Assembly (NCBI GenBank): GCA_013388755.1
Contig: JACAEQ010000124.1
Span: forward strand, 1 to 44,186
DNA from: Chloroflexota bacterium
GTDB lineage: Bacteria > Chloroflexota > Chloroflexia > Chloroflexales > Roseiflexaceae
Reading direction: 5' to 3'
DNA: 44,186 bases
Part shown: positions 1 through 44,186 of the stretch, one piece after another
How positions within the stretch are numbered: position 1 is the stretch's first letter
Layout: every line of letters begins with the position of its first letter
Translations under genes and position numbers: made by a program
The notes under the pieces: generated by a model
What the model was told of the DNA's origin: nothing
Database searches by the model: none
The model's input: the letters and a program-made list of their open reading frames with translations, nothing else

Positions 1-187
1 ACCCCAACCCGCCCCCGCTGGGGGCGGGAGTCGGGCCGCATTGCCGAGGACGCGCCCGCGGTCATCTATCCAACACCCCAACCCGCCCCCGCTGGGGGCG
101 GGAGTCGGGCCGCATTCCCTAGGACGCGCCCGCGGTCATCTATCCAACACCCCAACCCGCCCCCGCTGGGGGCGGGAGTCGGGCTCC
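1..187. repeat. 74-bp tandem repeat with strong GC hairpin
   Basis: Two nearly identical 74-bp units (1-74 and 75-148) are followed by a partial third unit (149 to about 186). Each unit contains a perfect hairpin, CCCGCCCCC-GCT-GGGGGCGGG. The units differ by a few bases around the segment after the hairpin (positions 42-47 against 116-121). The array starts at the window edge, so more units may lie outside. There are no spacers of variable sequence, so this is not a CRISPR. No gene is supported in this stretch. Confidence 0.9.
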
Positions 188-199
188 TCCTCCCGGCGA

Positions 200-226
200 G
201 GGGAGGTTGGGTGGGGGGGTGGGGGG
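200..226 (+). other. Candidate G-quadruplex motif
   Basis: Four G-runs occur in 27 bases on the plus strand (GGGG, GGG, GGGGGGG, GGGGGG) with loops of 5, 1 and 1 bases. This satisfies the usual G3+N1-7 pattern. It lies just after the 74-bp repeats and before a MITE-like element, in a stretch with no gene. Whether it folds or has a role is unknown. Confidence 0.5.
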
Positions 227-269
227 TGTGCGGTGCGTTGAGCCTGATGTGCAAGTTGTGCACTTTGTG

Positions 270-503
270 TCTATCCGAAGAACCGATGGCTGGATGTCAG
301 TGCGCGTGCAGCGATGCAAGCTCCCATCTGCCGGGTCAGTGCGCGCGCAGCGACGCAAGCTCCCATCTGCCGGGTCAGTGCGCGCGCAGCGAAGCAATCT
401 CCCCGTGCAAGCGGAGATTGCGTCAGCCACGCTGCGCGCGCTGCAGGCGGTCGCTCACGCGCCGCGCACTGACAGGGGGCGGCGCGTTATTCGGAGAGGC
501 ACT
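270..503. mobile_element. MITE-like element, copy 1
   Basis: Imperfect inverted ends (CTATCCGAAG at 271 and TTCGGAGAGGC at 490-500) bracket a non-coding interior. The interior holds a 39-bp internal repeat (CCCATCTGCCGGGTCAGTG at 323 and 362) and GCAATCTCC-type arms. The interior is the reverse complement of the repeat block in the copy at 17273-17700, and the end sequences match the copies at 39651 and 44059. No transposase is encoded, so it is probably mobilised in trans or is an old fixed repeat. Exact ends and target duplications are not certain. Confidence 0.65.
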
Positions 504-533
504 ACATACACCGGCAGAGGGTGCCCTTCCACG

Positions 534-1631
534 TCATAATGGCAAGAGTTGCAGGCATACCGGCGTTGGTGAATGATGGACCGGCCCGGGTTCCAGCGCG
601 CCGCTCGCAGCGTCGATGCGGAAGGTCACGATCGTGTCGCTGTCCTGATTGGCGGCCAGTAAGAACGTTCCTGACGGGTCGATCGCGACGTTGCGCGGAG
701 TACGCCCGCCGGATGGCGCATAGCCGCGCGGTGACAGCAGGCCGGTAGCTGGATCGATCGCGAAAATTGCAATACTATCATGGCCGCGATTCGAGCCATA
801 GAGAAAACGCCCTGACGGATGCACATGGATGTCGGCGCAGGCGTTACGCCCGGTTGCACCGGGTGGCAATGTGCTGACCGTCTGGATCTCGCGCAACACG
901 CCGGTAGTTGTGTCATACGCGAACACGACAATCGTCGAGGCGCTTTCGGTGATGCAGTAGACAAACCCACCGGTAGGACCAAACGCAAGGTGGCGCGGCG
1001 CCGCTTCAGGAGGCAGGTCGGCCCACGGCGGGTCATGCGGCTCCAGGGTGCCGTTGGCGGTATCGAGACGGTACACGTAGATCCGGTCCAGCCCGCAATC
1101 CGGCACAAGCACAAACGCGCCAGCAGGGTCCTCCAGAATGGCATGCGTGTGTGCGGCGCCGCGCACATTGGCCGGGCCGCTATGCCGGATCACCGCGGTT
1201 GCCGGCCCGAGCGCGCCATCAGCGCCGATGGGCAGGACGCTCACGCTCCCGCTGCCATAATTCGCCGTGAGCAACCAGCGCCCACCGTGGCCAATACTGA
1301 CGTAGCACGGGTGAACGCCATGAGCTGGCTGGTGGTTGATCGGCGCGAGTCTGCCGGTGGCAACGTCAATACTGTAGGCGCTGGCGGCGCCACCCGGCCG
1401 ACCATCGAACTGGTCAATCTCCTGCACGGCGAAGAGCCGGGCGCGCTGTGCATCAAGTGCCAGGAACGATGGATTGGCGATGCCTGTCGTTGTGCCCAAG
1501 TGGGTAAGCTTGCCGGTAGCGCCATCCATACGATGCACGTCGATCCCCATGGCTCTGGCATCAACGTGCGGCAGGGGTTGCGTATAGGTTCCAACGAAGA
1601 CCAGGGTATCACGCGCTGCTGGCAAGTTCAT
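534..1631 (-). CDS. Lactonase family protein (6-phosphogluconolactonase-like beta-propeller)
   Basis: This 365-residue protein belongs to the YbhE/Pgl lactonase family (seven-bladed propeller), whose members hydrolyse sugar lactones such as 6-phosphogluconolactone. Visible marks are the N-terminal FVGTYTQP, repeated blade motifs of the form DPxGxF/L with GxL (for example IHVHPSGRFLYGSNRGHDS and DPSGTFLLAANQDSD), and the conserved HVHP/NRG segment. There is no signal peptide, so it should be cytoplasmic. The ATG at 1631 follows AAGGA on the minus strand. It is the last gene of a minus-strand group with an oxidoreductase and an SDR, which suggests a sugar or lactone catabolic set. The true substrate is not shown by the sequence. 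Confidence 0.88.
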   Translation of the reverse strand: MNLPAARDTLVFVGTYTQPLPHVDARAMGIDVHRMDGATGKLTHLGTTTGIANPSFLALDAQRARLFAVQEIDQFDGRPGGAASAYSIDVATGRLAPINHQPAHGVHPCYVSIGHGGRWLLTANYGSGSVSVLPIGADGALGPATAVIRHSGPANVRGAAHTHAILEDPAGAFVLVPDCGLDRIYVYRLDTANGTLEPHDPPWADLPPEAAPRHLAFGPTGGFVYCITESASTIVVFAYDTTTGVLREIQTVSTLPPGATGRNACADIHVHPSGRFLYGSNRGHDSIAIFAIDPATGLLSPRGYAPSGGRTPRNVAIDPSGTFLLAANQDSDTIVTFRIDAASGALEPGPVHHSPTPVCLQLLPL

Positions 1632-1705
1632 AAGCGGGGTCCTTCATGTTTGTTCGGCTGGAGGTTCCAGGTTGTCCGATCCGGCACCAAACCGCTCGAT
1701 ACGAC

Positions 1706-1729
1706 CGGCAGGTGACGCTCCGCCTGCCG
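1706..1729 (-). terminator. Intergenic hairpin, terminator or attenuator candidate
   Basis: A 7-bp perfect stem, CGGCAGG/CCTGCCG with a 10-base loop, lies in the 130-base gap between the Gfo/Idh gene and the lactonase gene. There is no U-run, so intrinsic termination is uncertain. The neighbouring bases 1743-1765 carry a degenerate TTCAACGT/ACGTTCAAC repeat resembling the one at 5410-5437. Confidence 0.4.
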
Positions 1730-1761
1730 TATGCATCACAAGCTTCAACGTACAACTACGT

Positions 1762-2883
1762 TCAACTCTCCGAGTCAGACGCCATCCGTTCGCCACGCAG
1801 CAGGTAGGCGCGAATATCATACGGGCCCGGCCGTTGCGGCGCCAGGTGACCCGATTCGACCATGAGATCCAGCGGATTATGCCGTGTCGCCATCGGTAGC
1901 AGAACCTTTTCATGCATGCGGGCCGACTCATACACGGCGTGGACCATCTGTAACGCCTTCAACCCGTTCACGGCATCGCCGCGGAACGAGTCGCGCGTAC
2001 CTTCAACCCAGTCAGCCAGTTCGTTCATCTGCGCCGCCGGAGCCTCGAACCATTCGAACTGGTCGCCATGATCGGCAAGTTTATGGAACATGCCGTCAGG
2101 TTCGTGGAGTTGCCATGCACCGGCAGTATCCCGGTTGAGCAGTTGCAGATTCGAGGTCGTCAGGTTGATCATCCCATCTGTACCATAGATTAACGCACCC
2201 TGGTAGACCGTCGGCGTGACATCGCTCAGGAGCGTTGCGACCGCACCACACCGGAAATGAAACACGCCGACCGCGCAGTCTTCGATTCGGGTGCTGCGCT
2301 CATACCGGTCGGTTTTACGCTCAACATTGCCCATCACCCAGTCGCACTCGTCATCCCCGAGCAGATAGCGATACATATCCGTCTGATGCGTGCTATAGTT
2401 CGGCAGGCCATCGGCGGCGAAACTCTGGATCATGCGCACATTTCCAATGGCGCCGCGCATGATCAGGTCGCGCGCCAGGGTATAGGAAGGGATGAAGCGA
2501 CGCTGGTGCGCGATGCCAAGTTTGACGCCGTTGCGCTGGCAGGCAATCATCATCTGTTCCGCGTTGCCGATCGTGTCCGCGATCGGCTTTTCGCACAGGA
2601 TCGCCCTGGGCCGGAAGGTCGCTGCCGCAATTGTCCAGGGCGCGTGGCCAGGATGCCACGTACAGATGGATACCACATCCGGTTGCTCTGCCGCCAGCAT
2701 CGCGCGCGCATCGGTATAGTGGCGCGGCGCAATGCCGAAACGCTCGTTCTTCTCACGCATCGCCGCTTCTTCGAGATCGGCGAGCCCGACAATCTCGTAG
2801 CGACCACAGTCAAGGTACCCTCGAATGTGAACTCCGGCGATACCGCCACTACCAATCACACCGACGCGCAGCAGGGACGTCAT
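1762..2883 (-). CDS. Gfo/Idh/MocA family NAD(P)-dependent oxidoreductase
   Basis: This 373-residue protein has an N-terminal Rossmann fold with VGVIGSGGIAG at residues 7-17 and the family signature CEKPIAD with EKP at 98-100. A C-terminal alpha/beta domain follows. Such enzymes oxidise or reduce sugar or cyclitol derivatives with NAD(P). The ATG at 2883 has AGGAGG eight bases upstream. It starts 12 bases after the SDR gene ends, so the two are probably cotranscribed. The substrate cannot be read from the sequence; the lactonase downstream would suit a sugar dehydrogenase that produces a lactone (inference). Confidence 0.9.
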   Translation of the reverse strand: MTSLLRVGVIGSGGIAGVHIRGYLDCGRYEIVGLADLEEAAMREKNERFGIAPRHYTDARAMLAAEQPDVVSICTWHPGHAPWTIAAATFRPRAILCEKPIADTIGNAEQMMIACQRNGVKLGIAHQRRFIPSYTLARDLIMRGAIGNVRMIQSFAADGLPNYSTHQTDMYRYLLGDDECDWVMGNVERKTDRYERSTRIEDCAVGVFHFRCGAVATLLSDVTPTVYQGALIYGTDGMINLTTSNLQLLNRDTAGAWQLHEPDGMFHKLADHGDQFEWFEAPAAQMNELADWVEGTRDSFRGDAVNGLKALQMVHAVYESARMHEKVLLPMATRHNPLDLMVESGHLAPQRPGPYDIRAYLLRGERMASDSES

Positions 2884-2895
2884 CTGTTGCTCCTC

Positions 2896-3663
2896 CTACA
2901 CCGCGGTAAAACCGCCATCCACGCACAGGACCTGACCGGTAATCATGCGTGCTGCCGGGGAGGCGAGGAACACGACCGCGGCGGCGATCTCCTCCGGCTC
3001 TGCCGTACGCCCCAGCGGCACCTTCTCGAGATTGCGCGCAAAGTCGGGGTTATGAAGGGCAGCTTCCAGCATCGGCGTACGCGTGAAGGTTGGCGCCACA
3101 GCATTGACGGTAATCCTGTGTGGCGCCCACTCGGCGGCCAGGGTCCGCGCCAGGTGGCCGGCGCCGGCCTTCGCGGCGCTGTACACGCTGCGCAGCGGCG
3201 CGCCAACGACGCCGGCCTGCGATGTGATCGTAATGATGCTGCCCTCGATGCCACGCTCAATCATACTCTGCGCGACTGCGGTGGACATGAAGAACACACC
3301 CTTCAGATTGATGTTCACAATCGCGTCATATTCGGATTCGCTATACTCAAGCGCCGGTTTTGGCAGATTGTACCCGGCATTATTGACCAGCACATCAACC
3401 CGGCCAAACGTCGCAAGCGTCTGGGCGACGAACTCACGAATTGTGGCGACGCTGCCGACATCGAGCGGCCAGGCCACGGCGCGCCGCCCTGAGCCACGGC
3501 AGCGCTCGGCAACCGCCTCACTCTCGGCAACCGTGCGACTGCCCAGCGCCAGGTTGGCGCCGTGCCGGGCGCACATTTCGGCGATCGCGCGGCCAATGCC
3601 ACGCCCGGCCCCGGTAATGATCACAACTTTGTCCGTCAGTTCAAAGCTCAGCGTTGAGGTCAC
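2896..3663 (-). CDS. SDR family oxidoreductase
   Basis: This classical short-chain dehydrogenase has 255 residues when started at the GTG at 3661-3663. That GTG has AGGAGG six bases upstream, whereas in-frame codons further upstream lack such a site. Motifs present are the cofactor loop TGAGRGIG at residues 17-24, NNAG, the catalytic Ser and YSAAK, and a C-terminal GQVLCVDGG. It is close to glucose dehydrogenase/3-oxoacyl reductase-type SDRs. It is the first gene of the minus-strand group with the Gfo/Idh enzyme and the lactonase. Its likely role is oxidation of a sugar or polyol with NAD(P) in the cytoplasm; the specific substrate is unknown. Confidence 0.9.
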   Translation of the reverse strand: MTSTLSFELTDKVVIITGAGRGIGRAIAEMCARHGANLALGSRTVAESEAVAERCRGSGRRAVAWPLDVGSVATIREFVAQTLATFGRVDVLVNNAGYNLPKPALEYSESEYDAIVNINLKGVFFMSTAVAQSMIERGIEGSIITITSQAGVVGAPLRSVYSAAKAGAGHLARTLAAEWAPHRITVNAVAPTFTRTPMLEAALHNPDFARNLEKVPLGRTAEPEEIAAAVVFLASPAARMITGQVLCVDGGFTAV

Positions 3664-3773
3664 GGTACGCCTCCTCTCGTGGGGCTCGCATGGCACGCAA
3701 ATGCATCAGGAGGTGTGCGGCCCGGTCGCGACATGCGCGCCATGGTAGATCAAGTCGGCCCATCCCTCAACTC

Positions 3774-3790
3774 GCCGACAGCCTGTCGGC
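3774..3790. other. Short hairpin in divergent intergenic region
   Basis: A perfect 7-bp stem, GCCGACA-GCC-TGTCGGC, lies in the 202-base region between the divergent SDR and thioredoxin-like genes. It could be an operator or part of a leader; nothing in the sequence decides this. Confidence 0.25.
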
Positions 3791-3865
3791 CCCCGCTGTA
3801 ACGTCACGTGCCGGGCGCGCATCATGTGTGCAGAAGAAACAACCGATACTGAGGAGGCACATCCG

Positions 3866-4522
3866 ATGACGCTCTTGAACGATAAGGACCGCAAGGCCGT
3901 ACGCGAGCAACTCGACCAGGGATTACAGCGACAGGTGACCATGGCATTGTTCACCAGTGCAGAGAATTGCGAACTGTGCGATGTCACCGGCGAACTGGTG
4001 GAAGAGATCGCCGGCATTCATCCCTTGCTACGCGTGACGCGGTACGATCTCGCGGCTGACGCAGGCCGTGCTGCGGAACTGGGCGTTGACAAAGCGCCGG
4101 CGATTGTGGTGCTTGGCGGTGAAGAAGCCCGGGATTACGGGGTCCGTTTCTATGGTATTCCGAGCGGCTACGAATTCATCACCCTGCTCGAGGCGCTTCG
4201 CATGGTCGGGAGCGATTCGGTGGAACTGCAACCGGCGACGCGTACCTTCCTTGATGAGCTCACACAACCAGTGCACCTGCAGGTGTTCGTGACGCCCGGG
4301 TGCCCCTACTGCCCGCGCGCCGGCGTCCTGGCGCACCGGCTGGCGTATGCCAGCCCGCTGGTCAGCGCCGATGTCGTTGAGGTCTCGGAGTTCCCCGAGC
4401 TCGGCGAACGCTACGAGGTGATGGGCGTGCCGCGTACCGTCATAGATGATGTGGTACATATTGAAGGCGCCGCACCTGAAGGCATGCTCCTCAGCAAATT
4501 GCGTGAAGCACTGGCGGCATAG
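3866..4522 (+). CDS. Glutaredoxin-like protein disulfide oxidoreductase (two thioredoxin folds)
   Basis: This 218-residue protein is built of two thioredoxin-like units. The N-terminal unit has CELC at residues 35-38 and the C-terminal unit has CPYC at 146-149, with cis-Pro segments (APAI near 78 and VPRT) in both. This is the layout of the PDO/Grx-like family known from thermophiles, which reduces or shuffles disulfides in the cytoplasm. The start at 3866 follows GAGGAGG. The upstream ATG at 3824 would add a 14-residue extension without an obvious role. A 10-bp-stem hairpin follows the gene, so it is probably monocistronic. The C-terminal CPYC is the standard redox-active centre of the family. 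Confidence 0.88.
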   Translation: MTLLNDKDRKAVREQLDQGLQRQVTMALFTSAENCELCDVTGELVEEIAGIHPLLRVTRYDLAADAGRAAELGVDKAPAIVVLGGEEARDYGVRFYGIPSGYEFITLLEALRMVGSDSVELQPATRTFLDELTQPVHLQVFVTPGCPYCPRAGVLAHRLAYASPLVSADVVEVSEFPELGERYEVMGVPRTVIDDVVHIEGAAPEGMLLSKLREALAA

Positions 4523-4548
4523 CGACCAGGCAGACGCTCTGGATGAAG

Positions 4549-4576
4549 GGTCAGGGGGCCACCGGACCCCCTGACC
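4549..4576 (+). terminator. Rho-independent-like hairpin after the disulfide oxidoreductase gene
   Basis: GGTCAGGGGG and CCCCCTGACC form a perfect 10-bp stem with an 8-base loop, 27 bases after the stop codon. The following bases (TTCGCCCC) are not a U-run, but stem strength and position fit a transcription end. Confidence 0.65.
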
Positions 4577-4613
4577 TTCGCCCCCACCTCCGGCATCTCC
4601 ACCGCACATCGTA

Positions 4614-4622
4614 TGCTATACT
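4614..4622 (+). promoter_or_regulatory. Extended -10 promoter candidate for the metal hydrolase
   Basis: TGC-TATACT is an extended -10 element about 40 bases before the ATG at 4663 and downstream of the hairpin at 4549. No good -35 is seen, as is usual for extended -10 promoters. Confidence 0.45.
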
Positions 4623-4662
4623 ACTCGCATTCCTGCATCGGTTCTGAGAAGGAGGGCGAGCG

Positions 4663-5397
4663 ATGGCAACGATCAGTCGCGACACCACGATCAGCTGGTT
4701 GGGGCATGGCACGTTCCACATCGTTACTCCGGGCGGCAAGAAACTGTTGATCGACGCCTGGGTTGACGGCAATCCTTCCTGCCCCGACGAGTGGAAGCAG
4801 CGGATCCGGCACGAAGGCCTCGACGCGATCTTCATCACCCACGGGCACTTCGACCATATCATGAATCTGCTGGCACTTGCGGAGGCTACCAGTGCAACCA
4901 TCGCCGGGCAGTACGATCTGACCAGCTGGCTGGCGACAAAGGGCGTGAGCGACGATCGCCTGGTTGGCTTCAACAAAGGTGGCAGTGTTGAGGTTGCCGG
5001 CATTCGCGCAACGATGACCAACGCGGTACACAGCAGTACATTCAACGATGGTGGCGTGATTGTATCGCTGGGCACCGAAGCTGGCTACGTGCTGCGCATG
5101 GAAAACGGGTTCACCCTGTACCACACCGGCGACACGGCCGTCACGATGGATATGCAGATCGTCGGCGACCTGTATCGCCCGGAACTGGTGATTCTGCCCA
5201 TCGGTGACCACTTTACCATGGATCCGCTGCAAGCGGCCTATGCGCTGAAGTTGATCCGGCCCGCCTTCGCGATTCCTGAGCACTACGGCACCTTCCCGAT
5301 CCTGCGCGGCACGCCCGATCAACTGCGCGCGCATTGCCAGGAGTTCGGCGTGGCTGTCACTGTGCTCGACCTGAAGCCGGGCGAATCGGTAAGCTAG
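4663..5397 (+). CDS. UPF0173-type metal-dependent hydrolase (MBL fold, UlaG-like)
   Basis: This 244-residue metallo-beta-lactamase-fold protein carries the metal-binding THGHFDH motif (His60, His62, Asp64, His65). It also has a later HTGDTA segment and PEHYGTFP near the C terminus, both typical of the UPF0173/UlaG-like group. It probably hydrolyses a phosphoester or lactone with two bound metals in the cytoplasm; its exact substrate is unknown for the family. The ATG at 4663 follows AAGGAGG. A pair of 14-bp palindromes separates it from the D-2-hydroxyacid dehydrogenase gene downstream. Confidence 0.9.
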   Translation: MATISRDTTISWLGHGTFHIVTPGGKKLLIDAWVDGNPSCPDEWKQRIRHEGLDAIFITHGHFDHIMNLLALAEATSATIAGQYDLTSWLATKGVSDDRLVGFNKGGSVEVAGIRATMTNAVHSSTFNDGGVIVSLGTEAGYVLRMENGFTLYHTGDTAVTMDMQIVGDLYRPELVILPIGDHFTMDPLQAAYALKLIRPAFAIPEHYGTFPILRGTPDQLRAHCQEFGVAVTVLDLKPGESVS

Positions 5398-5409
5398 AGA
5401 ATCTGGAAC

Positions 5410-5437
5410 GTTCAGCGTTGAACGTTCAACGTTGAAC
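5410..5437. repeat. Two adjacent 14-bp palindromes
   Basis: GTTCAGCGTTGAAC (5410-5423, one mismatch) and GTTCAACGTTGAAC (5424-5437, perfect) stand back to back immediately before the AAGGA ribosome site of the next gene. They could be an operator, an RNA hairpin affecting translation, or a dispersed genomic repeat. A degenerate relative occurs at 1743-1765. Confidence 0.6.
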
Positions 5438-5446
5438 AAGGAACCT

Positions 5447-6403
5447 ATGAAACTGATCATTCCTCAGGCGCTTGCGCCATTCATTGAGCCCCGGCTTCAG
5501 GAGGTGGCGCCGGGCCTGACCGTGGTACACTTCGACGATCATGGCGAGCCGGACGGCGATGTCAGCGATGCAGTGATGCTGCTGCGCTGGTGGACCCCGA
5601 TCGGCGTGTTACGCAAGACGCTGGCGGCAGCGCCACAACTGCGCTGGATCCATACACCAAGCGCCGGCGTTGAGCACCTGCTTGTTCCAGAGGTGATGGA
5701 ACGCGACATTGTGCTGACGAATTCGGCCGGCGCGCACGCGATCCCGATCGCTGAATTCGTTGTGATGTATATGCTGAACCATGTCAAGCGAGCCTTCGAA
5801 CTCAAAGCGCTGCCGCCCGAGGAGTGGAACCGTGGCGATGATGTACGTTGCGGTGAACTGTTCGGCCACACGGTCTTGATCATTGGCTTCGGCAATATCG
5901 GCGAAGAGATCGCAACACGTGTCCGCGGCTTCGGTATGCGGGTACTGGCCAGCCGGCGCCACCCGCGCCCGGCAGAGGGCGTGGACCTGGTTGTGGGTGA
6001 AGCCGGCTGGCGCGATCTATTGCCGCAGGCTGACTATGTCGTGATAGCGGCGCCACTCACTGAAGCCACACGCGGCATGTTTAACGCTGATGCGTTCAGC
6101 CGTATGAAGCCGGATGCCTACTTGATCAACATTGCACGCGGCCAGATCGTTGATACTGATGCGTTGCTGGCGGCGTTGCACGCGGGGCGGATCGCGGGCG
6201 CTGCGCTCGACGCATTGCCTATCGAACCGTTGCCGGTGGATCATCCACTCTGGCGCGCGCCCAATACCTGGATAACACCACATATTTCCTATTCGTCGCC
6301 GCGCACTCGCGAACGCATGATTGATATGTTCGTCGAAAACTTGCGCCGCTTTGTGCATGGTGAACCACTCTTCAACGTGGTTGACAAGGAAGCTGGCTAC
6401 TGA
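5447..6403 (+). CDS. D-2-hydroxyacid dehydrogenase
   Basis: This 318-residue NAD-dependent D-isomer 2-hydroxyacid dehydrogenase has the nucleotide-binding GFGNIG at 147-152 in its second domain. The catalytic Arg sits in NIARGQIVD, the acidic partner in PIEPLP, and the catalytic His in TPHIS. The family interconverts 2-oxoacids and D-2-hydroxyacids; the N-terminal SAGVEH and NSAGAHA segments fit the substrate domain. The ATG at 5447 has AAGGA four bases upstream; a TTG at 5432 would put the start inside the palindrome. It lies between a metal hydrolase and a fucosidase, so it may act on a sugar-derived acid (inference). Confidence 0.9.
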   Translation: MKLIIPQALAPFIEPRLQEVAPGLTVVHFDDHGEPDGDVSDAVMLLRWWTPIGVLRKTLAAAPQLRWIHTPSAGVEHLLVPEVMERDIVLTNSAGAHAIPIAEFVVMYMLNHVKRAFELKALPPEEWNRGDDVRCGELFGHTVLIIGFGNIGEEIATRVRGFGMRVLASRRHPRPAEGVDLVVGEAGWRDLLPQADYVVIAAPLTEATRGMFNADAFSRMKPDAYLINIARGQIVDTDALLAALHAGRIAGAALDALPIEPLPVDHPLWRAPNTWITPHISYSSPRTRERMIDMFVENLRRFVHGEPLFNVVDKEAGY

Positions 6404-6474
6404 GGTGCAGGCAGGACGGGCGAAGCCGGCGCATTCGTGCCGCCCTCGTTCCCGCCGTTATCAGGAGAGCAACG

Positions 6475-7764
6475 ATGCTGACACCCGCGCCAACGCACGG
6501 CGATACGGCATGGTTCATCCATGACCGCTTCGGCATGTTCATCCACTGGGGATTGTACGCCCTTCCCGCGCGCCATGAGTGGGTCAAGAGCCGCGAAAAG
6601 ATTGATGACGCAACCTACCGGCGCTATTTCGATCATTTCGACCCCGACCTGTACGACCCGGCGGCCTGGGCGCGCGCGGCGCGTGAGGCGGGGATGAAGT
6701 ACGTGGTGTTGACCACCAAGCATCACGAGGGGTTCTGCCTCTGGGATTCGCAACATACCGACTATAAGGCGACCAGCACGCCGGCCAGGCGTGACCTGCT
6801 GAAGCCCTTTGTCGAGGCGTTCCGCGCCGAAGGGTTGCGCATCGGTTTCTATTATTCGCTCATTGACTGGCACCATCCCGATTTTCCAATCGATATCTTC
6901 CACCCGTTGCGTGACCGGCCCGACGTTGCCGAATTGAACAACGGGCGCGACATGCGCCGCTATGCTGCCTACATGCGGGCACAGGTACGTGAACTGCTCA
7001 CCGGGTATGGCCCGGTGGACATCATCTGGTTCGATTTCTCCTATCCAGAGCGCGAGTACAACGGCCTGCCCGGTAAGGGCCGCGCCGACTGGGAGAGCGA
7101 GGAATTACTAAAACTGGTGCGCGAACTGGCACCCGGCATCATCGTTGACAACCGGCTCGATCTGCCCGCCGAATTCGCCGATGTCCATACGCCGGAACAG
7201 TTTCAGCCGCGCGCATGGGTGCACGTGGATGGCAGACCGGTTGTCTGGGAAACATGCCAGACGTTCAGCGGCTCCTGGGGCTACCACCGCGACGAGACAA
7301 CCTGGAAGAGCCCGGAGCAATTGATCCAGATGTTGATCAACTCGGTCGCATGCGGCGGCAATCTGCTGATGAATGTCGGCCCGACGGCGCGCGGCACGTT
7401 CGACAATCGAGCGCTGGCGGCGCTGAAGGTCTACGCCGACTGGATGCGCCTGCATAGCCGCTCAATCTACGGTTGCACGCAGAGCGAGTTTGCTCCACCA
7501 CCCGATTGCCGCTTTACCCAGTGTGGCAAACGGCTCTATCTGCACGTCTTCTCCTGGCCGTTTCGTCACCTGCACCTCGACGGGTTTGCCGGGAAGGTGG
7601 CCTATGCCCAGTTGTTGCACGACGCCAGTGAGATCAGGTTGCTCGAACCGGGCAAACATGATGAGTGGAGCATTGCCGCGACGCCGTCCAGCACGCTGAC
7701 ACTCGAACTGCCGGTGATCAGGCCGGATGTGACGGTACCGGTGATCGAATTGTTCTTGCGCTGA
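6475..7764 (+). CDS. Alpha-L-fucosidase (GH29)
   Basis: This 429-residue glycoside hydrolase family 29 protein opens with FGMFIHWGLYALPARHEWV, the conserved N-terminal block. It contains YVVLTTKHHEGFCLWDS and places the probable nucleophile Asp at about residue 187 in DIIWFDFSYPE. GGNLLMNVGP near residue 300 is also typical. There is no signal peptide, so it probably acts inside the cell on imported fucosides. The ATG at 6475 follows CAGGAG. It is followed by a sugar kinase gene 39 bases downstream, which together suggest breakdown of an imported fucose/N-acetylhexosamine glycan fragment (inference). Confidence 0.93.
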   Translation: MLTPAPTHGDTAWFIHDRFGMFIHWGLYALPARHEWVKSREKIDDATYRRYFDHFDPDLYDPAAWARAAREAGMKYVVLTTKHHEGFCLWDSQHTDYKATSTPARRDLLKPFVEAFRAEGLRIGFYYSLIDWHHPDFPIDIFHPLRDRPDVAELNNGRDMRRYAAYMRAQVRELLTGYGPVDIIWFDFSYPEREYNGLPGKGRADWESEELLKLVRELAPGIIVDNRLDLPAEFADVHTPEQFQPRAWVHVDGRPVVWETCQTFSGSWGYHRDETTWKSPEQLIQMLINSVACGGNLLMNVGPTARGTFDNRALAALKVYADWMRLHSRSIYGCTQSEFAPPPDCRFTQCGKRLYLHVFSWPFRHLHLDGFAGKVAYAQLLHDASEIRLLEPGKHDEWSIAATPSSTLTLELPVIRPDVTVPVIELFLR

Positions 7765-7803
7765 CCATGGCACGTGTGCCGTTCTCTGTGGCATTCGAGA
7801 TAA

Positions 7804-8808
7804 ATGACAGCCACCTTTTTTCTTGGCATTGACGCCGGCGGCTCGAAGACCCACGCGCTGATCGCGGATGCGAACGGGCATGTGGTTGGCGGTGGGCAGA
7901 GCGGGCCAGGCAACTGGGAGAGTGTCGGCTTCGACGGCGCCGCCGCAGCGTACGAACTGGCCCTCGACGAGGCGCTGCGCGCTGCAGGGATCGGGCGCCA
8001 TGATCTCGCAGCGGCCGGCTATGCGCTGGCAGGGCTGGACTGGGAGAGCGACTATGGGCGCCTCGAACCGCTCATTGACCGGCTCGGTGTGCCTGGACCA
8101 CGCATCCTGGTCAACGATACCTTCGGCGCGCTACGCGCCGGTTCCGCTGATGGCCACGGCGTGGTGATCATTGCGGGCACCGGCTCGACGATTGCCGGGC
8201 GCAACCGCCACGGCACCATCTTCCGTACCTTCGGACTGGGCGCGTTGTGGGGCGACTTTCAAGGCGCCAGCGGTCTGGTATGGGGCGCAACGCGCGCAAT
8301 CGGGCACGCCTATTTCGGCCGCGGCCCGGCAACGGCGCTGGCCGACGCCTTTGTGAACGCATATGGCGCTGCCGACATCCCGGACATGGTCGAACGTGTC
8401 TCGCGTGGCGCAGCGACGTGGCCGAATGGTCGCCTGGCGCCGCTGGTGTTTGCTGTCGCAGAAGCCGGCGATGCTGTGGCGCGCCGGATCGTCCAGGATG
8501 CGGGCGAGGATATGGGGCTCACCGCGGCAGCCGTGTTGAGCCGGCTCGATCTCGGGCATGAGCCGTTTGACCTGGTACTGGCAGGCGGTGTATTTCGTTC
8601 GCGCAGTGCCTTGCTCCTGGAAGCGCTGGAAGCCCCCGTACGGGCCTGCGCGCCACAGGTCAGAATCGTCGTGCTCGAAGCCCCCCCGGTGGCCGGCAGT
8701 GTCCTCCTGGCGTTCGATGCCGCCGGTATCCCGACACCACCGGCGCTTTGCACGCGCTTGCTGGACGATGCAGGAAGCTGGTTTCAAACGATCGGAGGAG
8801 CGGTATGA
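7804..8808 (+). CDS. BadF/BadG-type ATPase, probable N-acetylglucosamine kinase
   Basis: This 334-residue protein has the ASKHA-fold phosphate-1 motif LGIDAGGSKT at residues 7-16, a second phosphate loop in IIAGTGSTIAGR, and LWGDFQGASG. It ends in an LAGGVF adenosine motif. This arrangement matches eukaryote-like N-acetylglucosamine kinases and BadF/BadG family members. It would phosphorylate an amino sugar with ATP in the cytoplasm. The ribosome site is weak (GAGATAA just before the ATG). Its stop overlaps the start of a truncated Gfo/Idh reading frame (ATGA), which indicates an ancestral operon with that gene. Confidence 0.85.
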   Translation: MTATFFLGIDAGGSKTHALIADANGHVVGGGQSGPGNWESVGFDGAAAAYELALDEALRAAGIGRHDLAAAGYALAGLDWESDYGRLEPLIDRLGVPGPRILVNDTFGALRAGSADGHGVVIIAGTGSTIAGRNRHGTIFRTFGLGALWGDFQGASGLVWGATRAIGHAYFGRGPATALADAFVNAYGAADIPDMVERVSRGAATWPNGRLAPLVFAVAEAGDAVARRIVQDAGEDMGLTAAAVLSRLDLGHEPFDLVLAGGVFRSRSALLLEALEAPVRACAPQVRIVVLEAPPVAGSVLLAFDAAGIPTPPALCTRLLDDAGSWFQTIGGAV

Positions 8809-8933
8809 TCAGGATCGCGTTGATCGGCACAGGCAGGATGGCGCGTGGATCGGGCATGAGATGGCGGCTGATCATCGAACACGATCAGCGCCATAGTAGC
8901 GCATGGCAGACATCGTGGAAACGTCTTCCCTGA
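8805..8933 (+). pseudogene. Truncated Gfo/Idh/MocA oxidoreductase remnant
   Basis: The ATG overlaps the kinase stop codon (ATGA) and follows GGAGGAG. The frame reads MIRIALIGTGRMA, the exact N-terminal dinucleotide-binding start of a Gfo/Idh/MocA enzyme. After about 13 residues family similarity stops, and the frame ends at 42 residues. In another frame the bases after 8840 read IGHEMAAD, which also looks like this family, so a frameshift plus a deletion is likely. The next gene starts inside this region, so the deletion probably fused the operon to the binding-protein gene. It is called a remnant, not a functional peptide. Confidence 0.6.
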
Positions 8934-10240
8934 GCACGGCTCGACATGTGCGTGTTGTCATCCTCGTTCTGTTTCTCCTGGCAGCCTGTGGCCAGCCCGA
9001 AGCCAGCCGGCTGACCCCATCCCCCACGCCGACCACTGCGCCAGTTGCAACGGCGACACCGTTGCCCGCGCCGACTACTGCGCCAACGGCAACACTCGTG
9101 CCCACTCGCACCCCCGCGCCGGAACCGCTGACCGTGTGGGCAGCGGGTGACGAGACACACCGTGACGCGCTGATCCGCCTGCTGATGGATGCTGCTGCTG
9201 AAGCAGGGGTGCCGATCCGTATCAACGCCGCAAGCTCCGACGCAATGATCGCCACGGTGCGCGTTGCCCAGCTCGATGGACGCCCATCGCCGGACGTCTT
9301 CTGGGGTACTGGTGACGACCTGGCGATATTGCGCACCAGTGGTCTGATTCAGCCCATCCAGCATGCTACGCTGGCGCAGCAGGTACTTCCGGCGACCATT
9401 GCCGGTGCAACCGATGGCGATCAACAATGGGGCGTACCGATTGGCGCGCAGGGATTTCTGCTCCTGTTCTACAATCGGCAACTCGTGACAACGGCGCCTG
9501 GCAGTATGGACGCCCTGATCGCGACGGCGCGCGCACAAACCGGTGGTGGAACCTATGGCCTGGTGGCCGGCTGGGTCGAGGCGCGCTGGTTTGCACTCTG
9601 GCTGGATATAACCGGTGGGGAGATGCTCGATGACACCGGCATGCCGTCACTCGATAGCACGGAGACCATGGCTGCACTGGAATTGCTGCGCACGCTGCGG
9701 CGCTATGGTCCCACCCCACCATCAACGTACGATGCAGGCGCGCGGCTGTTCCGGCGTGGCAGGGCAGCGCTGGCAATTGACGGTGACTGGGCGCTGGAAA
9801 GCTACCGTCATCTGACCGGCACGCTCGACCTGGGCATTGCGCCATTGCCGCTCGCAAGCAACGGCCGGCCGGCGGCGGCGCCATTGACCGGCGTCTATCT
9901 GATGTATGGTGCGGCACTGGACGGCGCGCGGCTGGCGCAGGCCGAGCAACTGGCGGAGACGCTGACCGGCGCGCGCTGGCAGGCACGCATTGCGCGCGAC
10001 CTGGGTATGCTGCCTGCAATCACATCCATCCTGGTCGATCCGGCGGTGACCACCGACCCTGCGCTGGCCGCTGCCGCCGGCTACGCCGCGCGCGCGCCCG
10101 GCATCCCGCCAACACGGACAATCCGTTGCGCCTGGGATGCCGTGGAAATAGCATTGCCGCCATTTTTGCTCGGGCAACGTACCGCCGCTGAAACGGCGAC
10201 AGCAATGCAACGGCGCGCACTGGCATGCGCCACGCAGTAA
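8903..10240 (+). CDS. Extracellular solute-binding lipoprotein (sugar ABC type)
   Basis: This 445-residue predicted lipoprotein has a hydrophobic stretch VVILVLFLLAAC ending in a lipobox with Cys29. A Pro/Thr/Ala-rich tether (about 33-72) follows, then a family 1 solute-binding fold (PLTVWAAGDE, DVFWGTGDDLAIL, RGRAALAIDGDWALESY). It should capture a sugar or oligosaccharide outside the membrane. No permease or ATPase gene is adjacent. The start is uncertain: the ATG at 8903 lacks a ribosome site and lies in the Gfo/Idh remnant. A GTG shortly before the hydrophobic stretch would also give a proper signal peptide. Confidence 0.8.
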   Translation: MADIVETSSLSTARHVRVVILVLFLLAACGQPEASRLTPSPTPTTAPVATATPLPAPTTAPTATLVPTRTPAPEPLTVWAAGDETHRDALIRLLMDAAAEAGVPIRINAASSDAMIATVRVAQLDGRPSPDVFWGTGDDLAILRTSGLIQPIQHATLAQQVLPATIAGATDGDQQWGVPIGAQGFLLLFYNRQLVTTAPGSMDALIATARAQTGGGTYGLVAGWVEARWFALWLDITGGEMLDDTGMPSLDSTETMAALELLRTLRRYGPTPPSTYDAGARLFRRGRAALAIDGDWALESYRHLTGTLDLGIAPLPLASNGRPAAAPLTGVYLMYGAALDGARLAQAEQLAETLTGARWQARIARDLGMLPAITSILVDPAVTTDPALAAAAGYAARAPGIPPTRTIRCAWDAVEIALPPFLLGQRTAAETATAMQRRALACATQ

Positions 10241-10274
10241 CGGCGCGCCAGGCTTGCCCGGTATCGCCCGGATC

Positions 10275-10284
10275 GTGTTAACAC
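10275..10284. promoter_or_regulatory. 10-bp perfect palindrome upstream of hyp operon
   Basis: GTGTTAACAC lies 53 bases before the -10 candidate at 10337 and about 94 bases before hypA. It could be an operator half-site pair. Position and symmetry are the only evidence. Confidence 0.3.
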
Positions 10285-10336
10285 ATACTCCTTGCCGGTT
10301 GCGAACCATTTACCATAACCCTGTGCCGGTGTTCAC

Positions 10337-10342
10337 TATAAT
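10337..10342 (+). promoter_or_regulatory. -10 candidate for the hyp operon
   Basis: A consensus TATAAT lies 35 bases before the hypA ATG, in a 137-base intergenic gap that follows the binding-protein gene. No good -35 is visible at 16-18 bases upstream, so an activator may be needed (inference). Confidence 0.45.
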
Positions 10343-10377
10343 TGGCGACAAGCATCTCTCCGCGCAGTCAATAACGA

Positions 10378-10773
10378 ATGCACGAACTTTCAATTGCGCA
10401 TAGCCTGATAGAGCTTGCCACACAAGCTGCGGCACAGGCTGGCGTCACCCGGGTGACGGCAGTCCATCTTCGCCTCGGCGTACTGGCAGGCGTCGTAAAA
10501 GATGCGCTACTCTTTGGCTTCGAGATTGCGTCCGCCGGCACCATCCTGGAGGGCGCCCGCCTGGAGATCGAAGATCTCCCGCTGCGGATCCACTGCGCCG
10601 CCTGCGACACAGTGGTTACGCTACCCGACATTCAGCACTTTCGCTGCCCGTATTGCGGTACACCAGGCAACCGGATCATGTCAGGTCGCGAGCTTGAACT
10701 GAGTGCGCTGGAGTATGACGATACAGTAGCGGATTCTGCGGGAGAAAGTTATGTCAACTCCGCGACTCCTTGA
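10378..10773 (+). CDS. hypA: HypA, hydrogenase nickel insertion protein
   Basis: This 131-residue protein delivers nickel to [NiFe] hydrogenase precursors together with HypB. It starts MHELSIA, where His2 with the amino terminus binds nickel. It has a zinc site made of CAAC and CPYC in the second half. It is slightly longer than usual, with about 15 extra residues at the C terminus. Its end overlaps hypB by 23 bases. No strong ribosome site precedes the ATG. It is the first gene of the hypA-B-x-C-D-E operon; the hydrogenase it serves is probably the operon at 34691-39522. Confidence 0.95.
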   Translation: MHELSIAHSLIELATQAAAQAGVTRVTAVHLRLGVLAGVVKDALLFGFEIASAGTILEGARLEIEDLPLRIHCAACDTVVTLPDIQHFRCPYCGTPGNRIMSGRELELSALEYDDTVADSAGESYVNSATP

Positions 10774-11419
10774 GATTCGCCAGGGCGTGCTGAGCAAGAA
10801 TGACCGTCTGGCTGCCGAGTTACGTCAGCGTTTCCACGCCGCCGGCGTTTTCGTGGTGAACCTGCTCTCCAGTCCCGGCGCTGGCAAGACGCGGTTGCTC
10901 GAAGAAACGCTCCGCCGGATGGGAACCGACCTTCGCGTGGCGGCGCTGGTCGGCGACCTGGCGACTGACAACGACGCGCTGCGACTGGCACGGAGTGGCG
11001 CGCCGGTGCGCCAGATTCAGACTGGCGACATGTGCCACCTGGAGGCACACCTGGTTGAGCAGCACCTTGATGGCTGGAACCTGGACGATCTCGATGTCCT
11101 GTTCATTGAAAACGTTGGCAACCTGGTCTGCCCGACGGGATACGATTTGGGCGAAGCGGCGCGCGCGGTCCTCCTGTCGGTGACGGAAGGTGAAGATAAA
11201 CCGCTCAAATACCCGGGCGCGTTTGTTTCCGCCGATTGCGTCGTCGTTACCAAGATGGACCTGGCAGAAGCGGTTGAGTTTGACCAGCGGGCCGCCGAAG
11301 CAAACATCGCCTCGGTGCATCCGGGTGTGCCGATCGTCTATACCTCGGCCCGTACCGGCGCAGGGCTGGATGCCTGGATGGAATGGCTTGAGCATCACCG
11401 GTGCTCGAGCCACCGCTGA
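10751..11419 (+). CDS. hypB: HypB, GTPase for hydrogenase nickel incorporation
   Basis: This 222-residue SIMIBI-class GTPase has the P-loop SSPGAGKT at residues 40-47, GDLATDNDA, ENVGNLVCP and VTKMDLAE (the guanine-specifying motif). It works with HypA to load nickel into the hydrogenase large subunit. It lacks the His-rich N-terminal nickel store found in some HypB proteins. The Cys in NLVCP and the CHLE segment fit the metal site between subunits. GGAGAAAG precedes the ATG at 10751, which lies inside the hypA end, so translation is probably coupled. Confidence 0.95.
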   Translation: MSTPRLLEIRQGVLSKNDRLAAELRQRFHAAGVFVVNLLSSPGAGKTRLLEETLRRMGTDLRVAALVGDLATDNDALRLARSGAPVRQIQTGDMCHLEAHLVEQHLDGWNLDDLDVLFIENVGNLVCPTGYDLGEAARAVLLSVTEGEDKPLKYPGAFVSADCVVVTKMDLAEAVEFDQRAAEANIASVHPGVPIVYTSARTGAGLDAWMEWLEHHRCSSHR

Positions 11420-11435
11420 CGCGGAAGGAGTTCCC

Positions 11436-12494
11436 ATGACTCACCAGTTGCTTCACCCGCAGCCACTCGGCATCTTCCCGCTGCCGGCAGCCTATCTTGT
11501 CGTGCCACCGGTCACCGGCGCCGAAGAGGTATGCGCCGTTCTGCTGGACGGGTACGTGCCGGAACGTGTGCCCATCGCGCTGCGCTTCTATACACTGGCG
11601 CTCGCGAATGAGAAGCATGCCGCCTGGCTCGCGTTGACCGAAGACTCCTCGCTCGAAGCGCGTTACAATCGCTTCGTCTTGCAGAGTAAACCGGCCCAGT
11701 ATTCGTGCCTGCGTCATGAACTGGATGGCGAACTGGCGGCATTACTCGATCTTGTTGCCTACACTGCCGGCATCATTGATGCGCCGCCGGCGGCAGACAG
11801 GTTGCATGGAGAAGTTGCCGGCTGCGTGCTCCCGGCGCATGCTGCGTATGCGCTGGCGCATCACCACCCTGACCGCGCGATTGCCGCCCTGTGCCGGGCC
11901 GTCGAGGAAGTCAGCCCGATCTCGCCGCTTTTTGCCGCGCAATTGCTTGCGCATCTGGCAGAAACATATGTTCAGTACGAGCAGATGCCGGCAGCGTTGC
12001 AGGCGCTGCGTGATGCTCTGGCGTTTACCAGTGGCCGGGGCCTGCCGGATCTTCGCGCCTACTTCGCGCTCCGCCTCGGCGCCCTGTGCCAGGATCACGC
12101 CAATGGCCAGGAGACTCTGCTTCACGAAGCGAGTGTGTGGTATGAGGAGGCGCTGCGTTACTATACGCGGGACCATGCGCCCGAACCATTTGCAGCAGCG
12201 CACCATCACCTCGCACTGGCATACCTGGCCATGGCATCACACGAAAACAGCGCCCGGCTCTTTGTCGAGCGTGCGGTATGGTCATTACACCAGGCGCTGA
12301 CGGTCTATGCCGCTGAGACGCACTATGAATACTGGCACAGCGTGCAATCAAGCCTGACACAGGCGCAGCAGATGCTGCTGGCATTGAGCAATGGCCACAC
12401 CTCATCGCTGGAGAATGGGCGGGAAGACCTTGCGTCGCATGGCCAACCCGCACATGCATCCTGCATTGACACCATGGCCGTGTCGATACTGTAA
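11436..12494 (+). CDS. Unknown helical-repeat protein encoded within the hyp operon
   Basis: This 352-residue protein starts at an ATG with GGAAGGAG upstream and lies 16 bases after hypB and 29 bases before hypC, on the same strand. It resembles no Hyp protein. From about residue 130 the sequence is helical with TPR-like spacing (AAYALAHHHPDRAIAALCRAV, then AAQLLAHLAETYVQYEQMP, AAHHHLALAYLA). It has a run of His residues and no signal peptide or membrane segment. An N-terminal part of about 110 residues is of unknown fold. Its place suggests a scaffold or chaperone in hydrogenase maturation, but this is inference from context only. Confidence 0.85.
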   Translation: MTHQLLHPQPLGIFPLPAAYLVVPPVTGAEEVCAVLLDGYVPERVPIALRFYTLALANEKHAAWLALTEDSSLEARYNRFVLQSKPAQYSCLRHELDGELAALLDLVAYTAGIIDAPPAADRLHGEVAGCVLPAHAAYALAHHHPDRAIAALCRAVEEVSPISPLFAAQLLAHLAETYVQYEQMPAALQALRDALAFTSGRGLPDLRAYFALRLGALCQDHANGQETLLHEASVWYEEALRYYTRDHAPEPFAAAHHHLALAYLAMASHENSARLFVERAVWSLHQALTVYAAETHYEYWHSVQSSLTQAQQMLLALSNGHTSSLENGREDLASHGQPAHASCIDTMAVSIL

Positions 12495-12523
12495 CCTATA
12501 GTAATGAGCGAAAGGAATGCGCC

Positions 12524-12787
12524 ATGTGTCTTGGTGTTCCCGGCCAGGTCATAGAGATCTATGAGCAGCAAGGCATCCGCATGGGCAGGGTTGATTTCAG
12601 CGGCATTGTCAAAGATGTCTGCCTGGCATATCTACCGGATGTCGCTGTCGGCGATTACACAATCGTGCATGTCGGCTTTGCGATCACACGCCTTGACGAA
12701 CAATCGGCGCGCGACACACTGGCGCTGTTTCAGGACCTTGGCTTGCTGGACGAAGAGTTGCACGATGATGTGGCGGGGACAGCATGA
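12524..12787 (+). CDS. hypC: HypC, hydrogenase assembly chaperone
   Basis: This 87-residue HypC/HupF protein starts MCLGVPGQV, with the essential Cys2 that carries the Fe(CN)2CO unit together with HypD. The [15 protein letters not shown] and [12 protein letters not shown] segments are standard. The length is normal. AAAGGAA precedes the ATG. Its end overlaps hypD by four bases (ATGA), which implies coupled translation with its working partner. Confidence 0.95.
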
Positions 12788-13899
12788 AGTACCTGGATGA
12801 ATACCGCGACCCGGAACTGGCGCAGCGCTTATTTGCTGAAATCCGGCGCATAACGACCCGCCCCTGGGCGATCATGGAAGTATGCGGCGGACAAACGCAC
12901 TCGATCATTCGCAATGGTATTGATCAGTTGCTGCCAGATACGATCGAACTCATCCATGGCCCGGGTTGCCCGGTGTGTGTGACGCCGCTGGAGATCATTG
13001 ACAAAGCACTTGCAATCGCGGCCCGGCCGGGCGTCATCTTCTGCTCGTTCGGCGATATGCTGCGCGTTCCAGGGAGCGCGAAGGATCTGTTCCGCGTCAG
13101 GAGCGAAGGTGGTGACGTACGCATCGTCTACTCACCGCTTGACGCGATCCGCCTGGCGCAACAGCACCCGGATCGCGAGGTGGTCTTCTTCGGCATCGGC
13201 TTCGAAACGACGGCGCCGGCAAACGCTATGGCGGTAGTGCAGGCGCATCGCCTGGGCCTGACCAACTTCTCCATGCTGGTATCGCACGTGCTGGTGCCAC
13301 CGGCTATTGCCGCCATCATGGAGTCGCCCACGAACCGGGTGCAGGCATTTCTAGCCGCCGGGCATGTGTGCAGCGTGATGGGCACCTGGCAGTACGGCCC
13401 GCTGGTTGAACGCTATCGTGTGCCGATTGTCGTCACCGGTTTCGAGCCGCTCGACGTGCTGGAAGGAATCCGGCGTACGGTATCGCAACTCGAGGCGGGC
13501 CGCGCCGAACTGGATAATGCGTATGAGCGGGCCGTGCGGCCAGAAGGAAACGTCGCGGCGCAACGGATTCTGTCCGAGGTGTTCGACGTGACTGACCGGG
13601 CATGGCGCGGGATCGGGGTCATTCCGCAGAGCGGCTGGCGCCTGCGCGCCGCATACCGCGCCTACGACGCCGAGGAACGGTTTGCCGTCGGCGACATTCA
13701 GACGCGCGAGTCGGCGCTCTGCCGCAGCGGCGAGGTGCTGCGCGGCATGTTGAAGCCCAATCAGTGCCCGGCGTTCGGCAAGGAGTGTACGCCACGGACT
13801 CCCCTGGGGGCGACGATGGTCTCGAGTGAAGGCGCATGCGCCGCATATTACCAGTATGGACGCTTCATCACGCCGGAAGAAATAGGAGTGGCGCGATGA
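12784..13899 (+). CDS. hypD: HypD, Fe(CN)2CO scaffold protein
   Basis: This 371-residue protein forms, with HypC and HypE, the complex that builds the iron-dicyano-carbonyl part of the [NiFe] centre. Conserved features are [11 protein letters not shown], the central [10 protein letters not shown], the GFETTAP segment, and C-terminal cysteines (CPAFGKEC and GACAAYY) that hold a [4Fe-4S] cluster. The length is typical. The start overlaps the hypC stop and the stop overlaps the hypE start. Confidence 0.95.
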
Positions 13900-14954
13900 G
13901 CGACGCACTGAACTTCGAAGGCTGGAGTTGCCCACTGCCGCTCCGTGATCACCCGAATATCGTGATGGGCCATGGCGGCGGCGGCAAATTATCGGCGGAA
14001 CTGGTCGAGCACCTGTTTTTGCCTGCATTCGCGAATGATGCCGCCGCCGAACTGGGCGACGCCGCCCTTGTCGAGGTTGGCGGCACACGTCTGGCGTACT
14101 CGACCGACTCGTTCGTGGTGCGACCATTGTTCTTTCCCGGTGGTAACATCGGCGACCTGGCGGTGAATGGTACCGTCAACGACATTGCCATGCGCGGCGC
14201 GCGGCCGCTCGTTCTCAGTGCCGGGTTCATTCTCGAAGAAGGAATGCCGCTCGACCGGCTGGCAGCCATTGCGCAAAGCATGGGCGCGGCCGCGCGCCGC
14301 GCCGGGGTGACGCTCGTCGCCGGCGATACCAAGGTGGTGGATCGCGGCCACGGTGATGGTGTCTATATCAACACCAGTGGCTTCGGCATTGTCCCGCCGG
14401 GCGTAGATATCGGCCCGGCTCGCGCCCGACCCGGCGATGTCGTGCTGGTCAGCGGCGATATCGGTGCGCACGGTATTGCCATCCTCAGCGTTCGTGAAGG
14501 CCTGGAGTTCGGTGCGCCGGTCGAGTCCGACACTGCACCACTCAACGGGCTGGTCGCCGAGTTGCTTGACGAAACCCGAGACATTCATGTGCTGCGCGAT
14601 CCGACGCGCGGCGGGATGGCCTCGACGCTCAATGAAATCGCGCGCGCGTCGCAGGTCGGCATTGTGATCGAGGAACGCGCGTTACCGGTGCAGGACGCCG
14701 TGCGCGCGGCGTGCGAGCTCCTCGGCATGGACCCGCTCTATGTGGCAAACGAGGGTAAACTGGTGGCGATTGCCCCGCCCGATAGCGCTGAGCGCCTGCT
14801 GGCGCGCATGCGCGCCAACGTGCTCGGGCGCAATGCCGCGATTGTCGGTCGCGTCACCGCCGATCATCCCGGTGTCGTCGCGTCCCGTACCGGCATTGGC
14901 GGCACGCGCATCGTTGATATGATGGTCGGCGAGCAGTTGCCGCGGATCTGTTAA
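13896..14954 (+). CDS. hypE: HypE, carbamoyl dehydratase
   Basis: This 352-residue PurM/AIR-synthase-like protein begins near [19 protein letters not shown], has [12 protein letters not shown] and AGDTKVV, and ends in PRIC. The final Cys is the residue that accepts the carbamoyl group from HypF and dehydrates it to thiocyanate. The ATG at 13896 overlaps the hypD stop; an upstream ATG at 13836 would overlap hypD by 64 bases. HypF, which supplies the carbamoyl group, is not encoded in this window. A structured hairpin region follows. Confidence 0.95.
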
Positions 14955-14970
14955 CCCCGCACATAGGTAG

Positions 14971-15007
14971 CGGCAGGCTGCAATGGCCGCACCGCCATCA
15001 CCTGCCG
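14971..15007 (+). terminator. Nested hairpin after hypE
   Basis: The outer stem CGGCAGG (14971-14977)/CCTGCCG (15001-15007) encloses an inner stem ATGGC (14983-14987)/GCCAT (14994-14998). It begins 16 bases after the hypE stop. It lacks a U-run, so it is a probable but not certain end of the hyp transcript. Confidence 0.5.
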
Positions 15008-15044
15008 TCTATGCCCCTGTAACCGTTGCGGCCACGCTCACAGT

Positions 15045-15060
15045 TGTGAGAAAAGTCACT
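15045..15060. promoter_or_regulatory. CRP/FNR-family binding site upstream of nirS
   Basis: TGTGA-N6-TCACT matches the CRP-type consensus TGTGA-N6-TCACA in nine of ten fixed positions. Its centre is about 42 bases before the start point predicted from the -10 at 15083, the spacing used by class II activators. Members of this superfamily (DNR, NnrR, FNR) are the usual activators of nitrite reductase genes. Confidence 0.6.
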
Positions 15061-15088
15061 GACCAGATCGACCGCTGTAGCCTATACT
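15059..15088 (+). promoter_or_regulatory. Candidate nirS promoter
   Basis: CTGACC (15059-15064) and TATACT (15083-15088) are separated by 18 bases. The weak -35 overlaps the end of the CRP/FNR-type site, as expected for an activator-dependent promoter. A leader of about 105 bases would precede the ATG at 15200. Confidence 0.45.
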
Positions 15089-15199
15089 CCTCGTAACCGG
15101 CTACCCCTGTCGTGCACGTGATGAACCAGCCGGGTGAACACAACTCAGGCGCCGACAGGCAGGCCGTTCTCGTCCACACACTCAACGAGGAGCATGGCG

Positions 15200-17272
15200 A
15201 TGAGGCTATGGAAACAACACGCGGTCTTCTGGTCGGTCGCGCTGCTGCTGGTTCTGGTTGCCTGCACGCGTCAGGCCGAGGCACCGTCCCCCACAACGGC
15301 GCCAACCGCTGCTCCGGCGGCAGTGGCCGATACCGGGCATCCGCCAGTTGATCTGGCACAGACGGCTTTCAAGAAAGGCGGTTGTGGCGCGTGCCATATC
15401 ATTCCAGGCGTTGTGCATGCCCGTGGGGTAATTGGCCCGAATCTCACCGATATCAGCCAGACCGCGACCCGGACGATGCAGAGTACGGCATACACCGGCA
15501 AGGCCAGCACAGTTGACGACTACCTGCGAGAGTCGATACTTGAACCGGACGCGTTCGTTGCACCTGATTGTAACGGCTCACCATGCCAGAAAGGAATCAT
15601 GCCGCCATCGCTCGGCCAGGGTCTGTCGCCGACAGAACTGGGCGCAGTCATTCAGTACCTGAAAGCGCCACCTGCGGAAAGTGAGGCTGTAGCGCTCGAG
15701 GAGCCCACCGCCGTTGCAGCCGACGAGGCGACGGCCCTGAGCGACGAGGAGTTCGCCTGGGCAAAACAAGTCTACTTCGAGCGCTGTGCCGGGTGTCACG
15801 CGACACTTCGTAAGGGTGCAACTGGCCCGGCGTTGACACCTGACCGGACAATCGCGCTTGGAACCGTGGGATTGTCGGCGATTATCTACAATGGCACGTC
15901 GCGCGGTATGCCGGATTGGGGCAAACAGGGCTTCTTCACCCAGGATCAGATCGAAATCCTGGCAAAGTACCTCCAGATGGAGCCGCCGACACCACCCGAA
16001 CTGCCGCTCGATGGCATGAAGTCGTCCTGGAAGCTGATAGTTACCCCTGATCAGCGGCCTACCGCACCCGAGACCCAACGCAACTGGCAGAACTATTTCA
16101 TTGTCACCCTGCGTGATGCCGGCCAGGTCGCGGTAATCGACGGCGACAGCTACGAGATCGTGAGCAATGTTGACAGTGGCTACGCCGTCCACATTACCCG
16201 CATGTCGGCGACCGGCAGATATGCCTACGTCATCGGGCGCGACGGCAAGCTGGCGCTGATTGACCTCTGGATGGAAAAGCCCACAAAAGTAGCAGAGGTG
16301 CAGGTCTGCTATGATGCCCGCTCGGTCGAGGTCAGCAAATACAAGGGACCGGAAGGCGATTTCACCGATAAACTTGCCGTAGTTGGTTGCTACTGGCCGC
16401 CACACTTCGTGATCCTGGATGGGCAGACCCTCGAGCCGCTCACAATCGTCAGCACGCGCGGCTACACGGTGGACACACACGAATACCACCCCGAACCACG
16501 TGTTGCTTCGATTGTGGCATCGCACTTTAAGCCAGAGTGGATCGTGAATGTCAAGGAAACCGGGCAGATCTGGCTCGTGAATTATGTTGACCCATATGCC
16601 CCCGTGATCAAGATGCTGCCAGCGGCGCGTTACCTCCACGATGGCGGCTGGGACGTCACCAAGCGGTACTTCATGGTGGCCGCGAACAATTCGAACAAGG
16701 TGGCCGTGGTGGACGCCAGAGATGGCAAGATGGTCGCTCTTGTGGAAACGCCGAAGATTCCGCACCCGGGTCGTGGCGCGAACTGGACTGATCCCGAGTA
16801 TGGCCCGGTGTGGAGCTCGGCGCACCTGGGTGATGCAGCCATCGTTTCAATCGGCACGGACCCCGAAGGCCATCCTGAGGCGGCCTGGAAGGCAGTGCGC
16901 GTCACGCCACTGCCCGGGGCCGGCAGCCTGTTCATCAAGACTCACCCCAACAGCAAGTGGATCTGGGTGGACATGACGTTGAACTCCGACCCGGTGCTTG
17001 CGCGAACGATCTGTGTGATCGCCAGGGATGAACCGTCCAGGACGCACAAATGCTGGGAGGCCAGTGCCTACGGACGCGCCGTGCACTTCGAGTATAACGA
17101 GGCCGGCACAGAGGTGTGGGTGAGTATCTGGGGCGATGCGAGCAAACCGGGCGAAACCGGCGAGATCGTCATCTACGATGACGCGACGCTCACGGAGAAG
17201 GCACGCATCAAGAACCTGATCACACCAACCGGTAAATTCAATGTCCATAATACGGTGTTCGATATCTACTGA
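15200..17272 (+). CDS. nirS: Cytochrome cd1 nitrite reductase with extra N-terminal cytochrome c
   Basis: This 690-residue predicted lipoprotein has lipobox Cys22 after VALLLVLVAC and a Pro/Thr/Ala tether. Cytochrome c domain 1 has CGACH at 62-66 and probable Met ligand in KGIMPP. Domain 2 has CAGCH at 196-200 and GMPDW. The d1-heme propeller runs from about 300 to the end. The second cytochrome and d1 parts carry NirS blocks: TLRDAGQ, IDGDSYEI, GYAVH, YHPEPRVA, NVKETG, LHDGGWD, HPGRGAN and TPTGKFNV. It would reduce nitrite to nitric oxide outside the membrane. The usual NirS has one cytochrome c domain and about 560-600 residues. GAGGAG lies seven bases before the ATG at 15200. No d1-heme biosynthesis gene is nearby. 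NirN is a less likely alternative. Confidence 0.9.
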   Translation: MRLWKQHAVFWSVALLLVLVACTRQAEAPSPTTAPTAAPAAVADTGHPPVDLAQTAFKKGGCGACHIIPGVVHARGVIGPNLTDISQTATRTMQSTAYTGKASTVDDYLRESILEPDAFVAPDCNGSPCQKGIMPPSLGQGLSPTELGAVIQYLKAPPAESEAVALEEPTAVAADEATALSDEEFAWAKQVYFERCAGCHATLRKGATGPALTPDRTIALGTVGLSAIIYNGTSRGMPDWGKQGFFTQDQIEILAKYLQMEPPTPPELPLDGMKSSWKLIVTPDQRPTAPETQRNWQNYFIVTLRDAGQVAVIDGDSYEIVSNVDSGYAVHITRMSATGRYAYVIGRDGKLALIDLWMEKPTKVAEVQVCYDARSVEVSKYKGPEGDFTDKLAVVGCYWPPHFVILDGQTLEPLTIVSTRGYTVDTHEYHPEPRVASIVASHFKPEWIVNVKETGQIWLVNYVDPYAPVIKMLPAARYLHDGGWDVTKRYFMVAANNSNKVAVVDARDGKMVALVETPKIPHPGRGANWTDPEYGPVWSSAHLGDAAIVSIGTDPEGHPEAAWKAVRVTPLPGAGSLFIKTHPNSKWIWVDMTLNSDPVLARTICVIARDEPSRTHKCWEASAYGRAVHFEYNEAGTEVWVSIWGDASKPGETGEIVIYDDATLTEKARIKNLITPTGKFNVHNTVFDIY

Positions 17273-17700
17273 GTGCCTCTCCGAAAACTGCTCCGCCCCC
17301 TGTCAGTGCGCGGCGCGTGAGCGACCGCCTGCAGCGCGCGCAGCGTGGCTGACGCAATCGCCGCTTGCACGGGGAGATTGCTTCGCTTCGCTCGCAATGA
17401 CACATCACCTGTCAGTGCGCGGCGCGCCAGCGACCGCCTGCAGCGCGCGCAGCGTGGCTGCAGCAATCGAGCGGCCCGAGAGGAGATTGCTTCGCTTCGC
17501 TCGCAATGACCCGGAAGATGGGAGCTTGCGTCGCTGCGCGCGCACTGACCCGGCAGATGGGAGCTTGCATCGCTGCACGCGCACTGACCCGGCAGATGGG
17601 AGCTTGCGTCGCTATCGCTCGCAATGATCCGGCAGATGGGAGATTACGTCGCTGCGCGCGCAATGACATCCAGCCAGCCGTCCGTTTTTCGGACAGGCTC
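17273..17700. mobile_element. MITE-like element, copy 2, with 39-bp internal repeats
   Basis: Inverted ends GCCTCTCCGAAAA (17275-17287) and TTTTTCGGACAGGC (17685-17698) bracket 400 non-coding bases. Inside are GAGATTGCTTCGCTTCGCTC arms and four units of about 39 bases centred on GGCAGATGGGAGCTTGCGTC (17517, 17556, 17595 and 17635). It starts directly after the nirS stop codon and ends five bases before the stop of the next, convergent gene. Copies at 270 (inverted), 39651 and 44059 share the ends. No transposase is encoded. Confidence 0.75.
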
Positions 17701-17704
17701 ATAA

Positions 17705-18706
17705 TCACCGCGCGCGTCGCAACGCAACCCGCAACAGGAGTGCGCTACCCATCAGGAGCGCAAGGGTAAGCAACGGATTGGCGCTCATCCAGAGAATCGC
17801 GCGCGCCAGGGCACGCGCGCGTTCGACCAGTTTGATCTCGCGCACAGGTTCGTCAACAGGCGCATCCCAGTCGAAGGCACGCAGGCGCTCAAGATAGCCT
17901 GCGTGCACGCACCCCTCCAGGCTGAAGATAGAGATCGTCTTGCTCCAACGGCGCGCGATGCGCAAATCACGCGCGAGTTCGTCCCACGAGAGCGGCGCGA
18001 TCTGATCGGCGCCACCGACGCTTACCCCGCCCCCGGTGCTGCCGATCCCTGCGGCGCGCGCTTCGCGCGCATAGCTTGCCAGCACGCCAGCGCCGTATGG
18101 GCGCATGAAACTGCTGTACAGCATCGGAATCTCGCGGTCGGCCGGCGTATCCACCAGGCCGGTCAGGCGCTGCAGCAGTGTCGCGCCGGCCCGCCGCTCA
18201 TCCAGCACAAACGGGATGACATAGCTCTCCACCAGGTACCCATCGGCTCGAATGCGTCGGACGAGGTCATCATAGGCCGCCGTGGCGGCGCGCAGACGCC
18301 GCCCATTCAGGAGATTGCGCAGCAAGGTCGGCGCGATTCGACGCCGGTCGGCAATCAGCGCGCGCACTTCCCGCATGTCGAACTCGATATCAAGACCGAC
18401 AGCCTCCCACCGCAGGCCATGCGTGGCCGTCCACTCGCAGAATGCATCATACCGCGCGGCGGCCTCGGAGGCATTATTGATGTTCAGCCAGTACCCCTGG
18501 TCCTCGGGCAGCAACAGCCAGGCGGTCAACGGAATGCCCGCGTCGTTCAGGCGGCGCAGAACAGCGGCGCGTTCAGGGCTCAGATCGCGCAACCCGACAC
18601 TGACGCCTGCGCCGAGCGCCAGCAGATGCGCGGTCACCGCCGGTTCGGCAAAAAGCGCCTCAAATGCGTTACTATCCAGTTCGCAGAAGAAGGTCAGATC
18701 GGTCAT
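17705..18706 (-). CDS. Membrane-anchored protein of unknown function, possibly TIM-barrel glycosidase-like
   Basis: This 333-residue protein is not recognised with certainty. Alternating strands with conserved-looking acidic ends (GVSVGLRDLS, PLTAWLLLPEDQGYW, VGLDIEFDMREV, VESYVIPFV, IPMLYSSFMRPYG) suggest a TIM barrel. Asp/Glu in GLDIEFD sit as catalytic acids do in some glycosidases. The last 35 residues form one hydrophobic segment followed by an Arg-rich end, so the protein is probably held at the membrane by its C terminus. No clear signal peptide or ribosome site is seen at the ATG 18706. The stop lies just outside the MITE-like element. Function is unknown. Confidence 0.75.
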   Translation of the reverse strand: MTDLTFFCELDSNAFEALFAEPAVTAHLLALGAGVSVGLRDLSPERAAVLRRLNDAGIPLTAWLLLPEDQGYWLNINNASEAAARYDAFCEWTATHGLRWEAVGLDIEFDMREVRALIADRRRIAPTLLRNLLNGRRLRAATAAYDDLVRRIRADGYLVESYVIPFVLDERRAGATLLQRLTGLVDTPADREIPMLYSSFMRPYGAGVLASYAREARAAGIGSTGGGVSVGGADQIAPLSWDELARDLRIARRWSKTISIFSLEGCVHAGYLERLRAFDWDAPVDEPVREIKLVERARALARAILWMSANPLLTLALLMGSALLLRVALRRAR

Positions 18707-18975
18707 CGGTATCTACGGTAGAAAAACACGAGGTGCCATGGCTTGAGCCGGCCGACAACGCGTCTGGCTCAGACGCCGATGGTGTATGCTGCCAGCGTAG
18801 CGGCCATGATGCTGCTGACACTCCGTGGCATGCGTTGCTCTCTTAGATCGAGGCGCTCTGATGCTCCCGCGGAAAGGCGGCTCACGAGCGATACGGGCAG
18901 CTCGCACGCCGCCCGTACCGCTCTGCCGACAGCGCACCCGCCTGTGAGGGCGACCGCGTACCTCGCGCACCTGAT

Positions 18976-21900
18976 CTACTTCATTCCGCTCACCGTCACC
19001 GCCGCAAACCCGGCTGCCGCGATCGCGGCGTTCAATGCCGGCAGGTCGCTTGCCAGCAGTGCGTCAAAGCGCGCTGTCTGAACACCAATGCGCCCGGCGA
19101 TATCCTGGTACGACGCCTCCGCCGCGTCGGTCGGGCGGTAATCGCCGAGTTCGACGACGGCTGCGACGCTGTGAAGCTTCTCCAGCAGGCGCACGCCCTG
19201 ATTGAGATTATCGGCCCAGCCTGGACGCAGATCGGGGATCAGGAGCTGTTTTTCGATCTCCAGCACCTTCTCCTTCAGCGCCTTCGCCTGCTCGACAACC
19301 GCTGCGCCTTCCGGCAACGTCTCGGCGCGCTTCGCCCAACCGTCAAGTTGCGCGCGCAATTCGCGCATCCGGTTGATTACCTGCACCGTCGCGCCAGACG
19401 TTTGATGGATCCGCATAGCCAGATCGTGCTGTGCTTCCAGATCCTCCTGTGTCGCCTGAGACTGGACATCGGCAACGATGGTGAACTCCTGCGACTGCTC
19501 GGCGTCACCCACCTTCAACACGACCCGGAACGTGCCCGGGGCGGCAAACGGCCCTTCGAGCACCATCTCGGATGGTGGGTCCTTGCCTTCGATCCTGGGC
19601 GCCGGTGCGTGGCGCATGTCCCATACAAAACGGTTCCAGCCCGCCCTGGCAGGGACCTTCGGCTCTTTGTCGTCTTTCTTCGCGCCTTCAGGCTCCGGGC
19701 CGGCGCTCTCGGGCGGCTTGCTGCGGAAGCTGCGCACCAGCTCACCCCTGGCGTCATAGAAGCTGAGGGTGATTGGCTCGGCAGGCGCATCCTTCAAGTA
19801 ATACGTGATGATCGCGCCCTTCGGCGGATTCTGGCCGACGTCAAGGAAGCGGCGCTTCAACGTGCCGTCAGGTTGCTTCTCGTTAACAAATGCCCCACCG
19901 GTGGTGCCCAGGTAATCCTTGCCGGGCGTATTACCGGTCCAGTCGATCCCTGGCAGGATGCGCTCGCTCGTTCGTGGCGCGAAGAGATGGATCGCGGCCT
20001 CCGTCACGTCAGGAGTGACGGCACGCAGCGGCGTGATGTCGTCGAGAATCCAGATCGAGCGGCCATGGGTGCCGACGATCAGATCGCTGTCTTTGATCAG
20101 GATATCATGCACCGGCGACACCGGCAGATTGAGCATGAAGCGTGTCCACGACGCTCCGTCATCGAACGAGACATACAGTCCGGTCTCCGTTCCAGCGAAC
20201 AGTAGCCCGTGCCGCACAGGATCGGCGCGTATCACCCGGGTAAAGTCATTGCCGGGGATACCGGTATTGATTCGCTGCCAGGTCGCGCCATAGTCGGTGG
20301 TCCTGTACAGATAGGGCTGATAGTCGTCAAGTTTGTAGCGCGTTCCCGCCACATACACCGTGCCGGGATCATGGGGTGACGGTTCGATGCCGCTGATCAT
20401 CGTCCATTCCGGCAGGTCGGGCGGCGTCACATTCTGCCAGGTCGCGCCACCGTCGCGCGAGAGATGGATCAGACCATCATCGGAGCCGGCCCAGAACACA
20501 CCCTGCTCGTGCGGCGATTCGATGAACGAAAAGACGGTCGCATACACCTCGGCACCGATCGAGTCACGGTTCACCGGGCCACCAGTCGGCTGGAGGGTCG
20601 TCGGATCGGCGCGCGTCAGGTCCGGGCTGATCGCTTCCCAGCTCTGCCCTTCGTTGGTGCTGCGGAAGACCATATTGCCGCCAATATAGAGCGTATTCGG
20701 ATCGTGGGGCGAAATAACGATCGGGTAGGTCCACGCAAAGCGGTATTTATGATCGATCGCGCCATAGCCGCCCATATACTCCGGCCAGGTCGTCACCAGG
20801 CGGATCTGGCGGATACGGTGATCATAACGCTGTAAGGCGTTACCACCACCTGGCGACGAACCGATCGCGCCGACGTACACAATGTCGGGATCGTCGGGGC
20901 GCACCGCGATATACCCGCTCTCGCCGGTGCCGGCGATCCAGCAATCACCCCACAGAATACCGCCAGCGCGGCTGCGGCTCGGCACGGCGATACTCGAATT
21001 ATCCTGCTGGGTGCCGTAGACCACATATGGCCTGCGCGTATCAACCGCCACGTGATAGAACTGCGCCGTCGGCTGGTTGTAGATAGTTGACCACGAGGCG
21101 CCGCCATTGAACGACACACACGCACCGCCGTCGTTCCCCTGGATCATCCGCTGGTTGTTACGCGGGTCGATCCACAGATCATGGTTGTCGCCATGCGGCG
21201 TGGTAACCTCGACGAAGGTTCGCCCACCGTCGGACGATTTCCACAGGCTGAGATTGTTCACCCAGATCGTCTCCGGATCGAGTGGATCGGCCGTCAGGTG
21301 CATGTAGTACCACGCGCGGGAGATCAGGTTCTGATTATCGGAGACTTTCTCCCAGGTGGCGCCGTAGTCATCGGAGCGGTAGAGGCCGCCCTCCTTCGCG
21401 TGCTCAATCAGCGCCCAGACACGCCCGGAGCGCGCCGGCGACGCCGCCACCGCCATCTTCCCCTTGATACCTTTCGGCAGGCCAGGCCGGTCGCTGATAT
21501 CCGTCCAGGTTTCGCCACCGTCATTACTCATCCACAGGCTGCTGTCAGGGCCGCCGGAAGAGATCTGCCAGAAACTGCGATACGCTTCCCAGACGGCAGC
21601 AAACAGCATGCGTGGATTCGCCGGGTCGAGCGTCAGGTCCACTGCGCCGGCCCTGTCGCTTTTGTACAACACCTTGCGCCAGGTCGCGCCACCGTCAGAA
21701 CTCTTGAACACGCCTCGTTCCTCATTCGGCCCGAAGGCATGGCCAAGCGCCGCAACCCACACAACATCCGGGTTCTGCGGGTGGGTGCGAATCTTGCCGA
21801 TGAAGCGGGTGTCGGCCAGTCCAATATGCTTCCAGGTCCGTCCGGCGTCGGTGCTCTTATAAACCCCGTCACCGTGCGATACGTCAATCCGGATGGTCGT

Positions 21901-22164
21901 CTCGCCGGTGCCGGCGTAGATGACATTCGGGTCGGCGACGGCAACGTCGATCGCGCCAATCGCGGCGGTAGTGAAGAAACCGTCAGAGATACATTCCCAG
22001 TACGTGCCGCCATCAACCGTCTTCCAGACACCGCCGGCGCATGCGCCGAAATAGAACGTCCCGATGTCGCGTGGGTCACCGGCGACAGCGACGACGCGCC
22101 CGCCACGGAACGGGCCGATGCACCGCCATTCGAGCAGACCGGTGAAATCAGTAGGGATGGGCAT
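18976..22164 (-). CDS. BNR/sortilin-repeat beta-propeller protein (WD40/YVTN/BNR-like)
   Basis: This 1062-residue protein has many BNR or VPS10-type repeats with the SxDGGxTW core: STDAGRTWKHIG, SSDGGATWR, SNDGGETWTDIS, SDDYGATWEKVS, STNEGQSWEAIS, SRDGGATWQNVT and TTDYGATWQRI. These form two stacked propellers. A C-terminal part (about 800-1062) has a beta-sandwich-like segment and a helical region. Homologues are usually called glycosyl hydrolase or sortilin-like proteins without proven activity. There is no signal peptide at the ATG 22164, although that start has AAGGAG seven bases upstream. It appears to be a single-gene unit. Function is unknown. Confidence 0.88.
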   Translation of the reverse strand: MPIPTDFTGLLEWRCIGPFRGGRVVAVAGDPRDIGTFYFGACAGGVWKTVDGGTYWECISDGFFTTAAIGAIDVAVADPNVIYAGTGETTIRIDVSHGDGVYKSTDAGRTWKHIGLADTRFIGKIRTHPQNPDVVWVAALGHAFGPNEERGVFKSSDGGATWRKVLYKSDRAGAVDLTLDPANPRMLFAAVWEAYRSFWQISSGGPDSSLWMSNDGGETWTDISDRPGLPKGIKGKMAVAASPARSGRVWALIEHAKEGGLYRSDDYGATWEKVSDNQNLISRAWYYMHLTADPLDPETIWVNNLSLWKSSDGGRTFVEVTTPHGDNHDLWIDPRNNQRMIQGNDGGACVSFNGGASWSTIYNQPTAQFYHVAVDTRRPYVVYGTQQDNSSIAVPSRSRAGGILWGDCWIAGTGESGYIAVRPDDPDIVYVGAIGSSPGGGNALQRYDHRIRQIRLVTTWPEYMGGYGAIDHKYRFAWTYPIVISPHDPNTLYIGGNMVFRSTNEGQSWEAISPDLTRADPTTLQPTGGPVNRDSIGAEVYATVFSFIESPHEQGVFWAGSDDGLIHLSRDGGATWQNVTPPDLPEWTMISGIEPSPHDPGTVYVAGTRYKLDDYQPYLYRTTDYGATWQRINTGIPGNDFTRVIRADPVRHGLLFAGTETGLYVSFDDGASWTRFMLNLPVSPVHDILIKDSDLIVGTHGRSIWILDDITPLRAVTPDVTEAAIHLFAPRTSERILPGIDWTGNTPGKDYLGTTGGAFVNEKQPDGTLKRRFLDVGQNPPKGAIITYYLKDAPAEPITLSFYDARGELVRSFRSKPPESAGPEPEGAKKDDKEPKVPARAGWNRFVWDMRHAPAPRIEGKDPPSEMVLEGPFAAPGTFRVVLKVGDAEQSQEFTIVADVQSQATQEDLEAQHDLAMRIHQTSGATVQVINRMRELRAQLDGWAKRAETLPEGAAVVEQAKALKEKVLEIEKQLLIPDLRPGWADNLNQGVRLLEKLHSVAAVVELGDYRPTDAAEASYQDIAGRIGVQTARFDALLASDLPALNAAIAAAGFAAVTVSGMK

Positions 22165-22240
22165 GAACGATCTCCTTGTGCGTCATCGCACGTCGAGTAA
22201 CAGGCTACAACACCAATGGTCCCCTCTGGTGCCAACCGGG

Positions 22241-23920
22241 CTATGGCGTCACCAGCACCGCCCCTTCGGATGCCGACGACACCAGCGCACTATAGCGTGC
22301 CATGACACCCCAGTCGTAGCGTGGCGCCGGCGGTTGCCAGGCCGCGAGGCGTTCGGCGATCTCCTCTTCCGCAAGCAGCAGATCTACCCGGCGCTCATCG
22401 AGGTTGATCTCGATCTCGTCGCCTTCGCGAATGACAGCGATCGGGCCACCGCGCGCCGCCTCGGGCGCCACATGACCGATCATCACGCCGCGTGTGGCGC
22501 CACTAAAGCGCCCATCGGTGAGCAACGAGACCGACTGGCCCAGCCCGGCGCCAACGAGCGCTGAAGTGATGCCAAGCATTTCGCGCATGCCGGGCCCGCC
22601 GCGTGGTCCTTCGTAGCGAATGACGACAATATCACCCTCGTGAATCTGCCCATTGACGATCGCCGCCATGGCAGCTTCTTCACTGTCGAAGACACGCGCC
22701 GGGCCACGGTGATGGGTCCGTTCATAGCCGAACAACTTGACCACCGAGCCGTCAGGTGCCAGGTTCCCCTTCAGGATCAGCAGGCCGCCGCTCGCCTTGA
22801 TCGGGTTATCGAGCTGGCGAATCACATCCTGCCCCGGCGTCTCGACGGCGTCGGCGGCTTCTGCTGCAAGGGTGCGCCCGGTAACCGTGACGGCATTGCC
22901 ATGGGCGAAGCCGCCATCAACCAGGCGTTTCGCGATCACCTGGATACCACCCGCCTGGTCAACATGGATGGCCGAATACTTGCCACTTGGCATCAGATCA
23001 CAGCAGAGCGGCGTACGCCGGCTGATGGCATCGAAATCGTCCACCGTCAGCGGGACACCCGCCTCGCGCGCCAGCGCCAGCAAGTGGAGCACCGCATTCG
23101 TCGAGCCACCGGTCAGCGCCACGCTGGCGATCGCATTCTCAAAGGCGGCGCGGGTCAGAATATCGCGCGGTTTCAAGTCACGGCGCAGGACCTCCATGAT
23201 CAACTCGCCGGCGCGATACCCGACCGAGTCCTTGCGTGGGTCAGCGGCCGGTACGGCGGCCGTACCGATCGGCGAGAGCCCGATAATCTCCATGACCGTG
23301 GCCATCGTGTTGGCGGTATATTGCCCGCCGCATGCGCCCGGGCCGGGGCAGGCCGCATCCTCGATCTCCTGCAACTCCTCATCGGTCAGCTTACCAGCAG
23401 CATTGGCGCCAATCGCCTCGTACACATGCTGGATGGTCACTTCCTTACCACGCCAGTGACCGGGGGCAATCGAGCCGCCGTAGATCAGGACACTGGGAAC
23501 ATTGAGGCGTGTCACACCCATGGCTGCGCCCGGGATGGTCTTATCACAGGCGACCAGCGCAACAATCGCATCGAACATGTAGCCGCGGCCCATCAGTTCG
23601 ATCGAGTCCGCGATCAGGTCGCGACTGATCAGCGAGGCTTTCATACCCTCGGTGCCCATCGTCACGCCATCGGAGATCGCCACCGTGTTGAACTCCATCG
23701 GCGTACCGCCCGCGGCGCGCACACCTTCCTTGACCCGTGCCGCCAGGGCACGCAGGTTGATATTGCAGGGCATGGTCTCGATCCAGGTATTGGCAATACC
23801 GATGATCGGCTTCGCCAGATCCTCGTCGGTAAACCCGATCGCCTTGAGCATGGAGCGCGCGCCTGCGCGGGTGCGCCCATCGGTGATCGTGCGGCTGTGA
23901 CGCTTGAGATCGCTGGACAT
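22241..23920 (-). CDS. ilvD: Dihydroxyacid dehydratase
   Basis: This 559-residue IlvD removes water from 2,3-dihydroxy-isovalerate and -methylvalerate in valine and isoleucine synthesis. It holds an Fe-S cluster through Cys residues in METMPCNINL-like, VACDKTIPG and CPGPGACGGQYTANTM segments. LLTDGRFSGATRG near the C terminus is the family signature. The ATG at 23920 follows GGAAGGA; further upstream in-frame codons encode an unlikely Cys/Arg-rich extension. The gene stands alone, divergent from uvrC. Other Edd/IlvD family sugar-acid dehydratases are possible but less likely, given the length and motifs. Confidence 0.94.
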   Translation of the reverse strand: MSSDLKRHSRTITDGRTRAGARSMLKAIGFTDEDLAKPIIGIANTWIETMPCNINLRALAARVKEGVRAAGGTPMEFNTVAISDGVTMGTEGMKASLISRDLIADSIELMGRGYMFDAIVALVACDKTIPGAAMGVTRLNVPSVLIYGGSIAPGHWRGKEVTIQHVYEAIGANAAGKLTDEELQEIEDAACPGPGACGGQYTANTMATVMEIIGLSPIGTAAVPAADPRKDSVGYRAGELIMEVLRRDLKPRDILTRAAFENAIASVALTGGSTNAVLHLLALAREAGVPLTVDDFDAISRRTPLCCDLMPSGKYSAIHVDQAGGIQVIAKRLVDGGFAHGNAVTVTGRTLAAEAADAVETPGQDVIRQLDNPIKASGGLLILKGNLAPDGSVVKLFGYERTHHRGPARVFDSEEAAMAAIVNGQIHEGDIVVIRYEGPRGGPGMREMLGITSALVGAGLGQSVSLLTDGRFSGATRGVMIGHVAPEAARGGPIAVIREGDEIEINLDERRVDLLLAEEEIAERLAAWQPPAPRYDWGVMARYSALVSSASEGAVLVTP

Positions 23921-24086
23921 GGCTTCGTCCTTCCGTACTATACGGGCAAACTGAGGTATGGTTGAGGATTCGTTGCGATTGTACCACTTCTGAACGGACC
24001 GAATGTTGTGTTCAGGGGAACCGTTCACACGACATCTGTGCGCCATCACGGCATGTGATGAATGCCACACACCCGTTCGGATGCGG

Positions 24087-24092
24087 TATAAT
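24087..24092 (+). promoter_or_regulatory. -10 element of a probable leaderless uvrC transcript
   Basis: TATAAT is followed by seven bases and then the uvrC ATG at 24100, so the transcript would begin at or next to the start codon. There is no Shine-Dalgarno sequence. The same layout (TACAAT, six bases, ATG) is seen for the O-antigen-ligase-like gene at 27858, where the bases AATAGCGT are also shared. Confidence 0.5.
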
Positions 24093-24099
24093 AGCGTGT

Positions 24100-26130
24100 A
24101 TGCCTGACCTGAGCCACACATCCATTGCCGATCGGGCGGCATTTGAGGAGCGTCTCCGCGCCGTACCGCTCGCACCCGGCGTCTATCTCTGGAAGAATGC
24201 GCACGGAAAGATCCTGTACGTCGGCAAGAGCCGGCGCCTGCGTGACCGGATGCGCTCGTACTTCAACGGCGCCGACGATCCGTCGGGCAAAACGGCGCGC
24301 CTCGCGGCACAGATCGCCGACTTCCAGATTATCGTCACGTCAACCGAGCTTGAGGCGCTCCTGCTGGAGATGACGCTGATCAAACAGCACCGACCACGCT
24401 TCAATGTGTTGTTGAAAGATGACAAGAGCTACCCCTATATCAAGGTAACATTGCGGGAGCCATGGCCGCGTATCTTTGCCACGCGCAACCCGCGCTGGGA
24501 AGAAGGCACGCGCTATTTTGGCCCGTACTCGAGTGCCGGCGCCGTCTATCGCACGCTTGATCAGCTCAACCGGCTGTTTGCCTTCCGCCCGCCGTCACGC
24601 TGCCCGGACGAGAAATTCAACCGCCACCGCAAACTTGGCAAACCGTGCCTCTATTACGATATCAAGCGCTGCCTCGGGCCATGTGTGCCGGGGCTCGTAG
24701 ATCGCGAGGAGTATCGCACGACGATCGAGACCGTCTGTCGTTTTCTCGAAGGGAAGAGCGATCTGGTGCTGAAGACGCTGCGCCGCCAGATGGACGCCGC
24801 AGCCGATCAGCTGGATTTCGAACGTGCCGCAAAACTTCGCGACAGTATTCGCGACGTGGACCTGATCAGCCAGCGCCAGCAGGTACTCCGCCAGGACTCC
24901 GCCGATCAGGATGTGATCGGCCTGGCGCGGGAAGATGGGATGGCGGTCGCGCAGTTGCTGTGCGTTCGCGGCGGCAAACTTGTCAGCGCCGAATCGTTCC
25001 CATTGCAGAACACGGAAGGCGAGAGCAATGCGGCGTTGCTGGCATCGTTCCTGACCCAGTTCTACGATGCTGCTGCCGAGGTACCGCCATCGGTGCTGCT
25101 GGCCGCGCAGATCGAGGCGCCGGCGGTCATTGAGCAATGGCTGGCGCAGAAGGCCGGGCGCAAAGTCGCGCTGCACGTACCGCAACGCGGCGAAAAGCGT
25201 CGTCTGGTTGAGCTCGCGGAGCAGAATGCGCGCCAGAAGCTGGAGGAGTTGCGCCTGCAGTGGCTCAACAGCGAGCAACGCGCCGTCGCCAGCCTTACCG
25301 AGGTGCGTGATCTGCTGGGCCTGAGTGCGCTTCCGGCACGGATCGAGTGTTTTGACGTCTCGAACACCCAGGGAACGAATTCGGTCGGCGCCATGGTGGT
25401 GTTTGAGCGCGGCGAGCCGAAGAAGAGCCGTTACCGTAAGTTCAGGATCAAAACCGTTCAGGGCGCCAATGATGTTGCCTCGATCCAGGAGGTGCTGCGG
25501 CGGCGTTTCCAGCGTGCGGCGGCGGCGATTGGCGAAGAAGAGCAGAAAGCGGCAGACGACGAACGCAGCACAACGAACGGCCAGCAGGAAGCAATCACCA
25601 GCGCGCGAGCCGATGTCGAAGAGACGGACGCGGCGGACGCCGGCGCGGTTCAGCAAGCACGAGCGGAGCTTGAACAGCAGGAGACATGGGCCGAACTGCC
25701 CGACCTTATCCTGATCGATGGCGGCGTGGGCCAGTTGAATGGCGCGCTCGCCGTGCTGCGTGAGCTGCGCTTCGATCACATCCCGACTGTGGGTGTCGTC
25801 AAGGGGCCGGACCGGGATCGCTTCGATCTGCTGCTGCCCGGCGCCGGCGAACTGCTGACGCTGAAGCGTGATAGCGCAGCGTTGCGGCTCATCCAGGTGA
25901 TCGATGAGGAGGCTGACCGTTTTGCGAAGGATTACCATCGCAAGCTGCGCAGCAAGTCGGCGACGTCATCGCGACTGGAAGAGATTCCCGGCATCGGGCC
26001 AAAGCGACGCCAGTTGCTGCTGAAGCGTTTCGGCTCGCTCGAAGGCATTCGCCAGGCGACGGTAGACGAACTGGCTGCGGTTCCGGGGATGACCCGTAAG
26101 GCGGCTGAGGAATTGAAGAGCATGTTGTAG
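24100..26130 (+). CDS. uvrC: UvrABC excision nuclease subunit C
   Basis: This 676-residue protein makes the two incisions in nucleotide excision repair. The N-terminal GIY-YIG domain is seen in APGVYLWKNAHGKILYVGKS, followed by a Cys-rich segment around CLYYDIKRCLGPC. Next are a UVR helix pair (MDAAADQLDFERAAKLRD), the RNase H-like nuclease domain (ECFDVSNTQGTNSVGAMVVF, LPDLILIDGGVGQLNGA), and two C-terminal helix-hairpin-helix motifs (IPGIGPKRRQLLLKRFG, VPGMTRKAAEEL). It is longer than the usual 600-620 residues. An acidic, Gln/Ala-rich insert at about residues 480-530 splits the nuclease domain. The start at 24100 fits the family N terminus; upstream codons do not. Confidence 0.95.
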   Translation: MPDLSHTSIADRAAFEERLRAVPLAPGVYLWKNAHGKILYVGKSRRLRDRMRSYFNGADDPSGKTARLAAQIADFQIIVTSTELEALLLEMTLIKQHRPRFNVLLKDDKSYPYIKVTLREPWPRIFATRNPRWEEGTRYFGPYSSAGAVYRTLDQLNRLFAFRPPSRCPDEKFNRHRKLGKPCLYYDIKRCLGPCVPGLVDREEYRTTIETVCRFLEGKSDLVLKTLRRQMDAAADQLDFERAAKLRDSIRDVDLISQRQQVLRQDSADQDVIGLAREDGMAVAQLLCVRGGKLVSAESFPLQNTEGESNAALLASFLTQFYDAAAEVPPSVLLAAQIEAPAVIEQWLAQKAGRKVALHVPQRGEKRRLVELAEQNARQKLEELRLQWLNSEQRAVASLTEVRDLLGLSALPARIECFDVSNTQGTNSVGAMVVFERGEPKKSRYRKFRIKTVQGANDVASIQEVLRRRFQRAAAAIGEEEQKAADDERSTTNGQQEAITSARADVEETDAADAGAVQQARAELEQQETWAELPDLILIDGGVGQLNGALAVLRELRFDHIPTVGVVKGPDRDRFDLLLPGAGELLTLKRDSAALRLIQVIDEEADRFAKDYHRKLRSKSATSSRLEEIPGIGPKRRQLLLKRFGSLEGIRQATVDELAAVPGMTRKAAEELKSML

Positions 26131-26141
26131 TTCTGTCCGAC

Positions 26142-26155
26142 ACCGAACCATCGGT
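26142..26155. terminator. Weak bidirectional hairpin between convergent genes
   Basis: ACCGA-ACCA-TCGGT forms a 5-bp stem in the 39-base gap between the convergent uvrC and O-antigen-ligase-like genes. The stem is short and has no U-run on either strand, so the call rests mainly on position. Confidence 0.3.
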
Positions 26156-26169
26156 TGTTCGGATCGGCG

Positions 26170-27858
26170 CTACGGCCCGACGCCCGTGCCGGGGGTGAAC
26201 GTGTCCAGCGCCTGCGCCGCCTGCCGGGCATACGCTGCCAGATCGGAGCGGCCACGTTCTTCCCAGGCGTAGGGCCACGTTTCCAGCTCTTCGCGGATTT
26301 CCGCGCCATTGTCCAGTTGCGCCAGAAGGCGCGCGCCATGCAGCGGCTGGCCGTTCCAGACATATGCCAGTCCAAGCGCCTTGCGCGTTGCCTGGTCGGC
26401 TCCGAGGACCACGCGCGCGCGCTCAAGCGCCGCGATCGCGCGCGGGTAATCGCCCTGGCCGAGTGCCAGCATGCCAAGACGCTTCTGCACGAGTGGCGAT
26501 CCGGGCGCAAGGTGCAGGCCATAGTTGATCCAGGTGATGCTTTCTGCCATCAACACGGCACGTTCATCCTGTGAGAGCCCGGGTGCCAGCATGGCGCGCG
26601 CATGCAGTATGGCGGCATAGTTTGCTGCGCCCGCAGCGGCAAGGTGGGGAGTGAATGCCACCAGCCCGGTGACGAGCGCGGCAAGCGCCAGCCGGCGCCC
26701 CATCCTGCCGCGTCGCGCCCGCGTTGCGACGTCCGCCGATCTGGACGGCTGATCGCCGGCCACAAGCGGCATGGCGGCCGGCGCGGCGATGATCGCCAGC
26801 AACCCGAACGCCAGGATCATCGTCGGCCAGCTCGTGTCATACTGCGGCGCGTCGGTTATGCCGTGGAACAGAATCACACAGCATGCGATCGCCGCTCCCT
26901 GCTGTTGTCGATCGCGGGTGTGCAGCGTGGGTGCGATGCGCCGGATCGCGGTAACCAGCAACCAGGCAAAGCTGGCGAGGCCGAGCAGGCCCTGGGCAAG
27001 CCAGATACCGAGAAACAGATTATGGGCATAGCCGAGGAACGTTGGCACTATCAGGAGTTGAAAGCGCGAGTACATCTGGCCGAACACGCCACCCGGCCCG
27101 ATGCCGCTGAACGGAAACTCAAAGGCGAGGAACAGGCTATTGCGATAAAGGGCCAGTCGATCCTCGGCGCGGAACAGAGCAGAGTCCAGCGCGCGCTGGA
27201 TGCGCGGATCGCCCGCGATCGCCAGGATGCCGAGCGCAACCAGGCTGCAGATGGCGACAGCACCCATCCATCGGTGTCTCCCGGGCATGGGGCCGGTTGC
27301 GTCGCGCCGCATGGCGTGCTCCTGCCACCGCACCAGTCCCCAGAGCACGCCAGCCATCGCCAGGGCCATAAATGCCCCGCGCGATACAGTCAGTAGCACA
27401 CCGAAGGAAACAATGACCGCAGCAGCGATCCACACCCTGCGGCGCAACCCGCGATCCACCAGCGCCAGACCGATGATCAACGGCAGACCCGGCGCAATGA
27501 AGGATGCCGCAGCGTTCGGGTCAATATACAGCGGTGTCACATCAGGGAACGGAGCGCTGGTCAACTGCCCGAGCCGCGCGGCCAGGCCCAGTTTCGTTCC
27601 GAAGCCAAGATGGCGGTACTGTACCATGAGGAGCAAACCATAACCGGTGCACCAGAGTGCCATCAGCGCAGTCACCGTCGCAAGCCGCCGGCGCGGCGCG
27701 CAGGCGACGCCAGCATAGAGCGCGACACCCAGCACCAGCGAAACAAACCAGGGCAGGCTCAGGCGCAGATCATACGCAACACCGAGGCCAAGCGCGCCGC
27801 TGGCGGTGAAGAGCGCCATGGGCGCCAGAAACGGAATAGAGGCGTTGACTCTGCGCAT
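26170..27858 (-). CDS. O-antigen ligase/polymerase-like membrane protein with C-terminal helical repeats
   Basis: This 562-residue integral membrane protein has about ten hydrophobic segments over residues 10-420. It carries an O-antigen ligase (Wzy/WaaL-type) pattern: LTVSRGAFMALAMAGVLWG, then a long loop with RxxLYRNSLFLAFEFPFSGIGPGG and the conserved GYAHNLFLGIWLAQGLLG. The last 130 residues are TPR-like (LVQKRLGMLALGQGDYPRAI). Such proteins polymerise or ligate surface glycans. The ATG at 27858 is six bases from a TACAAT, which suggests a leaderless transcript. An in-frame ATG at 27882 is possible but would lie upstream of that -10. No other glycan assembly gene is next to it. Confidence 0.85.
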   Translation of the reverse strand: MRRVNASIPFLAPMALFTASGALGLGVAYDLRLSLPWFVSLVLGVALYAGVACAPRRRLATVTALMALWCTGYGLLLMVQYRHLGFGTKLGLAARLGQLTSAPFPDVTPLYIDPNAAASFIAPGLPLIIGLALVDRGLRRRVWIAAAVIVSFGVLLTVSRGAFMALAMAGVLWGLVRWQEHAMRRDATGPMPGRHRWMGAVAICSLVALGILAIAGDPRIQRALDSALFRAEDRLALYRNSLFLAFEFPFSGIGPGGVFGQMYSRFQLLIVPTFLGYAHNLFLGIWLAQGLLGLASFAWLLVTAIRRIAPTLHTRDRQQQGAAIACCVILFHGITDAPQYDTSWPTMILAFGLLAIIAAPAAMPLVAGDQPSRSADVATRARRGRMGRRLALAALVTGLVAFTPHLAAAGAANYAAILHARAMLAPGLSQDERAVLMAESITWINYGLHLAPGSPLVQKRLGMLALGQGDYPRAIAALERARVVLGADQATRKALGLAYVWNGQPLHGARLLAQLDNGAEIREELETWPYAWEERGRSDLAAYARQAAQALDTFTPGTGVGP

Positions 27859-27864
27859 AACGCT

Positions 27865-27870
27865 ATTGTA
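27865..27870 (-). promoter_or_regulatory. -10 element of a probable leaderless transcript
   Basis: On the minus strand TACAAT is followed by AGCGTT and then the ATG at 27858. There is no ribosome site before this ATG. The arrangement mirrors that of uvrC. Confidence 0.4.
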
Positions 27871-27894
27871 CCATTGCGTCATTGACGGTTCTCA

Positions 27895-28776
27895 ATGAAA
27901 TACCACACACGCTACAACCTCTCGCTCTACGTGCTGCTTGCACCATTCCTGTCCGGTATTGTAATACTCGTCCTCATACCGGCAGCACTCTCGCTCGCAC
28001 TGGCATTCACCAGCTATGATGGCCTCTCCGCGCCTGGCTGGCGTGGGTTGCAGAACTTTCGCCAGATCATAGATGACGATCTCTTTCGTCGCGCGGTGGC
28101 AAATTCGCTCGTCTTCCTGGCACTGACCGTGCCACTCCGCACCGTGGTGACGCTTGGTCTCGCGTTACTGCTGCATCGTTCACGGCGCGGCATCGGCCTG
28201 TACCGCGCGGCAGTCTACATACCGACCGTCATTCCCGGTGTCGCGTATGCATTGATCTGGCTCTGGATCCTGAACCCGATCTATGGCCCGCTCAACCTGC
28301 TGCTTAACGCCACAGGGTTACCGGCGATCGCCTGGCTCGTCAACCCACACACTGCCTTGCCCGCGATCGCGCTGACGGCGCTGTTCCAGCTCGGTGAAGG
28401 ATTCGTCGTACTGCTTGCCGGCTTACAACACATCCCCGACGAGTATTACGACTCCGCAGAGCTCGACGGCGCCGGGCAGCTTGCACTCTTTCGCCACATC
28501 ACACTGCCGCTGGTGATGCCATGGCTGCTCCTGGTCATCATGCGCGACCTCATCGCCAGCGCGCAGAATACGTTCACACCCGCGCTGATCATGACCAGCG
28601 GCGGACCATACTATGCGACCCTGTTCCTGCCGCTGTTCATCTACCAGACAGCATTCGATCGTTTTCGTTTCGGCGAAGGAGCGGCGCTGACAACCTTTCT
28701 CTTCCTGGGGGTTGCTGCGTTGATTGCGGTGACCTACCGGCTACTCGGCGGATGGGGGTATGATGACTCGGTCTGA
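27895..28776 (+). CDS. Sugar ABC transporter permease (MalF/UgpA type)
   Basis: This 293-residue protein has six predicted membrane segments. Its cytoplasmic EAA loop reads EYYDSAELDGAGQLALFRHITLP, which docks the ATPase. The N-terminal segment LSLYVLLAPFLSGIVILVLIP and the loop AFTSYDGLS are typical of the carbohydrate uptake transporter 1 family. It overlaps the second permease by 17 bases. No clear ribosome site precedes the ATG at 27895. It forms a channel with the next gene product for an unknown sugar. Confidence 0.92.
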   Translation: MKYHTRYNLSLYVLLAPFLSGIVILVLIPAALSLALAFTSYDGLSAPGWRGLQNFRQIIDDDLFRRAVANSLVFLALTVPLRTVVTLGLALLLHRSRRGIGLYRAAVYIPTVIPGVAYALIWLWILNPIYGPLNLLLNATGLPAIAWLVNPHTALPAIALTALFQLGEGFVVLLAGLQHIPDEYYDSAELDGAGQLALFRHITLPLVMPWLLLVIMRDLIASAQNTFTPALIMTSGGPYYATLFLPLFIYQTAFDRFRFGEGAALTTFLFLGVAALIAVTYRLLGGWGYDDSV

Positions 28777-29605
28777 TCGGGCGATGCGCCAGTCGTTGGG
28801 CTTTCATCTCGTTGCGGCCAGCATCACGCTCCTGTTTGCGGCGCCACTGGTGTGGGTGCTGGCCGCATCGTTGCGCCAGCCCGGCGCGCCGCCGCCAGCC
28901 AGGATCGCGTGGCTGCCTGATCCACCGGCCTGGTCGAACTATGCACACATTTTTGAGCTGTTGCCGCTGGGGCGCTACATGGCCAATTCGCTCCTCCTGG
29001 CCGCCGGAGCGGTGCCGCTGACGATTCTGATTGCGTCGTGGGCGGGCTTTGCCATGGCGCAGCTCCCTGCCCGCGCACGGTACGCGCTGCTGACGCTTGC
29101 CGTCGTCGTGCGCATGATACCGATTACCGCGCTCTGGCTACCGCGGTTTCTGGTTATCAAGGAGTTGCACCTGATTGACACCTTCGCTGCTTTGCTTGTG
29201 CCGGCGTGGATGGGCTCCAGCCCGCTGTTTGTCCTGGTGTTCTACTGGAGTTTCCGGCGCATGCCGGCGGCGCTGATCGAGTCGGCGCGCCTTGACGGCC
29301 TGGGGGCACTGGCAATCTGGGCGCGCGTTGCCATGCCGCTGGCACGCCCGGCAACCGTGGCCGTCGGTGTGCTGACGTTCGTCCAGTACTGGAGCGATTT
29401 CATCAATCCCTTGCTCTACCTGAAATCAGAGACGCGCTATACCCTGTCCGTCGGGTTGCGCGTCTTGCAACAGATGGACCTGACCAGCTGGCCGTTGTTG
29501 ATGGCCGGCGTGGTGGTGATGCTGATACCGGTGATACTTTTGTTCGTGCTGGCGCAGCGCGCGTTCTGGATCGAGGACCAGATTGGAGGAGTGCATGGCA
29601 ACTGA
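28760..29605 (+). CDS. Sugar ABC transporter permease (MalG/UgpE type)
   Basis: This 281-residue partner permease has six membrane segments and an EAA loop in AALIESARLDGLGALAIWARVAMP. The C-terminal part (QYWSDFINPLLYLKS) is typical of MalG-like subunits. The start overlaps the first permease gene, and the stop overlaps the start of the binding-protein gene, so the three are translationally coupled. ATG codons at 28760 and 28763 are both possible starts. Confidence 0.92.
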   Translation: MMTRSDRAMRQSLGFHLVAASITLLFAAPLVWVLAASLRQPGAPPPARIAWLPDPPAWSNYAHIFELLPLGRYMANSLLLAAGAVPLTILIASWAGFAMAQLPARARYALLTLAVVVRMIPITALWLPRFLVIKELHLIDTFAALLVPAWMGSSPLFVLVFYWSFRRMPAALIESARLDGLGALAIWARVAMPLARPATVAVGVLTFVQYWSDFINPLLYLKSETRYTLSVGLRVLQQMDLTSWPLLMAGVVVMLIPVILLFVLAQRAFWIEDQIGGVHGN

Positions 29606-30917
29606 GCGCTGGACGATGCGTAGAACCATGCACTACTGCCTGATGGTCGCCGCCATGTGTACCAGCGCGTGCGCACCGGCGGCGATGCCGGCTGTGTCAA
29701 CGGAAGCCATTTCGTTCATGATCTCAGGCGACGCCGCCGAAAAGGCAGCCTATGCGCAACTGGTGGATGCATTCCGCCAGCGACAGCCGCAGATCGCCGT
29801 AACGCTGATCCACGTGCCGGGGCAGAGCGATTACCGCAAGCGGCTCGGTGTAGATTTCGCCGCCGGCACGCCGGCCGACATTGTGCTGATTAACTACCGG
29901 CGCTATGCGCCATTTGCCGCGAAGGGAGCGCTTGAGCCGCTCGGCCTCTACCTGGCGCAAAGCAACCTGATCAGTGAGCAGGATTTCTATGCCGAAGCGA
30001 TCGCGCCGTTCACATGGAATGGTGTGCTGATGTGCATACCGCAGAATATCTCCAGCCTGGTGGTGTACTATAATCGCACACTGTTCCAGGCAGCCGGGCT
30101 CAACGATCCGCAGCCGGACTGGACCTGGAACGACTTCCTCCGCGCCGCGCAGGCGCTGACGCGCGACACCGATGGCGATGGTCGCGTTGACCAGTACGGC
30201 CTGGGAACCGAGGTCTCGTTGTTTCGCGTCGCTCCCTTCATCTGGCAGAATGGCGGCCATCTGGTTGATGACCCGCTGGCGCCCACGCGCCTGACTCTCG
30301 ACACTCCCGCTGCTCGCGAAGCGATCCAGTGGTTCGTTGATCTACAGGTGAAGCACCACGTCACGCCCGGCGCCGTCGCCGAAGCTGCGGAGAGCAGTGA
30401 GAGCCGCTTTCTGAACGGACGGCTCGGCATGTTCTTGAACAGCCGGCGTGGAGTGCCAACCTATCGCACAATCACCAGCTTCGATTGGGATGTCGCACCG
30501 TTGCCGCAGGGGAACAGTCGCGCAGGGATCCTGCACTCCGACGCCTATTGTATGCCGCGGGTCAGCGCGAACAAGGCGGCTGCGTGGGCATTCATCGAGT
30601 TTGCCAACTCTGCCGAAGGGCAACGGATCATTGCCAGCACCGGGCGCACCGTGCCCTCGTTGCGCGCCGTCGCCGAGTCGCCGGCGTTCCTCGATCCAGG
30701 GCGCAAACCGGCAAACAGTCGCGTGTTCCTTGATGTCATTCCGTTCATGCGTGGCGTGCCGGTAATGGAAACATGGGTGGATATTGAGGACCTGGCGGCA
30801 GAGGAGCTGGAGCGCGCCTATTACGGGCAGGCAAGCGTTGACGAGGCAATCGCCACGGCGATCGAGCGGGCGCAGCCGTTTTTTGCGCCGCCAGCATCGA
30901 CTCCTGGAACGCAGTAA
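29595..30917 (+). CDS. Sugar ABC transporter substrate-binding protein
   Basis: This 440-residue family 1 solute-binding protein has GGAGGAG directly before the ATG at 29595. It has an N-terminal hydrophobic segment ending in CTSAC (Cys26), a weak lipobox. Fold motifs are FMISGDAAEKAAYAQLVDAF, GTPADIVLINYRRY, QNISSLVVYYNRTLF and NRAGILHSDAYCMPR-like segments. It belongs to the two permeases upstream. No ATPase gene is present in the set, so a shared MsmX-like ATPase elsewhere is likely. This order (permease, permease, binding protein) is less usual than binding protein first. Confidence 0.9.
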   Translation: MATERWTMRRTMHYCLMVAAMCTSACAPAAMPAVSTEAISFMISGDAAEKAAYAQLVDAFRQRQPQIAVTLIHVPGQSDYRKRLGVDFAAGTPADIVLINYRRYAPFAAKGALEPLGLYLAQSNLISEQDFYAEAIAPFTWNGVLMCIPQNISSLVVYYNRTLFQAAGLNDPQPDWTWNDFLRAAQALTRDTDGDGRVDQYGLGTEVSLFRVAPFIWQNGGHLVDDPLAPTRLTLDTPAAREAIQWFVDLQVKHHVTPGAVAEAAESSESRFLNGRLGMFLNSRRGVPTYRTITSFDWDVAPLPQGNSRAGILHSDAYCMPRVSANKAAAWAFIEFANSAEGQRIIASTGRTVPSLRAVAESPAFLDPGRKPANSRVFLDVIPFMRGVPVMETWVDIEDLAAEELERAYYGQASVDEAIATAIERAQPFFAPPASTPGTQ

Positions 30918-30955
30918 GCACCTATCCGACGCTCAACAGCGAAAGAGGTATACCG

Positions 30956-31924
30956 ATGCAGATCACACGCACAGATATCGAACAGGCCGCGCAGATCGTC
31001 TATGCAGCAATGCCGCCGACGCCGCAGTATTGCTGGCCACTGCTGCGTGAGCACCTGGGAATGAATATCTGGGTCAAGCACGAGAATCATACCCCGGTCG
31101 GTGCCTTCAAGATTCGCGGCGGGCTCGTATATTTCGCGCATCTCGCGCGATCAGGGAACATGCCACGTGGTGTGATCAGCGCAACGCGCGGTAACCACGG
31201 TCAGTCGATCGGCTTTGCCGCGCGCCGCTATGGCGTACCGGCGACCATTGTTGTGCCACACGGCAATAGTGTGGAAAAGAATGCCGCCATGCGCGCGCTG
31301 GGTGTCGAGTTGATCGAATATGGCGAGGATTTCCAGGCGGCACGCGAGTATGCCGCGACTCTGGCACTTGCACGCGGGCTGCACATGGTGCCGTCATTTC
31401 ATCCGCTCCTGGTCACAGGAGTGGCGACATACAGCCTGGAATTGCTGCGCGCCGTACCTGATCTTGATGTCGTGTATGTGCCGATCGGCCTCGGATCGGG
31501 AATCTGCGGCATGATCGCGGCGCGTGACGCGCTCGGTCTCAACACCAGGGTCGTCGGGGTTGTCTCTGCGCACGCTCCCGCCTATGCGGAGTCATTTCAG
31601 GCCGGGCGGCTCATCGAAGCGCCGGCGCGGACCAGGGTCGCCGATGGCATGGCCTGCCGTGTTCCTGAGCAGGATGCGCTTGCGTTCATGTGGCGCGGTG
31701 TTGATCGCATGGTGCAGGTGACGGATGATGAGGTCGAGGCGGCCATGCGGTTGCTGTTCGCATGCACCCACAATGTCTGCGAAGGCGCAGGAGCCGCGGC
31801 TCTGGCAGCAGCGGCGCAGGAGCGCTTACGCAATACCGGGCGCAACGTCGCGGTGGTCGCCTCCGGGGGAAATGTCGACCGCGAGGCATTTGCCGCGATT
31901 CTCGCCGCACCTGCTGCGGTGTAG
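30956..31924 (+). CDS. Threonine dehydratase-like PLP enzyme
   Basis: This 322-residue fold-type II PLP enzyme binds the cofactor through Lys52 in VGAFKIRGG. It has the substrate loop SATRGNHGQSIGFAARRYG and a phosphate-binding loop in PIGLGSGICG. It ends in a Ser/Gly segment VASGGNVD. It lacks an ACT regulatory domain, so it resembles catabolic threonine/serine dehydratases or serine racemase-like enzymes that form 2-oxobutyrate or pyruvate and ammonia. AGAGG precedes the ATG. It follows the sugar transporter set by 38 bases and may be in the same transcript, although no shared pathway is evident. Confidence 0.9.
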   Translation: MQITRTDIEQAAQIVYAAMPPTPQYCWPLLREHLGMNIWVKHENHTPVGAFKIRGGLVYFAHLARSGNMPRGVISATRGNHGQSIGFAARRYGVPATIVVPHGNSVEKNAAMRALGVELIEYGEDFQAAREYAATLALARGLHMVPSFHPLLVTGVATYSLELLRAVPDLDVVYVPIGLGSGICGMIAARDALGLNTRVVGVVSAHAPAYAESFQAGRLIEAPARTRVADGMACRVPEQDALAFMWRGVDRMVQVTDDEVEAAMRLLFACTHNVCEGAGAAALAAAAQERLRNTGRNVAVVASGGNVDREAFAAILAAPAAV

Positions 31925-31942
31925 GATGGGACCATCCACACC

Positions 31943-34168
31943 ATGGAACACACCACACAATCTGGCGTTCAGCCTCGCCCGCGTATTGACTGGGCAGTGG
32001 TGATCCTTGCGCTGTGTACGGCGCTTGCACCGGCGGTTGCAGCAGCCGACGCAACCCTGCGCCTCCCGTGGTGGCAGTTCTTCTGGGGCGGCCTGCTGGG
32101 ACTCGGGCCGGGTGCAGTTGCCGGGCGACGACACCCGGCTGGATGGGGGGCGTCGCGCCGGGCGCGCGTACTGCGCGCAGCAGGCATGACTGCGCTCTGG
32201 TCGGCGGGGCTGGCCGTGCTGATCCTCAGCGCCGGCCAGGCGCTTCCGTCGTTCAATCTGGTAATCACCGATGTAGCGGCGTATGCTTCCTGGGTCTGGA
32301 GCGCGCTGTGGCGCGACCCGGCGGCGGGATTACCACCGCGACCGATCGCGCCCGCACTCTGGAACGCCTCCCTGGCCCGGTTCCGCGACCAGTTGCTGAG
32401 TGCGCCAGCCGCCGGCGAACGTGGCGCCGCACTGATGCTGGCTGTCGCCGGGATCGGGTTGACGTGGAGCGGCGCACTGCTCACCGGTGCGGCCATTGCC
32501 GCGCGCCAGGCAACCCTTGGCCGCGGCATGGTTGCACTCGCGGCGCTGGGGATCACCGCAATTCTCGGCGGCGGCAGCGGCGGGCCGCTGATCTTTGGTG
32601 CCACAGCCTGGCTCTTGCTGGCAATCGCCAGCGGCTTCCGCTGCCGCGAGGCACGATGGGATGCCGCCGCAACCGACTACTCGACCGAACTGTTCCGTGA
32701 TGTGCTCGCCTGGGGAACGTTGTTCACGTCGGGTGCGCTTCTGGCGGCGTGGTTGTTGCCGCTCTGGCCGGGCAACCCGCTGGCGCGCGCTTTCATCCGT
32801 GACGATGAGATCCCCTCCGGCCTGGCAGTGCTGGAACGCACGATCCAGCGCCCGCATCCATCAGGCGGTACAGCCGATATTGGCGTCCCGGCGTTTGCCG
32901 AACTGACGCTGGGCCAGTCGCTGGAACTGGGGCCGCCGGAGCAACCGGCACTACGCATGACCGTGAGCGCGCCATTGCCCGCCGCACGTGAACCACGTTA
33001 CTGGCGGGTACGCATCTTCAATCGCTACACCGGCGATGGCTGGGGCAGCAGCGCGCGTGTGGCCGACGAGCCGCCAGTCCCTTTCCCCGACGAGCCATTG
33101 CCGGGAACCATCATCCAGCAGGTTGACGATCTGCGGCCACAACGCGAGGCGCTGGCGGCACTCGCCGATCCGCTCTTCGCCGACGTGCCGACCAGAGCCG
33201 AGCGCCTGCGCGATGGTTCACTGCTGGCGCTCCTCCCCGCTCGTGACGTCACGCGTTACCGCGTGGTATCGCGCATCCCTGATCAAGCAGCATCGGCGGA
33301 AAACGTACAACCCGGCGCACCACCCCCCGACATGGGGCCATACCTGGGGATACCGGGGAACCTGCCGGCGCGCATCGGCGACCTGGCGACCATTATTGCC
33401 GGGGAGGCGCGCGGCGACGAGGCGCGCGCGCTGGCACTCGAACGCTACCTGCGTAACCTGCCGTACACCTACCAGGTCGAGCCACTCGCCAGCGGCGCTG
33501 ATGGCGTCGATCAGTTTCTGTTCTCGATGCGGAGCGGCTATTGCACCTATTATGCCTCGGCAATGGCCGTCATGGCGCGCACCCTTGGTATTCCGTCACG
33601 AGTGGCGGTCGGGTATGCCACCGGCACGTACGACGAGCGGGCCGGCATGTACCTGGTGCGCGAGGCCGATGCACATGCCTGGCCCGAACTCTTCATTGCT
33701 GGTCGCTGGACAGCGTTTGAACCGACTCCGGTGCGCCCCTTGCCTGATCGTGGCGCGGCGCCGGCGCCCGCGCCGACGTCCCTTCCCGCCAGCGAACTGG
33801 CACGCGACCGTGTGACCGGGCCACTGATCTGGCTCGCAATCCTGGCCGGTGCTGTCGTGCTGATCGCAGGCGGGTTCCTGCTTGGGCGGCGCCCGGCGCC
33901 CGAGTCGCCGGTGACGCGCGCGCAGCGCGACCTGGAGGCGTGCGGAACACGGGCCGGCCTGCCATGGCCGCACGGCGCGACGCTGCACGAGTACGCGGCG
34001 CTGGTCGCGCTGCGCGCGCCCGCGCTTGCCGGTGATCTTACCGAGCTGGTGTCACTGGTTTCCGAAGCGCAATACAGCGATCACCGTCTCGATCGTCCGG
34101 CAATCGTGCGCATGGCACTGGCGTCCGAGCGCCTGCGATCGTGGAGACCACGTCAGGGCGGCTCGTGA
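31943..34168 (+). CDS. Membrane transglutaminase-like protein (DUF3488/DUF4129 type)
   Basis: This 741-residue protein has five or six N-terminal membrane segments (about 16-290). An extracytoplasmic transglutaminase-like domain follows, with catalytic Cys534 in SGYCTYYASAMAVMAR, His578 in EADAHAWPE and Glu in WTAFEPTP in place of the usual Asp. Then come a Pro/Ala-rich linker, one membrane segment (WLAILAGAVVLIAGGFLL) and a cytoplasmic tail. This is the common layout of TgpA-like proteins; the role may be a protease or amidase at the envelope. An associated MoxR ATPase gene, frequent elsewhere, is absent. The gene starts 18 bases after the dehydratase stop. Confidence 0.88.
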   Translation: MEHTTQSGVQPRPRIDWAVVILALCTALAPAVAAADATLRLPWWQFFWGGLLGLGPGAVAGRRHPAGWGASRRARVLRAAGMTALWSAGLAVLILSAGQALPSFNLVITDVAAYASWVWSALWRDPAAGLPPRPIAPALWNASLARFRDQLLSAPAAGERGAALMLAVAGIGLTWSGALLTGAAIAARQATLGRGMVALAALGITAILGGGSGGPLIFGATAWLLLAIASGFRCREARWDAAATDYSTELFRDVLAWGTLFTSGALLAAWLLPLWPGNPLARAFIRDDEIPSGLAVLERTIQRPHPSGGTADIGVPAFAELTLGQSLELGPPEQPALRMTVSAPLPAAREPRYWRVRIFNRYTGDGWGSSARVADEPPVPFPDEPLPGTIIQQVDDLRPQREALAALADPLFADVPTRAERLRDGSLLALLPARDVTRYRVVSRIPDQAASAENVQPGAPPPDMGPYLGIPGNLPARIGDLATIIAGEARGDEARALALERYLRNLPYTYQVEPLASGADGVDQFLFSMRSGYCTYYASAMAVMARTLGIPSRVAVGYATGTYDERAGMYLVREADAHAWPELFIAGRWTAFEPTPVRPLPDRGAAPAPAPTSLPASELARDRVTGPLIWLAILAGAVVLIAGGFLLGRRPAPESPVTRAQRDLEACGTRAGLPWPHGATLHEYAALVALRAPALAGDLTELVSLVSEAQYSDHRLDRPAIVRMALASERLRSWRPRQGGS

Positions 34169-34175
34169 GCCGCCC
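34156..34175. terminator. Bidirectional hairpin between convergent genes
   Basis: GGGCGGCT-CGTG-AGCCGCCC is a perfect 8-bp stem with a CGTG loop. It overlaps the transglutaminase stop codon and lies 15 bases past the end of the hydrogenase protease gene on the other strand. It would serve both transcripts. Confidence 0.6.
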
Positions 34176-34190
34176 CGGCTCTACCAGGCG

Positions 34191-34667
34191 CTACACCGCA
34201 TCAAGCGCGTCCCAATCCTGCAGGATCTCCCGCGCCCGCGCGATGAGCCGTGGCATCGTGGCGTCCGCCACCGCGCTCAGGCCGATACCCAGGCTGGTAT
34301 CGGCGGGCTGGATGCCCAGCAGATGCAGGCGGCGCGGAAGTTTACCGCGCACCATGGCCAGTCCGAGCACTTCCTGAAACGTCACCTGGTGTTGCGATAC
34401 TCTGACACCGGCAAACAGCGGGATCTGATCGCGCGCCAGTTCGACCAGCGTTCCCGGCGCGCGCCCTGCATCAACTGCATCCAGCACGAGCAGATCATCG
34501 CACTCCTCAACCAGAGGTAACAGGCTGAGACCCATCGTGCCGCCATCAATCAGTTCGGCGCGCACCTGCGATCCGCAGCGCGTTTCCAGCGCCTTGAGCG
34601 CGTGCACGCCGACCCCTTCATCAGTATTCAGGATATTGCCCAGGCCAAGGATCACACTGCGCGGCAT
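34191..34667 (-). CDS. Hydrogenase maturation protease
   Basis: This 158-residue HyaD/HupD-family endopeptidase removes the C-terminal peptide of the large subunit after nickel insertion. Motifs are the N-terminal LGLGNILNTDEGVGVH with the metal-binding acidic residue, LIDGGTMGLSLLP, DAVDAG, and SQHQVTFQEVL with the conserved His. The ATG at 34667 has AAGAAGG five bases upstream. Longer starts overlap the large subunit gene end. It is the last gene of the hydrogenase operon and lies 23 bases after the large subunit gene, its expected substrate. Confidence 0.93.
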   Translation of the reverse strand: MPRSVILGLGNILNTDEGVGVHALKALETRCGSQVRAELIDGGTMGLSLLPLVEECDDLLVLDAVDAGRAPGTLVELARDQIPLFAGVRVSQHQVTFQEVLGLAMVRGKLPRRLHLLGIQPADTSLGIGLSAVADATMPRLIARAREILQDWDALDAV

Positions 34668-34690
34668 AGACGCCTTCTTGATACCTCCCG

Positions 34691-36430
34691 TCATCGAACA
34701 CACACATTCAGACCAGTGGCCAGTTCACCTATGTCGCGCCCTGTGGCATCAACCATGTGGATGGCACAGGCCATGCACGGATCGAATGAATGTACCGTGC
34801 GCAGGATCTCGAGCGGCCATTCCGGTTTTGCCAGCGGTGTACCAACCAGCGATGCCTCGTAGGCGCCCATCTGCCCTTTGTGATCCCGTGGCGAAGCGTT
34901 CCATGTCGTCGGCACAACCATCTGGTAATTCGCAATCTTACCGTTCTCGATCACCACCCAGTGACCGAGCGCCCCGCGCGGCGCCTCCATGAACCCGAAA
35001 CCCTGCGCGCGCGCGGGCCAGCTCAACGGCTCCCAGCGATCGCGGTTGAATGTCCGCGTATCGCCGGTGCGGATCGTTGCCACCAGATCGTCGTAATACC
35101 CGCGCATGGCATCGGCGAACACCTTCGTCTCGATCGCGCGCGCTGCCGTTCGCCCCAGCGTCGAGAAAAGCGCCTCTACGGGTGCATCGAGCGTCTTGAG
35201 CGTCAGGTCAACCAGCTCTTTCGTCTGCGAATGGCCGGCGGCGTACATGATCAATACCCGCGCCAGCGGGCCGACCTCCATCGGCGTTTCGTTCCAGCGC
35301 GGCGCCTTCAACCACGAATACTTCTGCTCAACCTCCAGTTGTTCATATGGCGGCTTCGGGCCGGTAAAATTGAGCGCCGTTTCGCCCTGCCAGGGATGCA
35401 GGCCGAGATCGTCGCCGCCGCTGTAGCGATACCAGGAATGGCTGATGAACTCCTGCATCTTTGCTGCGTCGCGCGGGTCAGGCACGACCAGATTGTTCAG
35501 ATCCCTGTTCAGGATCGCCGCGCGTGGTACCAGGTACGATGAGGTATCGGCAATATCGCCTGCCGGGAACTCGCCCCACGAGAGAAAATTGCCCAGACCG
35601 CCGCCAATTGCCGCATACTCTTTGTAGAACGGAGCAATCGCCAGCACATCCGGCAGGTAGACCTCGTCAACGAAGCGGGTAATAAACGCGATCGAATCAT
35701 TGATCACCGCCAGCCGTTCAGCATTGAGCGCGGTATCGCTGTTCAGATCGATCGGCATCGGCACGCCGCCGACGACGAAGTTCGGATGGGGATTCTTACC
35801 ACCAAAAATGGTATGGATTGCTGTTGCCCGGGCCTGCCAGTCAAGCGCCTCAAGATAGTGCGCCACCGCCAGCAGATTCACCTCCGGCGGCAGTTTATAG
35901 GCCGGGTGGCCCCAGTAGGCGTTGGCAAAGATTGAAAGCTGGCCGCTGTCAACAATCGCCTGTACCTTCGCCTGTACCTCGGCGAAATAACCGGGCGAAC
36001 TGTTCGGCCAGGGCGAAATCTTCTGCTGCAACGCAGAGGTTGCCGCCGGGTCGGCTTTGAGCGCGTTCACCACATCCACCCAGTCGAGGGCGTGCAGGTG
36101 ATAGAAGTGCATCACATGGTCATGCACATACTGCTGGGCAATCATCAGGTTGCGGATCAGATTTGCCGCCTTTGGAATTGTGATGCCCAGCGCGTCCTCG
36201 ACGGCGCGGATCGAGGCGAAGGCATGCACCGTCGTGCAGACGCCACAGACGCGCTGCGCGAAGGCCCAGGCCTCACGCGGGTCGCGCCCGTTCAAGATGA
36301 TCTCGATCCCGCGTACCATCGTACCCGACGAATAGGCGTTCGACACAACATTGTTTGCGTCGAGTTCGGCCTCGATCCGCAGGTGGCCCTCGATACGCGT
36401 GATCGGGTCAATGACGAGTCGGCTGGCCAT
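34691..36430 (-). CDS. hynL: [NiFe] hydrogenase large subunit (group 1, Isp-associated)
   Basis: This 579-residue catalytic subunit holds the Ni-Fe site with RVCGVCTTVHA (Cys62, Cys65) and DPCMACAIH (Cys552, Cys555) near the C terminus. After His558 follows a 21-residue tail that starts MVDATGRD and should be cut off by the adjacent protease. The N terminus IDPITRIEGHLRIE is typical of membrane-bound uptake enzymes. It oxidises H2 on the outer face of the membrane, exported with the Tat-bearing small subunit. AGGAG precedes the ATG. It starts four bases after isp2 ends. Order S-Isp1-Isp2-L matches the Isp-type (group 1e-like) operons known from purple sulfur bacteria. Confidence 0.95.
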   Translation of the reverse strand: MASRLVIDPITRIEGHLRIEAELDANNVVSNAYSSGTMVRGIEIILNGRDPREAWAFAQRVCGVCTTVHAFASIRAVEDALGITIPKAANLIRNLMIAQQYVHDHVMHFYHLHALDWVDVVNALKADPAATSALQQKISPWPNSSPGYFAEVQAKVQAIVDSGQLSIFANAYWGHPAYKLPPEVNLLAVAHYLEALDWQARATAIHTIFGGKNPHPNFVVGGVPMPIDLNSDTALNAERLAVINDSIAFITRFVDEVYLPDVLAIAPFYKEYAAIGGGLGNFLSWGEFPAGDIADTSSYLVPRAAILNRDLNNLVVPDPRDAAKMQEFISHSWYRYSGGDDLGLHPWQGETALNFTGPKPPYEQLEVEQKYSWLKAPRWNETPMEVGPLARVLIMYAAGHSQTKELVDLTLKTLDAPVEALFSTLGRTAARAIETKVFADAMRGYYDDLVATIRTGDTRTFNRDRWEPLSWPARAQGFGFMEAPRGALGHWVVIENGKIANYQMVVPTTWNASPRDHKGQMGAYEASLVGTPLAKPEWPLEILRTVHSFDPCMACAIHMVDATGRDIGELATGLNVCVR

Positions 36431-36434
36431 AAGG

Positions 36435-37721
36435 TCACTCCTCTATCAGCGCATCGGCGACCATCGCTGCAAGTCCTCTGACCTGTACGTCAAGGCCGAA
36501 GTGCTTGATACCATCGGTGAACTGCAACCGGCAGTTGGCGCAGGTCATAGTGATGGTCTTCGTCCCGGCAGCCGCCATCTGGCGCATCTTCAGTTCGAAC
36601 ACTTTGTAGCGCAGCGGATCGGCCTCCTGGATGGCGATGACACCACCGCCGCCGCCACAGCAGATCGACTCCTCCCGGTTCGGGCTGATCTCGCGGAAGC
36701 TGTTGGGCGCCAGGATGCGCAGAATGTTGCGCGGTTCCTGGATGTGGCCGCCACGGCGCTGGATCTTGCAGGCATCGTGGAACGCGATCGGCCCGAGAGA
36801 GTCGTACTTGCCGGCCTGTAGTTTGATCCGCCCCTTGTTCAACAGATCGTCAATCACTGCAACAATATGGGTGATTTCGACCGGCACATCCGTCATATTG
36901 TGCGCGGTCCAGCGCAGCAAGTCGTAGGCATGACCGCACTCGGTCACCACCAGGCGGCGAACACCGAGGGATCGCGCCGCATCGAACAGCCGCGCCATAA
37001 AGAGCTTCGTGCGCTCCGGATTGCCTTCGAACACGCCGAAGTTCACCACTTCGCGCCCCGGCGTGCTGATGGTCCATTTCTCACCGGCAGCGTTCAGGAT
37101 TCGGGCGATGGCCACGACATTCTCCGGGAACTTCATCACCTCGATCGACGTGAAGACTACCAGTGTCTCGGCGCCCTGGACATCGATCGGGATATCAACT
37201 TCCCATTCGTCGGCAATCCACTCGATGCGTTCTTCCCACATCTCCTCGGTCACGCCGAGCGGGCTGCCAAGTTCCTCCTGTTTCCTGATGGCGGTCACCA
37301 GGTCAGCGGGAACCACCTGGCTGGCGGCCATGGCTTCGCGCACCTCGTGGATCAAGGGACCCAGTTGAATACCCATCGGGCAGACCATGGCGCACTTATT
37401 GCAGAGGGTGCATGCCTCATAGACAATCGTGCTCCAGTGCTGGATGTCCCTGTCGGTTACCGGTTTGTCGAGACCGAGGGCCACCTTGAGTTTGCCAGGC
37501 GGTGTGAAGCGCTGTTCATAGGCACGGCGCAGCAATTCAACCTTCCAGACCGGAGCGAACTCCGGGTTACCGGTGGCTTCGTAGAAGTGGCATGCCTGGG
37601 CGCAGATACCGCACCGGGTGCAGGCCTCGAGTTGTGTCGCCACCCAGCTACCTGTTGTCTTGACGAAGGTATCAACCGCCGTCTTCGCCACCGGCGCACG
37701 TGTGACGTCCTGGGTGCTCAT
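36435..37721 (-). CDS. isp2: HdrD-like Fe-S protein, Isp2 of Isp-type hydrogenase
   Basis: This 428-residue protein carries two [4Fe-4S] ferredoxin motifs, CTRCGICAQAC (Cys34-Cys44) and CTLCNKCAMVCP. A CCG domain follows with FHDACK, ICCGGGGG and TCANC, the cluster type that splits disulfides in heterodisulfide reductase subunit B/D. A weaker first CCG half is seen around VVTECGHAYD. It has no signal peptide, so it is cytoplasmic and membrane-associated through Isp1. Isp2 proteins receive or deliver electrons of the hydrogenase by an acceptor still not well known. GGGAGG precedes the ATG at 37721; a longer frame overlaps isp1. Confidence 0.92.
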   Translation of the reverse strand: MSTQDVTRAPVAKTAVDTFVKTTGSWVATQLEACTRCGICAQACHFYEATGNPEFAPVWKVELLRRAYEQRFTPPGKLKVALGLDKPVTDRDIQHWSTIVYEACTLCNKCAMVCPMGIQLGPLIHEVREAMAASQVVPADLVTAIRKQEELGSPLGVTEEMWEERIEWIADEWEVDIPIDVQGAETLVVFTSIEVMKFPENVVAIARILNAAGEKWTISTPGREVVNFGVFEGNPERTKLFMARLFDAARSLGVRRLVVTECGHAYDLLRWTAHNMTDVPVEITHIVAVIDDLLNKGRIKLQAGKYDSLGPIAFHDACKIQRRGGHIQEPRNILRILAPNSFREISPNREESICCGGGGGVIAIQEADPLRYKVFELKMRQMAAAGTKTITMTCANCRLQFTDGIKHFGLDVQVRGLAAMVADALIEE

Positions 37722-37731
37722 AGGGCCTCCC

Positions 37732-38409
37732 TTACGGCGCGACGGCGCGCTTGCCTGCCTGCGCACCGTGGAACGTTCGCGAGAAGAAGTAGAACATGAA
37801 ATGTGAAATCCGGCTGAACGGAATCCAGATCAACATCAGGTTGATGGATAGCATGTGCAGACTGAAGAGCGTCTCGTAGCGAAACCAGAGGTGATGGGTG
37901 GTCATGTACCCGGTGATCATGGGCAGAAACACAATAATCAGGTTGGTCCATTCCGCCGGCCCGGAGATCAGGCGTAGCACCGGGTTGATGCGCCGATTGA
38001 TTGCCAGCGCGATCATCGCCACAATCGTCACCGCTGAAAGCCAGTCAATGATCGGCAGCGCCAGTGTCGGCCAGCCAAAGCCGAGCAGACTCTTCCAGAC
38101 CAGCATATGCGCCGTGCCGAGAAAGATGACCACAAACAGCCCGAGATGGAACAACCCGCCGGCCAGGTAGGTCACCGGGTTCCGGCTGAGGGTCCCTTTG
38201 ACCCACGGGAAGAAGGGCCAGATACCAAACCCTTTCAGGTACGAGACAGCCACACCGCGCAGTTTGCTGCCACGATTCGGCACACGGTCAGCCTGCCAGC
38301 CAAGCAGGATCGTCGAGAAGAGGCGGTAGGTCATGCCGGCCATGAAGACCAGGAGCGCGGTGTAGAACATCGGGCCACGGGAGAACTCAAGGATCGCATA
38401 CCAGTCCAT
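37732..38409 (-). CDS. isp1: NarI-like cytochrome b, Isp1 of Isp-type hydrogenase
   Basis: This 225-residue membrane protein has about five membrane helices and His residues suited to bind two b hemes (His88 and His101, His172/173, His185, His203). It resembles the NarI/DsrM family (nitrate reductase gamma, heterodisulfide reductase E). It carries electrons across the membrane between the periplasmic hydrogenase and the cytoplasmic HdrD-like Isp2 or the quinone pool. GGGAGG precedes the ATG at 38409. It lies between the small subunit gene (12 bases) and isp2 (10 bases). Confidence 0.92.
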   Translation of the reverse strand: MDWYAILEFSRGPMFYTALLVFMAGMTYRLFSTILLGWQADRVPNRGSKLRGVAVSYLKGFGIWPFFPWVKGTLSRNPVTYLAGGLFHLGLFVVIFLGTAHMLVWKSLLGFGWPTLALPIIDWLSAVTIVAMIALAINRRINPVLRLISGPAEWTNLIIVFLPMITGYMTTHHLWFRYETLFSLHMLSINLMLIWIPFSRISHFMFYFFSRTFHGAQAGKRAVAP

Positions 38410-38421
38410 ACAAACCTCCCT

Positions 38422-39522
38422 CTAGCCGATTGCCTTCCTCTGCGCCAGGTCCGCCAGCGCCACGGCAACGCCGAGCACGGCACCCGCACCAAGCGCCGCG
38501 CCGGCTGCGGTGATGGTCGGCCGCCCGACAGGGGCGGACTGGCCCTGGTAGAAACCACCCCGGTCCCAGAAGTTCGGCTCGGAGCATCCCAGACACGGAT
38601 GGCCGGACTGGATGGGAAACGACAGGCCACCGCCCCACTTCAGACCAGCGCAGGCGTTGTAGGTTGTTGGCCCTTTGCAGCCAAGTTTGTAGAGGCACCA
38701 GCCTTTGCGTGCACCTTCGTCATCGAACGACTCGGCGAACCTGCCGGCATCATAGAATGGCCGGCGCAAACAGCGATCGTGGACCGTCTGGCCGTAGAAG
38801 GTCAACGGGCGGTGCAGACTGTCGAGTTCGGGCAACGCACCAAACGTAATGAAGTGCACCAGTGTGCCGGTAAACGCTTCTGGAATGGCGGGGCAGCCGG
38901 CAATATGCGCCACCGGCTTATCGGTGATCAATTCATATGCCGCCTTTGCGCCGGTGGGATTCGGGCTGGCCATGGGAATACCACCGAATGCAGCACAGTT
39001 GCCGGTGGCGATGACGGCTGCTGCGCCAGCGGCCGCCTCTTGCAGCAGATCAACCGCCGTTCGACCACCAATCGTGCAGTACACGCCATCCGCAGCCGTG
39101 GGAATGCTCCCTTCGACGACCAGCAGGTATTGCCCGGCATACTGCTTCATCATCGCCTGCTTATTCTCTTCGGCCTGCACACCGGCCGCCGCCGAGAGCG
39201 TCTCGTGGTACTCGACCGTGATCGCATTGGTGACCAGGTCGGTCAGGGCGGGTGAGAGTGAGCGGGTCAGGGCTTCGGTGCACCCGGTGCAATCCTGAAA
39301 GTTCATCCAGAGAACCGGGACACGCGGCTTGCTGGCCAGCGCGCGGGCCACGATGCGCGCCGGGCCCGGTGTGCGTGCCAGCCGCTCCGGCAGGCCGCTC
39401 GCTACAACCGGCGCGGCGTACTGCAGGCCCATCACTCCGGCAAGAACGCCGCATGTTTTGAGAAACTGGCGGCGCGACATCCCCTGGCGCCGCAGGCGTT
39501 GATAGATCGTTTCCTCGGCCAT
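38422..39522 (-). CDS. hynS: [NiFe] hydrogenase small subunit with Tat signal
   Basis: This 366-residue subunit carries three Fe-S clusters. A twin-arginine signal (SRRQFLK, Arg17-Arg18) exports the folded heterodimer. The proximal cluster begins with FQDCTGC. The distal and medial clusters use HDRC, GCKGP, NACAGLKW and SGHPCLGC. A final hydrophobic stretch (TAAGAALGAGAVLGVAVAL) anchors it in the membrane. GGGAGG precedes the ATG at 39522. It is the first gene of the five-gene operon; a MITE-like element lies about 130 bases upstream. Confidence 0.95.
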   Translation of the reverse strand: MAEETIYQRLRRQGMSRRQFLKTCGVLAGVMGLQYAAPVVASGLPERLARTPGPARIVARALASKPRVPVLWMNFQDCTGCTEALTRSLSPALTDLVTNAITVEYHETLSAAAGVQAEENKQAMMKQYAGQYLLVVEGSIPTAADGVYCTIGGRTAVDLLQEAAAGAAAVIATGNCAAFGGIPMASPNPTGAKAAYELITDKPVAHIAGCPAIPEAFTGTLVHFITFGALPELDSLHRPLTFYGQTVHDRCLRRPFYDAGRFAESFDDEGARKGWCLYKLGCKGPTTYNACAGLKWGGGLSFPIQSGHPCLGCSEPNFWDRGGFYQGQSAPVGRPTITAAGAALGAGAVLGVAVALADLAQRKAIG

Positions 39523-39650
39523 AGGGTTCCTCCCGATGGCGAGCGGCAACAACGAACCATGCCAGCGGCGCCGGCCGCTCGCATAGACGGATGTCGCCCG
39601 TCGTGCGTTGATTGACGATCTGTCCGGTGGGAGTATGTTCCAGTCGCTAA

Positions 39651-39808
39651 GGGCCTCTCCGAATCAGGGATGGTTGGATGTCATTGTCAGCGCAGCGACG
39701 CAATCGACTGGCCCGATAGAAGATTGCTTCAGCCACGCTGCGCTCGCTGCAGGCTTTCGCTCGCGCTCCGCGCAATGACCGGCGGTGCATCATATTCGGA
39801 TAGGCGCC
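39651..39808. mobile_element. MITE-like element, copy 3
   Basis: Ends GCCTCTCCGAAT (39653) and ATTCGGATAGGC (39794-39805) are inverted repeats. The interior holds GTCATTG...CAATGAC arms around a GCAATCG/GATTGC core. The left part matches the left part of copy 1 and the right part of inverted copy 2. It sits between hynS and the lipoyl-carrier gene, so any read-through between these two units must cross it. The remaining bases 39523-39650 and 39809-39865 hold no gene that I can support. Confidence 0.7.
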
Positions 39809-39865
39809 AGGTATGCTCCAGGCAGGCCCGGCGCACTAGCACGGCCAGCGCTCACGCCGGTCACT

Positions 39866-40312
39866 TCACGAGCACGAGATATTTTCAGCATCAAGCTTCG
39901 CCTGATACGCCGCCACCCCCGCCGCGCCGGTCACCAGTGCGGCACTCTCGGCATCCCAGCTGGCCGGCTGGATCTCGACGATCCACCCCTCGCCGTACGG
40001 ATCGCTGATCGCCAGGTTCGGATCGGCGGTCAGCCGGTCGTTGAACCGCAGCAGCGTACCGCTCACCGGCGCAGGCACCGGGCCGACAAACTTGCTGCTC
40101 TCAACCGTCGCGGCGCTTTTGCCCTGCCTGACCTCCTGGCCAATGTTTTTGGCCTTGACAGTCACGGCGGTCAGTTTTCCTCCCGCGAGCTTCCCGGCGA
40201 CGCTCGTCATCCCCACGCGTACGACACCGCCGTCAAGCGGTTTGACCCAGACATGCTTATCGAGCAAGTAGTAGAGATCCTCAGGCAGGTTGCAACCACG
40301 GATCACGGCCAT
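39866..40312 (-). CDS. Lipoyl-carrier protein, GcvH/LbpA-like
   Basis: This 148-residue protein has the H-protein fold with probable lipoylated Lys74 in ATVESSKFVGPV and DPYGEGWIVEI. The N terminus starts MAVIRGCNLPEDLYY with Cys7. This RGC-type start and the VESxKxVGP block resemble LbpA, the lipoate-binding carrier of the sHdr sulfur-oxidation pathway, more than glycine-cleavage GcvH. No gcvT, gcvP or lipA is near. The tusA, dsrE and lipoate ligase genes lie upstream on the same strand. AGGAG precedes the ATG at 40312. Glycine-cleavage H protein remains an alternative. Confidence 0.85.
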   Translation of the reverse strand: MAVIRGCNLPEDLYYLLDKHVWVKPLDGGVVRVGMTSVAGKLAGGKLTAVTVKAKNIGQEVRQGKSAATVESSKFVGPVPAPVSGTLLRFNDRLTADPNLAISDPYGEGWIVEIQPASWDAESAALVTGAAGVAAYQAKLDAENISCS

Positions 40313-40434
40313 CGTGTGTCTCCTGTACGTTCATCCAGGTGGCCGACTTCCTCAAGGTACTTGAGTGTCAGGCGCGCCTCTTTCTCATTCAGCCTGGAGC
40401 CTGACGCCCACGCCGTCGGGCTGATGGTCTTTGA
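40303..40434 (-). pseudogene. C-terminal coding remnant overlapping the lipoyl-carrier start
   Basis: On the minus strand an open frame of 43 codons without ATG, GTG or TTG ends at 40303, ten bases inside the lipoyl-carrier gene (stop/start overlap as in an operon). Its end reads LNEKEARLTLKYLEEVGH, which looks like a genuine protein C terminus with normal codon use. The frame is cut at its 5' side by the 68-bp tandem repeat array. It is probably the tail of a gene that was once cotranscribed; its family is not recognisable. Confidence 0.45.
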
Positions 40435-40700
40435 CTAAATAACCCGCTCCAGCCCGCGCAGGCGGGCTTCGCTCTGGATAGCCGAGGGCTTATGGTCGTT
40501 GAGTGGTTATTCCGCTCTAGCCCGCGCAGGCGGGCTTCGCCCTGGATAGCCGAGGGCTTATGGTCGTTGAGTGGTTATTCCGCTCTAGCCCGCGCAGGCG
40601 GGCTTCGCCCTGGATAGCCGAGGGCTTATGGTCTTTGAGTGGTTATTCCGCTCTAGCCCGCGCAGGCGGGCTTCGCCCTGGATAGCCGAGGGCTTTAGCC
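40424..40700. repeat. 68-bp tandem repeat array, four units
   Basis: Four units begin AGCCCGCGCAGGCGGGCTTC at 40451, 40519, 40587 and 40655, with period 68 and only single-base changes. Each contains a hairpin (AGCCCGC/GCGGGCT) followed by TGGATAGCCGAGGGCTTATGG. The array fills the gap between the dsrE gene and the lipoyl-carrier gene. It is not a CRISPR because the units abut without spacers. Confidence 0.9.
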
Positions 40701-40767
40701 CGACGGCAAGAGGCACATACCGGATTACATGCTCAATCTTCATAAGCCCGCGGCCAGGTGCAGTCGA

Positions 40768-40784
40768 AGCCGGCTGCGCCGGCT
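40768..40784. terminator. Hairpin downstream of the dsrE gene
   Basis: AGCCGGC-TGC-GCCGGCT is a perfect 7-bp stem, about 150 bases past the dsrE stop on the minus strand. It could end the lplA-dsrE transcript. Bases 40701-40930 hold no gene that I can support. Confidence 0.35.
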
Positions 40785-40930
40785 CCCGAAAAACGTGCAG
40801 ACAGCCTGCGTGCCTGCGAGCCGAGCCCTGCAGGCCCACGGCGAACGCATATACCTGTTTTAATAATGACAGGCGGCGTAGCGTTTTGATAATCTATCCC
40901 GACACGCCAGGGCCGGTTGCCTCCTCCGCT

Positions 40931-41299
40931 TCAGAACGTCAGGACCGTCTTGCATTCCTCGGCCATCTGCCACATTGCAGCGCCGCCGACCATCTTCACA
41001 CCATCAATCAACTCGTCAACCTGGATGTCGTGGAGCTCGGTCGCGGCAGTACAGGCCGTGAATTTCACGCCAGCCTCCATGGCTTCGCGAATGAAGTCAA
41101 TCGCCGCCTTGCCGCCTGCTTTGGGATACACCGTGTCAGCGACGCCCTGCTTGAGCAGCAGAATGCCATCGATCGTGAAGAACATCGTAACGTCGTAATC
41201 CATGGCGCAGGCCAGGGTGGCGAAGAAGAATGGCGTGGCGCAGCGGCGCGGCGTCTCCGGGCCGCTGGTCATGATGATCAAGACCTTATCCTCATCCAT
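40931..41299 (-). CDS. DsrE family sulfur-carrier protein (DsrE3B-like)
   Basis: This 122-residue DsrE/F-like protein has the pattern VLIIMTSGP, a mid-protein IDGILLLKQG, and a candidate active Cys83 in AGVKFTACTAA. It also has Cys20, Cys31 and Cys116. Proteins of this family bind sulfane sulfur on a Cys and pass it to TusA or related carriers in the cytoplasm. GAGGAG precedes the ATG at 41299. It is ten bases after the larger DsrE-like gene, probably its partner, and both end in LTF. Confidence 0.85.
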   Translation of the reverse strand: MDEDKVLIIMTSGPETPRRCATPFFFATLACAMDYDVTMFFTIDGILLLKQGVADTVYPKAGGKAAIDFIREAMEAGVKFTACTAATELHDIQVDELIDGVKMVGGAAMWQMAEECKTVLTF

Positions 41300-41309
41300 G
41301 ATGCGCTCC

Positions 41310-41825
41310 TCAGAACGTCAACGTGATCGCATTGCGGCTGGCAAACTCGAGGAAGGTGGCAGCGCCGCCGATCTCGAGCCCATCAATCAGGTCGTCGCGC
41401 TTCAACCCCAGCACATCGAGCGACATCTGGCAGGCAATCAGACGCACACCCGACTCGCGCGCAATGTCAATCAGTTCACCAAGGTGCGGCACGTGCGCCC
41501 GGTCCATCCAGTTATGCATCATGGCGGTCGCAGCAGCTGTCATACCCGGTAGCATGCCGATTATGTTCGGCACCGGCAGCGGCATTGCCGGGTTGGCGAT
41601 CGGCGCGACCTGTAAGTGGTCAGCTTTGCCTTTCTTGATAATCTCCAGCCCATAGAAGGTGAAAAAGATCGCCACCTCCATGTCCATGGCAGCGGCGGCA
41701 GTGGCCAGAATAAACGGCGGGTAGGCGGTATCGAGCGTGCCATGCGAGGCAATGATCGCCAGGCGCGTGGCGCGCGGCTCATCCAGGGTTACAGCTTCCG
41801 GCTGCGCTTCGGTCAGGGCGGTCAT
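41310..41825 (-). CDS. DsrE family sulfur-carrier protein (DsrE3A-like)
   Basis: This 171-residue protein of the larger soluble DsrE/DsrF/DrsH-like type has one Cys only, Cys132 in SGVRLIACQMSLDVLG, the family's sulfur-binding position. It has no membrane segments, unlike DsrE2. DsrE3A proteins are known to exchange thiosulfonate or persulfide with TusA in sulfur oxidisers. AGGAG precedes the ATG at 41825. It lies ten bases after tusA, in the order tusA-dsrE3A-dsrE3B described for such pathways. Confidence 0.88.
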   Translation of the reverse strand: MTALTEAQPEAVTLDEPRATRLAIIASHGTLDTAYPPFILATAAAAMDMEVAIFFTFYGLEIIKKGKADHLQVAPIANPAMPLPVPNIIGMLPGMTAAATAMMHNWMDRAHVPHLGELIDIARESGVRLIACQMSLDVLGLKRDDLIDGLEIGGAATFLEFASRNAITLTF

Positions 41826-41835
41826 ACTCCCTCTC

Positions 41836-42072
41836 CTACCTGGTCTTCTTGATAAAGAACACGAACGTACCGGCTTCCTGCTCGGCGGCGAGCAATTGAT
41901 GCCCGGTCTTCTTGACGAACGCATCCATATCGCTTTGCGAACCGGGATCGGTGGCGATCATCTTGAGTACCTGCCCGACACTGAGCGTGTCGAGCGCCTT
42001 GCGAGTCTTGATGATCGGCATAGGGCAGGAGAGGCCGCTGCAATCCAGCGTCTGATCAGCGGTCACAGGCAT
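41836..42072 (-). CDS. tusA: TusA family sulfur carrier
   Basis: This 78-residue protein has the TusA signature CSGLSCPMPI, with Cys11 as sulfur-binding residue and a second Cys16, and the KTRKAL helix. It carries sulfane sulfur as a persulfide in the cytoplasm. AAGGGAG precedes the ATG at 42072; a longer frame would run into pocR. Its neighbours suggest service in a dissimilatory sulfur pathway rather than tRNA thiolation. Confidence 0.93.
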   Translation of the reverse strand: MPVTADQTLDCSGLSCPMPIIKTRKALDTLSVGQVLKMIATDPGSQSDMDAFVKKTGHQLLAAEQEAGTFVFFIKKTR

Positions 42073-42097
42073 GGTGCGTGCTCCCTTCAGTTTCAGC

Positions 42098-42847
42098 CTA
42101 TTCGAGGGACGTGATTTCGGCAATGCGCCGCAGCCGTCCGACAAGCTCGGCACGTTCATGGGCAATGGTTGAAAACGTCGTTGCAACACTTTTGAGCCAG
42201 CCGCCGAGCCGGGCGCGTGAACGTGGGTCAAGGATGCTAATGCTGGTTGCAGCATCTGCCAGCGCCTCCGGGTCAATGCCGTGCATCCCGGCCAGGCGTT
42301 GCACACGTTGCGCCACCTCGACAGGGTCCGGAGCGGCCGCGTAGACCTGGTCGGCAATCAGCAGCGCGACCGGCTCGCCATCAACGTCGATCGGTGCGCT
42401 GGCATACTGCAGGCCAGCGTGGCACGTCTGCAGGCCAGGATCGGCGCGCTCGGCCAGGCGCCGCCAGCTGGCCTGGCACGCTTGCCTGCCCGACTCGCTG
42501 GCGAGCATCAGTTCGCAGAAACGGCAACCAGAACTGACCTCGGTGAGCGGCGTCCCGTCAGTCGCCGCAGTCACCGCGCCGACCCCGGCCACTTCAGCAA
42601 AGACATTCTGGATCGGCTGGATGCAATGGAGCGGTAAAACATCCTGTGGCCGGCGCGACGCGGCCTCGGCATCTGGCTCGCCGTGTGGAGCGCCGCCAAG
42701 CAGTGCCTCGACTCCTGCGCGCGGGAAGCGCCAGTGCAACCCGATCTTCACACCGTGCAACCGCCCATCCTTCAGCATGCGGTAGACCGTGGTGCGATCG
42801 ATCTTGAGCAGATCCTGGACCTCACGCGCTGTCAGCAGGTCGTTCAT
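42098..42847 (-). CDS. PocR-domain regulator with N-terminal helix-turn-helix
   Basis: This 249-residue regulator begins with an excisionase/MerR-type helix-turn-helix (LLTAREVQDLLKIDRTTVYR and DGRLHGVKIGLHWRF, residues 4-45). A PocR sensory domain follows, with cysteines in CRFCELMLA, RQACQASW and LQTCHAGL. Four such Cys could bind a metal or react with sulfur or redox signals. The start at 42847 has only a weak ribosome site. It stands between lplA (103 bases) and tusA (25 bases) on the same strand and probably controls this cluster (inference). Confidence 0.85.
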   Translation of the reverse strand: MNDLLTAREVQDLLKIDRTTVYRMLKDGRLHGVKIGLHWRFPRAGVEALLGGAPHGEPDAEAASRRPQDVLPLHCIQPIQNVFAEVAGVGAVTAATDGTPLTEVSSGCRFCELMLASESGRQACQASWRRLAERADPGLQTCHAGLQYASAPIDVDGEPVALLIADQVYAAAPDPVEVAQRVQRLAGMHGIDPEALADAATSISILDPRSRARLGGWLKSVATTFSTIAHERAELVGRLRRIAEITSLE

Positions 42848-42950
42848 TCCGTTGCTTGCTGGTGTTTGCAATGATTTGCTATAGCAGAGTATGCCGGCGA
42901 GCCAGCGGAATGACAAGCGATCCTTTCGCAACCCGGCAGCGAGGATTCCT

Positions 42951-44021
42951 TCACTGAATCGTTGCCATGATTGCGGTGGCAAAGTCGGCAGGCGTCACAC
43001 CGGGCGACTGCACCTGGTGCGCAGCATAGGCCGACTGGAGGCGCGTGACGAGCGAGTCGTGCTGAAGATCCGCGCCAATCAATGCCTCCTCCAGCGCACC
43101 GACGGCGCTGGCCGGCAGTACGGTAAAATCCCCCGACAACGAACAATCGTCAATGCGCCCTTCGCGCAGGCGCGCCGTGACGCGGATCAGGCCGCCAGGC
43201 GCTTTGTGCGTCGCTTCAACCACGTGTACATCCTCGTGAATCTTGATGCTACGCGGGCGCAACCCGCCCTTCGTGGTAAGCCACTCCTCGCCTGCAAACC
43301 GTTCATCCAGTTCTTGCGCCAGCGCCTCCTCGCGTTCATTCAGGGCGCCGGCGACAAGCGGGCGCTGCAGAGCGGCGGAACAACGCGCAACATATAGATC
43401 CAGCACTGCGGCACGCTCAGGCGCCTGTCCCAGTTCGCGCGTCATGGTGGTCATGTAGTCCTGCAATCCCTGGAAGACCTTGTCGCGCATTTTTTCCGAC
43501 GCAACCTTCAAGACACGTGCCATGGTGGTGGTGTCGAAATCGAACATCAGGCTGCCAACCATGACCTCCGCCGTGTCGGTCGCCATGGCGCCGGTGCCGC
43601 CGATCTTCCGGCCGGCCACCTGGATATCATTGATCGGGCGATGGTAGGCGTTGATTCCGAGATGCTGATACGTTTCGACCAGTGGCTTGATGTACAGTGC
43701 GAAGCGCTCCTCCAGCGACGACGGTAGATGGGAACGCTGGAAGACCCACTGGGCAAAGACCTGGTTGCGGTCGAGGTAGACGGCGCCGCCGCCGACTTCG
43801 CGCCGGTAGACCGGCAGGCCGTGGTTCTGGCAGTACGCCAGGTCAACTTCTTTCGCCAGATCCTGGTGATACCCGATGCAGACATACGGGGTGAGGGGAG
43901 CGACCAGAATGATCGTATCGGGAGTAGCATCGTCCATCGCATGCGCGACGGCGTGGTAGACGGTCTGTGAGCGTACCGGCGTCACGAGGCCGAGGTCGAT
44001 CAGGCGAACAGGTTCATTCAC
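42951..44021 (-). CDS. lplA: Lipoate-protein ligase
   Basis: This 356-residue ligase has RREVGGGAVYLD (residues 73-84) for the lipoyl-adenylate site and the catalytic Lys138 in AGRKIGGTGAM. A C-terminal accessory domain is included from about 255 (SIKIHEDVHVVEATHKAPGG). It attaches lipoate to a carrier Lys, probably the GcvH/LbpA-like protein of this locus. The start is a GTG at 44019-44021 with AAGGAG upstream. It may belong to the sulfur-linked ligases with fused LplA and LplB parts; alignment would decide. It is the first gene of the minus-strand cluster. Confidence 0.92.
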   Translation of the reverse strand: MNEPVRLIDLGLVTPVRSQTVYHAVAHAMDDATPDTIILVAPLTPYVCIGYHQDLAKEVDLAYCQNHGLPVYRREVGGGAVYLDRNQVFAQWVFQRSHLPSSLEERFALYIKPLVETYQHLGINAYHRPINDIQVAGRKIGGTGAMATDTAEVMVGSLMFDFDTTTMARVLKVASEKMRDKVFQGLQDYMTTMTRELGQAPERAAVLDLYVARCSAALQRPLVAGALNEREEALAQELDERFAGEEWLTTKGGLRPRSIKIHEDVHVVEATHKAPGGLIRVTARLREGRIDDCSLSGDFTVLPASAVGALEEALIGADLQHDSLVTRLQSAYAAHQVQSPGVTPADFATAIMATIQ

Positions 44022-44058
44022 GGCGCATCTCCTTTGCGTGCTTGCAGATTGCGACTTA

Positions 44059-44186
44059 GAGCCTATCCGAAAACCAGATGGTCACTGTCATTGCGAGCGC
44101 GAGCGAAGCAATCTCCTCTCGCGCCGGTAGATTGCTTCGTCGCTGGCGCTCCTCGCAATGACAGCGCGCCCATGGGTTTTCGGATA
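44059..44186. mobile_element. MITE-like element, copy 4 (runs to window edge)
   Basis: The left end GAGCCTATCCGAAAACC (44059-44075) is matched by the inverted GGTTTTCGGATA at 44175-44186, which is cut by the window end. The interior is a long imperfect palindrome of GTCATTGCGAGCG and GAAGCAATCTCC arms with their complements, so the RNA would fold on itself. It lies upstream of lplA. Confidence 0.75.

Follow-up and report, generated by a model that had tools for sequence, protein, structure and literature searches.

Two kinds of described systems are among the closest to the locus analysed here. In the sHdr-LbpA pathway of Hyphomicrobium and Thioalkalivibrio, the carrier LbpA, with its lipoyl lysine and terminal cysteines, is found together with an LplA-like ligase and a TusA/DsrE relay (PMC6067878, PMC10332631), and the conserved N-terminal and C-terminal cysteines, which are missing from GcvH, are regarded as the hallmark of LbpA (PMC6067878). 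Group 1e Isp hydrogenases, known from Thiocapsa, Allochromatium and A. ferrooxidans (PMC10892978, PMC2621215), combine a twin-arginine small subunit and the large subunit HynL with the cytochrome b Isp1 and the HdrD-like Isp2. Reduction of S0 with H2 is the sole major role known for HydSL of Thiocapsa (PMC10892978), and group 1e hydrogenases have been assigned to S0 reduction (PMC10811913).

The window, that is, the whole stretch of 44,186 nucleotides of Chloroflexota DNA that was analysed, holds an operon sharing these features with both systems, the hydrogenase gene order and a HynL near 3MYR included. Unlike the sHdr-LbpA pathway, it has no sHdrA/B, its carrier has the hydrogenase subunit Isp2 as neighbouring CCG protein, and carriers of this kind form a clade of their own; unlike the usual group 1e loci, it has a lipoyl carrier, TusA, DsrE3 and LplA as fixed members. 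Until now, such lipoyl carriers and sulfur relays have been known only in the service of a sulfur-oxidising enzyme; here a hydrogenase operon encodes them.

Gene content of the operon and family of the carrier

The sequence-only reading had named an lplA-pocR-tusA-dsrE3A-dsrE3B cluster with an LbpA-like carrier beside an Isp hydrogenase. Profile searches confirmed the families of these six genes, and the hydrogenase genes come next on the same strand, giving the minus-strand order lplA-pocR-tusA-dsrE3A-dsrE3B-carrier-hynS-isp1-isp2-hynL-hynD from 44021 to 34191:

42951..44021, minus strand: lplA, lipoate-protein ligase with fused LplA and LplB domains (PF21948, PF10437; NF053749 in the LplB region)
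42098..42847, minus strand: pocR-like regulator, HTH_17 plus PocR sensory domain; start codon picked by inspection
41836..42072, minus strand: tusA sulfurtransferase (PF01206)
41310..41825, minus strand: dsrE3A-like sulfur carrier (PF13686, DrsE_2/DsrE2-like; NF047629 DsrE2 model below cut-off)
40931..41299, minus strand: dsrE3B-like sulfur carrier (PF02635, DsrE)
40444..40695, no strand: 68-bp tandem repeat, 3.7 copies, inside the dsrE3B-carrier gap
39866..40312, minus strand: LbpA-type lipoyl carrier, 148 aa (PF01597, GCV_H), with Cys7, lipoyl Lys74 and Cys147
39523..39865, no strand: dispersed repeat inside the carrier-hynS gap, with further copies in window and genome
38422..39522, minus strand: hynS, [NiFe] hydrogenase small subunit (TIGR00391, TIGR01409, PF14720), twin-arginine signal
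37732..38409, minus strand: isp1, TmcC/HmcE-like membrane b-type cytochrome (NF045723 and NF045716, both below cut-off)
36435..37721, minus strand: isp2, HdrD/DsrK/TmcB-like iron-sulfur protein (PF02754, Fer4_8), two [4Fe-4S] motifs and one CCG site
34691..36430, minus strand: hynL, [NiFe] hydrogenase large subunit (PF00374), best solved relative 3MYR (A. vinosum)
34191..34703, minus strand: hynD, hydrogenase maturation protease (PF01750, HycI)

The operon thus equips the Isp hydrogenase with an LbpA-type carrier of its own, a lipoate ligase, TusA and at least two DsrE3 proteins. Because of the repeats, the dsrE3B-carrier and carrier-hynS gaps of the window are unusually long (618 and 343 bp, against medians of 29 and 83.5 bp elsewhere). 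The lplA product is 57-63% identical to LplA of sHdr-EtfAB loci (L051, L086, L087, L088), and pocR is found in 23 of the 27 related loci that leave room for it but is absent from those of Aminicenantes. Among related loci, the catalytic cysteine of TusA (32/32), the cysteine of DsrE3A (30/30), both Cys20 and Cys83 of DsrE3B (37/37), the histidines of Isp1 and all 14 cysteines of Isp2 (36/36) are invariant.

The order hynS-isp1-isp2-hynL is that of group 1e Isp hydrogenases, and in a PDB search HynL scored 862 bits against 3MYR and 729 against the next solved structure. The predicted structure of Isp2 (pLDDT 72, medium confidence) resembles the HdrB and EtfD folds, which we take as support rather than proof. 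In the Isp2 tree, proteins from carrier operons form a clade (100/100) sister to carrier-less Isp2, to which they are 30-43% identical, though the corresponding HynL proteins reach 57-72%. Mean Isp2 identity is 70% at a HynL identity of 78% among carrier operons, versus 49% at 70% among carrier-less loci; these pairs are non-independent, and the excess conservation of Isp2 is suggestive.

The carrier was compared with GcvH and LbpA in a phylogeny, as the sequence-only reading had proposed, and it groups with LbpA, outside GcvH. Carriers of hydrogenase operons form their own clade (100/100), sister to sHdr LbpA, and GcvH is split off at 99/98; a frame-shifted extraction (L023, with a terminal branch of 10 in the tree) was disregarded. 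Lys74 is present in 39/39 operon carriers, and so are Cys7 and Cys147, which occur in 0/16 GcvH. The Pfam GCV_H match and the GcvH fold of the model (predicted structure, pLDDT 95.8) would fit a glycine-cleavage H protein; against this, the carrier scores below the GcvH equivalog cut-offs in profile searches, and a separate gcvT-gcvH-gcvPA-gcvPB locus with its own GcvH is present in the genome, so that the tree and this locus together rule the identification out. Judged by sequence, the window carrier is a member of the LbpA family and clearly apart from GcvH; judged by gene context, it represents a new branch, with hydrogenase neighbours in 39 genomes in place of the published association with hdr-like genes.

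Recurrence of the arrangement and absent partners

A genome-wide scan yielded 38 further carriers with 63-82% identity to that of the window, in Chloroflexota, Aminicenantes and one Actinomycetota MAG. All 38, at or above 63% identity, have hynS as their immediate downstream neighbour on the same strand; as a rule, tusA-dsrE3A-dsrE3B precede this pair and isp1-isp2-hynL-hynD-lplA follow it. Such a recurrence in independently found loci is far above chance; the operon is conserved in at least 39 bacterial genomes, the window's included. Apart from one isolated gene, carriers of 58% identity or less come from sHdr-EtfAB loci. A lone 53% relative (L134) has no operon neighbours, lacks both cysteines, carries ESLK at the lipoyl site, and is probably a decayed or repurposed paralog. 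Among 400 Chloroflexota genomes, the six with operon Isp2 (at least 63%) are exactly the six with the operon carrier (at least 69%), and the carrier module is missing from 12/12 ordinary Isp hydrogenase loci of another phylum. A plasmid search with Isp2 gave one distant, uninformative match, and no description of this carrier-hydrogenase operon was found in the open-access literature.

The absence of sHdr genes seen around the locus holds genome-wide: neither an sHdr-type HdrA (E<=1e-10) nor an HdrB-like sHdr protein was found in the window's genome (5.08 Mb, 100% complete), and its other CCG-domain proteins best match GlcF (two), LdhH, TfrB (a 776-aa protein), GlpC and YdiJ, none HdrB first. 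The earlier suggestion of a split locus, in which the sHdr complex served by the carrier would be encoded at another place, draws on the kinship of carrier and ligase with those of sHdr-EtfAB loci, but it fails here. An sHdr HdrA is also absent from 34 of the 38 further operon genomes, and those with sHdr carry a separate LbpA pair at the sHdr locus; a split is extremely improbable, and refuted for the window's genome unless the assembly misses such a locus. The alternative raised at the same time, a new pairing with the Isp hydrogenase, gained strong support where phylogeny, gene order and co-occurrence are concerned. That the operon ties a group-1e-like Isp hydrogenase to an LbpA-type carrier of its own is well supported by its gene content, order and strand, by recurrence and co-occurrence, by the LbpA phylogeny and by invariant catalytic residues.

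LipS1/LipS2 lipoate synthesis is present in most sHdr genomes. Neither LipS1 and LipS2, for which the sequence-only reading had advised a search, nor LipA was found in the window's genome, so that no de novo synthesis was traced there; lipoate must therefore be taken up from outside or come from a route that escaped detection. LipS1/LipS2 are present in G035, G065 and G399.

Proposed mechanism and rival explanations

We propose that the operon serves H2-driven sulfur reduction, a reading to which we give a probability of roughly 55%; unlike the pairing itself, the direction and chemistry are inferred. LplA would lipoylate Lys74 of the carrier, and TusA and DsrE3 would hand sulfane sulfur to the dihydrolipoyl thiols and/or Cys7/Cys147, whereupon H2S would be released and a lipoyl disulfide formed. 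Exported HynSL would oxidise H2 outside, and electrons would reach cytoplasmic Isp2 across the membrane by way of heme b in Isp1; the CCG-bound cluster of Isp2 would then reduce the lipoyl disulfide. The net reaction would be H2 + S0 -> H2S, with energy conserved through charge separation, much as in methanogen H2:heterodisulfide systems, a protein-bound lipoyl disulfide replacing CoM-S-S-CoB. Two findings count against this reading: other Isp hydrogenases apparently reduce sulfur without a carrier, so that one is not strictly required, and the window's genome yielded no LipA or LipS1/LipS2.

Every LbpA known so far works in sulfur oxidation (PMC6067878), which speaks against reduction and for the opposite flow, in which carrier-bound sulfane sulfur is oxidised and electrons flow from Isp2 via Isp1 to quinone or, where H2 pressure is low, to H2, the hydrogenase being an outlet for thiol or sulfur oxidation. 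The carrier's position within the sHdr-LbpA family and the reversibility of Thiocapsa Hyd (PMC10892978) fit this too. The role reported for Isp hydrogenases, however, is sulfur reduction (PMC10892978, PMC10811913), and the window's genome, like 34/38 others, has no sHdr-type oxidase. H2 formation from lipoyl thiols is moreover uphill under standard conditions (about -290 versus -414 mV), and we consider this direction rather unlikely.

DsrK-type CCG proteins normally act on DsrC. Isp2, similar to DsrK, TmcB and HmcF, might use another thiol substrate (DsrC, a low-molecular polysulfide or glutathione persulfide), with carrier and TusA/DsrE3 merely moving sulfur. Isp hydrogenases without a carrier exist, and DsrC is present in 27 of the 38 further operon genomes, so Isp2 could reduce it there; but DsrC was not found in 12/39 operon genomes. 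The window's genome is one of them, which makes DsrC impossible as Isp2 substrate there, and the constant neighbour is the carrier, not DsrC. Such a substrate seems improbable. A role of the TusA-DsrE3-carrier module as sulfur source for the operon hydrogenase, in its maturation or in the assembly of its iron-sulfur clusters, is suggested by gene adjacency and nothing else; closely similar hydrogenases (HynL 59-65%) do without the module, and the cluster ligands of Isp2 are identical in carrier and carrier-less loci, making this role very unlikely.

If Isp2 reduces the lipoyl carrier, the carrier would be a physiological acceptor of electrons from one branch of Isp hydrogenases, and it is a concrete candidate for this part. 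The operon suggests a previously unnoticed route linking hydrogen to sulfur and would give lipoate a place in H2-linked sulfur metabolism. Many uncultured Chloroflexota and Aminicenantes are predicted on this view to be capable of H2-dependent sulfidogenesis; lbpA, tusA and dsrE genes alone are unsafe as markers of sulfur oxidation. There is perhaps an even chance that protein-bound lipoate has a second, sHdr-independent role in sulfur energy metabolism here, in a membrane hydrogenase:lipoyl-disulfide oxidoreductase whose Isp2 reduces a sulfur-carrying lipoyl protein and whose operon moved between phyla as one.

Comparison with known systems

The sHdr loci with EtfAB and an EtfD-like protein (L051, L086, L087; Thermomicrobium roseum cluster, PMC6776052) share LbpA-type carriers and a related LplA with the operon, but their tandem carriers lie beside HdrB/HdrA/EtfAB/EtfD-like genes rather than a hydrogenase, and the first copy is 47-58% identical to the window carrier. 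In some genomes such loci are co-resident with the hydrogenase operon. The archaeal group 1g Isp hydrogenase of Acidianus likewise has Isp1/Isp2 and serves H2-dependent sulfur reduction, but its partner is the SreABC sulfur reductase, with no lipoyl carrier described (PMC11018855). DsrMK/TmcBC/HmcEF, methanogen HdrDE and HdrABC-Mvh likewise use a CCG iron-sulfur site to reduce a disulfide with electrons from H2, the membrane forms being electrogenic, but they act on DsrC trisulfide or CoM-S-S-CoB instead of a lipoyl domain.

Identity of the lipoyl carrier

According to Cao et al. (PMC6067878), LbpA is distinguished by its lipoyl lysine together with two cysteines absent from GcvH, one near each end. 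Cys7, Lys74 and Cys147 are kept in all 39 carriers, while the hallmark cysteines occur in 0 of 16 GcvH sequences. In the phylogenetic tree, the hydrogenase-linked carriers form a clade (100/100) that is sister to sHdr LbpA (95/86), with GcvH separated at 99/98. A gcvT-gcvH-gcvPA-gcvPB locus with its own GcvH lies elsewhere in the genome (G000). Judged by sequence, the carrier is of the LbpA type, and its assignment to GcvH was ruled out. A lone paralog (L134:10001-10447) groups with the hydrogenase carriers, lacks both cysteines and has unrelated neighbour genes.

The operon and its recurrence

All gene calls made for the sulfur module in the sequence-only reading were upheld by profile searches, and hynS, isp1, isp2, hynL and the protease gene hynD directly continue these genes on the same strand. 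The features of the window are:

39866-40312 (-), GcvH-like carrier (profile search)
same strand as the carrier, two DsrE-type proteins, TusA, a PocR-domain regulator and a fused LplA-LplB ligase (profile search)
10751-14954 (+), hydrogenase maturation genes hypB, hypD and hypE, ~20 kb from the hydrogenase on the same contig
15134-17272 (+), near hypD and hypE, a NirS/NirN-like protein of 712 aa that combines cytochrome c and cytochrome D1 heme domains
3824-4522 (+), thioredoxin/glutaredoxin-like protein with two domains, of the protein disulfide oxidoreductase type

Profile searches also gave a twin-arginine signal on HynS, and two ferredoxin motifs plus one CCG domain in Isp2, whose medium-confidence structure model resembles HdrB and EtfD. 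The nearest solved structure to HynL is 3MYR (862 bits; next 729), the Isp-type enzyme of A. vinosum.

When 84,980 species genomes were scanned with six aligned carriers (alignment A1), 80 loci were returned. In all 38 loci of 63-82% identity hynS lies immediately downstream of the carrier on the same strand; where the contig is long enough, almost every locus also has tusA, dsrE3A, dsrE3B, isp1, isp2, hynL, hynD and lplA. By record titles, these loci belong to Chloroflexota (Chloroflexales, Anaerolineae), Candidatus Aminicenantes, Saccharicenans, two Acidobacteria records, one Actinomycetota MAG and one record labelled Pseudomonadota (G440). Almost all other loci (identity ≤56%, and 58% for G257) carry sHdr or EtfAB genes instead, except for the isolated L134 and a few truncated contigs with carrier and ligase genes only. 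Median gaps across the operons are 29 bp (dsrE3B-carrier) and 83.5 bp (carrier-hynS); in the window, where these gaps are longer, they contain repeats, one in tandem with a 68-bp unit and one dispersed. Invariant across the operons are the TusA active cysteine, the DsrE3A cysteine, two DsrE3B, four HynL and eleven HynS cysteines, six Isp1 histidines and all 14 Isp2 cysteines, as expected if every part works.

Roughly twelve related operons differ from the window in having a ~106-aa SpoIIAA-like (STAS-type) protein, possibly a regulator or extra subunit, between isp2 and hynL, among them:

L107, L113, L115, L117, L119, L120, L122, L123, L130, SpoIIAA-like insert

In some genomes the hydrogenase operon is followed downstream by a further, Cys-less lipoyl carrier (HYD2) with another ligase, and by radical SAM genes resembling LipS1/LipS2 (L084:1345-5243, L050:17818-19432).

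A split sHdr locus or a new pairing

The lack of sHdr genes beside the sulfur module had been read as either a split locus or a new pairing with the hydrogenase. This lack extends genome-wide: no sHdr-type HdrA was found at E≤1e-10 in G000 (5.08 Mb, 100% complete), whose other CCG proteins best match GlcF, LdhH, TfrB, GlpC and YdiJ models. As the sHdr HdrA is likewise missing from 34 of the 38 operon genomes, the split locus was rejected; the other operon genomes contain sHdr as well as the operon, and those that were checked have separate carriers for the two. G000 encodes GcvH and this carrier, yet neither LipA nor LipS1/S2 was detected in it; it apparently depends on scavenged lipoate or has an undetected type of synthase.

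The new pairing of an LbpA-type carrier with an Isp hydrogenase is strongly supported genetically, by recurrence, co-occurrence and phylogeny. In a set of 400 Chloroflexota genomes, Isp2 at 63% identity or more and this carrier at 69% or more occur in the same six genomes and in no others, the next Isp2-like proteins reaching about 30-35%. Isp2 of the carrier operons forms a clade (100/100) sister to a carrier-less set, and in the phylum of G440 12 loci have HynS and Isp2, all without carrier, TusA and DsrE3. Searches of open-access full text turned up no account of a lipoyl carrier within a hydrogenase operon, and the novelty of the pairing is judged against that literature.

Proposed electron flow

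HynSL is exported, the cytochrome is a membrane protein and the CCG protein is cytoplasmic. The simplest interpretation of this layout is that H2 would be oxidized facing outward, with electrons passing through the cytochrome to the CCG protein for inward-facing reduction of a lipoyl disulfide, which would arise as sulfane sulfur bound to the carrier is released as H2S. This electron-transfer chemistry is a well-motivated inference, with its direction, the lipoylation of the carrier and the contact between the partners as predictions. Electrons may instead flow in reverse through the carrier and hydrogenase. In other operon genomes Isp2 may act on DsrC: 27 of the 38 encode DsrC, but none was found in G000. 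Many of these DsrC proteins have both C-terminal cysteines, and only 1 of 14 control genomes gives a match. Some of their genes adjoin sulfite-reductase-like and DsrMK-like genes, and may belong with them to a wider sulfur-reduction network.

The literature connects Isp hydrogenases with sulfur reduction. In Thiocapsa, reducing S0 with H2 in the dark is the only major role known for Hyd (PMC10892978); S0 reduction is also the role assigned to group 1e (PMC10811913), and the archaeal 1g Isp form works with sulfur reductase (PMC11018855).
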